58,446 nucleotides of DNA, taken from contig JAGLYP010000016.1 in assembly GCA_023132155.1 (NCBI GenBank), forward strand, positions 1 to 58,446, written 5' to 3'. This document shows positions 1 to 58,446 of the stretch, one piece after another. Within the stretch, counting starts at the first letter, position 1, and every line of letters begins with the position of its first letter. Both the position numbers and the translations under genes were made by a program. The notes beneath the pieces were generated by a model, which was given only the letters and a program-made list of their open reading frames with translations, did no database searches and was not told the origin of the DNA. The stretch comes from Candidatus Parcubacteria bacterium. Its GTDB lineage: Bacteria; Patescibacteriota; Patescibacteriia; Patescibacteriales; UBA12075.

Positions 1-1664
1 TTGGAAATACGGACTTCGTCTATGAGGCCATTGAAAAAAAGAGTGTTAATTCCTCCCGCTGCTCCTATATTTGTCCAAGTTGTCGCATCTGTATCAAATG
101 TTGATTGAGCAAAAATAGCAGACCCTGTTTGAGCTGGTTTTGAGCCGTCAACATAAATATCTATATTATCATTGGCAATATCAAAAAGAGCTGTAATATG
201 GTGCCATACTCCACACGAAATCGCACTATCCGTTACAACGGTTTGCTGACTCGCGTAAGTATCATCTCGCGCCCCTAATTCTATAGTTTCGTCAGTTTGA
301 ATTTCCACTCGCAATCGTGTTTGACTATTAACAAGCCACGCATCGTGAAAAATAATTTTTCTTGTAGCGTCATTTGTTATTTTAATCCAAGCTGATACAG
401 TCGCTCCTGAAGCTCCGCCAACTAAATCATTAGCTCCTCCTGAATTAACATTTACATAATCATCCCCCCCATCAAAATCAATCGCTCCGTCAACTTGTCC
501 CGTGCTGACGGATGATGTCGCCGAATAAAAATTATTATTCGTTCCGTCGTTGTCGTATTTGGTTGAATCAACGGCAGAGGCGTCCCAATCGTGGTGCATA
601 TGCTGAACCATCACATAATTATCATCCCAAACCCCTGTCGTGGTTGCCTGGTCTGAGCTTGTCGAAGACCCATAATACATATAAATCACCTTATCCGTAG
701 TAGAAGAAATATCCGTCTTAATCCAATAAGCGATCTCCCCGGTTGTAGAAGCGTATTTTTCCCGCTCATAATTAAGCACGGTTTCACCGTCCGTGTCAGT
801 AAAAACAATATCATAACCATTATCATTCCCAACCTTGCCTCCATTAGTTGTTGTTCTTAAATCCGCTAAAGTAGTAGTGGCTAAAACCGGAAAAGCGGAA
901 GTAGTAGTAGCGATTTGACTGCTTTGCAAAGTAACCTGCCGGCGATAACTCCAACTGGATGAGTACCACGGGTCTAGGTGGCCGTACGCAATTTTGTCAT
1001 TCCGAGCGTCAGCGAGGAATCCCTTAAAGGTTTTATTTTCCACGTTCACTGTTTTGCCATGTTCAAGGGATTTCTCTCTCCGCTCCGCTCCGTTCGAAAT
1101 GACAAAAGGGCACCCAAATGCTTCTATGAAAAATTCCCCTTTTGACATCGGAGGGTATTTTAAAGTTGCTTTGTAATAATTAGTCTGTCCTGATTTAATT
1201 TCATCATTAACAGCATAACCATTACTGCTCCCGCCAACATCTTTTCTGTTTGAAAATTTATTCATTAAATCATTGGAAATTGATTCAAAATTTGAAATTG
1301 GAAATTCAAAATTAGACCCGTCTTTATTGATTCTTTCAACTTTTTCAGCTTTAGATTTTTCCGAAGGCAGCCATATCACAATATCCATATCCTGATCCCT
1401 TCTTAAAGTATTAGTAATGCTAAAATAAATTTCAGCGCTTGAAAATCCGTAATAATTTTTTTTATCGCTTTGAATGATTAAATTTTCTCCTGTGTTGTCA
1501 TCTGTCCAGGCCAGCGCGATTTTAGTATTGTTATATATAAAATGCTTTGGTATTTCTATGTCTAAGGGCTTATTTATGAGATAATTGACATAGCTAATAA
1601 TACCGGCGGTTATTGCCAGTAAAATTATAGCTGATATTACTATGTGCTTATTGTTTTTAAGCAT
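1..1664 (-). CDS. DUF2341 / LamG-like surface protein, C-terminus cut by window edge
   Basis: About 554 residues are visible and the frame stays open to base 1, so the C-terminus lies outside. The N-terminus has a short basic stretch and one hydrophobic helix (residues about 8-29), so the protein is membrane-anchored or secreted. From about residue 235 the W-Y-S-S-S-W-S-Y-R-R start and a later I-Y-M-Y-Y-G-S motif match DUF2341. The part from about residue 390 (D-G-A-I-D-F-D-G, W-H-H-I-T-A, I-Y-V-D-G) is a concanavalin/LamG jellyroll, a fold often used for carbohydrate binding. The gene starts 32 bases after the stop of the giant surface gene on the same strand, so it is probably the last visible member of that cluster. 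No Shine-Dalgarno site precedes the ATG. A palindromic repeat is inserted in frame at about residues 185-224. The exact ligand is unknown. Confidence 0.85.
   Translation of the reverse strand, partial: MLKNNKHIVISAIILLAITAGIISYVNYLINKPLDIEIPKHFIYNNTKIALAWTDDNTGENLIIQSDKKNYYGFSSAEIYFSITNTLRRDQDMDIVIWLPSEKSKAEKVERINKDGSNFEFPISNFESISNDLMNKFSNRKDVGGSSNGYAVNDEIKSGQTNYYKATLKYPPMSKGEFFIEAFGCPFVISNGAERREKSLEHGKTVNVENKTFKGFLADARNDKIAYGHLDPWYSSSWSYRRQVTLQSSQIATTTSAFPVLATTTLADLRTTTNGGKVGNDNGYDIVFTDTDGETVLNYEREKYASTTGEIAYWIKTDISSTTDKVIYMYYGSSTSSDQATTTGVWDDNYVMVQHMHHDWDASAVDSTKYDNDGTNNNFYSATSSVSTGQVDGAIDFDGGDDYVNVNSGGANDLVGGASGATVSAWIKITNDATRKIIFHDAWLVNSQTRLRVEIQTDETIELGARDDTYASQQTVVTDSAISCGVWHHITALFDIANDNIDIYVDGSKPAQTGSAIFAQSTFDTDATTWTNIGAAGGINTLFFNGLIDEVRIS
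991..1110. repeat. palindromic repeat inserted in frame in the LamG-like gene
   Basis: The ends are TTTTGTCATTCCGAGCG and its imperfect inverse CGTTCGAAATGACAAAA, enclosing GGAATCCC and GGGATTTC arms and a variable middle. Similar ends occur at 33228-33401, 36920-37087, 37163-37331 and inside valS. Here the roughly 120-base element is read through without a stop and adds about 40 charged residues between the N-terminal region and the DUF2341 domain. Confidence 0.8.
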
Positions 1665-1696
1665 ACTATATCAATTTAAAATTAATTAATAATTAT

Positions 1697-2400
1697 TTAC
1701 TTAGCGCACCTAAAGCCGATAGTAGACGTAGCGTCAACAGGACTGTGTGAAAGATCCAGATCAAACAGCGCGTTTTCTCCGCGGACAAAACCGCGCAAGT
1801 AGTCGGAAGAACTTGACGCGGTTCCCGTCTTTACTCTGCCGATGTTATTTTCGGAATTATAATAATACGGCGGAGCGACGTTAAATCCTTGATAATTATC
1901 AATTTCAAAATATTCCTGCCAATCTTCGCTTTGCGGTTCAAAAACGCTTGCTTTGGTAATTGTCTGGTCCGTCCATTCGCCGACTCCGCCGGCAAAATCA
2001 TAAATTATATTTCCGTTTGATAGTGTAAACGCGATACTGTCTATTGTTGTCGGGTTTGCTTCGCTGCCGCTCGCAATGGCGCTCGCAATGACAAATGGCA
2101 ATTGCAAGCCTTCAGCCGCTTCATCAGCATCGTTATCAATAACCCTGATAATATTTTCAGCAATGGTCAGCCATTCGTTTTCACTGATAAGATGATAGCC
2201 GCCGCCGATTGCCTCGCAGGCAAGCATTGCTTCGCCTTGGGTCATATTAAGCATCAATTCATTTGTATATTCGTATGTCATTTCTTTTTCGCTTGCGCAG
2301 AAACCAGGCATTGTTCCGTATTTAGAGCTTCCGGGAACCCAGATATATCCTTCCTCGCAATAGCCGGCAAACGCGCCTGCCACAACCGTTCCTTCAACGC
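1697..2400 (-). other. C-terminal FGE-sulfatase / C-type-lectin-like domain of the giant protein
   Basis: The last roughly 235 residues show an E-G-Y-I-W-V-P-G start, E-A-M-L-A-C-E-A-I-G-G-G-Y-H-L-I-S-E-N-E-W, G-E-W-T-D, G-F-V-R-G and the ending I-G-F-R-C-A-K. These are the landmarks of the formylglycine-generating-enzyme fold. In surface proteins this fold usually serves binding. A repeat fragment at 2051-2097 interrupts it. Confidence 0.75.
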
Positions 2401-5400
2401 CCATATCCCCTAAAGTTTCGTCAACAGCCAAATCCAAAGCCTGGCCGCAACCGGCGCCCGAGCAAACCATTAATCTTCCGTCTATGCTCATCTCGCCGAC
2501 TACCGCCACTTCTCCGCCTTGGGCTATATTAACGATTGAAACTCCTCCTGATTTAAAATCAGCCACATCGCCTGAACCTTCCTGATTTATGACTAGCGCC
2601 GTTTTATCCGTTGTTGTTCCGGAATAAATTTCCACAATAGCAACGTCCGGCGTAGGAACGCGCCGTGGCGCGTTCCTACCTTCTTTTATTTGTTTATAAT
2701 TTTCATCATTGCTAAATACCACATTACCTTCTTGGGTAATAGCATACGCATGGTCGGGGCTTGGCTCTGAATTGACAGAGCCAAGCCCTTCCAACGCGCT
2801 GATTCTATGATCAATTTCCCCTAAACCAGATTCAAGGGCGCTCACCCTAGCAATTACGTCATCCAAACTATTCGCTATCAATAACAATTCATTGTTTACG
2901 TTGTTAAATTCAACGCTTAAAACCGAATCAAGCATGGCAATTTGCTCATCAATGATCGGCGTTACGGAACTTGCGATATTATAATCTTCAATTGCCGCCC
3001 CAAGCATAATCGCGACTTCATCTTCAATTTCCATACTGGCGATTCTTTCGGTAATTCGCGATTCCACCATTTCAACCGTTAATGATTTATTGCGGCGCGA
3101 AATCAATACTTTAATAATTCCGGTTTCAGTGGTTGAAGCGATTCCCGATTTTAATCTTTCCAAGGCAATACCGACAGTCGGATCACCCGGATTCGCGCGC
3201 GCGATATAGCCCGGCTCAATAGCGGATGTAAGCGAATCACCCGGCCTGATATCGCCGTTTTCGGTTGATGCTTTGGCAGGAACCTGCCCGAGCATGCCGA
3301 CAATTATATAATTTTCATTATTTGCGTATTCTTGTTTTGAATTTCCGACAATAGCCGGGTTTGTAGAAACAATACCCATTACATTTCCGTCCGCCGCTCT
3401 TTGGCATCTTTTAACAGCATTTTCTTTAGCAACATCAACGCATACTGCTTCGCCTGATTCTAAATCAGTGTCAGTGGTATAAAAATATTCCGCGTAATCA
3501 GCCGCCGGACTAAAAGCGGATCCGTCATAAAATATATCACCGTCAGAATCAACCGCGAATTTCCTGTCTACCGTGTCGCTTCCGTTGGTGCTGGTGGCGA
3601 TTGTAAATAAATTAGTATTGGCGTTCACTTGATCGCTTACGATTGTTAAATCCGCATCCGGAGTGCTGGTGCCGATTCCGACCAAAACCGGAGTGGTAAT
3701 TGTGGTTGTGTCAAATATAATGTCTCCGGCAGTGTCAGATCCAAACCGCACTGTGCCAACAACATCCAAGTTATATTCCGGGCTTGAAGTGCCGATTCCC
3801 ACATATCCATTATCTAAAACAGTAAACAAAGTAGAACTTGCGCTGTCTATTACGCTAAACGCGGATAATCCGGAAGTTCCGTCTGCCCAGACGGTTAGTT
3901 TGGAGTAAGGGGTTGTTGTGCCAATCCCCACGTTCCCGGCGCTTAAATCGCCGTAAATCGTATTTCCTATATTTAGAAAACTGTTGGCTGTCGCGTTAAG
4001 GCCGTCCGCCTGATGCCCGATGATTATGTTATAATCGCCTGTTGTTATTACATCTCCGGCGTCCCTGCCTATTAAAATGTTTCCTACTGAATTAGCATTG
4101 TCAATGTTTGTGCCGGCGCTGTATCCGGCTGAAAAGCCGTATTGGGAGCTTTCGGCGTAAGACCCAATCGCTGCTCCATAATTGTGGCCGAGCGCGTAAT
4201 ACCCAATCGCTGCTCCAGCATTGTAGCCTAACGCTTCACGCCCAACCGCTGCTCCGTAATTGTAGCCTTGTGTGTCATACCCAACCGCTGCTCCGTTATT
4301 GTAGCCTTGTGTGCCATACCCAACCGCTGTTCCGAAAGTGTAACCTTGTGTGCCATACCCAACTGCTGTTCCTGCATCATATCCTTGCGCGTCACGCCCA
4401 ACCGCTACATTATATCTTTTAGTATCATTCTCCCCAGCCCCTGTTTCTCCGCTAATCCAGTTTGTTCCGTCAAAGATAAATTCTTTTATGGCCCCAGCGT
4501 AAATTCTATCTAATGTAACTGCAGATTGTTTTACTTCTAAATAATGGGCATCAGTATAAGCCCCGTTATGCCTGATAATAAATCTATCGCCGGCTATTGC
4601 TCCCGCGGTAGCGAGCGTGATTATTCTGTTTTCGCCGTTTTCATCTAAATATTGGTACATTTTATCAACGCCCGGAGTTAAAGTTTTATTCCCTGTTAAT
4701 GTTTCAACATTGATGCCGGCGCTTAAAGACAAAGCCGCCCTTATACTGCCGCTAACATCTAATGCATAAGCGGGACTTGTTGTGCCGATGCCGACTTTGC
4801 CATTCTCATCAATATATAACAAACTCTCCCCGGTAGAGCTCGCAATATTCATTATCGGGGTGCCGGCTGTGCCTTGGACTGATAGAGTTGTGAGAGGGGA
4901 AGAAGTGCCTATGCCCACATTACCGCCATTCAAAATCGTAAATACTTCATTAGTCCCGTCAAAAATATTAACAATATCCCCTGTGCCTGACTGGGTGATT
5001 GTTAAGGCGGTAATTGAAGAAGAATTGGCTTCAACCTCAAATTGATCTCTTTGCTGAATAGTGGTATTGGCGCCGCTATCGTTAACATCAGCCGTATAAG
5101 CACCGGATATTTCATTACCAATAATATAGGTATAATCAGCGCCCCCCGCGCTGACATTAATACCGTAATTACCCGAGCCTGATACTCTCTTAATTCTATT
5201 TGATGAAATAATATTGTAATCTACTCCTGAGTAACCAAAAAATGAAATACCATCATCCGCAGTCGTGGTAATCGTATTGCCGGTAATAGTATTATGGCTG
5301 CCTCCTATACGAATCGCGTCATCAGCAGTGTCAGCCTCTATTGTATTGCCGATCACTGTATTATAATTTCCACAACTCGTGCCGCCTAAACGCAAATCCC

Positions 5401-8400
5401 ATGCAGCATTATCATTTGAATTTTGTTTTATAGTATTTCCGGAAATTACATTATAATCACCGCAACCAACCGAAATGCCGTCATCAGTATGATTGTACAC
5501 TGTATTGTTAGATACAGAATTATGTGAACCACCGATACCAATACCCTGATAGCCGCTAAAAACCTTATTGCTTATAACGGAATTATGGCTAGAAGAAACC
5601 GATATACCTGTACTGCCGTGACTCGTTATCACGCAATTAAATACTGTATTATAATTAGATTCATTTGACAAAGGAATTCCTGTGTCCTCTACATTATAAA
5701 TATAGACATTGTCAACTTCTGAATAAGTAGCCTTATTAAAATAAATCCCATGACACTGCTGTCCAGCATTATTCCCATCATTTCCATCAATCTTTAAATT
5801 ACTAATCTTAATATGCGAATTGCCGTTGGTCGGGTCCGCGTTAGCAAGAACCGCGGTGTTAGCTCCGTCAGCCAAATACAATACAGTAGAGCTCGCGCCC
5901 GCGCCTTCCAGCCAGACATTAGACGGGATAGTGGTAGTGGCTGTCATTGAATAAGTGCCTTCCGGGATAAACACTTTGCCGCCTTCATCAGGCAAAGCGT
6001 CAATCGCAGCTTGAATGCCTGCGCCGTCCGCGCTGTAATTAACTCCGTCAACAACCACAACATTATTCCAAACAGACATTGTGGTAGTGGACAAAGTAGC
6101 CGCGCCGGTAATTCTTGTTGTACCGGCTACATCCAAATTATATTCAGGGTTGGCTGTTCCGATTCCCACATATCCGCTATCCAAAACCGTGAATAAAGTA
6201 GAGCTGGCACTGTCTATTACGCTAAACGCGGATAATCCGGAAGTTCCGTCTGCCCAGACTGTGAGTTTGGAATATGGAGTAGTCGTCCCAATCCCCACAT
6301 TCCCCGCGCTTAAATCGCCGTAAATCGTATTTCCTATATTTAGAAAACTGTTGGTTGTGGCGTTAAGGCCGTCCGCCTGATGCCCGATAATTATGTTGTA
6401 ATCGCCTGTTGTTATTACATCTCCGGCGTCCCTGCCTATTAAAATGTTTCCTACTGAATCAGCATTAACAATGGCTGAGCCGGCGCTGTATCCGGCTGAA
6501 AAGCCGTATTGCGAGCTTTCGGCTTCATTCCCAATCGCTGCTCCGTAATTGTAACCTAACGCGCCATACCCAACCGCCGCTCCAGAACTGTAGCCGGCCG
6601 CGCCATATCCAAGCGCTGCTCCCAAACTGTAGCCGAGCGCCTGATACCCAACCGCTGCTCCCCAATCCCTACCGGACACGTTATACCCAACCGCTGTTCC
6701 GTAATTGTATCCTTGAGCCCGATACCCAAGCGCTACATTATATTTCTTATTATCATTCTCCCCAGCCCCTGTTTCTCCGCTAATCCAGTTTGTTCCGTCA
6801 AAGATGAATTCTTTTATGGCTCCTGCGTAAATTTTATCTAATTCAGTTGCAGACTGTTTTACTTCCAGACAATGGGAATCATCATAAGCCCCGTTATGCC
6901 TGATAATAAATCTATCGCCGGCTGTTGCTCCCGCGGTGGCAAGCGTGATTATTCTGTTCGCGCCACCCTCGTCTAAATATTGGTGCATTTTATCAATGCC
7001 CGGAGTTAAAGTTTTATCCCCGGTTAAAGTTTCAACATTTATGCCGGCGCTTAAAGACAAAGCCGCCCTTATACTGCCGCTAACATCTAATGTATAAGCG
7101 GGGCTTGTTGTGCCTATGCCGACTTTGCCATTCTCATCAATATACAAAACACTCTCCCCGGTAGAACTCGCGATATTCATTATTGGGGTGCCGGCTGTTC
7201 CTTGGACGGATAAAGTGGTAAGAGGCGAAGAAGTGCCGATGCCTATTAAACCGCTGTCTAAAACCGTAAATAAAGTAGTGCTGGCGCTGTCTATTACGCT
7301 AAACGCGGATAATCCGGAAGTTCCGTCGCCCCAGATGGTTAGCTTGGAGTACGGAGATGTCGTGCCTATCCCCACATTCCCCGCGCTCTTGAGGATTAAA
7401 TCATCGCTGACTAATTGGGTGTTGTAAATTGTAGTCGCGCTATCGTCGTTAATTTCCCCTACATGGTCAGAACCATAAGTGTAATTGCCTTCAACAACAA
7501 CATAATCGCTGGTCGCGCTGATGTTAATTTCATAGCGGTCATTGTCTTCACATCGGTTGTTGGCAATAATCGTATAATCGGCGCCAACAACATAAATGCC
7601 GTCTTGAGCGGCGCCGTTATTATAATCATTTTCCCTGACTGTGTTGCCAATCACTATAGAATCGCTGGCAGTTATATAAATGCCATGCTTATCATTTCTA
7701 TAAACAGTATTGCCGCTAATAGTATATCCTGTGCCGCCTACGCTTATGCCATTATCAACACTGCTATAAACTGTGTTGTTGGATATTGTTATATTGTCGC
7801 TGTCTGAAGCGGATATACCAGTGTCAGCAGAATCCTTAACTGTATTGCCTGTTACGGTATTATAATTTGCGCTATAAAGGTGTATACCAACACTATTTGT
7901 TGTGCCTTCAATAACATTGCCAATTATTGTATTATGAGTGCCATTAATACGTATACCCATATGATCAGAATCTGAAATATTGTTGGAAATAACACAATAA
8001 TCTCCTGAAATATATATACCACCCATCCAATTACCATTTGACTGAGTATAATTATTTGAAATAATATTGTAATCAGAATCGCTATTTAGATATATACCCA
8101 TATCATCCGCGTCATAAATATACGCGCTGTCTATTTCTGAATAAGTTGTTTTAACAAAATAAATACCCGAACAATAATATAATCCGCTACACGCATTATT
8201 CGCATCATTCCCATCAATCTTCAAATTACTAATTTTAATATGCGAGTTGCCGTTGGTTGGGTCCGCGTTAGCAAGCACCGCTGTATTAGCCCCGTCAGCC
8301 AAGTACAAAACAGTAGAACTCGCGCCCGCGCCTTCAAGCCAGACATTGGACGGAATAGTGGTGGTGGAAGTCATTGAATAAGTGCCTTCCGGGATAAACA

Positions 8401-11400
8401 CTTTGCCGCCTTCATCAGGCAAGGCGTCAATCGCGGCTTGGATGCCTGCGCCGTCCGCTGAAAAATGCACTCCGTCAACTATTATTACTTTATTCCATGA
8501 AGGCATGGTGGTAGTGGACAAAGTAGCCGCGCCGGTAATTCTTGTGGTGCCGGCTACATCCAAATTATATTCAGGGTTGGCTGTTCCGATTCCCACATAT
8601 CCGCTATCCAAAACCGTGAATAAAGTAGAGCTGGCACTGTCTATTACGCTAAACGCGGTTGTTAGCCCTGAATCCCCGTCTGCCCAGATAGATAGTTTAG
8701 AGTAAGCAGTAGAAGTGCCAATAGCAACATTATCACCAGTAGCGGTTAAATAACTGGTAGCTCCGCCATCAGTCCATAGGCTGCTACTAGCAGATACATC
8801 AGCCCAGGAAAGATTGCCTGAACCATCGGTTTTAAGATAATAATCAGCGGTTTGCGAGGACGGCCAGGTATATGCGATATTATTTAGATTGGTGGTGCCG
8901 GTAATATAAAAATTGCCGTTAACTGATAATTTTTCCGCCGGCGAAGTCGTTCCAATCCCGACATACCCTCTCTCATCAACATACAAAACACTCGCTCCGG
9001 TAGAGCTGGCAATATTCATTATCGGGGTGCCGGCGGTTCCTTGGACTGATAGAGTTGTGAGAGGGGAAGAAGTGCCGATGCCTATTAAACCGCTGTCCAA
9101 AACAGTAAATAAAGTAGAGCTTGCGCTGTCTATTACGCTAAACGCGGATAATCCGGAAGTCCCATCGCCCCAGACAGTTAGTTTGGAGTATGGGGTTGAA
9201 GTTCCTATTCCAATATTCCCCCCGTCCAAAATCGTAAACACCTCATCCGCGCCGTCAAAAATATTAACAATATCCCCACTTGAATCCTGCCTGACTGACA
9301 GCAGGGCAACGGAAGAAGAAGCATGGATGTAGAACGGAGAATAAGCCACTTCGCCTAAGTTAGAAGTAGTAATAGTTAATCTTTCCGGCTGGGTATAGCG
9401 AGTGTTTGTGCCTGCGTCATTAATAGAGCTTGCGCCTGGGCCGGAATAGTAGTTGCCGACAAGGACATTGTTGTCTGAACCGGAATCAATACCTATGGCA
9501 TAGCCGGTGCCGGCTGTGTCAGTAATGCGGTTGGAGGAGATGAGATTGTTGTCGGAACTGTTAAATTGAATTCCATTATAAGCTCCGCTTCCACCATTAT
9601 TATAAATACTATTGCCAGTGATAGCATTTTCATGAGCTACAAAAAGATAAATACCATTAGCAGTATTACTTTTTATTATATTACCAACGATGGTATTACG
9701 AAAAGCACTAGCATAAACATGAATCCCATGCTCCCCATTATTATTTATTATATTACTAACAATAGTATTATCACTAGAAAAATAAATATAAATACCCTCG
9801 TAAGTATTATTATTAATTGTATTACTAGTTACAATATTGTTGGAGCTGCAATAAAGAACGATGCCATTAAAATTGCTTTCCACAATATTACTACTAATAG
9901 TACTACTAGCACTAGACAAAAGATAAATCCCATAATCATCCACATCATAAACATAAACACTATCAATCTGCGAATAAGTAACAGTATTAAAATAAATACC
10001 ATGGCAAGTTCCGTCATTTCCATCATCATTCCCATCAATTTTCAAATTACTAATCTTAATATGCGAATTGCCGTTGGTATGATCAGAATTAGAAAGCACC
10101 GCGGTGTTAGCCCCGTCAGCCAGATACAGGACAGTAGAACTAGCGCCCGCGCCTTCAAGCCAGACATTAGACGGGATAGTGGTAGTGGCTGTCATTGAAT
10201 AAGTGCCTTCCGGGATAAAGACCTTGCCGCCTTCAGCCGGCAGAGCGTCAATCGCGGCTTGGATGCCTGTTCCGTCCGCGCTGTAATTAACTCCGTCAAC
10301 AATAACAACATTATTCCAAACAGACATGGTGGTGGTGGACAAAGTGGTCGTGCCGGTGATTCTTGCGGTTCCAGCCACATCCAAATTATAACTTGGGCTG
10401 TCCGTGCCAATGCCCAGATTACCGGAACTGTCAATCCTAATCTTCTCGCTCCCTCCATCATAAAATACCGCAATCGGGCCTTGATTGCCGGAATCAACCT
10501 GCCTAATTACCAAAGCCGGGTCAGTGGAAGACGCGCTTACAGACAAGAAGCCGAACGGCGTTGTTGTGCCGATGCCGACTCCTGTGTTTTGTATTCCGCC
10601 GGCGCCGTCTGATTCAGCGTAAACTGTTAATAAATTAGCGCCGTCCAAACGCGCCGTATAGCTTTGCGCCGTGCCGGTTGCGGACGATGATGTAACCGGC
10701 ATATCAATCCATGTAATAATACCGGAATCAGCCCCGAACTCCATTGGCCCCAGATACGCGGTTTCCCCGACTTCCAAACTGCCAGAGACAAACAAGCTAT
10801 CTCCATAAGTGGTTAACTGGGTTGAAGAAGCAGTGCCAATATGCAGAGCCGCCTGCGGGCCGGTTGTGCCGATTCCTATGTACCCGGCACTGTCCATAAA
10901 AATAGAAGAAGTCGCCTCTAAGGCCGCGGCGGAATTGCCAATCAAGAAATAACCGTCTGTAATAGCAGTCAAGCCGGTGCCGCCGTAGCCAACTCCAATA
11001 GTTCCGCCCTGCCAAGTCCCGGCAGTTACTACGCCTGAACTATTAACCAAAAACTGGCTGTCAGCAGCAGCGCCAACAGTTAACAATGCTGAAGGCGAAG
11101 AAGTGCCGATGCCGACATAACCGGTTGTATCTAAAAATATAGATGAAGTAGCAGTCAGCGCCGTGCCATCAGCCGCGTAATACGGCAGCCAGCCCGTGTA
11201 ACCGGACCCCACCGCGCCCACGCCAAAATCAACCCAGCTTCCCCCTGAATTCTTAAACTGCAAAGTCCCGGAATTGTCATAAAACCCGTAGCCGGAAGAA
11301 CTGGTGGCGGCGCCAAAATTAAAATAATTATCAGATCCCTCAAGGAACAAAGACCCGTCCACCGTGAGCTTTGACCAAGGCGTGGCTGTGCCTATGCCCA

Positions 11401-14400
11401 CATAGCCACCGTCTAATATGGTAAATATCTCATTAGCGCCGTCAAAAATATTAACAATATCCCCGCTTGAATCCTGCCTGACTGACAGCAGGGCTACTGA
11501 AGAAGAAGCGTGGATGTAAAACGGAGAATAAGCCACTTCGCCTAAGTTAGAAGTAGTAATAGTTAATCTTTCCGGCTGGGTATAGCGAGTGTTAGTGCCG
11601 GCGTCATTAATAGAGCTTGCGCCTGGGCCGGAGTAGTAGTTGCCGACAAGGAGGTTGTTGTCAGAACCGGAACTTATTTCAATCGCATAGGCAGTCGCTC
11701 CTCCTGCTGTGTCAGTAATTCTGTTAGAAGAAACAATATTATCATCACCACCAATATAAATACCGTCATAATTGCCTGATCCTCCATTATTATAAATAGA
11801 ATTTGAAGAAACAATATTATTACCGCAACCGCCATCCCACAGATATATTCCATCTTCCGAATTATCCGTTATAACGTTTGAATTAACTGTATTATACCAA
11901 CCCCTAACTCTGATACCTATGGTGCTATTATTATAAACATGATTCTGACTAACAGTATTATTGCTAGACATCCAAACATCAATTCCTATGTCAGTACTAT
12001 CCGTTACGACATTGCCTGTTACGATGTTTTTATTACTACCGCCATTTAAGTAAATTCCTTCGTAATTGCCATTCAAAATATTAGAAAAAATTCTATTATA
12101 TAAAGCTCCTACTGCATGAATTCCATAAGCATCACAATTCCTTACTATGTTATTAACTATAACCATCCCATCAGTACTGCTAATATATATTCCAGTATAA
12201 TGTTTTTCTAAGACACTATTACTGATTGTGCTACTAGCACTGGATTCTATATTAATCCCATCGCCATCCGCATCATAAACATAAATACTATCAATCTGCG
12301 AATATGTAACTTTATTAAAGTAAATGCCGCTATTAAAGCCGGTGCTATTATTAGCCGCATTACCGTCAATGCCTAAGTTAGTAATCCTAATATCGGTATT
12401 GCCATTGGTCTGGTCAGCATTCTCAATCACATTGCAGTTAGAGTTATTGGCTAAGTAAAGAACAGTGGTGCTGGCCCCGGCTCCTTCTAACATCATCTGG
12501 GAAGGCAGTTTTATCGTAGTAGTAATATTATAAGTGCCGGCTGGCAGGAAAACCTTGGACGAAGTGCCGGCCGCGTTAATCGCGGCCTGAATCCCGGCCC
12601 CGTCCTGGCTATAATGCGCGCCGTCAACAATAACAACTTTATTCCAAACCGGCATAGTAGTAGTGGCTAATTCCGTATAGCCGGTAACGGCTAAATTATC
12701 AGCAAAAGTAGTGGTACCGTAAGCCGTTGCTAAATCAATGCTTAAATCCCCGGATGAATCAACCGTGAATGAAGCGTATTTGCTATTATCCTCATCATAA
12801 ATTAACCTTAACTGCTCCCCGCTTGACGAAGCCGTAAGCTTGGCGGACGGCGAAGTGTCGCCTATGCCCACATTGCCGCCGTCTAAAATCGTAAACACCT
12901 CATTAGTACCGTCAAAGATATTCAATATATCACCTGCGCTATTTTGGGTTACGGTTAGGGCGGTAGCGCTGGATGAGGCGTAAATGCCTGTTTCTCCTCT
13001 GCTGTAAATACCGCCTGAACCGACATTAATTCCGCCTCCGATGTAAAGATTGTCGCCGATTTGCGCATTTTCTGAAATATCAATGAAGTTAGTTGCGATA
13101 TTGCCAATATTAGCCGAAGGCGCGTCAATGCCGGCTATATCTAAAATTTGAAATTCACCTCCAAACGCATTATTATCCATTCCAATATAAGCATACTTTC
13201 CTGATATAAACACACTATTTACATCTTCCTCATTATATTTTCCAATATAAACAGGGCTTGTTGGATTAGAAATATCTAAAATATAAAAACTATAAATAGG
13301 ATTAGCCGTTCCTATATATGCATACTTTCCAGAAACATAGACTGAAGTACATTCATCGCTACTAGTGTCACTTCCTACTAAAATCGGGGCGGATGGATCT
13401 GAAATATCTAAAATTCTAAATTGAGGACTTGCGTTGTCAATACTTAAATATGCATATTTACCGGAAATATAAATATCTTTTACCACATCTGCGCCGGACG
13501 CGTTTATCTCATAACCGCCTACTAATGAAGGAGCAGATGGATCTGAAATATTGAGAACACGAAAATCAGTTGAAGCATTTCCCGCTAAACCGATATAAGC
13601 ATAATTATTTTGGATATGTATTGAATAAACTCCTGCCCCTGCTTCATATCCACCTACTAACACAGGTGATTCCGGATTAGAAATATCAAGAATTTCAAAA
13701 TCATTGCCAGTACCTATCTGATAGCCTAAATATGCGTACCTCCCGCTAACATACATATCCTTAACACAATCACCCGCCTCATAGCCACCCACAAGTGTTG
13801 GCGAATTTACATTAGAAATATCCAAAATAATAAAATCATTGCCAGCGCCAGAATCTAATCCTAAATAAGCGTATTTACCTGAAACATAAACTGAGGTTAC
13901 TATTCTGCCAACTTCATAACCGCCCTCTAAAGTCATACTGGTAGAAGTTGAAACATCAAGAATACGGAATTCTGTTGAGGCACTAGCACCTAAGCCAAGA
14001 TAAGCGTATTTTCCGGAAACATAAATACTGTAAACACTATTTCCAGCTTCATAACCGCTTTCAAAGGTGGGCTCTTTAGCGGTTTGCAAAAAATTGCCAG
14101 CATTAAGGGTTAATTTCTCTGAAGGCGAACTAGTGCCGATGCCTACATTGCCATTATTTAAAACTGTCAGTACTTCACTGCTATTATTTCTGATATTCAG
14201 CAAATCTCCGCTTGAGGCCTGGACCGTGAGTTTGGCCTGGGGAGTGTTCATGCCAATCCCTAAATTCCCGCCCAAAAGCCAGCTATCTCCGCTGGCGGCT
14301 AACTTGGAAACATAAGCCGTGGTTACTGTCGGAACGGATCCAACAGTGCCGCCGGTTGAAGTGGCAAAAGTATAAGGGGAAGCCGTGTCCGTAAAATAAT

Positions 14401-17400
14401 TGTAATAAGTATCAGTGGTGGTGCCGTAGTAGACGCGGTAGGACGAAGCGCCGGTTGGAGCGGTCCATGAAACAGAGCAAGCCGTGGAAGTAGAGCCATC
14501 CACGGTGCAATTAACTTCGCTTGAACCAATGGTCGTGCCTATTCCGTCTGAAGCCGCTATTTTAAAGTAATAGGTATCGGCTGACAAAGTGCCGCCGGTA
14601 GTGGTAGCGGCTGACAGATTGGTGGGCGCGCCCATTTCCTGGGCAAAGCTGGAAGCGGATGATAGTGTTAAAGCTTCTTGCGGGGCGGCGGTTTTAATCC
14701 CAATATTCCCGGCCGTATCAATAAACAAAGACGAAGTCGCGGTTAAAGCCGAGCCAGCGCTTGCATAATACGGGAACTGCCCAATAGTGCCGGCGCCAAC
14801 CGCGCCCACGCCCAAATCAACCCAGCTTCCCCCGGAATTCTTAAACTGCAAAGTCCCGGAATTGTCATAAAACCCATAGCCGGAAGAACTGGTGGCGGCG
14901 CCAAAATTAAAATAATTATCTGAACCCTCAAGGAACAAAGACCCGTCCACGGTCAGCTTTGACCAAGGCGTGGTTGTGCCTATGCCCACAAACCCGCCGT
15001 CTAATATGGTAAATACCTCATTAGCGCCGTCAAAGATATTTAATATGTCGCCTGCGCTATTTTGGGTTACGGTTAGGGCGGTAGCGCTGGATGAGGCGTA
15101 AATGCCTGTTTCTCCTCTGCTGTAAATACCGCCTGAACCGACATTAAGGCCGCCTCCGATGTAAAGATTATCACCGATTTGCGCGTTTTCTGAAATATCA
15201 ATGAAGTTAGTTGCGATATTGCCAATATTAGCCGAAGGCGCGTCAATGCCGGCTATATCTAAAATTTGAAATTCACCTCCAAGCGCATTATTATGCATTC
15301 CAATATAAGCATACTTTCCTGATATAAACACACTATTTACATCTTCCTCATCATATTTTCCAATATAAACAGGGCTTGTTGGATTAGAAATATCTAAAAT
15401 ATAAAAACTACGAGAAGAATTAGCTGTTCCTATGTATGCATAATTTCCAGAAACATAAACCGAAGTACATTCATCTTGACTGGTGTCGCTTCCTACCAAA
15501 GTCGGAGATGACGGATTAGAAATATCTAAAATTCTAAATTGAGGATTTGCATTGTCAATACTTAAATATGCGTATTTACCGGAAATATAAATATCTTTTA
15601 CTGCATCTGCGCCAGACGCGCTTATTTCGTAACCACCTACTAATGAAGGAGCGGATGGATCTGAAATATTAAGAACCCGAAAATCAGTTGAAGCATTTCC
15701 TACTAATCCAATATAAGCATAATTATTCTGGATCTGTAATGAATAAACTCCTATTCCTGCTTCATATCCGCCCACTAACGTAGGTGATTCTGGGTTAGAA
15801 ATATCAAGAATTTCAAAATCATTGCCGGTACCTAACTGATAACCTAAATACGCATATTTCCCGCTAACATACATATCTTTAATTCCATCCCCTGCCTCAT
15901 AGCCACCCACAAGTGTTGGCGAATTCACATTAGAAATATCCAAAATAATAAAATCATTGCCAGCACCAGAATCTAATCCTAAATAAGCGTATTTACCTGA
16001 AACATAAACTGAGGTTACTATTCTGCCAACTTCATAACCGCCCTCCAAAGTCATACCGGTAGAAGTTGAAACATCAAGAATACGGAATTCTGTTGAGGCA
16101 TTAATACCTAAGCCAAGATAAGCGTATTTTCCGGAAACATAAATACTGTAAACATTATTTCCAGCTTCATAACCGCTTTCAAAGGTGGGCTCTTTAGCGG
16201 TTTGCAAAAAGTTGCCGGCATTAAGAGTAAGCTTTTCACTCGGACTAACCGTGCCAATCCCCACATTTCCCCCATCCAAAATCGTAAACACCTCATCCGC
16301 GCCGTCAAAAATGTTAACAATATCCCCGCTTGAATCCTGCCTGATAGTTAAGCTGGCTGTTGGCGTGCTTATCCCAATCCCCAAATTCCCGCCTAACAGC
16401 CAGCTATCCCCGCTGGCGGCTAACTTGGAAACATAAGCCGTGGTTACTGTCGGAACGGATCCAATAGTGCCGCCGGTTGAGGTGGCAAACGTATAAGGCG
16501 AAGCCGTGTCCGTAAAATAATTGTAATAAGTATCAGTTGTGGTGCCGTAGTAGACGCGGTAGGAGCTGACCCCGGTTGGAGCCGTCCATGAAACAGAGCA
16601 AGCCGTGGAAGTAGAGCCATCCACGGTGCAATTAACTTCGCTTGAACCAATGGTCGTGCCTATTCCGTCTGAAGCCGCTATTTTAAAGTAATAGGTATCG
16701 GCTGACAAAGTGCCGCCGGTAGTGGTAGCGGCTGACAGATTGGTGGGCGCGCCCATTTCCTGGGCAAAATTGGAAGCGGATGAGAGTGTTAAAGCTTCTT
16801 GCGGGGCGGTGGTTTTAATCCCAATATTCCCTGCCGTATCAATAAACAGGGACGAAGTCGCGGTTAAAGCCGAGCCGGCGCTTGCATAATACGGGAACTG
16901 CCCAATAGTGCCGGCGCCAACCGCGCCCACGCCAAAATCAACCCAGCTTCCCCCGGAATTCTTAAACTGCAAAGTGCCGGAATTGTCATAAAACCCATAG
17001 CCGGAAGAACTGGTGGCGGCGCCAAAATTAAAATAATTATCAGATCCCTCAAGGAACAAAGACCCGTCCACGGTCAGCTTTGACCAAGGCGTGGTTGTGC
17101 CTATGCCCACAAACCCGCCGTCTAAAATCGTAAATACTTCATTGGCGCCGTCAAAAATATTAACTAAATCACCTGTACCTGATTGGGTAACAGTTAAGGC
17201 GGTTATTGCTCCACCATAGTCAGTATCATTGGCATTTAATGTCATTCTGTTTGGTTCTATAAACTTAGTATCTGTACCATTATCAGTAAATACGCCGTTT
17301 AAATTATTACCAACAAACCGATTATCATTACAATCTGCCTGATCAACATTAACATTTCCGTCAATAGTATTATTTGAGAATGTATTATTATCAGCATTAA

Positions 17401-20400
17401 AATCTATATTAATAGCATTAGAGCCATTAGAATAAATAATATTTGATGAAATAATATTATAAACTCCATCACTGCCAAAACTTATGCCATGTGAACCATT
17501 ATTATAAATTATATTATTGCTTACCGTATTATAATCACCGTTAAAAAAATATATACCATATGAAGTATTACCATTAAAATTATTTCCAGATATAGTATTT
17601 CTATCTCCGCTAATAGTAAAACTATTATTACTGCTATATGAATTGCCTACAAAAGTACTATTTTTTGAACACAAAGCAATTGAAGCATCATTGTGAGAAA
17701 AAATATTATTATTGATTATAATGTTACTGCTTCCGGAATTAGTGTATAATACATAGTCAGTTGAATTTTTTACAATATTATTACTAAAAATTATGTCTTG
17801 AGAATTGCTAATAACTACTGACCTATCTTCAACATCAATTATAAATACATTATTGATAGTTGAAGAAGAAACAGTATCAAAATATATACCATACTGATCC
17901 CCGCCAGTTTGAGCTGCTCGATTGCCATCAATTTTAAACTGTGTCAAAGTAATTTCTTCTTGCATTTTATCGCCTTGAATCATATGGACATTTTCCCCAA
18001 AGCTATCCTGCATTTTTATAACTGTTCCATTCCCCGTGCCCATCAATGTAGTAGATGTGGCCATTACAATTGAATAATTTGCATAAGTTGAAGTTCCAAC
18101 ATTATAAGTGCCTTCCATTAAATAAACAAGTCCACCGCCACTATTCGCGTAAACCGCGTTAATAGCTTGGTTGATTTCAGTTTCATCATTAACGCCATCG
18201 CAGACATAGTCTGCTTTTTCTTTGTTTGGCGAATTATTGGCGGCTACGATCTTTGAAGCCGTGGTTCTATCAGCCTGCCATTTCGAGCCGGTATAGAGAT
18301 AAACTTGGTCTTCGTCGGTGCGGTAATACTGCTGGCCCTCTGTCGGCACACCCGGGAAAATAGTTCCGCCGGTAATAACAAGAGAATCAACGGTTGTAGT
18401 ACCGGTAATCCTGGCCGTGCCGGCCACATCTAACTTGTAAGCAGGCGAAGAAGTGCCGATGCCTATTAAACCATTATCCAAAACCGTGAACAAAGTAGTA
18501 CTGGCGCTGTCTATTACGCTAAACGCGGATAATCCGGAAGTTCCGTCTGCCCAAACTGTTAGTTTAGAGGATGCGCTGGAGGTGCCAATTGCGATTTTGT
18601 CGCCTGTTGCCGTTAAATAAGTAGTGTTTCCGTCGTCAGTCCACGGACTGGTGCCTGCCGGCGTGCCCCATGACAATGAGCCGTCTGATGCTACTTTTAG
18701 ATAATCATCAGCGCTGACTGAGCTTGGCCAAGTATAGCTATTGTTGTTCAATATTGTGTCGCCTGTTACGCGAATACTTCCGGAGATTGAAAGAGCTTCA
18801 GTTGGGGATGTTGTGCCTATTCCTACATTGCCGCCGTCTAAAATCGTAAATACCTCATTCGCGCCGTCAAAAATATTAACAATATCCCCGTCTGAATCCT
18901 GCCTGACTGACAGCAGGGCTACGGAAGAAGAGGCGTGGATGTAAAACGGGGAATAAGTTACTTCGCCTATTGTTCTTACGGTAATTCGATCACTCTGCGA
19001 ATAATTTGTCCCACTTCCAGAATCACTGATATAAGTTGATAAAGGCCCGGTATAATGATTGTTGGCTATAATATTATTATCTGAACCGCTATTTATTTTA
19101 ATGGCATAGGACTCAACAATACTATTCGTAATTTTATTGTTTGTAATAATATTTCTGTCGCCGGACGATAATTCAATATTATCATCATGATTATCAAAAA
19201 TATTATCAGACAATATATTATCCGAACCGGTAATGACAATTCCGCCTAAGATATATGCACTCCCGTTATTTTTTATAATATTATTAATTATTATATTGCT
19301 TGAACCTGTAATATAAGCTCCGTTTTCCTGATTATTACTAACAACATTATTTTCGACGATATTGTTTGGTGAATTGGAAATAAAAAAACCATAGTTATCA
19401 TTCGCCAATAGGGACGATTCAGCTATGCGATTATATCCTCCACTACCGCCAGATATAGTAACACCATGACTTTCATTATTTTGGCTTATTGCTTGGTCAA
19501 TTGAAACTCGGGTTGTGTTGTCCAAATAAATTCCGTCATGATTTAAATATTCAACTAAAATATTTTTAACAAAAGAATCAGATACGCTGATTAAATAAAT
19601 ACCATACTGAAGACTCGCGTTGTTTACTTGATTACCGTCAATACTAAAATCAGATAAAGTTACATAGTTTATATTAGAGCCATAAATCATTTTATAAAAA
19701 GCAGTATCTAAACTATTTTGCAATTTAATAACCGTCTTCTTTCCTGATCCCATCAAATGAGTGGATGTAGCCAATTCAATGCCATAGCCATCGCTATCGT
19801 TATCGCCGATTGTGTAAGTGCCTTCCGTCAAATAAACCAAGCCTCCGCCTCCATTGGCGTAAACCGCGCTAATGGCCTGGTTGATTTCTACTTCATCTTC
19901 GGTTCCATTGCAGACATAGTCTGCTTTTTCCTTGTTCGGCGAATCATTGGCGGCTACGATTTTTGAAGCTGTGGTTCTATCTGCCTGCCATTTTGAACCG
20001 GTGTATAAATAAACCTGATTTTGATCGGTCCTATAATACATTTGCCCTTCTACTGGAGATGTTGGAAAGCTGGTGCCGCCAGTTATGGTTAAAGTAGGCA
20101 TGGTTGTAGTACCGGCAATTAAACTACCCGCGATTGTGGCTATTGAACCGTCATCGGAGATAATGCTGTTTGCGAAAGCGTTACTGCTCCATTTTGGCAA
20201 ATAATCATTACTTAAATTTGCGGTAATGTCCTGGCCTAAAAGACCTAATGTGTTAGTGGCTTTATTAATCCAATCAGCGCCGTCGTACATTAACAAATCT
20301 CCGATAGCGGCGCTGCCGGCGGCAACGTTTGCCAGGTCGGAAATAGTGGCATCCAGTCCGAGCAAGCCGAGGGTATTGGTCGCTTTCCATTGGCCGGCGC

Positions 20401-23400
20401 CTGAGCCGTCAGACATCCAAAGCTGGCCATAAGAACCTTCAACGGTTATTCCATAGGTATAAATATTATCTAATCCCAATGTATTTCTGACTGTTGATGT
20501 TCCCATGCCTGTCCAAGTGGTTCCGTTCGCAACCATAAACAGATCGGAGGTAGTTGCAAGGCTGGCTATATCTTGAAGTCCTTTGTCGTACGCTTGTACG
20601 GTTATATTCAAATCACTATCTGCAAGCAATCCAAGAGAACCTGTCGCGATATCTTCCCATGAACTGCCGTTGTAATACACCAAAGAGCCTGTGGCAGCGC
20701 CGCTTAAATTTACATCGGTCAATCCGTCAAATGTGGAAACTCCGAGAGATGTCAGAGATGTCCAAGTGTCGCCGGTATTTCTGTATTGCAAAGTGCCGTT
20801 GCTGTCTCTAAAACCGTAGCTGTTGGCGCCCGTGGTGGTGCCGAAATTAATATATCTGTCGTCGCCCGACAGGATGAGGCTGCCGTAGATATCCAATTTG
20901 CCTAAAGGGGAGCTGGTGCCGATGCCGACTTTGTTGCTGACAATATGGATATCGCTTGACGCCGCCGGATGGTTTGAACCGTCGCCTACGTATATATTGC
21001 CGGTTGCCAATGACATTTCCGAAAGGTCGCTCCACCATGAGTCTGTTACGTGCAGCTGTCCGGCGCTCCAGGTTAGATCAGTGCCGTTAATTTGCGAGCC
21101 TCTTTCCGCGTAAGCCGCGTCCCAGGCGGTTGAGGATGCGTAGGTTGCGTCATAATACGTGGAACTTGCGTGGGTCGCGTCCCAATCTGCATAATTATCA
21201 TTAACCGTGTTGTATGTCCAGGTATATTCAGTGGAACTGGCCGCGACAGCGTCCCAGTCAACATTGCCCGCTATTACAATGTCATAAGTGCTGTCCCAAT
21301 CGGTGGTGCTTGCGACTAAAGGAATATTGTAGAGAATGTCCAAGCCGATGATATTTCCGGAAAATGTGATTGGGGCGGCGGCTGATGTGACCCTTCCGAA
21401 ATAGGCGGCATTCCAATAAGTGGATGAAGCAATATATTGATCGTCAATTTCGTCGCCTTCCCAAGTACCGTCCGAAACTATGCCCGCGCTGCTGACTAAA
21501 AATTGATTGTTGATTGTTGCGCCGATTGAAAGCGTTGCTCCAGGGGTGGTGGTGCCGATGCCCAGTCTGTAATTTGTGTTGTCCCAGTGGAGATTTGTCG
21601 TGCCTGTGGCGATGATGCCGTCTGTCTGGTAGAACGCGAGCTGTCCTGCAAGGCCTGTGCTGACCTGGCCTGACGAGCCGCCTGTCGCGGACCAGGCAAA
21701 TCCGTTTGCTCCGTCATATGTGAGAACATAGCCGTTTGAGCCTGAATTGCTTATGCTTAATTTGTTTTCCGTGATTGAATCGTCTGTTATTGAAAACGCC
21801 GGAACCCAGCCCTCGCTTGGGGTGCCTGTTATGGTGATCATGTCTGACCCTGTCGTTGATGAAATATAGTTTCCGGTTGTGTAATCGCCCAGGATTATGA
21901 GGTCGGTCAGAGTGGCGGCTCCTGTACCTCCGAACGCTGTTTCCAAAATATGCCCTGATGTTGTTGAAAGATAGCCTTTTGTTGAATGGTCGTCCCAATT
22001 ATACGCCAAATCCCAATAAGTGGAAGAGGCCGTAACAATAGAGTAAGCCGTGTCCCAGTCAGCCGTGCCGTCCGTGGTCGTGCCCAAAACATTATTGGTT
22101 ACAGTCAGCAACCCGGTGCCAAAAGCCGTAAGCGTCAGTCCGGCAAAAACAGGCGAACTGGTGGTAGCCAGATGCTGGCCCGTGTCATAGGCGAGCTGGG
22201 TGTTGCCGATGGAGTCAGCCGTAATGCCTAAAGTAATCCAATTTCCGGCGTCAGCGTAGGAAATGGGCGAGTCGGCGCGCAAAACCCCGTCAGAAGCTAA
22301 AGCGCCTAAATATCCCGGGTCCGCGGAGCTGTCAACGGCCACATAAACATCATTGCCAATGCCGGACGAGGAAGCCACTACCCATGCCGGAATGCCGTTA
22401 ACTATCTGCAGAACATTGGTGTCATTCCCGGCTCCAAGCTTCATTAATTGGCTGGAAGTGGTGGCAAAAAGAATATCGCCTCTTGCGTATGAATCAAGGC
22501 CGGTGCCGCCCCAGCCCGCGGGCAAAGCCCCGCTGGAAGTGGCAAAATAGGTTTCTAAACTATGATCCCCCCAAAGGTAAGCCGTGTCCCAATAGGTGGA
22601 AGAAGCGTTAACAATGGAATAGGTTGTGTCCCAGTCGACATTGCCCGCTATTACAATGTCATAAGTGCTGTCCCAATCGGTGGTGCTTGCGACTAAAGGA
22701 ATATTGTAGAGAATGTCCAAGCCGATGATATTTCCGGAAAATGTGATTGGGGCGGCGGCTGATGTTACCCTTCCGAAATAGGCGGCATTCCAATAAGTGG
22801 ATGAAGCAATATATTGATCGTCAATTTCGTCGCCTTCCCAAGTACCGTCCGAAACTATGCCCGCGCTGCTGACTAAAAATTGATTGTTGATTGTTGCGCC
22901 GATTGAAAGCGTTGCTCCAGGGGTGGTGGTGCCGATGCCCAGTCTGTAATTTGTGTTGTCCCAGTGGAGATTGGTTGTGCCTGTGGCGATGATGCCGTCT
23001 GTCTGGTAGAACGCGAGCTGTCCTGCAAGGCCTGTGCTGACCTGGCCTGACGAGCCGCCAGTCGCCGACCATGCAAATCCGTTTGCTCCGTCATATGTGA
23101 GAACATAGCCGTTTGAGCCTGAGTTGCTTATGCTTAATTTGTTTTCTGTGATTGAATCGTCTGTTATTGAAAACGCCGGAACCCAGCCCTCGCCCGGAGT
23201 GCCTGTTATGCTGATCATGTCTGACCCGGTCGTTGAGGAAATATAGTTTCCGGTTGTGTAGTCGCCCAGGATTATGAGGTCGGTCATGGTGGCGGCTCCC
23301 GTGCCTCCGAACGCTGTTTCCAGAATATGCCCTGATGTTGTTGAAAGATAGCCTTTTGTCGAGTGGTCGTCCCAATTATACGCCAAATCCCAATAAGTGG

Positions 23401-26400
23401 ATGAGGCGTAAGCCGCGTTCCAATAGCTTGAGCTTGCGATATATTCGTCTGTTATCTGGGTTCCCTGCCAAATGCCTTGTGTTACGATTCCGTTCATATT
23501 GACCAAAAACTGCTCCGAGCTTGTGGCTCCTATGGCAAGCATTGTCGTAAGGTTTGTTGTCGTGCCGATGCCCAGTCTGTAATTTGTGTTGTCCCAATGG
23601 AGATTGGTCGTGCCTGTGGCGATGATGCCGTCTGTCTGGTAGAACGCGAGCTGTCCTGCAAGGCCTGTGCTGACCTGGCCTGACGAGCCGCCAGTCGCGG
23701 ACCATGCAAATCCGCCTGCTCCGTCATATGTGAGAACATAGCCGTTTGAGCCTGAGTTGCTTATGCTTAATTTGTTTTCCGTGATTGAATCGTCTGTTAT
23801 TGAAAACGCCGGAACCCAGCCCTCGCCCGGAGTGCCGGTTATGGTGATCATGTCTGACCCTGTTGTTGATGAAATATAGTTTCCGGTTGTGTAATCGCCC
23901 AGGATTATGAGGTCGGTAAGAGTGGCTTTGCCTGTGCCTCCGAACGCTGTTTCCAAAATATGCCCTGATGTTGTTGAAAGATAGCCTTTTGTCGCGTGGT
24001 CGTCCCAGCCGTAAGCGATGTTCCAAAAACTTGACGAAGCTATTTGCGCGTTAACGATCGGGGTTCCCTGCCAAATGCCCTGTGTTACGATTCCGTTCAT
24101 ATTGACCAAAAACTGCTCCGAGCTTGTGGCGCCTATGGCAAGCATTGTCGTAAGGTTTGTTGTCGTGCCGATGCCCAGTCTGTAATTTGTGTTGTCCCAA
24201 TGGAGATTGGTCGTGCCTGTGGCGATGATGCCGTCTGTCTGGTAGAACGCGAGCTGGCCGGCAAGGCCTGTGCTGACCTGGCCTGACGAGCCGCCTGTCG
24301 CGGACCATGCAAATCCGCCTGCTCCGTCATATGTGAGAACATAGCCGTTTGAGCCTGAGTTGCTTATGCTTAATTTGTTTTCCGTGATTGAATCGTCTGT
24401 TATTGAAAACGCCGGAACCCAGCCCTCGCTTGGGGTGCCTGTTATGGTGATCATGTCTGACCCTGTCGTTGATGAAATATAGTTTCCTGTTGTGTAGTCG
24501 CCTAGGATTATGAGGTCGGTCAGAGTGGCTTTGCCTGTGCCTCCGAACGCTGTTTCCAAAATATGCCCTGATGTTGTTGAAAGATAGCCTTTTGTCGCGT
24601 GGTCGTCCCAGCCGTAAGCGATGTTCCAATAGCTTGAACTGGCTATATAAGTATTAGAAATAGCTGTGCCTTTCCATTCGCCACCAATAACTTGACCAAT
24701 AGAATTAACTAAAAATTGTTCTGAAGTGGTAGCGCCGACAGTAAACATACTGGAAGGAGTTGTTGTGCCAATTGACAAATTACCATTTAAGAAAATATAA
24801 TCTCCAAAATTATTATTATTAAATACCAAATCATCATTATTAACCCCTGAACCGGTACCAACCGTAAAAGCCACCACGCTGTCTCGCTCTAATTTTAAAT
24901 ATGAGCCATCAACAGTTTTATAAATCTGCAAACTCTCTATTTCATCGTTTTCACTTTGGCCAATTGACATGGCCGCATTGCCCAAAATCTCAAAAATCAA
25001 ATTACCGCTATAGTCTTCTATTACAAAAACTTCATCACTGATAGAATCACCACCTTGAATATATACGCCCATTCCTTGATTATCCGTTATATCATCATTA
25101 ATTATTTTTACTAAATAATCAGTTAAATCAGCACCGTCTCCAGAATAAACAAAAAGTGGTGAAGTTGGGGTGGTTGTGCCGATGCCCAATCGGTAAGTAC
25201 TATTGTCCCAATGGAGATTGGTAGTGCCGGTTGCTACAATGCCGTTTGCATTATAAAACGCGAGCTGGCCGGCAACACCGTATCTAACTTGCCCTGAAGA
25301 AGCGCCAGCTTCAGACCAAACAAATTCGCCAAGGCCGTCTGACGTTAAAACATAGCCGGCATTACCATCGCCGCTTACGGACAATTGATCTGCGCCAATA
25401 GAATTACCGGTTACCGAAAATACCGGAGTCCAGCCTTCGCCCGGGGTGCCGGTGATTGTAATGGTGTCTGACCCTGTCGTTGATGAAATATAGTTTCCGG
25501 TTGTGTAGTCGCCCAGGATTATGAGGTCGGTCAGAGTGGCTTTGCCTGTGCCTCCGAACGCTGTTTCCAAAATATGCCCTGATGTTGTTGAAAGATAGCC
25601 TTTTGTCGAGTGGTCGTCCCAATTATACGCCAAATCCCAATAAGTGGATGAGGCGTAAGCCGCGTTCCAATAGCTTGAGCTTGCGATATATTCGTCTGCT
25701 ATCGCCGTTCCCTGCCAAATGCCTTGTGTTACGATTCCGTTTAAATTCACAAGGAATTGTTCCGAGCTTGTGGCGCCTATGGCAAGCATTGTCGTAAGGT
25801 TTGTTGTCGTGCCGATGCCCAGTCTGTAATTTGTGTTGTCCCAGTGGAGATTGGTTGTGCCTGTGGCGATAATGCCGTCTGTCTGGTAGAACGCAAGCTG
25901 TCCGGCAAGGCCTGTGCTGACCTGGCCTGACGAGCCGCCTGTCGCGGACCATGCAAATCCGCCTGCTCCGTCATATGTGAGAACATAGCCGTTTGAGCCT
26001 GAGTTGCTTATGCTTAATTTGTTTTCCGTGATTGAATCGTCTGTTATTGAAAACGCAGGAACCCAGCCCTCGCCCGGAGTGCCGGTTATGGTGATCATGT
26101 CTGACCCTGTTGTTGAGGAAATATAGTTTCCGGTTGTGTAGTCGCCCAGGATTATGAGGTCGGTCATGGTGGCGGCTCCCGTGCCTCCGAACGCTGTTTC
26201 CAAAATATGGCCTGATGTTGTTGAAAGATAGCCTTTTGTCGCGTGGTCGTCCCAGCCGTAAGCGATGTTCCAATAACTTGAACTGGCTATATAAGCATTA
26301 GAAATAGCTGTGCCTTTCCATTCGCCACCAATAACTTGACCAATAGAATTAACTAAAAATTGTTCTGAAGTGGTAGCGCCGACAGTAAACATACTAGAAG

Positions 26401-28075
26401 GAGTTGTTGTGCCGATGCCCAATCGGTAAGTACTATTGTCCCAATGGAGATTGGTAGTGCCGGTTGCTACAATGCCGTTTGCATTATAAAACGCGAGCTG
26501 GCCGGCGACACCGTATTTAACTTGCCCTGAAGAAGCGCCAGCTTCAGACCAAACAAATTCGCCAAGGCCGTCTGAAGTAAGAACATAGCCGGCATTGCCG
26601 TTGCTGCTTACGGCTAATTTAGTTGCAGTGATAGAATTGTCAGTAACCGAAAAAATCGGATTCCAATCTTCACTAGGTGTACCGGTTATAGTGATTGAAT
26701 CTGACCCTGTTGTCGATGAAACATAATTGCCGGTGGTGTGGCCGCCGAGAATAATGAGGTCGTCAAGGCTGGCGGCTCCGGTGCCGCCATAAGCAACTTC
26801 AATTGTATCGCCATGCCAAGTGCCGCTGGTAACAGTACCGATTGTCGCTAAATTAGCCAAAGAAGTAATCTGCGGAGCGGAAGTCGTGGCAAACCAATCC
26901 GCTAACAAAAAGAAATTGCCTGAATCATCTAAAGTAATTTTATTGCCGGTTAAAGTTAAGCCCGCGCCGGTATTCAAATTAGTCAATCCGATATCCAAAG
27001 TGCTGGAAGCGATTGTGTTTCCGCCGGAAACATATAGAAAACCCGTGCCGACTGAAAGATCCGCGCCGGTGCCGCCGTATTTCAGACCGATCGCGCCGCC
27101 ATGCCAAGCGCCGGAAAGAACCGTACCGGTAGCGCTGACAAGAAACTGGGAACCGGCATCCACACCGATAGTCAGCATAGCCGAGGGAGCGCTTGTGCCG
27201 ATTCCAACCTTGCCATCATTGCCGATATGAAACACGCCGCCGGTCGTACTGGCATTATAATTTATTAATTGCAGCAACGGGCCGGAACCATACTGAACGC
27301 CCCAAAGCAAAGGGTCGGAAGTGGAATAAGCGGTTTCAGTACCGGTTTCAAAATAACTTTTATCAACTTCGCAAGTACAGCCGTTATAAGTCCCCGCCAA
27401 ACTGCCGACAAAACAAGATCCGCCATTTTGAACCTCGCAATTGCCGGTTGAAGTGTTAGAATCCGCGTCATCATTATCGCAATCCAAATATCCGCTATCA
27501 CAAACACACGCGCAACTGGAATTAACATTATTATGCAGGTTTGTTCCACCGTCCAAAGCATCACAATTACTGGTATCAATATCAATTTCACAACCATCTC
27601 CATCAGTATATGATCCATCACATTCCCTGTAACCGCTAATACATGTATCACAAGTTGAAGAAGCTGATTCACCGCCGATACAGGTAGTCTGCCTATGAAC
27701 GTTATAACAAGCGGAATTTCTATCGCACCACCATGTTCCACTGTCATCACAACGCGGAACTGAACCATCATTAGCATAACAGTTCAAGACATAACCGCCG
27801 TCAAAGCCGGAAGCATTATAAGTGCTGGTATTTTCATTTCCTCCCGGAGGATTTAATAAAGATGTATCATAACAATCAATAATGCCGCCAACTACGCCGC
27901 AAATATCAAGCGCGTTACAATCCTGTCCGGGATAAGCCGGAACTTTGGAAGGACAATCCGTAGGGTTGCTAACCCAATACTGCGCCTCTGAAATTCCCGC
28001 AAACGCAAAAATTCCGATTATCATTAAAATCGCTACAAGAACAAAATTATTCAGTTTTTGCTTGATCAATTTCAT
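1697..28075 (-). CDS. giant modular secreted surface protein (8792 aa)
   Basis: A single uninterrupted frame of 8792 codons. It starts with a signal peptide (basic start, hydrophobic core, A-G-I-S-E-A before Q-Y-W) and has a GAGG ribosome binding site just upstream. Modules in order: Cys-rich segment (residues about 35-240); a long array of fibre-like repeats with G-I-G-T-T-T-P, G-T-W-x-G and A-x-G-G-T-G motifs (about 250-2650); two pectate-lyase-like right-handed beta-helix blocks (about 2685-3040 and 3260-3620); a tandemly duplicated unit of fibronectin-like plus LVIVD repeats (about 3650-5060); four more beta-helix blocks (about 5140-7680); two YadA-head-like G-Y-x-x-G-A-A-V-G repeat tracts; an A-D-Y-A-E-Y-F module; a helical segment; and a C-terminal formylglycine-enzyme/C-type-lectin-like domain ending G-F-R-C-A-K. 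No catalytic site is evident. Role inferred: adhesion or a surface fibre. There is no sortase motif or obvious C-terminal membrane anchor. Confidence 0.9.
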   Translation of the reverse strand: MKLIKQKLNNFVLVAILMIIGIFAFAGISEAQYWVSNPTDCPSKVPAYPGQDCNALDICGVVGGIIDCYDTSLLNPPGGNENTSTYNASGFDGGYVLNCYANDGSVPRCDDSGTWWCDRNSACYNVHRQTTCIGGESASSTCDTCISGYRECDGSYTDGDGCEIDIDTSNCDALDGGTNLHNNVNSSCACVCDSGYLDCDNDDADSNTSTGNCEVQNGGSCFVGSLAGTYNGCTCEVDKSYFETGTETAYSTSDPLLWGVQYGSGPLLQLINYNASTTGGVFHIGNDGKVGIGTSAPSAMLTIGVDAGSQFLVSATGTVLSGAWHGGAIGLKYGGTGADLSVGTGFLYVSGGNTIASSTLDIGLTNLNTGAGLTLTGNKITLDDSGNFFLLADWFATTSAPQITSLANLATIGTVTSGTWHGDTIEVAYGGTGAASLDDLIILGGHTTGNYVSSTTGSDSITITGTPSEDWNPIFSVTDNSITATKLAVSSNGNAGYVLTSDGLGEFVWSEAGASSGQVKYGVAGQLAFYNANGIVATGTTNLHWDNSTYRLGIGTTTPSSMFTVGATTSEQFLVNSIGQVIGGEWKGTAISNAYIASSSYWNIAYGWDDHATKGYLSTTSGHILETAFGGTGAATMTDLIILGDYTTGNYISSTTGSDMITITGTPGEGWVPAFSITDDSITENKLSISNSGSNGYVLTYDGAGGFAWSATGGSSGQVSTGLAGQLAFYQTDGIIATGTTNLHWDNTNYRLGIGTTTNLTTMLAIGATSSEQFLVNLNGIVTQGIWQGTAIADEYIASSSYWNAAYASSTYWDLAYNWDDHSTKGYLSTTSGHILETAFGGTGKATLTDLIILGDYTTGNYISSTTGSDTITITGTPGEGWTPVFSVTGNSIGADQLSVSGDGNAGYVLTSDGLGEFVWSEAGASSGQVRYGVAGQLAFYNANGIVATGTTNLHWDNSTYRLGIGTTTPTSPLFVYSGDGADLTDYLVKIINDDITDNQGMGVYIQGGDSISDEVFVIEDYSGNLIFEILGNAAMSIGQSENDEIESLQIYKTVDGSYLKLERDSVVAFTVGTGSGVNNDDLVFNNNNFGDYIFLNGNLSIGTTTPSSMFTVGATTSEQFLVNSIGQVIGGEWKGTAISNTYIASSSYWNIAYGWDDHATKGYLSTTSGHILETAFGGTGKATLTDLIILGDYTTGNYISSTTGSDMITITGTPSEGWVPAFSITDDSITENKLSISNSGSNGYVLTYDGAGGFAWSATGGSSGQVSTGLAGQLAFYQTDGIIATGTTNLHWDNTNYRLGIGTTTNLTTMLAIGATSSEQFLVNMNGIVTQGIWQGTPIVNAQIASSSFWNIAYGWDDHATKGYLSTTSGHILETAFGGTGKATLTDLIILGDYTTGNYISSTTGSDMITITGTPGEGWVPAFSITDDSITENKLSISNSGSNGYVLTYDGAGGFAWSATGGSSGQVSTGLAGQLAFYQTDGIIATGTTNLHWDNTNYRLGIGTTTNLTTMLAIGATSSEQFLVNMNGIVTQGIWQGTQITDEYIASSSYWNAAYASSTYWDLAYNWDDHSTKGYLSTTSGHILETAFGGTGAATMTDLIILGDYTTGNYISSTTGSDMISITGTPGEGWVPAFSITDDSITENKLSISNSGSNGYVLTYDGANGFAWSATGGSSGQVSTGLAGQLAFYQTDGIIATGTTNLHWDNTNYRLGIGTTTPGATLSIGATINNQFLVSSAGIVSDGTWEGDEIDDQYIASSTYWNAAYFGRVTSAAAPITFSGNIIGLDILYNIPLVASTTDWDSTYDIVIAGNVDWDTTYSIVNASSTYWDTAYLWGDHSLETYFATSSGALPAGWGGTGLDSYARGDILFATTSSQLMKLGAGNDTNVLQIVNGIPAWVVASSSGIGNDVYVAVDSSADPGYLGALASDGVLRADSPISYADAGNWITLGITADSIGNTQLAYDTGQHLATTSSPVFAGLTLTAFGTGLLTVTNNVLGTTTDGTADWDTAYSIVTASSTYWDLAYNWDDHSTKGYLSTTSGHILETAFGGTGAATLTDLIILGDYTTGNYISSTTGSDMITITGTPSEGWVPAFSITDDSITENKLSISNSGSNGYVLTYDGANGFAWSATGGSSGQVSTGLAGQLAFYQTDGIIATGTTNLHWDNTNYRLGIGTTTPGATLSIGATINNQFLVSSAGIVSDGTWEGDEIDDQYIASSTYWNAAYFGRVTSAAAPITFSGNIIGLDILYNIPLVASTTDWDSTYDIVIAGNVDWDAVAASSTEYTWTYNTVNDNYADWDATHASSTYYDATYASSTAWDAAYAERGSQINGTDLTWSAGQLHVTDSWWSDLSEMSLATGNIYVGDGSNHPAASSDIHIVSNKVGIGTSSPLGKLDIYGSLILSGDDRYINFGTTTGANSYGFRDSNGTLQYRNTGDTWTSLTSLGVSTFDGLTDVNLSGAATGSLVYYNGSSWEDIATGSLGLLADSDLNITVQAYDKGLQDIASLATTSDLFMVANGTTWTGMGTSTVRNTLGLDNIYTYGITVEGSYGQLWMSDGSGAGQWKATNTLGLLGLDATISDLANVAAGSAAIGDLLMYDGADWINKATNTLGLLGQDITANLSNDYLPKWSSNAFANSIISDDGSIATIAGSLIAGTTTMPTLTITGGTSFPTSPVEGQMYYRTDQNQVYLYTGSKWQADRTTASKIVAANDSPNKEKADYVCNGTEDEVEINQAISAVYANGGGGLVYLTEGTYTIGDNDSDGYGIELATSTHLMGSGKKTVIKLQNSLDTAFYKMIYGSNINYVTLSDFSIDGNQVNNASLQYGIYLISVSDSFVKNILVEYLNHDGIYLDNTTRVSIDQAISQNNESHGVTISGGSGGYNRIAESSLLANDNYGFFISNSPNNIVENNVVSNNQENGAYITGSSNIIINNIIKNNGSAYILGGIVITGSDNILSDNIFDNHDDNIELSSGDRNIITNNKITNSIVESYAIKINSGSDNNIIANNHYTGPLSTYISDSGSGTNYSQSDRITVRTIGEVTYSPFYIHASSSVALLSVRQDSDGDIVNIFDGANEVFTILDGGNVGIGTTSPTEALSISGSIRVTGDTILNNNSYTWPSSVSADDYLKVASDGSLSWGTPAGTSPWTDDGNTTYLTATGDKIAIGTSSASSKLTVWADGTSGLSAFSVIDSASTTLFTVLDNGLIGIGTSSPAYKLDVAGTARITGTTTVDSLVITGGTIFPGVPTEGQQYYRTDEDQVYLYTGSKWQADRTTASKIVAANNSPNKEKADYVCDGVNDETEINQAINAVYANSGGGLVYLMEGTYNVGTSTYANYSIVMATSTTLMGTGNGTVIKMQDSFGENVHMIQGDKMQEEITLTQFKIDGNRAAQTGGDQYGIYFDTVSSSTINNVFIIDVEDRSVVISNSQDIIFSNNIVKNSTDYVLYTNSGSSNIIINNNIFSHNDASIALCSKNSTFVGNSYSSNNSFTISGDRNTISGNNFNGNTSYGIYFFNGDYNTVSNNIIYNNGSHGISFGSDGVYNIISSNIIYSNGSNAINIDFNADNNTFSNNTIDGNVNVDQADCNDNRFVGNNLNGVFTDNGTDTKFIEPNRMTLNANDTDYGGAITALTVTQSGTGDLVNIFDGANEVFTILDGGFVGIGTTTPWSKLTVDGSLFLEGSDNYFNFGAATSSSGYGFYDNSGTLQFKNSGGSWVDFGVGAVGAGTIGQFPYYASAGSALTATSSLFIDTAGNIGIKTTAPQEALTLSSASNFAQEMGAPTNLSAATTTGGTLSADTYYFKIAASDGIGTTIGSSEVNCTVDGSTSTACSVSWTAPTGVSSYRVYYGTTTDTYYNYFTDTASPYTFATSTGGTIGSVPTVTTAYVSKLAASGDSWLLGGNLGIGISTPTASLTIRQDSSGDIVNIFDGADEVFTILDGGNVGIGTVSPSEKLTLNAGNFLQTAKEPTFESGYEAGNNVYSIYVSGKYAYLGLGINASTEFRILDVSTSTGMTLEGGYEVGRIVTSVYVSGKYAYLGLDSGAGNDFIILDISNVNSPTLVGGYEAGDGIKDMYVSGKYAYLGYQLGTGNDFEILDISNPESPTLVGGYEAGIGVYSLQIQNNYAYIGLVGNASTDFRVLNISDPSAPSLVGGYEISASGADAVKDIYISGKYAYLSIDNANPQFRILDISNPSSPTLVGSDTSQDECTSVYVSGNYAYIGTANSSRSFYILDISNPTSPVYIGKYDEEDVNSVFISGKYAYIGMHNNALGGEFQILDIAGIDAPSANIGNIATNFIDISENAQIGDNLYIGGGLNVGSGGIYSRGETGIYASSSATALTVTQNSAGDILNIFDGANEVFTILDGGFVGIGTTTPWSKLTVDGSLFLEGSDNYFNFGAATSSSGYGFYDNSGTLQFKNSGGSWVDLGVGAVGAGTIGQFPYYASAGSALTATSSLFIDTAGNIGIKTAAPQEALTLSSASSFAQEMGAPTNLSAATTTGGTLSADTYYFKIAASDGIGTTIGSSEVNCTVDGSTSTACSVSWTAPTGASSYRVYYGTTTDTYYNYFTDTASPYTFATSTGGTVGSVPTVTTAYVSKLAASGDSWLLGGNLGIGMNTPQAKLTVQASSGDLLNIRNNSSEVLTVLNNGNVGIGTSSPSEKLTLNAGNFLQTAKEPTFESGYEAGNSVYSIYVSGKYAYLGLGASASTEFRILDVSTSTSMTLEGGYEVGRIVTSVYVSGKYAYLGLDSGAGNDFIILDISNVNSPTLVGGYEAGDCVKDMYVSGRYAYLGYQIGTGNDFEILDISNPESPVLVGGYEAGAGVYSIHIQNNYAYIGLAGNASTDFRVLNISDPSAPSLVGGYEINASGADVVKDIYISGKYAYLSIDNASPQFRILDISDPSAPILVGSDTSSDECTSVYVSGKYAYIGTANPIYSFYILDISNPTSPVYIGKYNEEDVNSVFISGKYAYIGMDNNAFGGEFQILDIAGIDAPSANIGNIATNFIDISENAQIGDNLYIGGGINVGSGGIYSRGETGIYASSSATALTVTQNSAGDILNIFDGTNEVFTILDGGNVGIGDTSPSAKLTASSSGEQLRLIYDEDNSKYASFTVDSSGDLSIDLATAYGTTTFADNLAVTGYTELATTTMPVWNKVVIVDGAHYSQDGAGIQAAINAAGTSSKVFLPAGTYNITTTIKLPSQMMLEGAGASTTVLYLANNSNCNVIENADQTNGNTDIRITNLGIDGNAANNSTGFNSGIYFNKVTYSQIDSIYVYDADGDGINIESSASSTISNSVLEKHYTGIYISSTDGMVIVNNIVRNCDAYGIHAVGALYNRIFSNILNGNYEGIYLNGGSNKNIVTGNVVTDSTDIGIDVWMSSNNTVSQNHVYNNSTIGIRVRGWYNTVNSNVITDNSEDGIYLWDGGCGNNIVSSNSIYNNGGSGNYDGIYIGGDDNIVSSNRITDTAGGATAYAIEISSGSDNNLLVGNYYSGPGASSINDAGTNTRYTQPERLTITTSNLGEVAYSPFYIHASSSVALLSVRQDSSGDIVNIFDGANEIFTILDGGYVGIGTATPWSKLTVDGSLFLEGSDNYFNFGAATSSSGYGFYDNSGTLQFKNSGGSWVDFGVGAVGSGYTGWLPYYAADGTALTATSSIFLDTTGYVGIGTSSPSALLTVGAAADSQFLVNSSGVVTAGTWQGGTIGVGYGGTGLTAITDGYFLIGNSAAALEATSSIFMDSAGYIGIGTTGPQAALHIGTASSTQLTTYGDSLFVSGSLEVGETAYLGPMEFGADSGIITWIDMPVTSSSATGTAQSYTARLDGANLLTVYAESDGAGGIQNTGVGIGTTTPFGFLSVSASSTDPALVIRQVDSGNQGPIAVFYDGGSEKIRIDSSGNLGIGTDSPSYNLDVAGTARITGTTTLSTTTMSVWNNVVIVDGVNYSADGTGIQAAIDALPAEGGKVFIPEGTYSMTATTTIPSNVWLEGAGASSTVLYLADGANTAVLSNSDHTNGNSHIKISNLKIDGNDDGNDGTCHGIYFNTVTYSQIDSVYVYDVDDYGIYLLSSASSTISSNIVESNFNGIVLYCSSNNIVTSNTINNNTYEGIYIYFSSDNTIVSNIINNNGEHGIHVYASAFRNTIVGNIIKSNTANGIYLFVAHENAITGNSIYNNGGSGAYNGIQFNSSDNNLISSNRITDTAGTGYAIGIDSGSDNNVLVGNYYSGPGASSINDAGTNTRYTQPERLTITTSNLGEVAYSPFYIHASSSVALLSVRQDSSGDIVNIFDGADEVFTILDGGNIGIGTSTPYSKLTVWGDGTSGLSAFSVIDSASSTLFTVLDSGLIGIGTSSPLTTLSVQGTAGTPIMNIASSTGASVLYVDERGYVGIGTTSPAEKLSVNGNFYITGTTNLNNIAYTWPSSQTADYYLKTDGSGNLSWADVSASSSLWTDGGATSYLTATGDNVAIGTSTAYSKLSIWADGDSGLTTAFSVIDSASSTLFTVLDSGYVGIGTANPEYNLDVAGTTRITGAATLSTTTMPSWNKVIIVDGVHFSADGAGIQAAIDALPDEGGKVFIPEGTYSMTSTTTIPSNVWLEGAGASSTVLYLADGANTAVLANADPTNGNSHIKISNLKIDGNDANNACSGLYYCSGIYFVKTTYSEIDSAYIYDADDMGIYLNSDSDYNIISNNYTQSNGNWMGGIYISGDYCVISNNISDSDHMGIRINGTHNTIIGNVIEGTTNSVGIHLYSANYNTVTGNTVKDSADTGISASDSDNITISNNTVYSSVDNGISVGGTGYTISGNTVYRNDKHGIYITASDSIVIGNTVRENDYNNGAAQDGIYVVGADYTIIANNRCEDNDRYEINISATSDYVVVEGNYTYGSDHVGEINDDSATTIYNTQLVSDDLILKSAGNVGIGTTSPYSKLTIWGDGTSGLSAFSVIDSASTTLFTVLDSGLIGIGTSSPLTTLSVQGTAGTPIMNIASSTGESVLYIDENGKVGIGTTSPAYTLDVSGSIRAALSLSAGINVETLTGDKTLTPGIDKMHQYLDEGGANRIITLATAGATAGDRFIIRHNGAYDDSHCLEVKQSATELDKIYAGAIKEFIFDGTNWISGETGAGENDNKKYNVALGYRAQGYNYGTAVGYNVSGRDWGAAVGYQALGYSLGAALGYGAAGYSSGAAVGYGALGYNYGAAIGNEAESSQYGFSAGYSAGSAIVNADSVGNILIGRDAGDVITTGDYNIIIGHQADGLNATTNSFLNIGNTIYGDLSAGNVGIGTTTPYSKLTVWADGTSGLSAFSVIDSASSTLFTVLDSGYVGIGTANPEYNLDVAGTTRITGAATLSTTTMSVWNNVVVVDGVNYSADGAGIQAAIDALPDEGGKVFIPEGTYSMTATTTIPSNVWLEGAGASSTVLYLADGANTAVLANADPTNGNSHIKISNLKIDGNDGNNAGQQCHGIYFNKATYSEVDNVYIYNVEDTGIPLSNESNYNTVFNCVITSHGSTGISVSSSHNSVISNKVFSGYQGIGIGGSHNSVSNNTVYNHTDDGISVGCGDYNVISGNTIKQNSNDNAAWDLRLGGTSCGNYNTVIGNTIEADTADDAIRIGGSHNTITGNTITTTADDGISFFGYSGVDYNIISSNRIKRVSGSGNYGINVSAGGADYTYIIGNEISGAYTADVNDSGANTTIQQRDQFEVEANSSSITALTITQSGTGDIVNIFDGTNEVFTILNGGNVGIGTSSPLTTLSVQGTAGTPIMNIASSTGESLLYIDENGKVGIGTTSPAYALDVSGSIRAALSLSAGINVETLTGNKTLTPGVDKMYQYLDENGENRIITLATAGAIAGDRFIIRHNGAYTDAHYLEVKQSAVTLDRIYAGAIKEFIFDGTNWISGETGAGENDTKRYNVAVGRDAQGYDAGTAVGYGTQGYTFGTAVGYGTQGYNNGAAVGYDTQGYNYGAAVGREALGYNAGAAIGYYALGHNYGAAIGSYAESSQYGFSAGYSAGTNIDNANSVGNILIGRDAGDVITTGDYNIIIGHQADGLNATANSFLNIGNTIYGDLSAGNVGIGTTTPYSKLTVWADGTSGLSAFSVIDSASSTLFTVLDNGYVGIGTSSPEYNLDVVGTVRFGSDTAGDIIFDTTTITTPVLVGIGTSTPDADLTIVSDQVNANTNLFTIATSTNGSDTVDRKFAVDSDGDIFYDGSAFSPAADYAEYFYTTDTDLESGEAVCVDVAKENAVKRCQRAADGNVMGIVSTNPAIVGNSKQEYANNENYIIVGMLGQVPAKASTENGDIRPGDSLTSAIEPGYIARANPGDPTVGIALERLKSGIASTTETGIIKVLISRRNKSLTVEMVESRITERIASMEIEDEVAIMLGAAIEDYNIASSVTPIIDEQIAMLDSVLSVEFNNVNNELLLIANSLDDVIARVSALESGLGEIDHRISALEGLGSVNSEPSPDHAYAITQEGNVVFSNDENYKQIKEGRNAPRRVPTPDVAIVEIYSGTTTDKTALVINQEGSGDVADFKSGGVSIVNIAQGGEVAVVGEMSIDGRLMVCSGAGCGQALDLAVDETLGDMGVEGTVVAGAFAGYCEEGYIWVPGSSKYGTMPGFCASEKEMTYEYTNELMLNMTQGEAMLACEAIGGGYHLISENEWLTIAENIIRVIDNDADEAAEGLQLPFVIASAIASGSEANPTTIDSIAFTLSNGNIIYDFAGGVGEWTDQTITKASVFEPQSEDWQEYFEIDNYQGFNVAPPYYYNSENNIGRVKTGTASSSSDYLRGFVRGENALFDLDLSHSPVDATSTIGFRCAK
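2051..2097. repeat. partial palindromic repeat inside the lectin-like domain
   Basis: On the plus strand GCTTCGCTGCCGCTCGCAATG and CTCGCAATGACAAATGG match one arm of the TTTGTCATTGCGAGC repeat family seen in valS. It encodes roughly V-I-A-S-A-I-A-S-G-S-E-A and keeps the frame. It adds residues in a loop where the fold would normally continue directly to the D-S-I-A-F-T-L strand. Confidence 0.6.
2652..2679. repeat. 28-base GC-rich palindrome encoding R-N-A-P-R-R-V-P-T
   Basis: GTAGGAACGCGCC and its inverse GGCGCGTTCCTAC form a near-perfect palindrome with only the central bases unmatched. A related 28-base copy lies at 53724-53751 in the EndoQ gene and is read in the same frame (A-A-P-R-R-V-S-T). 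This fits a mobile or amplifying element tolerated in coding sequence. Confidence 0.75.
2780..3520 (-). other. A-D-Y-A-E-Y-F module and following helical segment
   Basis: Residues about 8185-8430 of the giant protein contain A-A-D-Y-A-E-Y-F, L-E-S-G-E-A-V-C-V-D, G-Q-V-P-A-K, I-R-P-G-D-S-L-T and I-K-V-L-I-S-R. This is the conserved module near the C-terminus of many phage-tail-fibre-like bacterial surface proteins. It is followed by a long helical stretch (about 2780-3090) with heptad-like spacing. A role in trimerisation or assembly is inferred from family resemblance. Confidence 0.6.
4119..4422 (-). repeat. YadA-head-like repeats, copy 2
   Basis: The protein reads V-A-V-G-x-x-A-Q-G-Y-x-x-G-T-A-V-G-Y repeatedly with a period of 14 residues (42 bases), then an A-E-S-S-Q-Y-G-F-S-A-G-Y-S-A-G cap. 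This resembles the left-handed beta-roll of YadA-type adhesin heads. A sister tract lies at 6470-6735. Confidence 0.7.
5030..6080 (-). repeat. right-handed beta-helix block 6
   Basis: It starts with V-D-G-V-N-Y-S-A-D-G-A-G-I-Q-A-A-I-D and P-E-G-T-Y-S-M, the N-terminal signature of pectate-lyase-3-like helices. It continues with rungs of the N-x-I-S-x-N-x-I type and ends in an I-S-G-A-Y-T-A-D-V-N-D-S-G cap. No pectate lyase catalytic residues can be assigned. Confidence 0.75.
6470..6735 (-). repeat. YadA-head-like repeats, copy 1
   Basis: The same 14-residue G-Y-x-x-G-A-A-V-G pattern as at 4119-4422, followed by the same N-I-L-I-G-R-D-A-G-D module. The DNA of both flanks is nearly identical to the other tract, but the individual repeats vary, as expected after a block duplication. 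Confidence 0.7.
7400..8510 (-). repeat. right-handed beta-helix block 5
   Basis: P-E-G-T-Y-S-M and W-L-E-G-A-G-A-S-S-T-V-L open the block. Rungs with N-x-I-x-x-N-T-V and G-I-x-V-x-G follow, ending with H-V-G-E-I-N-D-D-S. The opening is almost identical in DNA to blocks 4 and 6, while the rungs differ. Confidence 0.75.
9370..10330 (-). repeat. right-handed beta-helix block 4
   Basis: Same opening as block 5, then rungs rich in S-N-N-I-V-T-S-N-T-I, and a cap Y-Y-S-G-P-G-A-S-S-I-N-D-A-G that is shared word for word with block 3. Confidence 0.75.
11550..12650 (-). repeat. right-handed beta-helix block 3
   Basis: Opens with V-D-G-A-H-Y-S-Q-D-G-A-G-I-Q-A-A-I-N and P-A-G-T-Y-N-I, followed by N-x-V-x-x-N rungs and the same Y-Y-S-G-P-G-A-S-S-I-N-D-A-G cap as block 4. 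Downstream linkers are also shared, so helix blocks seem to have been duplicated with their linkers. Confidence 0.75.
12880..17120 (-). repeat. tandem duplication of a roughly 2.12 kb fibronectin-plus-LVIVD unit
   Basis: Copy one is about 12880-15000 and copy two about 15000-17120. Matching landmarks are 2118-2121 bases apart, so a 3-base indel separates parts of the copies. Each unit encodes about 707 residues: a fibre-like linker, one fibronectin-III-like domain (S-W-T-A-P-T-G, Y-R-V-Y-Y-G-T-T-T-D-T) and about eight LVIVD repeats (S-V-Y-V-S-G-K-Y-A-Y-L-G, F-x-I-L-D-I-S-N-P-x-S-P). LVIVD repeats are thought to form beta-propellers. The frame is preserved throughout. Confidence 0.85.
17210..18290 (-). 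repeat. right-handed beta-helix block 2
   Basis: Starts A-S-K-I-V-A-A-N-N-S-P-N-K-E-K-A-D-Y-V-C-D, then E-G-T-Y-N-V and many N-x-I-x-x-N rungs, some of them serine-rich. The opening is nearly identical to block 1 and differs from blocks 3-6, so there are two helix subfamilies in the protein. Confidence 0.75.
18950..20020 (-). repeat. right-handed beta-helix block 1
   Basis: Starts A-S-K-I-V-A-A-N-D-S-P-N-K-E-K-A-D-Y-V-C-N, with E-G-T-Y-T-I, M-G-S-G-K-K-T-V-I and rungs such as N-N-I-V-E-N-N-V-V-S-N-N. It ends with T-G-P-L-S-T-Y-I-S-D-S-G. The preceding Y-L-Y-T-G-S-K-W-Q-A-D-R linker is repeated before block 2. Confidence 0.75.
21250..26770 (-). repeat. array of near-identical fibre-module repeats
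   Basis: The segment encoding N-G-Y-V-L-T-Y-D-G-A-x-G-F-A-W-S-A-T-G-G recurs almost unchanged near 21725, 23100, 23735, 24340 and 25980, giving spacings of 1377, 633, 603 and 1644 bases. More diverged relatives lie near 25340 and 26580. A block around 21250-22000 is copied at about 22627-23375 with an offset of 1377 bases. DNA identity by eye is very high between copies, so recent duplication or gene conversion is likely. Confidence 0.8.
27340..28075 (-). other. signal peptide and Cys-rich N-terminal region of the giant protein
   Basis: After a signal peptide of about 31 residues comes a segment with more than 20 cysteines, including C-x-x-G-Y-R-E-C-D-G, D-G-C-E-I-D, C-V-C-D-S-G-Y-L-D-C-D and N-C-E-V. 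The spacing resembles the C-x-x-G-x-x-D-C-D-G-x-x-x-N-G-C-E repeats seen in secreted proteins of several bacterial groups. Disulfides are likely, which fits an extracellular location. Confidence 0.7.
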
Positions 28076-28101
28076 TCGGCCTCAAAATTAAGACCATGCG
28101 C

Positions 28102-28133
28102 AAAAAAAACCAACCCAAAAAAGGCTAGTTTTT
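28102..28133 (-). terminator. leader hairpin with U-tract (putative attenuator) of the giant gene
   Basis: On the minus strand AAAAACTAGCC pairs with GGTTGGTTTTT (11 pairs, three of them G-U) around a TTTTTTG loop and is followed by more T. It lies 27 bases before the start codon and downstream of the promoter, so it would end transcription inside the leader. The leader of the gene at 33406-35334 has an equivalent hairpin with compensatory base changes. Confidence 0.6.
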
Positions 28134-28160
28134 ACAAAACAAAAAATTATCGGGGATAAA

Positions 28161-28187
28161 TTGACGCATGGGGAAATGAATCAGTTT
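28161..28187 (-). promoter_or_regulatory. conserved leader box of the giant gene
   Basis: The minus strand reads AACTGATTCATTTCCCCATG and then CGTCAA. The same box with ATG-TATCAA occurs at 35404-35430 in front of another surface gene. Its C-C-A-T-G-C-G is complementary to CGCATGG just after the attenuator hairpin (28093-28099), so an alternative pairing is possible. Confidence 0.55.
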
Positions 28188-28263
28188 ATTATTTTAATTA
28201 AATTTCTTAAAATTTTCTTAAAAATATTTAATTTTTTCTTATTTTTTCTTTTTTCTTTATTAT

Positions 28264-28269
28264 ATTATA
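28264..28269 (-). promoter_or_regulatory. extended -10 promoter of the giant surface gene
   Basis: The minus strand reads TGTTATAATATAATAAAG, a TGn-TATAAT extended -10. There is no clear TTGACA, but an upstream AATGTATTAAA is shared with the equivalent promoter at 35466-35471. The predicted leader is about 180 nt. Confidence 0.6.
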
Positions 28270-28512
28270 ACACAAAAAAAACAAATTTAATACATTTTTT
28301 AATCTTTATTACACAATTTTTCTCAAAAAAAATCAAGCTAAATTTTAAAAATAATTTATTCAATATTAGCTAAATTATTTTTTAATTTTTATTAACTTAC
28401 AATCTTTTGCGCAAATTTAATTTACAAAAATTAATAAAAATTTTTTTATTTTTAAAAAATCAAATAATTATCCACAAACAGTCACACAACACGCATCACA
28501 TATCACGTATCA

Positions 28513-28575
28513 CAAAAAAAATAAAGGGATTTGGTACTTACATTTTTTTAAAAAAACGTAAACAGCAATCCCTTA
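28513..28575 (-). terminator. terminator after the 1501-residue surface gene
   Basis: On the minus strand AAGGGATT pairs with AATCCCTT, enclosing a second inverted repeat (TTTACGTTTTTTT / AAAAAAATGTAAG), and is followed by TATTTTTTTTGTG. It lies about 120 bases past the stop at 28692. The rest of 28076-28691 is very AT-rich and holds only the leader elements of the giant gene. Confidence 0.65.
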
Positions 28576-28691
28576 ATCTAAATTCGTCAGATTAAAATTT
28601 ACTCTGCATTATTTGCCAGCCACTGGATATACAAATAATTCTTAATTCGCTTGTACTCGCTTAACGGGTGTAATTCTTAATTTTTAATTAA

Positions 28692-31600
28692 TTACTGCCA
28701 CATACAACACGCCAAAGATTTAGTCTGTGTGCAATTAACCAACTTTCCATATCCTCCGGTATTGCCGTTAAAAATCCAAAACGCGCCCAAATAACTGATA
28801 TCATTCGTATTCCAACCGTCACAATCATTAGAGTTAGCCGTATAGCCCGGAGGCCCCTCAGCTATCCAAGCATCAGGATTAGCTGTTCCCCATCCGGAAA
28901 TATCATCCTGTTCAATACTGACTAAAATATCATAAGTGCGGCAAAAATGGCTTCCAGCGAATTCATAATCGCAAATCGCGTTGGCTGCCGCGTAACCCGA
29001 CAAAGTGCCGGTAGCAATATGCCCGTCAGAGATAGCCGTAGTAGTGCCGATAAATTTAGAATAAGTTTGCGTTATTCCGCTACTGTCCAAACCTAAAGAA
29101 CTGGTTGCGGCCCAAACCCCTTGTCCATCTCCATCTGATTGCCAAACATAACCATCTGTCCCTGTAGAAGTTATGCCAAATTTATACACTTCATCCAAAT
29201 CCAAATTCTCCCGCGCGCCGGTAGCGGTAGCGGCTCCGGTGCCGCCGTAAGCCAGCGCGATTGGATCGGCTTTCCAGGAACCTTGTACAATTTCTCCCAA
29301 GGCGGTAATGCTTGTAGTAGTCGCCCAATGAGCATCAGCGCCGTCTGAATATAATATATAACCGGTTGGTCCCAATTCCAAACGGCTCCATTTATTATCG
29401 GAATTGACAACCATTAAGTCACCGCGCGCCAAAGTGCTGGTTGCGTCAACATCACTATGCGTAACCGACAATATGCCATGCTGAGAGGCGGGAGAAGTGC
29501 TTGCCCAAGTTAAATTTCCGCCGGAAACAATCAAAACTTCACCATTATCACCGATTGGAAATCCTGCCAAAGTATTCTCGGAAGAAGCGTAAACCAAAGA
29601 CTGATTACTAATTGAACTAAAACCGGTTCCGCCATGAGCTACGCCAATCGTATCGCCTTGCCAAGTTCCTGTGGCAATCACGCCGACAAAGCTTAAATTC
29701 GGCAGCTCAATAATACTGGAAATACTTGTAGTCGCGAGCAAACGTCCGTCAAATTGATCATCAAAACGAGAATCAGACCAATACAAATTTGTCGTGCCCT
29801 CATCAAGCGCGTCAGTGCTAGTCGCGTACCAATCAGCCAAAGTAAAATATCCGGCTGACGCGTGACTGCCCCAATTATAGGCAATATCATAATAAGTGGA
29901 TGAAGCATAAACTAAATCATAAATGGAAGAAGAAGCGAAAACCGCGTCCCAATCAGCGCTTCCCGCTGTTACCGTGTTATAGGCGCTATTCCATTTTGAA
30001 GTAGACGCGGTTGATGGAATTTCATAACCGCCAGCCACGCCGATTTGATTATCCGTAAAGGTTAAATTATTGTTCGCGCCTGTTACTCGTCCGAAATAAG
30101 CTAAATTCCAATGTGAAGACGAGGCGATATAAGCATCAATAATCGGGTCGCCGTTCCATGCGCCAACCGTAATTGTTCCGACTGTCGCTAAATTCTCTAA
30201 ATTAACCAATTGCGGAGCGGAGGTTGTTGCCAGCCAATCAGCTAAAATAAATAATTGGTTAACTTCATAACCGTCAAAAGTTCCTGCCCAGTTGCCGCCG
30301 GTATTCAAGCTTAAAACATTACCGGTTAATTCAACTCCCGAGTTATCGTCTGTTAAATCGGTACGAATTACCGCGATTGTATTGGAGGCGATAGACACGC
30401 CGTTATCAAAATATAAAAATCCTGTCGCGCTGGTCATGTCCGCGCCTGTGCCGCCGCGGCTTGGGCTGAGCTGCGCTTCCGAAGCGATTGTGCTGGCATC
30501 AGTCCAATAGGCCACCTGATTGGCAACGCCGTTAATAGCGCTCCAAGATCCGCTGACAACCTGCACCATACCGTTCCAGCCGGAAGAATCAGCGCCGGTA
30601 CCGCCGCTTTCAGCGCCTAATGTTCCGCCTATGCCGTTAAAATCAATACCCAATGAACTGGTTGCCACCCAAACCGGTTTTCCGTTAACGGCTTGCAAGA
30701 TACGCCCTTCGGCACCGATTAATAATTCATCAATTATATCGCTTGAAGTGGCAAAAACAATTGAACCTGATTGCCAAGACGATTTTCCGGTACCGCCGAA
30801 AAGCGGACTGATTACATCGGCCTGCCAAGTACCGGCTTCAATTACGCCTAAGGCGGTGATATCGGTTGTGGTTGACCAGGCGGCATCAATACCGTCGGAA
30901 CGCAAAATATAACCGGTCGGTCCGAGTCCGAGACGCGTCCATTTAGCGGTTGACGAGCCGAAAATTAAATCCCCGCGAGCCGTTACCGCCGGCTCGGTAT
31001 CAGGATGCATAGCTGATAATAAATCATGCGAAGTTCCAGGCGAAGTAGAAGCCCAAGTCGGCGTGCCGCCTTGCATCACAAGCGCGTAACCGTTCGCGCC
31101 GGGCATAATTTGCGATAAAATATTATCCGCCGAAGCATACACTAAAGAATTCGCCTCAAAAGTAGATGTGCCTGTTCCGCCGAAAGCCACTTCCAAAATA
31201 TGGTTTGACGTGGTTGAAAGATAGCCTTGCCCTGAATGATTGCCCCAAGAATAAGCCGTATTCCAATTATTACTATTGTTTTGCAGGCTAACTATATTCC
31301 CGGCGCCATCGCCAAGCAAAATTCCACTGGGCGTGGTTGAACCGGTGCCGCCATAAGCCACCGCCAAAGCGTTAAGCAATGAAAGCTCTTGCGCGCTTAC
31401 GCTGCCGCCGAACGCGGCATTGCCGATTACTTCCAAGTCAATATTGTCGGTAGTGGTGGCGGCACCGCCGATAATTATCACTTGATTAATATCAGTCGGA
31501 CGAATCGCCAAGCTATCGCTTGTTGTCGCCCATAAAGACGACTCGCCTCCGACTGTTAAGTCCGGCTGCCACACCGGAATACCGCCTGTCATTTTTAAAA

Positions 31601-33197
31601 CATAACCGTCGGTTCCGGCTAAAATCTCGCCGATTGTATTATCCACGGGAGCGTAAAGCAATGAATTAGCCTCAAAAGTAGAGGTTCCTGTTCCGCCATA
31701 AGCTACGCCGATAATATTTCCCTGCCAAGCGCCTGCCGTAACCGTTCCGTTTTCATTAATTAAAAGCTGGCTGCCGATATTGGCGCCAACCGACAATAAG
31801 GCGGCGGGAGTAGTTGTGCCTATCCCAAAATATCCGGCAGTACTTATAAAAATTGAAGATGTTGCCGATAATGCACTGCCTATTTCCGCGTAATAAGGAA
31901 TTTGTCCGATTGTGCCGGGATTAACATAAGTAAAACTGGTCGGCGCGCCCCATCTTAAATTGCCATTGCCATCCGTAATCAAAGCTTTTCCGTCGGTACC
32001 GGCATCAGCGGGCAAAGTTAAAATAAAATTACTTGCGTAGCTGGAACTGGCGCGGATTGCCATATAATTAGAACTGTCAAAATCGTAAAATCTTAATTCC
32101 TGGCTGCCGCTAATACCAACAACATCAAACCATGATGATCCTTCCACTTCCAATTTAACATCAATCGGAGAAGTAGTGCTATTGTTGCCAAGCACAACCG
32201 CCTGCCCTGAATCAGACTGAAAGATAAATAAATCATTTGAAGACGAAGCCCAAAGGCCGGAACCTCCTCCTGATCCGGCAAAATCAACATCCCAATACAT
32301 CTCTCCGCTTGCCGCGAATTTTAAAACATATCCGGCTGAAGCGCCCGCGCTATCCGCCGGTAAAATATAATCTCCAATTTGTACTCGACCGTCATTAAGC
32401 ACGGAAAGATATGTGCTTGTGCCTTTTTTAAATTCAACGATATTGCCACTGCCATTTTGCGTTACGGTTAAAGCGGAAATGCTGGAACTGGTGGCGATTG
32501 ATAAAATTTCCTCAAAAGACCACTCCCCTGAAATTGCCGCGTCTGTTGATAAATTCGCGAAATCGCTCGCATCGTAACCGTCCAGCTTATCCGCGTTAAA
32601 AGCGCTCGCCGCGGAATTATATAATTCGCGCGGCTGCATTGTCTCACTGTTAAAAACGACTTCCAAATAAAGCGGCTGATTAAAATCAACGCTTGCCAAG
32701 CTGCTTACAGAGCCCAAAGCGACATTAATCACTCCGCCTTCTATAAAAGGACGATTATTAATGACATCGCCCATAGGCCAAATTTCCGAGGAACTGGCAA
32801 CGGTTATTGTACTGGCGGCATGATTAAAATCCACTATTAAAGCGCCGGCGCTTGAAGAATCGGAAGACAAATACTGCCCAACTCTAAGAGTGCTGGAAGC
32901 GCTTCCGCCGCTATAAGTATATACTATGCCATCCGCTGATGAACCAACTATGTTAATTGTTCCGGAGAAACAATTCGCGGCCGTTAAATCTTCGCTCCAG
33001 AGCGAAGCGCCGCCCGTAGCCTCGGAATACAAACGAAAACTCATGTTATAAACTCCATCGGCAAGTTCAGACCCGTCTGTTTCCGTAATTTTGCCGGTAA
33101 AATCCAACATAGGATTAATCTGCGCGCGCGCGAAACCAACCGCGGTAAATGCGGCAATTAAAATTAAAGCGTAAATTGTAAACTTTAAAAATTTCAT
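28692..33197 (-). CDS. secreted fibre-like surface protein (1501 aa)
   Basis: It has a signal peptide (residues 1 to about 25, ending F-A-R-A) and then an N-terminal domain with D-F-T-G-K-I-T-E, D-G-V-Y-N-M-S-F-R-L-Y and L-W-S-E-D, typical of the first domain of Patescibacteria surface proteins. About 1100 residues of fibre-like repeats follow (S-A-L-T-V-T-Q-N-G-S-G, G-I-G-T-T-T-P, A-x-G-G-T-G), of the same families as in the giant protein next to it. The last roughly 120 residues contain six or more cysteines (A-I-C-D-Y-E, H-F-C-R-T-Y-D-I-L, N-D-C-D-G-W, S-L-A-C-C-M-W-Q), a compact disulfide-rich domain that resembles secreted DUF1554/lectin-like ends. AGGTGAG precedes the ATG. No promoter is evident directly upstream, so it may be read from the gene at 35334. 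Role inferred: adhesion. Confidence 0.88.
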   Translation of the reverse strand: MKFLKFTIYALILIAAFTAVGFARAQINPMLDFTGKITETDGSELADGVYNMSFRLYSEATGGASLWSEDLTAANCFSGTINIVGSSADGIVYTYSGGSASSTLRVGQYLSSDSSSAGALIVDFNHAASTITVASSSEIWPMGDVINNRPFIEGGVINVALGSVSSLASVDFNQPLYLEVVFNSETMQPRELYNSAASAFNADKLDGYDASDFANLSTDAAISGEWSFEEILSIATSSSISALTVTQNGSGNIVEFKKGTSTYLSVLNDGRVQIGDYILPADSAGASAGYVLKFAASGEMYWDVDFAGSGGGSGLWASSSNDLFIFQSDSGQAVVLGNNSTTSPIDVKLEVEGSSWFDVVGISGSQELRFYDFDSSNYMAIRASSSYASNFILTLPADAGTDGKALITDGNGNLRWGAPTSFTYVNPGTIGQIPYYAEIGSALSATSSIFISTAGYFGIGTTTPAALLSVGANIGSQLLINENGTVTAGAWQGNIIGVAYGGTGTSTFEANSLLYAPVDNTIGEILAGTDGYVLKMTGGIPVWQPDLTVGGESSLWATTSDSLAIRPTDINQVIIIGGAATTTDNIDLEVIGNAAFGGSVSAQELSLLNALAVAYGGTGSTTPSGILLGDGAGNIVSLQNNSNNWNTAYSWGNHSGQGYLSTTSNHILEVAFGGTGTSTFEANSLVYASADNILSQIMPGANGYALVMQGGTPTWASTSPGTSHDLLSAMHPDTEPAVTARGDLIFGSSTAKWTRLGLGPTGYILRSDGIDAAWSTTTDITALGVIEAGTWQADVISPLFGGTGKSSWQSGSIVFATSSDIIDELLIGAEGRILQAVNGKPVWVATSSLGIDFNGIGGTLGAESGGTGADSSGWNGMVQVVSGSWSAINGVANQVAYWTDASTIASEAQLSPSRGGTGADMTSATGFLYFDNGVSIASNTIAVIRTDLTDDNSGVELTGNVLSLNTGGNWAGTFDGYEVNQLFILADWLATTSAPQLVNLENLATVGTITVGAWNGDPIIDAYIASSSHWNLAYFGRVTGANNNLTFTDNQIGVAGGYEIPSTASTSKWNSAYNTVTAGSADWDAVFASSSIYDLVYASSTYYDIAYNWGSHASAGYFTLADWYATSTDALDEGTTNLYWSDSRFDDQFDGRLLATTSISSIIELPNLSFVGVIATGTWQGDTIGVAHGGTGFSSISNQSLVYASSENTLAGFPIGDNGEVLIVSGGNLTWASTSPASQHGILSVTHSDVDATSTLARGDLMVVNSDNKWSRLELGPTGYILYSDGADAHWATTTSITALGEIVQGSWKADPIALAYGGTGAATATGARENLDLDEVYKFGITSTGTDGYVWQSDGDGQGVWAATSSLGLDSSGITQTYSKFIGTTTAISDGHIATGTLSGYAAANAICDYEFAGSHFCRTYDILVSIEQDDISGWGTANPDAWIAEGPPGYTANSNDCDGWNTNDISYLGAFWIFNGNTGGYGKLVNCTQTKSLACCMWQ

Positions 33198-33227
33198 TAG
33201 CTTAACTCACCTTATGCACCTCCCCTC

Positions 33228-33401
33228 TTTTTGTCAGCTCGACCGGAGCGGCAGCGAAGTGGAGAGATCTTTAATATATTTAAACCTTTTCCTAGATTTT
33301 TATTAACCTAACATTTTCAATATATTTTTTATTTTAATCTTTTTATATAATTCATGTATTATAGATTTCTCCTCGCTGTCGCTCGTCGAAATGACAAAAA
33401 A
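33228..33401. repeat. palindromic repeat of the GTCATCTCGACC family
   Basis: TTTTTGTCAGCTCGACCGGAGCGGC and a matching inverse TCGTCGAAATGACAAAA bound an AT-rich middle containing GAGAGATCTTTAATATATTT and ATGTATTATAGAT. The middle matches the copies at 36920-37087 and 37163-37331. It fills the gap between two surface genes. Confidence 0.8.
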
Positions 33402-33405
33402 GACG

Positions 33406-35334
33406 CTACATAATTTTTTTCATCCACCCAAAGGTATTTTCTAAAATATTCATAATTATTTGAAAAATTGATTCTTTTTTCTTGGCAGTCATAAACGTGT
33501 GCGGCTTTGACAAAACTTTATTCCCTCCGGAATCAATTGACTCTACGCGGAAAGTATAAACTATTCCCGGCTTAAATTTGGTAATAACTATCACGTGTTC
33601 TTTGGTATAATTCGTATTTAATTCGGTTGATTCTTTTAATCCAATATTTGTGCCGTGTACGCCTTCTTGATAATAAATTCGCGCGGTGGCCGATTCATTG
33701 GTCATCCAGGAAATAATCGTCTGCGTTTTATTATTTCTATCCAAAAACACGGTTGAATCAGCTTTAATGCGGGTTACTTGAGGCGGAGCGTCATCTTCCG
33801 CTGTTGAAAAATTATTAAGCGCTTCAGACGCGCGATTGCCCTGCTTGTCATTGCTAATCAAAGAAACACTGTAAACAGTACCGCCGACAAATTCAGAAAT
33901 TGTAATTTCATGAATTACGGAATTAACATTATCTTTAACGGTTTTAGTTAAATCAATTGCCAAATTACCTCCATGATAAGGAGCAAAAGACACGGCGGAA
34001 TCAGCCTCTTTGTTGGTTACCCATTTAAAAACAGCCGTTTGATCATCTATTATCTGCGAAAAAAAACTTGTTATTGACAACTCTTCGATTGATGTTTGAA
34101 ACGTAAAATCACGCGAACGGGCAATAGCGCCGATTCTCGGCTTGCTTCTTAATTGAAAATGATAAACCGTGTTCGGTGATAAATTATACAAAACCACTTC
34201 ATGATCCGCGCTTAAATTTTCAGTATCGCCGACAACTTGGTTATACGGCTCGTCCGCTCCCGCGCGATAATTTTCTTCTTCAGAAAAAGCAACCCGCGAA
34301 TCTGCTTCAATATCGGTTGTCCAAAAAATTGTCGCCTTATCCGCTCCGATTTGTACGCGCGGCTCACCGGAAAGAATAGGAGTAGGCGCTAAATTATGTA
34401 AATCTTCAAGAGAATTAATATCAGCCAGAGGATTCGGGCTTAATTCATTTAATGACACTTCAGGAAAAATTCTATTGAAAAAATCAAAAATAGTTAAAGT
34501 CGTGTTTTCCAAAAAACCAGGCTCATCGTCCTCCGCGGCGTCTTCATCCGATTCCTCGTCATCCGCGCTTTCCCCGTCAATGACTCCGGCTAAAGTGGAA
34601 AAAATAATATCCTCGGAATAGCCGACATTTCCCCAGGAATCCGAACTAAGCGAACGCAGATGATATTCTGTTTTCGGTTTTAAATTTTTCAAGTTTACCG
34701 TATGAGACGTGCTTGTCCCCCAATATCCGTAAGCCGCGCCATAATTAATATCAACGCCGTATTCCACAAAACCGGTTGCTTCTTCATCTGTTTTCCATGA
34801 GATTTTCACCTCAACATTGCTAATTACTTCAACATTAAGCTCGGTAATAACCGGCGGAATTTTATCGGTTTTATCAATAATCAAAATTCCGCCGCCGCCG
34901 CTCACGACTGCTTCTTCTTCCTCTCCGCTTGCGTCCGTTGCCGTGGTAAAAATATTTGTCGCAGGCGTATAAACGCTTATTCCGCCATTCACTCTCTGTG
35001 ATTTAACGCGATAATAATAAGCTGTATTAGCGGCGAGTCCGCTTAAGTCCACACTATGGCTGATCGCGTTTTTCACACTGGTTCCCTGTTCTTTGCTGGC
35101 GGAAAAATCACTATTCACATCATATTCAACAAAAGAATCGCTCAGCTGATCGCTTGTCCAAACAACAGTTGCCGTCTGGCCGGAAACGCTCGCGCTAACG
35201 CCGCTGATTACGGGACCGTCAAAAACATGCATTACGCTTTCATGAATCACATAGCTGCTGCTCTGCATCGCGGCTTGCGACATAAAGGGCAGGAATAAAA
35301 ATATTAAAAATAAATATTTAATTTTTCTTTTCAT
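33406..35334 (-). CDS. secreted fibronectin-III-like repeat protein (642 aa)
   Basis: It has a signal peptide (K-R-K-I-K-Y then L-F-L-I-F-L-F-L-P-F-M-S-Q-A-A) and five fibronectin-III / purple-acid-phosphatase-N-like domains. Each shows a W-x-T-D-x-x-A-D-S or W-x-T-N-E strand and an N-T-x-Y-x-F-x-x-x-S ending, starting at about residues 40, 160, 315, 410 and 510. A Gly-rich then acidic linker (E-S-A-D-D-E-E-S-D-E-D-A-A-E-D) lies between domains 2 and 3. The C-terminus is a short amphipathic or hydrophobic helix (I-I-M-N-I-L-E-N-T-F-G-W). It is the first gene of the surface cluster and has the same leader type as the giant gene. There is no Shine-Dalgarno site. Role inferred: a structural or adhesive surface component. 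Confidence 0.88.
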   Translation of the reverse strand: MKRKIKYLFLIFLFLPFMSQAAMQSSSYVIHESVMHVFDGPVISGVSASVSGQTATVVWTSDQLSDSFVEYDVNSDFSASKEQGTSVKNAISHSVDLSGLAANTAYYYRVKSQRVNGGISVYTPATNIFTTATDASGEEEEAVVSGGGGILIIDKTDKIPPVITELNVEVISNVEVKISWKTDEEATGFVEYGVDINYGAAYGYWGTSTSHTVNLKNLKPKTEYHLRSLSSDSWGNVGYSEDIIFSTLAGVIDGESADDEESDEDAAEDDEPGFLENTTLTIFDFFNRIFPEVSLNELSPNPLADINSLEDLHNLAPTPILSGEPRVQIGADKATIFWTTDIEADSRVAFSEEENYRAGADEPYNQVVGDTENLSADHEVVLYNLSPNTVYHFQLRSKPRIGAIARSRDFTFQTSIEELSITSFFSQIIDDQTAVFKWVTNKEADSAVSFAPYHGGNLAIDLTKTVKDNVNSVIHEITISEFVGGTVYSVSLISNDKQGNRASEALNNFSTAEDDAPPQVTRIKADSTVFLDRNNKTQTIISWMTNESATARIYYQEGVHGTNIGLKESTELNTNYTKEHVIVITKFKPGIVYTFRVESIDSGGNKVLSKPHTFMTAKKKESIFQIIMNILENTFGWMKKIM

Positions 35335-35346
35335 GTTTTAGAAAAC

Positions 35347-35376
35347 AAAAAAACCAAACCAAAAAGTTCAGTTTTT
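35347..35376 (-). terminator. leader hairpin with U-tract (putative attenuator) of the fibronectin-like gene
   Basis: On the minus strand AAAAACTGAAC pairs with GTTTGGTTTTT (11 pairs) and a T run follows. Compared with 28102-28133, one pair changed on both sides (C-G to A-U) and two changed between G-U and A-U, so the fold is kept while the sequence differs. Confidence 0.6.
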
Positions 35377-35403
35377 CACAAAACAAAAAAATTTATTAAT
35401 CTT

Positions 35404-35430
35404 TTGATACATGGGGAAATGAATCAGTTA
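35404..35430 (-). promoter_or_regulatory. conserved leader box of the fibronectin-like gene
   Basis: The minus strand reads TAACTGATTCATTTCCCCATG then TATCAA, identical to the box at 28161-28187 over about 20 bases and placed at the same point between promoter and hairpin. Confidence 0.55.
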
Positions 35431-35465
35431 TTAAATTTAAAGCATTTTCACTTTTTCTTTATTAT

Positions 35466-35471
35466 ATTATA
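35466..35471 (-). promoter_or_regulatory. extended -10 promoter of the surface gene cluster
   Basis: The minus strand reads TGTTATAATATAATAAAG, identical to that at 28264, with the same upstream AATGTATTAAA. No -35 match. The predicted leader is about 120 nt. Confidence 0.6.
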
Positions 35472-35593
35472 ACATAAATAAATATTTTTTAATACATTTT
35501 TACGCGTAATTATGCCATTTTTTAAATAAAAAATCAAGAGCCGATATTTTTTTATGATATAATCATTTTATTTAATATTAGTAATATAAAAAT

Positions 35594-35621
35594 CCCGCCC
35601 TTCACGAAGGGCGGGGTTTTT
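35594..35621. terminator. strong intrinsic terminator
   Basis: CCCGCCCTTC, two-base loop, GAAGGGCGGG, then GTTTTTAT. AAAAA on the other side allows use from both strands. On the minus strand it would end the transcript of the gene at 35703-36881. Confidence 0.85.
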
Positions 35622-35702
35622 ATATTATATTTTTTAAAGCTCTAAAATTTATTACAACATATAATCTTTACAAAACATTATCCACAACTTTATTTTAAAA
35701 TT

Positions 35703-36881
35703 TTAACTTTTCAAAATAATATCTATATCCCGAAAAGAAATTTTTTTCTTGTCTGTTAAATTAATTCTTTTAAAATTTTCTAAATATTTTTTTAACTCTT
35801 CCTTTTTGTCGCCAGCTTCATCCAGCTTTAAACATAGCTCTCTTACCGCGTAATCTTCGTTGTTGTCAAATATCACAACTCCTTTTTTAAATGCCTCCCT
35901 AATATTGCCAATTCTTTTTTTGTAATTAAATATTTTTTCAACATACGCAATAACTTCATTATACGCCCTAAATTCTTTTTGGCTTTTTTTGTCTTTTTTA
36001 TAGCGATATTTTTCTCTTAATTTTTTCCACTCTGATAAACTTTTTTCTTTTACCCTGCTAAAACCCGCGTTATACGCGCCCATCAATTCGGTTTGCGCGC
36101 TTGCAACGTCTCCTTTTTCGGCCTTTCTTCTTCCCACCGAATAACCATATTTATCATCCCAAAGCTGCATTAAATATATTTTCCCAAAAGCGCGGCTATA
36201 ATCGCTTTTTTGAATTATTAATTCTTTTATTTCTTTTCTATCATTTTTAGATAATTCTTCCGGTCCATTCCATTCAAAACCGGTATTCCTCTTTAGTATA
36301 TTTAAATACCTGGTAACATCAATTATTGAACTTGTCATATTCTGCATTTCACCCAGCGCGCCTGAGCGCGATTTGGCGTCAATTTCCCCTCTTGATTCCT
36401 GGCATTGCTGGGCAATTAGCAAATCCTTTTCAAAAATTTTTCCGGGAAATTTTTCCGAATCTTTTGATAATTCCAAATACGCCTTTAAATAATGGTCTGC
36501 CAAATTATTAATCTCCATTTTTTCTTTATTTTTTTTCTTGCTATTTTTTGCCTCGCCTTTGGACTTGTCCGCCATAGTTTCAAGGTCGGAGGACTTGTCC
36601 GCCATAGTTTCAAGGTCGGAGGACTTGTCCGCCATAGTTTCAAGGTCGGAGGACTTTTTCTCTTCATCTTCTTCAAATATTTCTTTCAAACCGACACCCG
36701 TTGCCAAAGCCGCCGCGGTTAAGCCTGCCGCTTTTAAAAACCTTCGCCTCCCAGGACTTTCCGGTTTTCCCGATTTATCAATTTCTGATTCATTTCTTCT
36801 TATAATTTTCGGCTCATCGGCTTTCGTCCGCTTTCTTTTTTCAATCTTTTGATTTTGCAAAAATGCTTTTTCAATATTCAT
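35703..36881 (-). CDS. Tat-signal lytic-transglycosylase-like protein
   Basis: R-R-R-F-L-K-A-A-G followed by a hydrophobic A-rich stretch is a twin-arginine signal at about residue 45. Three exact 10-residue repeats (S-S-D-L-E-T-M-A-D-K) and a Lys/Glu-rich linker follow. The folded part has C-Q-E-S-R-G-E then S-R-S-G-A-L-G-E-M-Q, the pattern around the catalytic Glu of SLT-family transglycosylases, and later G-A-Y-N-A-G-F-S-R-V, which matches their A-Y-N-A-G motif. It would cleave peptidoglycan glycan strands outside the membrane. The frame extends upstream to 36902, but the extra residues (M-A-G-M-T-K-N) are encoded by the end of a palindromic repeat, so the ATG at 36881 is preferred. Neither start has a clear ribosome binding site. 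The divergence of the core makes activity uncertain. Confidence 0.75.
   Translation of the reverse strand: MNIEKAFLQNQKIEKRKRTKADEPKIIRRNESEIDKSGKPESPGRRRFLKAAGLTAAALATGVGLKEIFEEDEEKKSSDLETMADKSSDLETMADKSSDLETMADKSKGEAKNSKKKNKEKMEINNLADHYLKAYLELSKDSEKFPGKIFEKDLLIAQQCQESRGEIDAKSRSGALGEMQNMTSSIIDVTRYLNILKRNTGFEWNGPEELSKNDRKEIKELIIQKSDYSRAFGKIYLMQLWDDKYGYSVGRRKAEKGDVASAQTELMGAYNAGFSRVKEKSLSEWKKLREKYRYKKDKKSQKEFRAYNEVIAYVEKIFNYKKRIGNIREAFKKGVVIFDNNEDYAVRELCLKLDEAGDKKEELKKYLENFKRINLTDKKKISFRDIDIILKS
36562..36651. repeat. three exact 30-base tandem repeats in coding sequence
   Basis: Three identical units begin at 36562, 36592 and 36622, with a partial fourth after them. They encode S-S-D-L-E-T-M-A-D-K in the linker after the Tat signal. 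There are no spacers, so this is not a CRISPR array. Copy number could change by slippage without shifting the frame. Confidence 0.9.
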
Positions 36882-36899
36882 ATTTTTTGTCATTCCCGC

Positions 36900-37378
36900 C
36901 ACACAATAGCCATTCCTTTTGTCATCTCGACCGAAGCGTTAGTTGAGCGGAGAGATCTTTAATATATTTAAACTTTTTCACGGATTTTTTAGTAGATAAT
37001 TATTTCTTATTTATTTTATATATTAATCATTTTTTGTAATTCACGTATTATAGATCTCTCCTCGCTTCGCTCGTTCGAGATGACAAAATGAAAGAAAAAT
37101 TCCTTTTTTGTCAGCGAATTAATAAACATCTACAATTCCCGACACACAATAGCCCTTCCTTTTGTCATCTCGACCGAAGCGTTAGTTGAGCGGAGAGATC
37201 TTTAATATATTTAAACTTTTTCACGGATTTTTTAGTAGATAATTATTTCTTATTTATTTTATATATTAATCACTTTTTGTAATTCATGTATTATAGATCT
37301 CTCCTCGCTTCGCTCGTTCGAGATGACAAAATGAAGGAAGAATTCTTTTTTTGCCAGCGAATTAATTAACTTCTACAG
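36900..37378. repeat. tandem 243-base duplication of an intergenic palindromic repeat
   Basis: ACACAATAGC starts at 36901 and again at 37144. The two units match almost base for base, including the TTTTGTCATCTCGACCGAAGC and CTCGTTCGAGATGACAAAA ends. The second copy runs through the stop codon and last codons of the MscS gene (stop at 37362), and the first ends in a decayed version of that sequence. No gene is visible in 36903-37361. Confidence 0.85.
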
Positions 37379-38432
37379 GAATGCCAGAGGAAAGACGCAC
37401 AACCCTTTGCGGAAACGGAATTTCAATATTATTTTCTTTAAACTGCTTATGTATTTCTTTAATCAAAGCGTGCTGTACCCGCCCTTCATCCCGCACTTTG
37501 TCAATTTTTACGATTATGATAAATTCAATCGCCGAGTCCGCGAAAGCCTTGAATCGCACAATCGGATTATTGTCAACATCCTTGATATTCTCGTCTTTGA
37601 TAATTTTTTCCGCGGTCTGCAGAGCGACATATTCAACCTTTTCCAAATCGGAATCATATGAAACGCCGACACGCACTGAAGTAAAAAAAGAAGAAACCGG
37701 ATAATCATAGCTGGAAATTTTCTGTCCGACAAAAACCGAATTTGGAACTATTACCGTATTATTTCCAATCGTCCGTATGCGGACGCTGCGCCAGGAAATA
37801 TCTTCAATGTAGGCTTTGGTGCCGTCCTCAAGCTGAATCCAGTCTCCGATGTTTATTGATTTATCCATTACCAAAAAAAGCGCGGCAAACAAATTTTCCA
37901 TTGTGCTTTTAAGCCCGAAAGCAACAGCCAAACCGACAATACCCAATGCTCCCAACAATGGCGCTATTTCAATTCCCATTTGGGAGAAAACAATCATCAA
38001 AACAATCACATAGACCGTTATGGAAATCGTCTTCCTGACAAACACAAACATGGTTTGTGAAATTTTAGCGTCATCCCGTTCGCCATACCAAACAAAAACC
38101 ATCTTTAAAGCTCTGCTGATTGCGAAACCAATCAAAAACGCAATCAATATAAACATCAAATCACCAACTCCAAAATCCCTGCCGCTAATCGTCCAGCTTA
38201 AATCAAAATCACGCGCGGCGTAAAAAAACCCAAGCATCACGGCTAAATACCTAATCGGCAATTTAATCGCGTTAATAATTTTATCATCTAAATCAGTGCC
38301 GGTTTTCGCGGTGCCTTTTTCAATTAATTTTAATAAAAAGGTTACGACATAAGACCCCAGCCAAAATAGAATAATAATCGCCAGGGAATTTATTATTTGG
38401 TTTTCAAACATAGAACGCGTAATACGTAACAT
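37362..38432 (-). CDS. MscS-family mechanosensitive channel
   Basis: 356 residues. Three hydrophobic segments lie near residues 12-35, 57-77 and 90-110, with a fourth at about 130-155. The pore helix region then reads P-L-L-G-A-L-G-I-V-G-L-A-V-A-F-G-L-K-S, and a beta domain has I-G-D-W-I-Q-L, G-x-V-E/Y-I-x-D-I-S-W-R-S and N-x-x-V-I-V-P-N-S, all classic for MscS. The C-terminal alpha/beta part (V-R-V-G-V-S-Y-D-S-D, F-P-Q-R-V-V) is present. The family opens under membrane tension to release solutes in osmotic downshock. The length is usual for the YnaI/MscS group. The 3' end has been rewritten by a repeat. No ribosome binding site is visible. Confidence 0.93.
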   Translation of the reverse strand: MLRITRSMFENQIINSLAIIILFWLGSYVVTFLLKLIEKGTAKTGTDLDDKIINAIKLPIRYLAVMLGFFYAARDFDLSWTISGRDFGVGDLMFILIAFLIGFAISRALKMVFVWYGERDDAKISQTMFVFVRKTISITVYVIVLMIVFSQMGIEIAPLLGALGIVGLAVAFGLKSTMENLFAALFLVMDKSINIGDWIQLEDGTKAYIEDISWRSVRIRTIGNNTVIVPNSVFVGQKISSYDYPVSSFFTSVRVGVSYDSDLEKVEYVALQTAEKIIKDENIKDVDNNPIVRFKAFADSAIEFIIIVKIDKVRDEGRVQHALIKEIHKQFKENNIEIPFPQRVVRLSSGIPVEVN

Positions 38433-38568
38433 ACAATAATTTACTATATATTAACGAATTTTAAAATAATATTTTAAATTTATAAACGTTGGAAAATTAA
38501 CATATTTGTTAACTTTTATGTATTACTGTTTATTTTTAAATAATAGTTTGTTTTTTTATTTTTGTCTA

Positions 38569-38684
38569 ATGTCTTTGACCACTGATGACCACTGATTACA
38601 CTGGATAACACTGATTATTTATTATTCAGTGAAATTCAGGAAAATCAAGTGTAAATCAGTAGTCATCAGTGGTCAAAGACAAAT
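38569..38684. repeat. long imperfect inverted repeat
   Basis: TGTCTTTGACCACTGATGAC at the left pairs with GTCATCAGTGGTCAAAGACA at the right, and the inner ATTACACT / AGTGTAAAT arms also pair. It looks like a non-coding mobile palindrome. The rest of 38433-38723 is AT-rich and holds nothing else I can name. Confidence 0.8.
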
Positions 38685-38723
38685 TAATTTAGCTAATATT
38701 AAATAATTATTCACCTTGCCCCA

Positions 38724-38752
38724 TTGACAAGTTTCAAAAAATATGCTATATT
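38724..38752 (+). promoter_or_regulatory. near-consensus promoter of the acidic/basic gene pair
   Basis: TTGACA at 38724-38729, 17-base spacer, TATATT at 38747-38752 with TGC directly before it (extended -10). The leader before the ATG at 38800 is about 40 nt. Confidence 0.8.
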
Positions 38753-38799
38753 AATATAATTTACTTTGTTCCTAAAACAATTAAACTTGGAGGAAAATT

Positions 38800-39093
38800 A
38801 TGGACAATTTTATGGATGCTTACGACGATCTTCCCGATGATTGGTTTGACTCTATGTTACGCAAGACACTGGATTCATATTATGATGAAGATGTTATTAT
38901 GGAAGATGTGACTTTTGAGCAAGAGTGGAGAGAGGCTGAGGTATTGGAACAAGAGTGGGATGCGATTTGTGATCTTGAATTTGAAATGAATCAAAACAGA
39001 CTCAAGGATGATCCATTTGATCTCTATGATCTCGAAAAACTTCCAGCCAAAGAAAAAAAGAGATATGCGCCTTATTTTAAAAATTCTTTCTAA
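38800..39093 (+). CDS. small acidic protein of unknown function (97 aa)
   Basis: The protein is strongly acidic, with many Asp/Glu in the first 75 residues (D-A-Y-D-D-L-P-D-D-W, D-E-D-V-I-M-E-D-V, Q-E-W-R-E-A-E-V-L-E-Q-E-W) and a basic tail (K-K-R-Y-A-P-Y-F-K). It has no signal peptide or membrane segment and is predicted mostly helical. GGAGG sits 7 bases before the ATG and a strong promoter lies just upstream. The next gene starts 22 bases downstream with its own strong site. I recognise no family. An acidic protein paired with a basic one could be an antitoxin, inhibitor or DNA-mimic partner, but that is speculation. Confidence 0.75.
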   Translation: MDNFMDAYDDLPDDWFDSMLRKTLDSYYDEDVIMEDVTFEQEWREAEVLEQEWDAICDLEFEMNQNRLKDDPFDLYDLEKLPAKEKKRYAPYFKNSF

Positions 39094-39115
39094 GCCTACA
39101 AAAAAGGAGGTCAAA

Positions 39116-39607
39116 ATGTGTAAATGTCGTAGAAGTTCTACACATGTCTTCGGGGGAATGAATCAAGACCTAAATATTATTCAAAGATTGCACCGGAAAA
39201 AACGCTTACCGACAAAATTTCATAAGGGGGAAGGCGTGGAGTGTTATGTAATTAAAATAAATGGCGCAGAGAAACAATTTCACGGACCTAAAATTTTGGT
39301 CTGGTATCCTGAAAACACCAACATAGAGAAAGTCGCAAAGATATCTTCGCCGCAAGCGCCAAGACATACGGAGATTATAAAAAGTCAAAATTTAGCCAAA
39401 AACATGGCCAAATTTTCCCGACATTCCAAAATGGAAATTCGCCTATGTTCAGATAGCAATCATCGCACTAATTGCTTACGAACATATGCCCGCCGCAAAA
39501 AAGTCCGAAAAACCAGCTCACAAAACATAAAGCTGCTAAGCCAAATCATGGCAGCTCAAATTGAAAAAAGCGTTGAGGAGCATGAGAATTTCCTCAATTC
39601 CCTTTAA
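39116..39607 (+). CDS. small basic protein of unknown function (163 aa)
   Basis: The frame is open from further upstream, but the ATG at 39116 is preceded by AAAGGAGGTCAAA, the best ribosome binding site in the neighbourhood, and it avoids overlap with the acidic gene. The protein is very basic, with several Cys (M-C-K-C-R-R-S-S at the start) and a stretch V-E-C-Y-V-I-K-I-N-G-A-E-K-Q-F-H-G-P-K-I-L that looks like a small beta unit. The C-terminal half (R-K-K-V-R-K-T-S-S-Q) is helical and Lys/Arg-rich. It has no transmembrane segment. I do not recognise the family. The charge suggests nucleic-acid binding or pairing with the acidic neighbour. Confidence 0.75.
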   Translation: MCKCRRSSTHVFGGMNQDLNIIQRLHRKKRLPTKFHKGEGVECYVIKINGAEKQFHGPKILVWYPENTNIEKVAKISSPQAPRHTEIIKSQNLAKNMAKFSRHSKMEIRLCSDSNHRTNCLRTYARRKKVRKTSSQNIKLLSQIMAAQIEKSVEEHENFLNSL

Positions 39608-39628
39608 TCCTTCTGAACAAAAATTTCA

Positions 39629-39668
39629 CAAGCCTGGCGTCTAATCATAGACTAACCGGGCTTTTAAT
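39629..39668 (+). terminator. terminator of the acidic/basic gene pair
   Basis: AAGCCTGG pairs with CCGGGCTT around an inner TCTA / TAGA stem, and TTTAATTTT follows. It lies 22 bases after the stop at 39607. Confidence 0.65.
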
Positions 39669-39688
39669 TTTAAAACAAACCACAATTT

Positions 39689-39775
39689 AAAAGAGGCTAA
39701 ACCTCTACGATTTTTAGCCGGTTTATCAAGTTTTCAAAAAATCCATTTTTAAATCGTAGAGGTTTAGCCTCTTTT
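39689..39775. terminator. inverted repeat between convergent genes, likely valS terminator
   Basis: AAAAGAGGCTAAACCTCTACG at the left and its inverse CGTAGAGGTTTAGCCTCTTTT at the right give a stem of about 25 bp, with A/T runs on both outer sides. It begins directly after the valS stop at 39777. Confidence 0.7.
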
Positions 39776-39776
39776 T

Positions 39777-42617
39777 TTAACTTCCCAACTCCACAAGCTC
39801 TTTCTCCAATTTCTCCAATTTCTCTTTTTCCAACTCAACAATTTTCCCAGGCGCGCGCTCAATAAAATCTTTATTAGCCAGTTTATTTTTTATAATTTTA
39901 ATCTGTTTTTCCAAATTGGCTTTTTCCTTTTTAATTCTTTCTGCTTCTTTTTCTTTATCAATCGCGCCGATTAAATAAATAACAATATCCCCCGCCGCTG
40001 TTTTAATTTCTCCGGTAATTTCTTCCCCGCTCTTTTTAATTTCCAATTCCTGAATGCCTGTGCGCATGCCCTTAATTAAACTTTCATTTTTTTGAATTAA
40101 CGCGACATGCTTGCCGGCGTAAATTACGGCTTTAATCTTTCTTGCCGGTTCAATTTTATTCTCCGCCCGCGCGTTGCGGATGGATTGAATAATTTCTTTA
40201 ATAACTTCAAAAGCCTCAATATCGGCTTGACCTGTACCGAAAACATTGTAATCTTCCGCGCTCGGCCATTTTGAAATAATCAAATCTTTTTCCGGATTTA
40301 GCTTTTGCCAAATAACCTCGGTTACAAAAGGAATAAAAGGGTGCCAAAGTTTAAGCAAATCCGTTAATATTCTTGAAAATACAAAATCTTTTTCATCCTT
40401 TTTATCAAATTTACTAGCCTCAATATACCAATCAGCCAATTCATTCCATGTAAATTCCCTAAGCCTTTCCCCTGCCTGCGAAAATCTATAAAATTCAATA
40501 TCTTCGCTAACTTCTTGAATTAACAACTTCATTCTTTCCAATATAGCCTTATCAGCAATTGTTAATTTGTCATTACGAGCAACGCGAAGTAATCCCGAGT
40601 CAGAAGCTCTATTCTCGGGATTGCCGCGTCGTTCCGCTTCGCTCCACTCCTCGCAATGACAAATTTGCAAGGCATATCTTGCCACATTCCAAATCTTATT
40701 CACCATATTCCTAAACCCCGCGATTTTTTCTTCATTTAATTTGATATCATTGCCTGGCGTAGATCCGATTACTAATGACAAGCGCGTCGCGTCCGCGCCG
40801 TATTTTTTAATCATGTCCAAGGGATTAATCACTTTTCCTTTGGACTTGCTCATTTTTTTGCCCCTTTCACCCAAAACCAAACCATGAAAATACGCGTCCT
40901 GAAAAGGAATATCGCCAATCGCGTAAGTCGTCATGATAATCATGCGCGCTACCCAGAAAAACAAAATATCATAGCCTGTTTCCAACACGGAAATCGGATG
41001 AAAATTTTTAAAGTCATCGCTATCAATCACCAGCTTGCCGTCTTCTACCCTAATTTGATCCGGCGAATTCGCCAAGGTTGAAAAAGTCCAAAGCCCGGAC
41101 GAAAACCAAGTATCTAAAGTATCTTCGTCTTGAATCCACTTGCCCGCCGTAGCTTTAGCGAAGGAGGGGGCTTCGCCTTCTGGCGCTTCAATTCCAACAT
41201 ATATTTCTTTTTCACCGGAGCTTAGCTCCGAAGCTTCGGAGCTAAGCTCCTTTATTCTTTCTTTTTTATTAATTGTTAATTGTGAATTGTTAATTGTTGA
41301 CTTATACCAAACAGGAACTTGATGCCCAAACCAAATTTGCCTGCTAATACACCAATCGCGCAAATTCTCCATCCAATGGAAATAATTTTTTTCAAAACGC
41401 TTTGGAATAATTTTTATTTTATCCCGTCCAAATACGCCTGACTTTACGGCTTCCAAACAAATTTCCTTAATACTTTTTCCGTTTAAACGATCTACTTTTT
41501 TATTGACATCAATAAACCACTGCAATGAAGCCAGGGGCTCCACAACAGTACCACAGCGATAACAAATGCTTAAATTATTATCAATTTCTTCAGTCTTTTC
41601 CATGAGTCCGGCTTTTTCCAAATTCTTTACAATTATCTCCCTTGCTTCTTTCACGGATTTAGAAGAATATTCGCCAAATCCTTCTTTAATAATTCCATCT
41701 TCATTAATAACTTTGACTATCTCCAAATCATTTTCCTGCGCCATCTCCCAATCAACAACACTATGCGCCGGCGTTACTCCAAGCGCGCCCGCACCAAACT
41801 TCATATCAACATTCCGGTCAGCTATAACTTTAATCTTTAATTTAACTCCAACGAAATCAACTTCAAAAATCTTGCCAATCAAATTTTTATAACGCTCATC
41901 CTTGGGATTAACCGCCACGGCCGCGTCGCCCAGCTTAGTTTCGGGACGAGTTGTGGCAATCGTAATTGGAAAATCTTTTGAATATTTAAAATAATATAAT
42001 TTTGACTTGCTTTCTTTATATTCCACTTCATCATCAGCTAAAGTTGAGTGGCAGCGCGGACACCAATTTACGATTCTTTCTCCGCGGTAAATAAGCCCGT
42101 CGTCATACATTAATTTAAAAACAGAATTAACCGCTTTTTTTCTGATTTTATCCAAGGTATAGGCCTCGCGCGACCAATCAAGACTTGCTCCAATTTTTTT
42201 ACATTGGCTGACAATCGTATCATGCGAGTCAGAGGCAAACTGCCGCACGCGCTCTAAAAACTTTTTCCTTCCCAATTCATGGCGGCTTGTTCCCTCTTCT
42301 TTAATTATTTTTTCCATTTTTGTCTGCGTGGCAATCGCCGCGTGATCAGTTCCCGGCACCCACAAAGTTCTATCGCCTTTCATTCTGTGATAACGAACCA
42401 GAATATCTTCAAAAGCAAGCATTCCCGCGTGGCCCATGTGCAGTGTGCCGGTTACATTCGGCGGAGGCAAAACAATGCTATATTTATCAGCATTTTCTTC
42501 TAAATCCAAATTATCCGGATTAAAATACCCTGCATTAGGCCTGGCTGTTTCCCATTTCTTATAAATCTCATCTTCATATTTTAAAGGCTCATAAGCCTTT
42601 GACATTTCTTTTGACAT
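39777..42617 (-). CDS. valS: valyl-tRNA synthetase with repeat-derived insertions
   Basis: Class I synthetase that charges tRNA-Val in the cytoplasm. It has P-P-P-N-V-T-G-T-L-H-M-G-H-A (HIGH motif, about residue 60), the editing domain with A-T-T-R-P-E-T-K-L-G-D, D-T-L-D-T-W-F-S-S-G-L-W, and K-M-S-K-S-K-G at about residue 588. A C-terminal Lys/Glu coiled coil as in other ValRS follows. At 946 residues it is longer than usual. Extra segments encoded by repeats lie at 40565-40674 (about 36 residues, anticodon-binding domain) and within 41140-41300 (three short elements, about residues 440-490). All keep the frame and all named motifs are intact, so the enzyme is probably active. No Shine-Dalgarno site is present, and a second in-frame ATG lies at codon 5. 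tRNA-Val(GAC) is encoded 390 bases away in the opposite direction. Confidence 0.97.
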   Translation of the reverse strand: MSKEMSKAYEPLKYEDEIYKKWETARPNAGYFNPDNLDLEENADKYSIVLPPPNVTGTLHMGHAGMLAFEDILVRYHRMKGDRTLWVPGTDHAAIATQTKMEKIIKEEGTSRHELGRKKFLERVRQFASDSHDTIVSQCKKIGASLDWSREAYTLDKIRKKAVNSVFKLMYDDGLIYRGERIVNWCPRCHSTLADDEVEYKESKSKLYYFKYSKDFPITIATTRPETKLGDAAVAVNPKDERYKNLIGKIFEVDFVGVKLKIKVIADRNVDMKFGAGALGVTPAHSVVDWEMAQENDLEIVKVINEDGIIKEGFGEYSSKSVKEAREIIVKNLEKAGLMEKTEEIDNNLSICYRCGTVVEPLASLQWFIDVNKKVDRLNGKSIKEICLEAVKSGVFGRDKIKIIPKRFEKNYFHWMENLRDWCISRQIWFGHQVPVWYKSTINNSQLTINKKERIKELSSEASELSSGEKEIYVGIEAPEGEAPSFAKATAGKWIQDEDTLDTWFSSGLWTFSTLANSPDQIRVEDGKLVIDSDDFKNFHPISVLETGYDILFFWVARMIIMTTYAIGDIPFQDAYFHGLVLGERGKKMSKSKGKVINPLDMIKKYGADATRLSLVIGSTPGNDIKLNEEKIAGFRNMVNKIWNVARYALQICHCEEWSEAERRGNPENRASDSGLLRVARNDKLTIADKAILERMKLLIQEVSEDIEFYRFSQAGERLREFTWNELADWYIEASKFDKKDEKDFVFSRILTDLLKLWHPFIPFVTEVIWQKLNPEKDLIISKWPSAEDYNVFGTGQADIEAFEVIKEIIQSIRNARAENKIEPARKIKAVIYAGKHVALIQKNESLIKGMRTGIQELEIKKSGEEITGEIKTAAGDIVIYLIGAIDKEKEAERIKKEKANLEKQIKIIKNKLANKDFIERAPGKIVELEKEKLEKLEKELVELGS
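40565..40674. repeat. palindromic repeat inserted in frame in valS
   Basis: TTTGTCATTACGAGCAACGCG at one end and CTCGCAATGACAAA at the other, with inner AATCCCGAG / CTCGGGATT arms. It encodes about 36 residues (C-H-C-E-E-W-S-E-A-E-R-R-G-N-P-E ... L-R-V-A-R-N-D) between V-A-R-Y-A-L-Q and L-T-I-A-D-K, where related enzymes run straight on. Confidence 0.88.
41140..41180. repeat. S-F-A-K-A-T-A-G-K coding repeat in valS
   Basis: TTGCCCGCCGTAGCTTTAGC then GAAGGAGGGGGCTTCGCC. On the minus strand it encodes P-S-F-A-K-A-T-A-G-K just before W-I-Q-D-E-D-T. A related sequence (CTTGCCCCGCGAAGCTTTAGCG) lies at about 43160-43185 between the tRNA genes, showing that it is a dispersed element. Confidence 0.75.
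41217..41250. repeat. perfect 34-base palindrome in valS
   Basis: GGAGCTTAGCTCCGAAG followed by its exact inverse CTTCGGAGCTAAGCTCC. It encodes E-L-S-S-E-A-S-E-L-S-S on the minus strand and contains nested GGAGCT palindromes. It sits in the same non-conserved loop as two other insertions. Confidence 0.85.
41268..41300. repeat. short AT-rich repeat in valS encoding N-N-S-Q-L-T-I-N
   Basis: Four variants of the unit AATTGTTAATTG in a row. On the minus strand it reads S-T-I-N-N-S-Q-L-T-I-N-K-K directly after P-V-W-Y-K, where related enzymes would continue to the K-E-I-Y-V strand. Confidence 0.7.
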
Positions 42618-42706
42618 AATAAATATTTCTTAAATAAAATTAATAACTTAAGCTTCACGCATTTCCTTTACTTTTGTCAAATATTTTTCTTTAATCATAG
42701 CTATAT

Positions 42707-42712
42707 ATTATC
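42707..42712 (-). promoter_or_regulatory. possible extended -10 promoter of valS
   Basis: The minus strand reads TGTGATAATATATAG, that is TG-n-GATAAT, about 90 bases before the valS ATG. No -35 match. The rest of 42618-42891 is AT-rich with nothing else that I can support. Confidence 0.4.
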
Positions 42713-42891
42713 ACAAGAAAATTAAAATGCAAGTTATGCCCAAGGGGCACTAACAGTAGTCGGGAATATTCAAATTCCTTGACTATAAATTAAAATAAAA
42801 AAAATAAAAAAATTCGTAATTCACCAGCCCAAAACTGGTCATCCTCAGGCGGATAATTTAAAATTAATAATTAATCAACCGCGATAATCGC

Positions 42892-42920
42892 TTGAAATAT
42901 TAAGAAACAAGTGATATAGT
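42892..42920 (+). promoter_or_regulatory. promoter of the tRNA-Val / tRNA-Ile unit
   Basis: TTGAAA at 42892-42897, 17-base spacer, TATAGT at 42915-42920, with TGA before the -10. It lies about 80 bases upstream of tRNA-Val on the same strand. Confidence 0.6.
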
Positions 42921-43003
42921 AAAATCTAGGATAGAAAAATCCTTTTTTTGTTTAAGGCACGGCTAGCCCTGTTGTATTAAAGCGGGGAGCCTGTCCCGTA
43001 ATT

Positions 43004-43077
43004 GGGTGTATAGCTCAGTTGGTTAGAGCGCTACGTTGACATCGTAGAGGTCCACCGTTCAAATCGGTGTACACCCA
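43004..43077 (+). tRNA. tRNA-Val (anticodon GAC)
   Basis: Complete cloverleaf: acceptor GGGTGTA / TACACCC, D arm GCTC / GAGC, anticodon stem CTACG / CGTAG with loop TTGACAT (anticodon GAC), and T arm with GTTCAAAT. The discriminator is A. The 3' CCA is not encoded, so it must be added after transcription. Confidence 0.97.
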
Positions 43078-43190
43078 CACTTCGCCAAGGCTTCGCGTGG
43101 CAAGCCACATTGAGACTTTGTGTAGTTGGTATAAAAATAATACGCATAAACAGCAAAGGGGCTTGCCCCGCGAAGCTTTAGCGTAGTGAG

Positions 43191-43263
43191 GCGCCCATAG
43201 CTCAGTGGTTAGAGCACCACGCTTATAACGTGGGGGTCGATGGTTCAAGTCCATCTGGGCGCA
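43191..43263 (+). tRNA. tRNA-Ile (anticodon UAU)
   Basis: Acceptor GCGCCCA / TGGGCGC, D arm GCTC / GAGC, anticodon stem CCACG / CGTGG with loop CTTATAA (anticodon TAT), and T arm with GGTTCAAGTCC. CCA is not encoded. UAU reads AUA directly by pairing, whereas most bacteria use a CAU tRNA modified with lysidine. The spacer from tRNA-Val (43078-43190) holds repeat-like GC-rich pieces. Confidence 0.95.
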
Positions 43264-43308
43264 CAGAAAACAAAACAAAGCACGACTAGTGCTTTGTTTT
43301 GTTTTCTG
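43264..43308 (+). terminator. perfect 20-bp hairpin after tRNA-Ile
   Basis: CAGAAAACAAAACAAAGCAC, loop GACTA, then the exact inverse GTGCTTTGTTTTGTTTTCTG. It starts right after the tRNA discriminator base. There is no long T run after the stem, but the distal arm is itself T-rich. It may serve for termination or 3' processing. Confidence 0.6.
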
Positions 43309-43409
43309 AGTGTTCAGTGGCTTGAACCATGTTGAGGCGGGTAATTTACAAGCAAAATATTTAAACTTAGAAAATTACAATAAACCAAATTTTCGTGTGC
43401 ACTGATGGT

Positions 43410-43442
43410 GTGGGGCTCGCCCCTTCAAGTCCATCTGGGCGC
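43410..43442 (+). pseudogene. partial copy of the tRNA-Ile 3' half
   Basis: TTCAAGTCCATCTGGGCGC at 43424-43442 is identical to 43244-43262 in tRNA-Ile. The bases just before (GTGGGGCTCG) also match the tRNA with a few changes. The 5' half is missing. The copies are 180 bases apart. It could be a duplication remnant or an attachment-site-like repeat, but no integrase is near. Confidence 0.75.
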
Positions 43443-43470
43443 TCAATATAAAATTTATTATAAATATTTG

Positions 43471-43496
43471 AAAACAGCCGAAGGGCTGTTTTTTTA
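43471..43496 (+). terminator. intrinsic terminator of the tRNA unit
   Basis: AACAGCC, four-base loop, GGCTGTT, followed by seven T. It lies past the partial tRNA and before the promoter of the heat shock gene. Confidence 0.8.
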
Positions 43497-43524
43497 TACA
43501 AAAACTTTTTGTTAAAATCCGCTC

Positions 43525-43553
43525 TTGCATTTATTGCCTAAAAATCATATAAT
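43525..43553 (+). promoter_or_regulatory. promoter of the small heat shock gene
   Basis: TTGCAT at 43525-43530, exactly 17 bases, TATAAT at 43548-43553. The leader is about 20 nt. No CIRCE-type inverted repeat is visible. Confidence 0.65.
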
Positions 43554-43579
43554 ATAATTATAAATTAAAAAAAATATGT

Positions 43580-44077
43580 ATGAGAAGAATATTAAAAAGA
43601 CTTTCCTGTTTAAGAAACACAAAAAATAATAATTCAATTGAGGAAGATGAACAAGAATTGGAAGAAGAATATGAAGAAATTGGCAACGGGGATCATGAAG
43701 AAGAAATTGAAAAAGAAGAAAAAGAATGGCTGGATGAAGATTATGAAGAAGGGCAGCTTTCAATTGACGTCTATCAAACACCGGCGGAAATTGTTGTTAA
43801 ATCCACTATTGCCGGAGTAAAACCGGAAGATATTGATATTTCAATTAATAACGACATGTTAACGATTCGCGGCAAAAGAGAGATGCGGGAAACAATAAAT
43901 AATGACCATTATTTATATCGTGAATGCTACTGGGGCTCTTTTTCCCGCTCAGTTATCCTGCCGGTTGAAGTTGAATCTAATAAAATTGAAGCGACACTGG
44001 AAAACGGCATACTAACCATTACTCTTCCCAAGGTAAAAAGCGCCAAGCAAATATCCATTAAAGTTAAAGAAAAATAG
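43580..44077 (+). CDS. Hsp20 / alpha-crystallin small heat shock protein
   Basis: 165 residues. After a basic start comes an unusually acidic N-terminal arm (residues 20-55, mostly Glu and Asp), then an alpha-crystallin domain from L-S-I-D-V-Y-Q-T, with I-A-G-V-K-P-E-D-I-D-I, L-T-I-R-G-K-R and the diagnostic A-T-L-E-N-G-I-L-T-I-T-L-P-K. Members hold unfolding proteins in oligomers without ATP. There is no C-terminal I-x-I/V tail beyond I-S-I-K-V. A second ATG lies four bases earlier in another frame. No Shine-Dalgarno site. It is probably monocistronic, with its own promoter. Confidence 0.95.
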   Translation: MRRILKRLSCLRNTKNNNSIEEDEQELEEEYEEIGNGDHEEEIEKEEKEWLDEDYEEGQLSIDVYQTPAEIVVKSTIAGVKPEDIDISINNDMLTIRGKREMRETINNDHYLYRECYWGSFSRSVILPVEVESNKIEATLENGILTITLPKVKSAKQISIKVKEK

Positions 44078-44214
44078 GTTATTCCGCTTTACGGAATCCG
44101 CCACTGCGAATACCGTAGAACGGCACACGTGCGGGACATGCGAATAATAATATTGGTTCTTCGGATAATTTTATGGGTAATAAATTTTAGTATATTTCTT
44201 AAATATCACCACCC

Positions 44215-44370
44215 ATTGTCATTCCAGGGGCGCGAAGCGCAACCTGGAATCCAGGGGAGCGAGAAATAAACAAACAATAACAAATAAATACAGTACGTGC
44301 GTTTTACCCCTGGATCCCGGATATTTTTTCTTGTCGCTTAAGCTCCAAGAAAAAATTCCAGGATGACAAA
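44215..44370. repeat. palindromic repeat of the CCTGGAATCCAGG family, copy 1
   Basis: TGTCATTCCAGGGGCGCGAAGC at the left and CCAGGATGACAAAAA at the right, with CCTGGAATCCAGGGGAGCGAG and CCCCTGGATCCCGG inside. A copy of similar length in the opposite orientation lies at 49601-49753. It occupies much of the gap 44078-44452, where no gene is visible. Confidence 0.85.
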
Positions 44371-44452
44371 AATGAGTGTTTTTAATTGAAATGACAAAAA
44401 TATAACATTTAAACCCACAAAATTATTCGAAGAACCATAATATTTAAATTCT

Positions 44453-44671
44453 ATGCATATAAAAGCAACTATTGACCGTTTTGAAAACGAAAAAGCGGTA
44501 CTAATTACAAAAGATAAAGATGAAATAATTTGGCCGAAAAACAAGCTTCCGGAAGAAACCACGGAGGGCATGGTTTTGAATATTAACATTTCCAATAACA
44601 AAAAAAATACTGAAAAAAATAAGGAACTGGCTAAGAAAATTTTAAATGAAATCTTAAATCCTGAAAACTAA
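44453..44671 (+). CDS. DUF3006-family small protein
   Basis: 72 residues. The start M-H-I-K-A-T-I-D-R-F-E-N-E-K-A-V-L-I matches the I-D-R-F-E-G-x-x-A-V-L opening of DUF3006, followed by W-P-K-N-K-L-P-E-E-T-T-E-G-M-V-L as in the family. The tail is a Lys/Asn-rich helix. It is cytoplasmic with no membrane part. DUF3006 proteins are predicted small beta-barrels of unknown role, often next to envelope or uptake genes. Here the VanW gene starts 11 bases after its stop, so the two are co-transcribed. Confidence 0.85.
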   Translation: MHIKATIDRFENEKAVLITKDKDEIIWPKNKLPEETTEGMVLNINISNNKKNTEKNKELAKKILNEILNPEN

Positions 44672-44682
44672 TTATTTTGGCT

Positions 44683-46596
44683 ATGTTTTCTCTTCACAAA
44701 AAAAATAATTTATTAAAATGGCCGCTTATGACAACGGCTGTTTTTTTAACTATCGCGATTATTTTAGCGGGATTTTATTTTTCTTTTACCCATTATTATA
44801 AAGACAAAATATACCCTGGAATTTTTGTGGGAAATATTAATTTAAGCGGATTAAGCGGCAATCAAGCGCTTAGCTTTGTTAATCGAAAAATAGACAATAT
44901 TAATCAAAATGGCATTACATTTAAGTACTACAACCAAGAAACAATATTTCTGCCAATGGTTGCGTCCGTGGAAAGTGATTTAGTTTATCAAATTGTTAAT
45001 TTTGATGTTGAAAAAAGCATATCCAACGCAATGCAAATCGGAAGAAGCGATAATATTAAAAATAATATTTTACAAATCATTAAAAATTATCTTAAAAATA
45101 CGAATCTAAAAATAACTTTCACAATAAATGAAGATGAAATTAATGCTTTTTTTGATAATAACTTCTCTCATTTTGCCACGCCGGCTAAAAACGCCGAACT
45201 GACATACGAAGAAAAAGCATACAGTAAAATTTTAAATTTTTCAGTTAAAAAAGAAGAATACGGACAAATTCTTGATTATGAAAAAGCGTTAAAACAATTA
45301 AAAAATAATCTCGCGAATTTAAGCGATCAAAATATTAAAATTAGCGCTAACATTAATTATCCGGAAATATTTGAAAAAGATTGCTTAAACATTGAGGCTA
45401 AAGCCAATAAAATCATTAACCGCCTGCCATTAAAACTTTTCCATGAAAATAATAAATGGAATTTAAACCATGATGACGTTTTAAGCCGGTTAACGCTTAA
45501 AGAAAATAATCAAAAAATCATTGTCGGCCTAAATATTGCCACAACCAGCGCCTATCTTGAAAAATTTATTGCCCCGAAAATCAATATTGAACCGATTGAC
45601 GCCAAATTTGAAATTGTTGACGGCAAAGTAAAAGAATTTCAAGTTTCACGGGATGGATTGACTTTAGACGCAAAAAACAGCGCCTGCGCTATTGAGAATA
45701 TTTTATTAAATTCCACCTCAAGCCGCGTGGATTTAATAGCGCTCGTTGAAAAAAGCAAATTAAACACATCCGAAATAAACGGTTTTGGCATAACGGAAAT
45801 TATCGGCACCGGACACTCCAGTTTTGCCGGTTCTCCGCGAAATAGGCGACATAATATAAAGGTTGGAGCGGATGCTTTAAACGGCATATTAATTAAGCCC
45901 GGAGATGAATTCTCTTTAGTTAAGACTTTAGGCGAAATTAACGCGAAATCAGGCTATCTGCCGGAACTTGTTATTAAGGAAAATAAAACCATACCTGAAT
46001 ACGGCGGCGGACTATGCCAAATCGGAACTACGGTTTTTCGCTCTACGATTGAATCCGGACTGCCGGTTACAATGCGCCGCAATCATTCTTATCGGGTTTC
46101 ATATTACGAACCTGCCGGCACCGATGCCACCATTTACAACCCTTGGCCTGATTACCGTTTTGCCAATGACACAAAAAACCATATTTTAATCCAATCACGT
46201 ATTGAAGGCGACGATTTATACTTTGATTTTTGGGGAACTGATGATGGGCGAACTGCCACGCATACTTACCCTGTTATTTATAATATAGCAAGGCCGGGTC
46301 CGACCAAAATAATCAAAACCCTTGATTTAAAACCCGGAGAAAAAAAATGCACCGAACACGCGCATAACGGAGCCGATGCTTATTTTGACTACACGGTAAC
46401 TTATTCAAAAAATAATCCTCCATCCGCAATCAAAGAAAAAAAAGAAGCAGAAGAAAAAATAAACGATGAAGATTATATTATTGAAAAAAGATTCAAATCT
46501 CATTACGTTCCTTGGCGCGCTGTATGCTTAGTCGGCGTTGAAGAATTAAGTGAAAACAAAACCGCCAGTTCAAGTAAGGAAAGCATTAACGAATAA
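44683..46596 (+). CDS. VanW-family membrane-anchored protein
   Basis: The frame opens with TTG at 44677, but the ATG at 44683 is more likely. The N-terminus holds one transmembrane helix (about residues 14-36). Two PG-binding-4-like domains follow (Y-P-G-I-F-V-G-N-I-N-L-S-G-L-S-G near residue 45, then a second near 210-330). The VanW domain lies at about 365-530, with G-x-S-x-F-A-G-S-x-x-N-R-x-H-N-I, K-P-G-D-E-F-S-L, G-G-G-L-C-Q-I-G-T-T-V-F and M-R-R-N-H-S-Y-R-V. The C-terminal 100 residues are beta-rich with an acidic patch. Members sit outside the membrane and are linked to cell-wall binding, but the activity is not established. The homolog in vancomycin clusters gives the name only, so resistance should not be inferred. 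Confidence 0.93.
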   Translation: MFSLHKKNNLLKWPLMTTAVFLTIAIILAGFYFSFTHYYKDKIYPGIFVGNINLSGLSGNQALSFVNRKIDNINQNGITFKYYNQETIFLPMVASVESDLVYQIVNFDVEKSISNAMQIGRSDNIKNNILQIIKNYLKNTNLKITFTINEDEINAFFDNNFSHFATPAKNAELTYEEKAYSKILNFSVKKEEYGQILDYEKALKQLKNNLANLSDQNIKISANINYPEIFEKDCLNIEAKANKIINRLPLKLFHENNKWNLNHDDVLSRLTLKENNQKIIVGLNIATTSAYLEKFIAPKINIEPIDAKFEIVDGKVKEFQVSRDGLTLDAKNSACAIENILLNSTSSRVDLIALVEKSKLNTSEINGFGITEIIGTGHSSFAGSPRNRRHNIKVGADALNGILIKPGDEFSLVKTLGEINAKSGYLPELVIKENKTIPEYGGGLCQIGTTVFRSTIESGLPVTMRRNHSYRVSYYEPAGTDATIYNPWPDYRFANDTKNHILIQSRIEGDDLYFDFWGTDDGRTATHTYPVIYNIARPGPTKIIKTLDLKPGEKKCTEHAHNGADAYFDYTVTYSKNNPPSAIKEKKEAEEKINDEDYIIEKRFKSHYVPWRAVCLVGVEELSENKTASSSKESINE

Positions 46597-46654
46597 AACA
46601 AGAAACCGAGTTTCCAATTTTTTTTAAAAAAATTGGAAACTCGGTTTCTTGTTC
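46597..46654. terminator. long bidirectional hairpin terminator after the VanW gene
   Basis: AACAAGAAACCGAGTTTCC and its exact inverse GGAAACTCGGTTTCTTGTT flank a T8/A7 centre, giving about 27 paired bases, with CTATTTTTT after. It starts one base past the VanW stop and also faces the ncRNA at 46674-46810. Confidence 0.8.
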
Positions 46655-46673
46655 TATTTTTTATCTTTAATGA

Positions 46674-46810
46674 AAAAACCGGCTTAAGCGGGTTAGGCAA
46701 GAAATTTTCGTATGAAATTTTTTAGTTCTAGAACCGAAAAATCCAAACGAGAAAATCCCCATGCTTGTCGTGCCTGACCCGCTAAAACCGGTTTTCTCTT
46801 TTTTGCTTGA
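46674..46810 (-). ncRNA. candidate rod-shaped structured RNA of unknown family
   Basis: It has its own promoter (46817-46845) and ends in a T run. The two ends pair: CCGGTTTTAGCGGGTCAGGC with GCCTAACCCGCTTAAGCCGG, 19 or more pairs in 21 positions, extended by AAAA/TTTT. The middle forms further A/T stems topped by a GTTCTAGAAC hairpin, and CGACAAGCATGGGG is left as a one-sided loop. No start codon with a ribosome binding site begins a sizeable frame in it. It lacks the conserved SRP RNA loop and matches no tmRNA or RNase P core that I can recall. A 6S-like or new regulatory RNA is possible. Confidence 0.6.
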
Positions 46811-46816
46811 TTTGTA

Positions 46817-46845
46817 ACATTAGCATACAATTAAACGCTTGTCAA
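46817..46845 (-). promoter_or_regulatory. promoter of the candidate ncRNA
   Basis: The minus strand has TTGACA (46840-46845), a 17-base spacer ending in TGC, and TAATGT (46817-46822). The architecture is the same as at 38724 and 49363. Confidence 0.7.
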
Positions 46846-47027
46846 GGGCTTTTTTGCTTTTTTATATACATTTTGCTAAAATTAGGTAAAAAATATTAAA
46901 ATATTTTCTTTCAAAACATATATGCTTCAATATTATAGTATAACATTTGATTGTTAGTGATGGGTTAAAAACAATCTCTATAAATTTACTAATTTAAACT
47001 AAACACTCAAACTAATAAACTCAATTG

Positions 47028-47130
47028 AGCGGGTGAAAGCGTTAAATATTGCTTTCACCCGTTAAATTTTTGGCGCTGTTGTCTCTTTGTCCGCAAACGC
47101 GCCTTTGTTTGCGAGAGAGAATAAATAATA
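47028..47130. terminator. two hairpins after the VWA operon
   Basis: CGGGTGAAAGC at 47030 pairs with GCTTTCACCCG at 47051, followed by TTAAATTTTT on the plus strand. A second stem, GTCCGCAAAC / GTTTGCGAGAG, lies at about 47089-47121, directly after the stop of the VWA gene. Neither has a long T run on the minus strand, so termination is plausible but not certain. Nothing else is visible in 46846-47134. Confidence 0.45.
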
Positions 47131-47134
47131 CAGA

Positions 47135-47707
47135 TTAGTTAAGCAACAGCACTGAATTGGCTATTGCTTCTCCAAACTCCCTTTGTGAAACTTTAATTCC
47201 CAAATCTTTCAGGGAAGCAAGTTTCTTTAAAAACTCTTTATCCGCGTCGTCTGTTCCTATGCAGATGATCTTAATTCCGCACTCTTTTGCAGAGGACGCG
47301 ATCTTGAGAGTTTTTTGCCGATTATCCGGTGCGCCGTCAGTGGCTATGACGATTGTTTTGTCGCCACTTTTTGGCATATTTTCAACAGCCATGGCGATAG
47401 CATCGGCCATATTGGTTGAGCCGTTAGCCTCTACTTCGCTAAGAGCACCCATTTCCACTAAATGAGGCTGGCTTGAAAACGTAACCAAGCCTACTTTTTT
47501 TTCGGAAATAACAGTCTTTTTGGCAAAATTTGCAATCCCGTTTTTTGCCTGCCCAAGCTTATCTCCGGCCATACTTCCTGAACAATCCAGTAACATATAG
47601 ACTGTATCAGGATCAGGTAAATACTTTGCCCTAATTGCCTTTAACTGCGCAGATGCCGAAACCACTTCTTGCCCTGAGCCACTTTTTACTAATCTCAGTA
47701 ATGCCAT
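47135..47707 (-). CDS. von Willebrand factor A domain protein (190 aa)
   Basis: A stand-alone VWA domain preceded by about 35 residues. The metal-binding MIDAS is complete: D-C-S-G-S at about residue 42, N-G-S-T-N-M-A-D-A at about 95 and A-T-D-G-A-P-D at about 117. There is no signal peptide or transmembrane helix, so it is cytoplasmic. AGGAGGAAATAAA precedes the ATG and overlaps the end of the gene upstream. It is the last gene of a four-gene operon with a J-domain protein. VWA domains mediate metal-dependent protein contacts, and intracellular ones often work with chaperone-like ATPases. No ATPase is encoded here, so the partner may be the cell's Hsp70. Confidence 0.9.
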   Translation of the reverse strand: MALLRLVKSGSGQEVVSASAQLKAIRAKYLPDPDTVYMLLDCSGSMAGDKLGQAKNGIANFAKKTVISEKKVGLVTFSSQPHLVEMGALSEVEANGSTNMADAIAMAVENMPKSGDKTIVIATDGAPDNRQKTLKIASSAKECGIKIICIGTDDADKEFLKKLASLKDLGIKVSQREFGEAIANSVLLLN

Positions 47708-47708
47708 T

Positions 47709-47939
47709 TTATTTCCTCCTCATCATTTTGCCAATGATCTCACTATGAGCGTTTAAGAAAGCGGTGTAAAAATCATCATAACTGCAAACACCGGCTTTCT
47801 CTAATTTTTTGGAAATCTCAATAAGCTCCTCTTCTACATCTGCCAGAGCTCCACCCGTTTTCACCGAACGACCAATGGCCATTTTAATTTCCAACTCAAA
47901 ATCGTTGCTCGCCTTATCCATAATTTCCTCTAAAGTCAT
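47709..47939 (-). CDS. small helical protein of the VWA operon (76 aa)
   Basis: Unknown family. It looks all-helical, with acidic patches (V-E-E-E-L-I-E-I-S-K-K-L-E-K) and no membrane segment. AAGGAGGGTGGC precedes the ATG, which overlaps the stop of the J-domain gene by four bases (ATGA type), a sign of translational coupling. The stop lies one base before the VWA gene. It may be an adaptor between the two larger proteins, which is inference from position only. Confidence 0.85.
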   Translation of the reverse strand: MTLEEIMDKASNDFELEIKMAIGRSVKTGGALADVEEELIEISKKLEKAGVCSYDDFYTAFLNAHSEIIGKMMRRK

Positions 47940-48778
47940 GCCACCCTCCTTTCCAAATTCTCATAAGCGCTATTTACAAGCGAGGTTATGTTGTCTGCCG
48001 CTTCGTCTGCCCCTTTCGGCGCCGTGTCCGGATGAATAAGCCTAATTAAGTTTTTATAGGCTTTGGAAATTTCTTCTTTGGAATCATCCGCCTCAACACC
48101 GAGAATATCATAGAAAGTAATACTATCGGAATTTTTAGGCTGCGCCATTTCTTTCAGGGCTAACAAATCCGAAACCGCTTCTTCCAACACTCCTTGAGCT
48201 ACTTCAAATTCTATTTTTCCAGATATAAAATCGTTGTAGCTTTCATGCGATTTTCGCCTAATGGCGTCAACCATTTCTGCCATTTCTTCGTCCGCTAGAG
48301 GAATCAGTTTAGAGCTTTCTTTTTTTACTCGGTGAATTAGATGCCCCGCAACTTTCCTCTGGGTTTTTTTATTGATCCTATCGCTACCTTTTTCTACTAC
48401 TATTTTCTCTTGTCCAAAACTGCCTAATATTTCTTCAAATTTTTTACCCTTAAGATAAAAAACTTCTTTCAGGGCAATTTGGCGATTCATTTCGTATACT
48501 CTTATTTCTTCGCCACCTATACTTTTAAAAGTTATTACCACGCAGCCTTTCATGATACAAGGAAAAGAAAATTTTCCGTTTAACGTTTCCCTCCCTTGGT
48601 TTACTACAAACATTTCTTTTTGCTCTTCGCAAATATGGACTTCCGAAAAAAAACTTTTATCCTCTAACTCCAGAATACTCCCTTCCGCCATTTTTCTGAA
48701 ATACTTTCTTATTATCGGACTCGGTTCTGTTACTTCCTTTGTGTACATAGGCACATACCACTGAGTATCAATATTCAT
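47936..48778 (-). CDS. J-domain (DnaJ-like) protein with a novel N-terminal region (280 aa)
   Basis: The C-terminal 65 residues are a J domain: F-Y-D-I-L-G-V, then E-E-I-S-K-A-Y-K-N-L-I-R-L-I-H-P-D-T-A with the H-P-D triad, and A-Y-E-N-L at the end. The first roughly 210 residues match no family I know: a beta-rich part to about residue 125, then charged helices. J domains stimulate Hsp70 ATPase, so the N-terminal part probably selects a client. The J domain being C-terminal is unlike classical DnaJ. The frame extends to 48877, but AAAGGAGATATAAA in front of the ATG at 48778 sets the start. It overlaps the 76-residue gene by 4 bases and follows the membrane gene after 31 bases. Confidence 0.88.
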   Translation of the reverse strand: MNIDTQWYVPMYTKEVTEPSPIIRKYFRKMAEGSILELEDKSFFSEVHICEEQKEMFVVNQGRETLNGKFSFPCIMKGCVVITFKSIGGEEIRVYEMNRQIALKEVFYLKGKKFEEILGSFGQEKIVVEKGSDRINKKTQRKVAGHLIHRVKKESSKLIPLADEEMAEMVDAIRRKSHESYNDFISGKIEFEVAQGVLEEAVSDLLALKEMAQPKNSDSITFYDILGVEADDSKEEISKAYKNLIRLIHPDTAPKGADEAADNITSLVNSAYENLERRVA

Positions 48779-48809
48779 TTTATATCTCCTTTCGTTTTTT
48801 GAGTTTATT

Positions 48810-49157
48810 TTATGCCGTCCATCCCTTTTTAGCATAATGCCAAGAGGTTGTAATTCGTCTCCAACAAAAAAATACAAGCCATAGCGGTGTGGTTATAAGC
48901 CATATTGTTCCTATCGTTGCCCATGTCCAAGGACTCATGTCCATTGTTAATATTCCTGTAAACATAAATGCCAAGGGTGTTGACAACATGCTCATAAACC
49001 CGGCAAAGAAAATTCCCGCAATACAGCTTCCGCCAGACAGATATCTTTCATGCTCTGGGGCATGATGTGCGTTCGTATCAAGCCGCCAGCATTCGCTGTT
49101 TCTCGTACTGCTTGTGCCGTGAAAAAAAATACTCCAAAATCTTTTCAAAAATTTCAT
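48810..49157 (-). CDS. small two-helix membrane protein (115 aa)
   Basis: No family recognised. A basic, aromatic start (K-F-L-K-R-F-W-S-I-F-F) is followed by a polar stretch containing H-H-A-P-E-H-E-R, then two hydrophobic helices at about residues 45-68 and 77-97. AAAAGGAGAAAAAA precedes the ATG. It is the first gene of the operon with the J-domain and VWA genes and lies about 200 bases after a near-consensus promoter. It may anchor the operon's products to the membrane, which is inference. Confidence 0.8.
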   Translation of the reverse strand: MKFLKRFWSIFFHGTSSTRNSECWRLDTNAHHAPEHERYLSGGSCIAGIFFAGFMSMLSTPLAFMFTGILTMDMSPWTWATIGTIWLITTPLWLVFFCWRRITTSWHYAKKGWTA

Positions 49158-49362
49158 TTTTTTCTCCTTTTTTTATTGTTTATTTTATTGTTTATTTTAA
49201 TTTATCCGTGATTAAAAACAATAAAATATTTATTATCTTAAATCACAGATAAATTTATAAACAAAAAAAGAATCTACGACTTTCAACTTTACAAACTTTT
49301 AGCTTTTAACTCATTGTATCTGTATTATTCAGTTGTAAAGAACAATCTTAACTTGATATATC

Positions 49363-49391
49363 ATCATAGCATAATACTAGAATATTGTCAA
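49363..49391 (-). promoter_or_regulatory. near-consensus promoter of the VWA / J-domain operon
   Basis: The minus strand has TTGACA (49386-49391), 17 bases ending in TGC, and TATGAT (49363-49368). The leader to the ATG at 49157 is about 200 nt, AT-rich, with no clear fold. Confidence 0.75.
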
Positions 49392-49431
49392 GTCTTTTTG
49401 TAACATAATATATTAAATGTTAGCTAAATAC

Positions 49432-49460
49432 TTGACAAAACAGTCTAAAAACCATATATT
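49432..49460 (+). promoter_or_regulatory. plus-strand promoter upstream of the TrmB-like gene, site 1
   Basis: TTGACA at 49432-49437, 17 bases, TATATT at 49455-49460. It lies back-to-back with the operon promoter on the other strand. Confidence 0.55.
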
Positions 49461-49487
49461 TATTAATAATTATTGTCATTTCGCATA

Positions 49488-49515
49488 TTGACAAAATATT
49501 TAATTATGCTATAAT
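49488..49515 (+). promoter_or_regulatory. plus-strand promoter upstream of the TrmB-like gene, site 2
   Basis: TTGACA at 49488-49493, 16 bases, TGC-TATAAT with the -10 at 49510-49515. This is the closest match to consensus in the window. The predicted leader of about 290 nt would carry the palindromic repeat at 49601-49753. Confidence 0.7.
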
Positions 49516-49600
49516 GATAATAGATTTTTAATTATTTAGGCTCTTTAAATAATTTTGTGAATATTATATTCTTTGTAATTTAAATCAAAAACACTCAATT

Positions 49601-49753
49601 CTGTCATCCTGGAATTTTTATTGGAGCGATAGCGGAAATAAAAATATCCGGGATCCAGGAGTAAAATGCACAAACTACACTTATTTGTTATTGTTTATTT
49701 ATTTCTCGCTCCCCTGGATTCCAGGTTGCGCTTCGCGCCCTTGGAATGACAAT
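49601..49753. repeat. palindromic repeat of the CCTGGAATCCAGG family, copy 2
   Basis: CTGTCATCCTGGAATTTTTA at the left and CTTGGAATGACA at the right, with CCGGGATCCAGGAG and CCCCTGGATTCCAGG inside. It matches the copy at 44215-44370 in reverse orientation, including the AT-rich middle with TTATTTGTTATTGTTTATTT. Confidence 0.85.
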
Positions 49754-49814
49754 TGGAATATGCTAAAAATTGATTACCCAAAAAAATATTTAAAAAGCTA
49801 CTATTTATAATCAA

Positions 49815-50612
49815 ATGTATAAAAACTTATTAAAAAACGCGGGGCTTACTTCTGTTCAGGCTGAAATATATGAATTCCTGCTTAACAACGGCAAATTTAA
49901 GGTTTCTCTGATTGCCAAAAAAACAAAAAGACCGCGCGGAGTGGTCTATAAGGGATTGGATGAATTGCATGATTTAGGCTTGGTTGAAAAAAATGACAAA
50001 CCCAATCAGGTAAGCTTCTTCAAGGCGGAGCACCCCTCCAAACTTGAAAATCTTTTTGAAATCAAAGAAAAAAACATACAAAAAAACAGGCACACATTTG
50101 ACGATGTTTTGCCTGATTTGATATCGCAATTTAATTTAACCGGAAATAAACCCGGTATAAAATTTTATGAAGGTGAAAAAGGAATATTTAAAGCGTTAAA
50201 ACGCATATCCGACAAATTTCAACCTGACTCTGAAATTATATCATTTGTCAAAGTCTTGCCTGAAAAACACGAAAAAAATATGAAACAAGCTTTTGCCGAT
50301 TTTGTAAAAAAGCGAACACGCAAAAATGTAAAAACCAGAGTAATCGCTTTTAACACCGAAGCGGGAAAGAATTTAAAAGAAAATGATGATAAAAATTTAA
50401 GAGAAACCAAATTAGCTTCAGCTGAAGATATGCCCCTTGACTTTCCCGGAGGAGAACTCTTCGTTTATGAAAATAAATTTTGCACAATTACCGTGGAAAA
50501 CGGCATGAACTTCGCTTTTATTATTGAAAATAAAGCTATCAGCCAATTGCTGAAAGCTTTTTTTGAGCTTCAGTGGAAGCTCTTAAGCCCTTCTCCTCAA
50601 GACCGTGATTAA
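49815..50612 (+). CDS. TrmB-like transcriptional regulator
   Basis: 265 residues. The N-terminal winged helix (about 1-75) reads L-T-S-V-Q-A-E-I-Y-E-F-L-L, S-L-I-A-K-K-T, R-G-V-V-Y-K-G-L-D-E-L and G-L-V-E-K, typical of TrmB. The C-terminal part has G-I-K-F-Y-E-G-E-K-G-I and F-P-G-G-E-L-F-V-Y-E-N-K, as in the TrmB sensor domain. Members bind DNA and respond to a small ligand, often a sugar, but the ligand here is unknown. The last 74 bases overlap tail-to-tail with the large gene at 50539. No Shine-Dalgarno site. Two upstream promoters are possible. Such regulators are common in Patescibacteria. Confidence 0.9.
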   Translation: MYKNLLKNAGLTSVQAEIYEFLLNNGKFKVSLIAKKTKRPRGVVYKGLDELHDLGLVEKNDKPNQVSFFKAEHPSKLENLFEIKEKNIQKNRHTFDDVLPDLISQFNLTGNKPGIKFYEGEKGIFKALKRISDKFQPDSEIISFVKVLPEKHEKNMKQAFADFVKKRTRKNVKTRVIAFNTEAGKNLKENDDKNLRETKLASAEDMPLDFPGGELFVYENKFCTITVENGMNFAFIIENKAISQLLKAFFELQWKLLSPSPQDRD

Positions 50613-53187
50613 TTACTTCCCAGAGTTCATTTTCACTATCTTCCAACGCGGTGTCCTTTTCAAAAACAACATAGTGAATTTGATTGTCTTTGTCTTTGCT
50701 TTCCGGAATAAAACGAGCTAACACAAAACCTTTTTCATATTGATTTTCTATCTCCGTTAACAGCCATCCGTCCGGATCGATTTTTTTTATGTCATCAAAG
50801 CTTGTTTGTCCGTGATATTTTATTTTACATATATTATAAGCGGAACCGCCAAACAGCAAAGCGCTGACACTCTCGGGCTTTTTACATGTCTCTTTAATGG
50901 AATTTATTAATGATTCTTCCTGTTTCGCGGATAATTTTTTGCTCTTAAAATCAAAATCTTCCGGCAATTTTCTGCATCTTGCATAATGATGCTTATATTC
51001 CTCGTCTTTTGTAGAACCGCCAAAAGAAACAAAACCCAATTTCTCCACCATTATTGCAAAAGATTTCACATGAGGCTTAACCACGGCATAATATAATTTG
51101 TCTTGGCTTTCTTGCTCACTAAACTCAAGCCTGATAGTTGCCTCGCCAAGCCCCTTAAGCGGAGCATCCGGATTGGAAATAAACCAATCTATATATTCAA
51201 TATTATCGGATTTATTTTCTTTTCCGAAAAATGACAAAATTTCATTATTAGCCAAGACAATCGTCATTAAAAGATTTTCATTGTTTTCACATTCATTGAC
51301 AAAGGCTTTCGCATCGCCAGGGGGAAATTGTTTTTCAATTATTTCTAAAATTTTATCAAGCAGCTCCTGATTATTTAAAAGTTCTTTAGCTGGCAAATTT
51401 TCAATTTTTTCAATGCTTGAAATTTCCCGTAAATCAATTTCGGCGATTTCTTCACGAGACATATTTTTTAATATCTGATTAAGCAAAATAATATTTCCGT
51501 TTATCTTTTTTAATTCATCAGTCAATTCTTGCTCATCATATTCTTTGTTCTCGGTAACTTTGCCGTGATAATGCTTTAACATCTTATCGGATTTTGCCAT
51601 AAGCGTTTTAATTATATCATCAATATCTTCTTCGCTTATATCTTTTTCTTTTCCAAATAAAACTTTTGCTTGATCTTCAGCGGCCTTAGTCAAATCAATA
51701 ATTTCTCCATATTTATGAAAAATTGAATCGGCAATTTCCGGCTGATCTTTTAAACTCTTGCCGATATCCAAAATCTTTTCTCCCATATCCTCGCCAAATT
51801 CCAAGGAAATAAATGTTTTTAAGCCGTTTTCGCCGTAACTCTTAACAAAATCCAATAATTCTTCTTTGATTTCATCATTTGAATGCTTATAAAAAATTAA
51901 AAACCAGCCTTGTTCACGAAAATTCAAATTATTAATCCGCACTCCTGTTTTTTGCCAAAAATCATCGTCATAAAAATCAAAATAATTTTCCTTAAATTCT
52001 TGCAAACATTTTTCTCTCTCCATCCTTTCATTCTCTGTTTCTCCTTCTTTCGGGTAAAATAAAGTTTCATACGCAAAATCATGAACTTGGGGCTTAACCG
52101 CTTTTTCTTTTCCGGCTAAATCGTCTAAATTAAAATACTTTTGCAACACTCGTTTATCATCAAAAACCCCCATTTCCCCCTTGGCGGTCAATCTCTGAAC
52201 AAAATAATCGGGATTGTTTAACTGCTCTAAATCATACATCTTTCCCAAGTATTTTACTCCTTTTTCTGAAATCCCAATCTGTCCGAATTCAAGACGGTAA
52301 AGCGCGAAAACCGTTAACTCCTTTTTTTCTTTTGCAAGAGAGTTATCATTTAAAAGCTCCAGTAATTTACCGGCTGAATATTCGGCGTCAATCTCTGTTA
52401 AAATTACAGAGAGCTTAGCACTCTCATTAACGGAAAAATCATTATTCTTTATAAAATCAATCGCAAAATCAATTGATTTTCTTGAACCGTTTTGGCTTAA
52501 AATTCTTAAAATTGTGCTGGAATATATATTCGCGCTGCCTGTGGCGGAAAAATTATTGTCATGTTTTTTTGTTTTTGCTGATTGATAATTATTAAAAGTT
52601 TCCAATAAAGCGTCTTCCTTATAATCATCATTTAAGTTAGCAAGAGAATTAATAGCCGCGTATTTTATCGTCCTTGCGTTTGAATTTGTATATGGCAATC
52701 TTCCCTCGCAATAACCTTGAAGATAAAATCTTTCCAGTTTAGAGCCTTTAGCAAAAGCGTAATCATCTTCATCTTCCCTATAAGAAGAGGCTATATTTAC
52801 CAAAAAATTATTAATTTTTTCCTGGTCTTTATCATCGGAAAACCCAAGCAAACTTTCTATGACAACAAATTTATTTTTTGGGCGCTTTGTAAAAACAAAA
52901 TAATCTAAAAGCTGATCTACTGTAATATCACCTTGGCTAATTGTTTCGCTTATTATATCTTCGCGGGTAAATATGTCTTGATTTTGTAAAACCTCCTCCA
53001 AGCTCTCGTTATCAGTAAAACAAAATTCAAAATCAATCTTTCCTAAATTATTCTTTCTTTTTTCAAGTTCTTTTTTTAATTTTTTTTTCTCCTCAAAACT
53101 GATTTCTAAATAATAATCTTCTTTAATATCATCATTCTCTTCTTCTGTCTGTTTTTTATTAAATATATCTTCTTTGAATTCATTCAT
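50539..53187 (-). CDS. large cytoplasmic protein of unknown function with HEAT-like region (882 aa)
   Basis: The frame is open up to 53274, but the ATG at 53187 lies 4 bases after the stop of the upstream EndoQ gene and gives M-N-E-F-K-E-D, so it is preferred. Residues about 80-400 are repeated helix pairs (for example Y-A-A-I-N-S-L-A-N-L-N-D-D-Y and V-F-A-L-Y-R-L-E-F-G), suggesting HEAT/Armadillo-type stacking. Residues about 480-650 are charged helices. The last roughly 170 residues form a separate alpha/beta domain with L-L-F-G-G-S-A-Y-N-I and I-H-Y-V-V-F-E-K-D. There is no signal peptide, membrane segment or nucleotide-binding motif. It is very rich in Glu, Lys and Asp. It is the third gene of the SIS-EndoQ operon. 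I do not recognise the family. Confidence 0.85.
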   Translation of the reverse strand: MNEFKEDIFNKKQTEEENDDIKEDYYLEISFEEKKKLKKELEKRKNNLGKIDFEFCFTDNESLEEVLQNQDIFTREDIISETISQGDITVDQLLDYFVFTKRPKNKFVVIESLLGFSDDKDQEKINNFLVNIASSYREDEDDYAFAKGSKLERFYLQGYCEGRLPYTNSNARTIKYAAINSLANLNDDYKEDALLETFNNYQSAKTKKHDNNFSATGSANIYSSTILRILSQNGSRKSIDFAIDFIKNNDFSVNESAKLSVILTEIDAEYSAGKLLELLNDNSLAKEKKELTVFALYRLEFGQIGISEKGVKYLGKMYDLEQLNNPDYFVQRLTAKGEMGVFDDKRVLQKYFNLDDLAGKEKAVKPQVHDFAYETLFYPKEGETENERMEREKCLQEFKENYFDFYDDDFWQKTGVRINNLNFREQGWFLIFYKHSNDEIKEELLDFVKSYGENGLKTFISLEFGEDMGEKILDIGKSLKDQPEIADSIFHKYGEIIDLTKAAEDQAKVLFGKEKDISEEDIDDIIKTLMAKSDKMLKHYHGKVTENKEYDEQELTDELKKINGNIILLNQILKNMSREEIAEIDLREISSIEKIENLPAKELLNNQELLDKILEIIEKQFPPGDAKAFVNECENNENLLMTIVLANNEILSFFGKENKSDNIEYIDWFISNPDAPLKGLGEATIRLEFSEQESQDKLYYAVVKPHVKSFAIMVEKLGFVSFGGSTKDEEYKHHYARCRKLPEDFDFKSKKLSAKQEESLINSIKETCKKPESVSALLFGGSAYNICKIKYHGQTSFDDIKKIDPDGWLLTEIENQYEKGFVLARFIPESKDKDNQIHYVVFEKDTALEDSENELWEVINHGLEEKGLRASTEAQKKLSAIG

Positions 53188-53191
53188 ATAA

Positions 53192-54496
53192 TTAAAACAA
53201 TTTCCCTTGCTTACTTTTTTCTTTTTCACTAAATATTTTAACCACACCATACTGCCCGTCAAAGCCCGGTTCAATAATTAATTTTCCGGCGCGCGCCCTT
53301 TTAATTCCTTCAGTTACTTGAGGCAACGCGTGTTTTTTAATATTTTCCAATGGCTCATCAATTAATATTTTTAATTCCGGACCTAAAGCTTTTATCATAT
53401 TATTATATTCTATTTGCACCTTTTGGGCTTTACGGCTTTTAATCCCCAAAACTTCGGCAATTATCTTTTCTAATCCAACTAATTTTTTAAACCCATGCGC
53501 GCCTTCTAGTTTAAAGCCTGCCGGACGATCCGCTAACTCGCTAACCCGATAATCAACCCCCACCACCACCGGTTTTTTGCATTTCGGACAAATTCCTTTG
53601 TGTTTTTTTGTTTCTTCCGGTGTAAAACACACGCCGCAATTTCTGTGCCCGTCATAATGGTACATGCCTTCTTCAGGGTAAAATTCAATTGTGTAGTCTA
53701 GATATGATTTATTGCTTTTCGCGGTAGAAACGCGGCGCGGCGCGGCTCTACGAATATTATTTTTAATAACATCATAAATTTCATCATAATCAATTTTTTC
53801 CAAATTAAAAACATTGGCTTCGCGCGCCAAATTCGGCAAGGAATGGGCGTCTGAATTTGAAAGCACCGTGAATTTATCCAGTTCGCTTACGCGCCAATTC
53901 ATTTCAGGATCGCTGGACAAGCCGGTTTCGTAAGCAAAAATTTTATCCGCATACTCGCCAAAAGCCTCTTCCCAAGAATCAAAACCGGACTTTGAGCCGA
54001 AAATCGCAAACCAAGGCGTCCAAATATGCGCGGGATAGACTAAAAATTTCGGATTAACTGAAAAACATAGTCCGCACAATTTTTCAATGCTCATACCCAA
54101 AATCGGCCGACCGTCGCTTCTGATATTATAATTTTTATCCAGATAATTATTTAACTCTTCCACTGCCTCAATATTTGGCGCGTGAACAACCATATGTATC
54201 CGCCGGCACTTATCATTTTTCTTATATATCAAGGCCAATTCTGTTGTTAGAATAAATTTTACTTTTTCGTCCGGCGCGGATTTGAGCCCATACAAACCTG
54301 CTTGCTTTTTATTACCGCCGATATCCTCCAGCTCATTTTTTATAGACAAAAACCAATCCGGAAAAGTAAAATCTCCGGTGCCGATAATATCAATCCCTTT
54401 AATACGGCAAGTTTTATCTATATTTTCCAAAGTCAGATCCCGAGAACAGGCTCGGGAATATTTGGAATGAATGTGAAAGTCTGCTATTTGTTGCAT
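53192..54496 (-). CDS. endonuclease Q-type PHP-domain DNA repair nuclease
   Basis: 434 residues, close to archaeal EndoQ. The PHP metal site begins D-F-H-I-H-S-K-Y-S-R-A at residue 7, then G-T-G-D-F-T-F-P, T-T-E-L-A-L-I-Y and V-V-H-A-P, V-Y-P-A-H-I-W-T-P-W, and N-S-D-A-H-S-L-P. The middle holds a zinc ribbon C-G-V-C-F-T-P then C-P-K-C-K-K-P, and V-G-V-D-Y-R-V-S-E-L-A-D-R-P, all EndoQ hallmarks. EndoQ nicks DNA 5' of deaminated bases (uracil, hypoxanthine, xanthine). A 28-base palindromic repeat adds A-A-P-R-R-V-S-T at about residues 250-257. The gene starts 4 bases after the SIS gene and ends 4 bases before the unknown gene, so it is in an operon. Database entries often call this family a UvrD-associated protein. 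Confidence 0.9.
   Translation of the reverse strand: MQQIADFHIHSKYSRACSRDLTLENIDKTCRIKGIDIIGTGDFTFPDWFLSIKNELEDIGGNKKQAGLYGLKSAPDEKVKFILTTELALIYKKNDKCRRIHMVVHAPNIEAVEELNNYLDKNYNIRSDGRPILGMSIEKLCGLCFSVNPKFLVYPAHIWTPWFAIFGSKSGFDSWEEAFGEYADKIFAYETGLSSDPEMNWRVSELDKFTVLSNSDAHSLPNLAREANVFNLEKIDYDEIYDVIKNNIRRAAPRRVSTAKSNKSYLDYTIEFYPEEGMYHYDGHRNCGVCFTPEETKKHKGICPKCKKPVVVGVDYRVSELADRPAGFKLEGAHGFKKLVGLEKIIAEVLGIKSRKAQKVQIEYNNMIKALGPELKILIDEPLENIKKHALPQVTEGIKRARAGKLIIEPGFDGQYGVVKIFSEKEKSKQGKLF
53724..53751. repeat. 28-base GC-rich palindrome in the EndoQ gene
   Basis: GTAGAAACGCGGCGCGGCGC then GGCTCTAC, near-palindromic. It encodes A-A-P-R-R-V-S-T and parallels the copy at 2652-2679 in length, ends and reading frame. 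Confidence 0.7.
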
Positions 54497-54500
54497 AAAT

Positions 54501-55616
54501 TTATATTACATACTTATTTAAATTCCTCGGCCTATCCGGGTTTATTCCCTTTAAAACCGCGATATGATAAGCTAAAATTTGTATGGGAATAATAGTAAGA
54601 ATCGGATTAAATAAATTTAAAGTCTTTGGGGTGTAAATTATCTTATCAGCGATTCTTATTAATTGCCTATTCCCTTGAGTCGTTATTACTATCACTTTTT
54701 TCTTTAATTTTTTCAATTTTTTTATCATTTCTTTGGCTTCTTTATAATTTTTTCCCAAGGGCGCAAAAACAAGACAAGGGCGTTTCTTGCCGCTAATTGC
54801 CACCGGACCATGCAAAAACTCTCCCAAAGCAAAACTTTCGGCATGCATATAAGTCGTTTCTTTTAACTTTAACCCCGCCTCTAGCGCGCTCGCGTATTGA
54901 TAATTTTTTCCTAAAATCAATAAATCATCCAGTTTATAATATTTATTGGCGACAATTTGCAGATTAACATTCTGCTTTAAAATCTGGTTAATTTTTTTAG
55001 GCAGCCTGATTATTCCATTAATTATTTTTATCCTTAACATCGGGGTAATTTTTTTTTGCAATTTGCCCAAATAAAGAGTAATCAATATAAATAACAAAAT
55101 CTGCGAGGTATAGGTTTTAGTAGCTGCCAATGCTTTTTCCTCGCCTGCCTGATTATATAATGTAAAATTATCCAGCCAATCAAGTTTTGAATTTAAAGCA
55201 TTAGTTAAACTTAATACAAAACTTTTTTGCTTTCTTACCAAGCGAACCGCCCTAATGATATCAGCGGTTTTGCCTGACTGGCTAATTGTAATAACCAAAG
55301 TTTTGGAATCGGTTTTTACTTTTCTCGCAATAAATTCATCAGCCAAATCTATTTCCGCCTCAATCCCCAGATATTCGGAAAACATATACTTTCCGGACAA
55401 AGCCGCGTGATAGGACGTTCCGCAGCCTAATAAAATTATTCTATTTATTTTTTTCAATTTTTTTAATATTTTATCAGGATCATTAAAAATTACTTCTTTC
55501 CGTTTTTTATCCACATATTCACCAATAATATTTTTTATCACTTGAGGCTGCTCAAAAATTTCTTTAAACATGCTATGTGGAAAAGTCTTTATTGTTTCAA
55601 TATTTTTTACTTGCAT
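54501..55616 (-). CDS. SIS-domain sugar isomerase, GlmS C-terminal-like (371 aa)
   Basis: It matches the isomerase half of GlmS and lacks the amidotransferase half. The start E-I-F-E-Q-P-Q-V-I-K-N equals the linker of GlmS. SIS domain 1 has L-L-G-C-G-T-S-Y-H-A and I-T-I-S-Q-S-G-K-T-A-D. SIS domain 2 has L-G-K-N-Y-Q-Y-A-S-A-L-E-A-G-L-K-L-K-E and A-L-G-E-F-L-H-G-P. The end P-D-R-P-R-N-L-N-K is the GlmS signature, so sugar phosphate binding is intact. Without a glutaminase it could act as a deaminase or isomerase or use free ammonia, so it may be related to FrlB/AgaS-type enzymes. It is the first gene of a three-gene operon with EndoQ. No ribosome binding site is visible. Confidence 0.9.
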   Translation of the reverse strand: MQVKNIETIKTFPHSMFKEIFEQPQVIKNIIGEYVDKKRKEVIFNDPDKILKKLKKINRIILLGCGTSYHAALSGKYMFSEYLGIEAEIDLADEFIARKVKTDSKTLVITISQSGKTADIIRAVRLVRKQKSFVLSLTNALNSKLDWLDNFTLYNQAGEEKALAATKTYTSQILLFILITLYLGKLQKKITPMLRIKIINGIIRLPKKINQILKQNVNLQIVANKYYKLDDLLILGKNYQYASALEAGLKLKETTYMHAESFALGEFLHGPVAISGKKRPCLVFAPLGKNYKEAKEMIKKLKKLKKKVIVITTQGNRQLIRIADKIIYTPKTLNLFNPILTIIPIQILAYHIAVLKGINPDRPRNLNKYVI

Positions 55617-55792
55617 ATTTCTATTTAATAATTAAAAATACTATATTTTAAGTTTAGCATTTTAATTAACATTAGAAAATAGCCCAATATTATAATAAAA
55701 ATAAATTATTTATTTTTTCGCATTAACTTGCTTTTAATTTTTAGCAAAATATTGTATAATATAGATAATATAAATAACTTTAAAAAATACTT

Positions 55793-55897
55793 ATGAAAAA
55801 AATAGATTCATACTCAATTATTTTTTGGGCTCTATTTTTTGGTTTTTGCCTAGGAGGATTTACAATCATAACGGTTTCCGCTTTCTTAGCGCAATAA
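55793..55897 (+). CDS. possible 34-residue single-helix membrane peptide
   Basis: Short frame: M-K-K-I-D-S-Y-S, then a hydrophobic stretch (I-I-F-W-A-L-F-F-G-F-C-L-G-G-F-T-I-I), ending F-L-A-Q. A TATAAT at 55755-55760 lies 33 bases upstream, but there is no Shine-Dalgarno site. Lysines before one helix suit a membrane peptide. Many genomes have such chance frames, so this is only a candidate. The rest of 55617-56027 holds AT-rich sequence and the glmS terminator. Confidence 0.4.
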   Translation: MKKIDSYSIIFWALFFGFCLGGFTIITVSAFLAQ

Positions 55898-55985
55898 ATA
55901 CAGTCCAAAAAAATAAATTTTTATTTTAAAATAAAAACAGGGTATAATTTTACCTATGTTTTTTATTTTTTTTCTAAATAAAATA

Positions 55986-56018
55986 AAGGGGCTTTCCAAA
56001 AGGAAACCCCTAATTTTT
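55986..56018. terminator. terminator of glmS
   Basis: AGGGGCTTTCC, loop AAAA, GGAAACCCCT, with TAATTTTTT on one side and TTTATTTT on the minus-strand exit. It sits just after the glmS stop at 56028. Confidence 0.8.
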
Positions 56019-56027
56019 TATAACTAA

Positions 56028-57851
56028 CTAATTTACAGTAACCGATTTAGCCAAATTTCTCGGTTTATCCGGATTCAGGCCTAATTCAACCGCGATATAA
56101 TATGAAATCAGCTGTAAAGGAATTACCGTTAAAAAGGGATACATAAATTCATATTTTTGCGGCAATGCCGGAATGCGAATATTATCAAGCGGCAGGTCAA
56201 AATCATAATCATCAGACGTAATAATAAAAACTTTTCCATTACGGCAAAGAATTTCTTTTATACCCACTAAGCTCTCCGCGTAAACAGAATCATTGGGGGC
56301 AATAACAACTGAACAAAAATCCGGTGATATAAGAGCTAAGGGACCGTGCTTCATTTCTCCCAAAGGATAACTTTCCGCGTGCTTATACGTTATCTCCTTT
56401 AATTTAAGTCCGCCTTCCTCCGCGATAATATAATTCATGGATCTTCCCATAAAATACATATTGTCAAATCTAAGAATTTTTTTTGCCATTTTCTTGATTT
56501 TATCTTCCTGTTCCAATATTAAAGCAATCATTTTCGGTAATTCTCGCGCCATTTTAAGTATGCCAATACCGGTGTCAATTGTCATTTTTCTTTGTCTGGC
56601 CAGAAACACGGCATAAAGCAAAATAACAGAAATCATACCTAAAAACGCTTTAGTTGACGCGACTCCTTTTTCAATTCCCGATTGGATATAAACGCCGGCA
56701 TCCGTCATCGTGGCAATGCGGCTATCAGGCACGTTTACTACTCCCAAGCAAATATTTCCTTTCATTTTTATTTCTTTAATCACTTCAATGGTATCGGCGG
56801 TTTCACCGGATTGAGACACAAAAATAAAAGCGTCATTCGGCTTTATGTAGGGATGGTTATAAATAAATTCAGAAGCAATCCACGCGCGCGCGTCTATGCC
56901 AAAACGATTAAACAAGGCTGCTCCGTAAAGACACGCGTTATACGCGGTACCACAGCCGACAAAATGAAAAGTTTCCACTTTTCTTAAATCTCGCGCTATA
57001 TCATGCAAGCCGCCCAAATGAGCGTTGCCTCTGTCTAATTCTGTTCTGCCGTTTAAAGCATTTTTAATTGTTTGCGGCTGTTCAAAAATTTCTTTAAGCA
57101 TGTAATGCGGATAATCACCCTTGCCATTATCCAAAAAAGGATCAACAATTTCGCTTGCTCGCTTTTTTTCAATAATCTCCCATGAATTATGAGAAACCGC
57201 GACAATATGCTCTATCTTGTATAAATTTTCTCGCTTCACATCTCTGCTTAAAAAAGCGGCAGGATCAGAGGCGACAATGACGCTATCTTTTGTTTTACCC
57301 AAAAGCAATGGACCGCCCTTGCTGGCGCAAAACAGCTTGTCGGGAAAATCTTGATTAAACAATACAAAACTATTAGCGCCAGTCGCTAAAGATAAAACTT
57401 TTTCAATTGAATTTATTAAATCACCTGACTTGGAATAATATTTGTCAATTAATTTTACAACAACCTCCGAATCGGTTTCAGAAACAAATTTTTCAGATCC
57501 AAGTAATTTTTTAAGCTTGCTGACGTTAATAATGTTGCCATTATGCGCCAAATAACTTTTTTCTCCTTTGTGGGGATGAGTGTTATTAAGCGAAATTTTA
57601 CCGCAAGTCGCCCAGCGCGTATGGCCTAAGGCAACAGGACAAAAATCTTCAATATTTGATATTTCACCATACAAATCATTAGCTGATTTACTTTGATCCG
57701 GACTAATAATTTTTGCGATATTGGTTTTTTCTTTTGTTTTGTAAACCACGCCCATGGAATCATAGCCCCGATGTTCAAGGCTTCCTATGCCGTTAATTGT
57801 TCTTTTTAAACAATCTCCTGACAGGCTTACTTCACCGAATATTCCACACAT
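56028..57851 (-). CDS. glmS: glutamine-fructose-6-phosphate aminotransferase
   Basis: 607 residues, the usual length. Met-Cys-G-I-F-G puts the glutaminase nucleophile Cys at position 2. E-H-R-G-Y-D-S, H-T-R-W-A-T-x-G and H-N-G-N-I complete the glutamine site. SIS domain 1 has V-G-C-G-T-A-Y-N-A and V-S-Q-S-G-E-T-A-D-T. SIS domain 2 has M-G-R-S-M-N-Y-I-I-A-E-E-G-G-L-K-L-K-E and E-M-K-H-G-P-L-A-L. The end is P-D-K-P-R-N-L-A-K-S-V-T. It makes glucosamine-6-phosphate, the first step to UDP-GlcNAc and peptidoglycan. The gene follows the 5S rRNA after about 100 bases. The leader is too short for a glmS ribozyme. Confidence 0.97.
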   Translation of the reverse strand: MCGIFGEVSLSGDCLKRTINGIGSLEHRGYDSMGVVYKTKEKTNIAKIISPDQSKSANDLYGEISNIEDFCPVALGHTRWATCGKISLNNTHPHKGEKSYLAHNGNIINVSKLKKLLGSEKFVSETDSEVVVKLIDKYYSKSGDLINSIEKVLSLATGANSFVLFNQDFPDKLFCASKGGPLLLGKTKDSVIVASDPAAFLSRDVKRENLYKIEHIVAVSHNSWEIIEKKRASEIVDPFLDNGKGDYPHYMLKEIFEQPQTIKNALNGRTELDRGNAHLGGLHDIARDLRKVETFHFVGCGTAYNACLYGAALFNRFGIDARAWIASEFIYNHPYIKPNDAFIFVSQSGETADTIEVIKEIKMKGNICLGVVNVPDSRIATMTDAGVYIQSGIEKGVASTKAFLGMISVILLYAVFLARQRKMTIDTGIGILKMARELPKMIALILEQEDKIKKMAKKILRFDNMYFMGRSMNYIIAEEGGLKLKEITYKHAESYPLGEMKHGPLALISPDFCSVVIAPNDSVYAESLVGIKEILCRNGKVFIITSDDYDFDLPLDNIRIPALPQKYEFMYPFLTVIPLQLISYYIAVELGLNPDKPRNLAKSVTVN

Positions 57852-57907
57852 AATATCCTATTTATTAATTATAAGAATAATTATTATAATTTATCCTAAT
57901 ATTTATT

Positions 57908-57913
57908 ATTATA
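57908..57913 (-). promoter_or_regulatory. possible -10 element of glmS
   Basis: The minus strand reads AAGTGTATAATAATAAAT, with TATAAT about 57 bases before the ATG. No good -35 was found. Transcription might also come through from the rRNA operon. Confidence 0.4.
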
Positions 57914-57951
57914 CACTTATGAAATAATTTTTCAACAAAAAAACACCATTA

Positions 57952-58066
57952 TTCTGGCGGCGACCTACTCTCCCAGGGCACAGGCCCAAGTACCATCGGC
58001 GCTGAGTGGCTTAACTTCTGTGTTCGAGATGGGAACAGGTGTACCCCACTCGCAAGAACCACCAGA
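57952..58066 (-). rRNA. 5S ribosomal RNA
   Basis: On the minus strand the ends TTCTGGTGG and CCGCCAGAA pair. Inside are the conserved TGTTCCCATCTCGAACA and AGAAGTTAAGCC stretches and GAGAGTAGGTCGC. The length of about 115 nt is normal. Exact ends are estimated from the terminal stem. It follows 23S in the usual order. Confidence 0.95.
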
Positions 58067-58100
58067 ATAATGATGTTTTTTATTTTTTCAAACCAAAAAT

Positions 58101-58446
<346 letters not shown>

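Follow-up and report, generated by a model that had tools for sequence, protein, structure and literature searches.

The leaders of two surface genes

The window, by which we mean the whole 58,446-nucleotide stretch of DNA that was analyzed, belongs to the 1.23-Mb genome of a Falkowbacteria-type bacterium (G000). Two genes for exported proteins on its minus strand, a giant gene and a shorter fn3-domain gene, are preceded by the same elements in the same order: an extended -10 promoter, a 20-base box and a U-tailed hairpin, after which the gene begins (Table 1). This arrangement, which a first-pass annotation of the sequence had described, was found at both genes, with 12 to 26 nt separating the hairpin from the gene start. 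Even when 3 mismatches were allowed, no third copy of the box was found in the 1.23-Mb genome. Together with the bases that follow it in copy 1 (CGTCA), the box forms the hairpin UGAU-U-CAU-UUCCCC-AUG-C-GUCA. Within the giant protein, LVIVD repeats and right-handed beta-helix (NosD-like) stretches were recognized.

Between the fn3 leader and a gene for an SLT-domain protein (35703-36902) lies a strong GC-rich hairpin with T runs (35581-35628), which a terminator scan called a terminator on both strands. The fn3 leader therefore probably starts its own transcript.

Table 1. Coordinates of leader elements and adjoining genes in the window, and of a structured RNA found upstream of HTH_17-type genes
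Feature	Position	Strand	Remarks
Extended -10 promoter TGTTATAATATAATAAAG, giant-gene leader	28255..28272	-	From sequence; 18-mer identical in copy 2 and G001
Box AACTGATTCATTTCCCCATG, copy 1	28167..28186	-	Two copies only in the genome; RNAalifold consensus hairpin
Putative leader peptide ORF MRQFIPDNFLFCKN, then stop	28125..28169	-	CCCC-ATG context; stop in terminator 5' arm
Intrinsic-terminator-like hairpin (attenuator), copy 1	28102..28133	-	12 pairs and U run; stem 28133-28105, U run to 28102
Giant exported protein gene, 8,792 aa	1697..28075	-	ATG at 28075; signal-like N-terminal segment
Extended -10 promoter, fn3-gene leader	35457..35474	-	Same 18-mer as copy 1
Box, copy 2	35410..35429	-	Followed by TATCA, closing the same hairpin; RNAalifold consensus
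Putative leader peptide ORF MYQKINKFFCFVKN, then stop	35368..35412	-	Stop in terminator 5' arm
Intrinsic-terminator-like hairpin (attenuator), copy 2	35347..35376	-	
Exported 642-aa protein gene	33406..35334	-	ATG at 35334; fn3 / Pur_ac_phosph_N-like domains
Exported 1,501-aa protein gene between both leaders	28692..33197	-	Own start without CCCC box
Structured RNA, ~155 nt, upstream of HTH_17/excisionase-like gene	L117:9155-9314 (G000:C28)		
Same RNA	G001:C11:7066-7221		
Same RNA	G002:C159:11996-12153		
Same RNA	L217 (G006:C21:13982-14133)		

Leaders in related genomes

A search for the box in 59 genomes pointed to a genome from another genus (G006) and to a sister species in the same genus (G001). 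Two exact copies of the box are present in G006, before orthologs of the same two genes and with the gene order kept; G001 has a single copy, preceding its fn3 ortholog. More distant leaders were located by means of fn3 orthologs and giant-gene N-termini, whose upstream sequences were then read. In this way, looser leaders were found before orthologs in G007, G009, G014 and G033. That of G007 has CTGATTCCCCCATGCTCAA followed by a terminator; G014 and G033 share ATCCCC(C)ATG, a short ORF and terminators that are identical to each other; upstream of the G009 giant gene we found ATTTCCCCATGCTAAATAA and terminator arms CTAACTCGC and GCGAAGTTAG. The elements kept in these distant leaders are CCCC-AUG, the short ORF and the terminator, but not the remainder of the box. 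The fn3 leader of G009 has a terminator but not the CCCC-AUG, and several family members are without such a leader. Copies thus lie before orthologs of the surface genes in relatives, and the absence of such copies, which the first-pass annotation had named as one observation that would count against a shared regulatory element, is not what was seen.

In G006 a palindromic insert of ~130 nt sits between terminator and ATG. The element has outer arms GCAAATCTTTGCT and AGCAAAGATTTGC and occurs in at least 3 copies within 32.6 kb of this genome (L010:2210-2345, L010:11097-11222 and L011:1550-1666, on G006:C22), in two cases precisely between the terminator of a leader and the ATG of the gene; the arms of its copies differ in matching ways.

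According to a GTDB scan, most carriers of these fn3 orthologs are MAGs named Candidatus Falkowbacteria or Parcubacteria. An HTH_17-type gene is located directly upstream of fn3 in G003, G004, G005, G011 and G016 (L046, L049, L050, L052 and L053), and no window-type leader was found upstream of fn3 in these genomes. Two of the HTH_17-type genes start at CCC(C)AGTG. At L053 (G004:C4, about 204750-204920), tandem hairpins with loops CCCATG and CCCCATG are located between HTH_17 and fn3, the second of which is enclosed by a long stem with a folding energy of -32 kcal/mol over 75 nt.

The terminator hairpin

Comparison of the two window hairpins pair by pair bore out the earlier description of one pair changed on both sides and two switches between A-U and G-U: the differences are one C-G/A-U double change, one A-U/G-U switch and one G-U/A-U switch. 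On the gene strand the predicted folding energies are -12.2 kcal/mol for copy 1 (z -6.9) and -9.0 kcal/mol for copy 2 (z -4.6). On the opposite strand they are just -2.3 and -2.8 kcal/mol because of the G-U pairs in the hairpin, which fixes the RNA strand. Over five leaders, 93% of the cells in the terminator stem are paired and two pairs are doubly changed, against at most 77% paired cells in slid controls. RNAalifold recovered both the box hairpin and the terminator from the five leaders without prior input, and a gene-strand hairpin with a U run is predicted to be stable in ten leaders. A predicted intrinsic terminator, whose termination activity is likewise a prediction, lies between promoter and structural gene.

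A covariance-model search, proposed earlier as a check on the leaders, was done across the order with a model built from the five leaders. It gave five sites with E ≤ 4e-15, the next best match having an E value of ~2e-5. Among the weak matches (E 1e-5 to 0.1), nine that were inspected were generic terminators without the full box, and three others (G007:C129, G014:C21 and G033:C21) are true leaders, recognized through their fn3 orthologs. When the leader model was applied to 381 sampled genomes of the class, no convincing leader was found outside the family. Rfam covariance models had no match above the gathering score at the leaders. A simple consensus terminator scan listed neither of the two leader terminators, the stems of which extend into the U tract.

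CCCC-AUG as a start-codon context

The box ends in CCCC-AUG, a feature that the first-pass annotation had not pointed out, and the use of this context was counted over 972 of the 1,231 kb of G000. CCCC occurs immediately 5' to the first ATG in 7 of 596 ORFs and at none of 3,756 internal in-frame ATGs, and the signal is confined to that offset. The base at +4 is C in all nine CCC-ATG starts. The N-terminus is hydrophobic in 9 of 13 CCC-ATG ORFs, as opposed to about one third of the others (Fisher p 0.014). In addition, some orthologs of the same genes themselves start at CCC(C)ATG, namely both G011 fn3 paralogs, the G033 fn3 gene and the G004 giant gene. From the bias of CCCC-ATG to gene starts and from these orthologs, we take the box AUG to be, very likely, a start codon; its context appears specific to gene starts and has no Shine-Dalgarno sequence.

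Genes with CCCC-ATG-C starts and no Shine-Dalgarno sequence mostly encode proteins that are exported or lie in the membrane, signal peptidase I among them. They are found on G000 C6, C12, C13, C19, C35, C39 and C41, and also in G002, G004, G005, G007, G009, G011 and G033. The idea that CCCC-AUG marks leaderless transcripts was considered and set aside, because an extended -10 sequence lies some 35 to 70 nt upstream of some such genes and CCCC therefore does not as a rule coincide with the start of transcription. A C-rich sequence just 5' to the AUG can work as a ribosome binding site in a reconstituted system, but does so poorly in living E. coli (PMC3310771); by analogy with such sites, initiation at CCCC-AUG without a Shine-Dalgarno sequence is plausible.

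The putative leader peptide

The AUG of the box, which has no Shine-Dalgarno sequence upstream, opens a short ORF of 14 codons in both window copies (MRQFIPDNFLFCKN and MYQKINKFFCFVKN). The corresponding ORFs would encode MYQFTPYYFCNCKN and MYQFSFKKNFLFCVN in G006 and MLNNNFLYLKLC in G009. The stop codon is within the 5' arm of the terminator in both leaders of G000, both of G006 and that of G009; it is 8 nt before the stem in G014 (MHYKNKNL) and G033 (MQYKNKNF), and in the 3' arm in G007. In G001, where the frame is shifted, the ORF continues past the terminator, and its end overlaps the fn3 ATG. In all nine CCCC-AUG leaders, then, the ORF reaches the terminator stem or ends at most 8 nt short of it.

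The peptide is MxQ...FC.KN-like in four leaders and different in the others, and since the G001 frame is shifted relative to that of its closest relative, neither sequence nor length of the peptide appears to be conserved across the leaders. Between G014 and G033 there are two synonymous changes, one stop-for-stop change and two replacements. Frame +1 is open nearly as often as frame 0 across the leaders. A shuffle estimate for openness of the ORF gave 4e-4, a product that treats related leaders as independent and for that reason overstates coding constraint. These comparisons are no more than suggestive of coding constraint, and it is probable that the leader carries a leader peptide.

A shared hairpin at other loci

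The 13-mer CATTTCCCCATGC occurs eight times in 109 genomes searched, always within this family. One site is leader copy 1. In G000 the 13-mer is also found at the start codon of a gene for an exported protein of 596 aa, as it is in the ortholog of that gene in G001; further sites are at an exported-gene start in G005 and between HTH_17 and fn3 in G004. The remaining sites are in a structured RNA of ~155 nt that precedes an HTH_17 gene in G000, G001 and G002. In this RNA a long closing helix is combined with a hairpin, GUGGA-AA-CAU-UUCCCC-AUG-C-UCCAC, and a model of the RNA found a further copy before an HTH_17 gene in G006 (E 5e-19). In that copy the closing and hairpin stems vary by compensation and the GCAU-CCCC-AUGC tip is kept. 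The RNA matched no Rfam family, and a model search of 381 sampled genomes of the class found none outside the family.

The presence of this hairpin at exported-gene starts, in the leaders and in the HTH_17 leader RNA makes a common RNA-level regulon possible. Tentatively, the CAU-(UU)CCCC-AUG hairpin might mark a surface-display regulon in Falkowbacteria. It would act directly at the start codons of exported genes, indirectly at the giant and fn3 genes, by way of their leader-peptide attenuators, and also in the HTH_17 leader. It might be read by one hypothetical trans-acting factor or by a specialized Shine-Dalgarno-free initiation. The CAU-UUCCCC-AUG hairpin can form at only about half of the CCCC-AUG starts.

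A proposed mechanism and its alternatives

A conserved attenuator-like leader is present before the two surface genes. The first-pass annotation had suggested a new cis-regulatory RNA for surface display that switches between two folds, and of this the conserved leader stands but the claim to a wholly new class of RNA does not, the leaders being similar to known leader-peptide attenuators. The proposed switch, a pairing of CCATGCG with CGCATGG, was not upheld either. Both halves are present in copy 1, the second of them past the terminator; in copy 2 and G001 all that is left is a 5-bp CATG-centered match, G006 has none at that place, and the pairing does not compete with the terminator. We also considered pairing of the 5' half of the box with the 3' arm of the terminator as an antiterminator; it is good in copy 1 and in one G006 leader (G006a) and at shuffle level in most others. 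With its CCCC-AUG start and an ORF stopping in the terminator, a translated leader peptide accounts for more than a switch between folds does.

We propose, with a probability of about one half, that the leaders are leader-peptide attenuators in which translation of the leader masks the terminator and permits transcription of the surface gene. Each surface gene would be transcribed from its own promoter through the leader with its short ORF and then the intrinsic terminator. A ribosome that initiates at CCCC-AUG and reaches the stop codon would cover the 5' arm of the terminator; the hairpin could then not form, and RNA polymerase would continue into the surface gene. If the leader were untranslated, the hairpin would form and transcription would stop early. 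The C-rich start site, the AUG of which may be buried in the CAU-UUCCCC-AUG hairpin, would be the point of control, and anything that alters initiation at this AUG would set transcription of the surface gene. These costly surface proteins would then probably be made only when ribosomes translate the leader.

The CCCC hairpin could instead be the target of a hypothetical RNA-binding factor that, in the manner of CsrA, recognizes CAU-UUCCCC-AUG with its C-rich loop and represses by covering the start codon. The leaders would then be controlled through leader translation or through the terminator, and the RNA of the HTH_17 gene would be another target or a decoy. The same hairpin tip is indeed seen both at exported-gene start codons and in a non-coding structured RNA, where compensatory change in the stem leaves the CCCC tip intact. 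However, the CAU/AUG pairing is available at just about half of the starts, as noted above, and among leaders other than the five close ones only that of G014 has a hairpin that is not weak. We regard such a factor as somewhat unlikely; it could coexist with leader-peptide attenuation, for which it would supply the signal. A stand-alone small RNA of ~110 to 160 nt, made up of promoter, box and terminator, would pair through its C-rich loop with G-rich target mRNAs and affect the surface genes by read-through only. Its size, terminator and CCCC loop would be like those of sX13 of Xanthomonas (PMC3771888), but each of the nine CCCC-AUG leaders found immediately precedes an ortholog of one of the two surface genes, CCCC is located at start codons genome-wide, and the loop context is lost in G007, G009, G014 and G033. 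This makes a small RNA unlikely.

A weak constitutive terminator without regulation, present twice because one 5' region was duplicated, might merely lower expression. The window copies are highly similar, and a terminator that precedes a gene may be a passive one, but in another genus the same two genes still have their copies although the linkers have diverged, box, AUG and stop have stayed in place, and compensatory changes have preserved the stem; we therefore consider a passive terminator quite improbable. That the box is a DNA operator downstream of the promoter, bound by a transcription factor such as the HTH_17 protein, appears highly improbable. The box is an imperfect inverted repeat, and HTH_17 genes adjoin fn3 in several relatives. 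Nevertheless, its conserved part is the asymmetric center, CCCC-ATG is locked to in-frame start codons, and the hairpin varies by G-U pairs and, in the HTH_17 leader RNA, by compensatory pairs; the lock to start codons and the compensation point to RNA as the active form.

Patescibacteria are tiny, probably host-attached bacteria, and literature text searches found nothing on the control of giant surface proteins in this group. If leader-peptide attenuation is correct, transcription for a protein of 8,800 residues would be tied to the translation of a 14-codon ORF, a point of control that is direct and can be tested. For Patescibacteria, translation starts that lack a Shine-Dalgarno sequence would likewise become more accessible to study through the CCCC-AUG context and the shared hairpin.

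Comparison with known systems

The closest parallel considered is the pil1 pilus locus of Streptococcus gallolyticus, in which a leader ORF and then an intrinsic terminator likewise precede surface-appendage genes. In pil1, mutation of the leader start lowers transcription, deletion of the terminator raises it, and translation blocks termination if the stop codon is located inside the hairpin or past it (PMC3894217). Unlike pil1, the leaders described here have no GCAGA-type repeats and no phase variation, start at CCCC-AUG without a Shine-Dalgarno sequence, occur twice in one locus, and are known from their sequences. sX13-type small RNAs (PMC3771888) are similar in having CCCC in a hairpin loop and a short unit with a terminator; here, however, start codons directly follow the CCCC, and the unit remains upstream of surface genes. 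The C-rich ribosome binding sites (PMC3310771) also have their C-rich sequence directly 5' to the AUG and no Shine-Dalgarno sequence, but those came from an in vitro selection with E. coli ribosomes, whereas here a fixed CCCC-AUG is found at few, mostly exported, genes. As in the trp/his-type attenuators of amino-acid biosynthesis, the putative leader peptide overlaps the terminator; in contrast to them, no run of regulatory codons is apparent, no conserved antiterminator was found in the leaders, and the target is not a biosynthetic operon. Relative to known attenuators, what would be new is that the start is C-rich, which is unusual, and that the leaders may be linked to a hairpin motif of wider occurrence.
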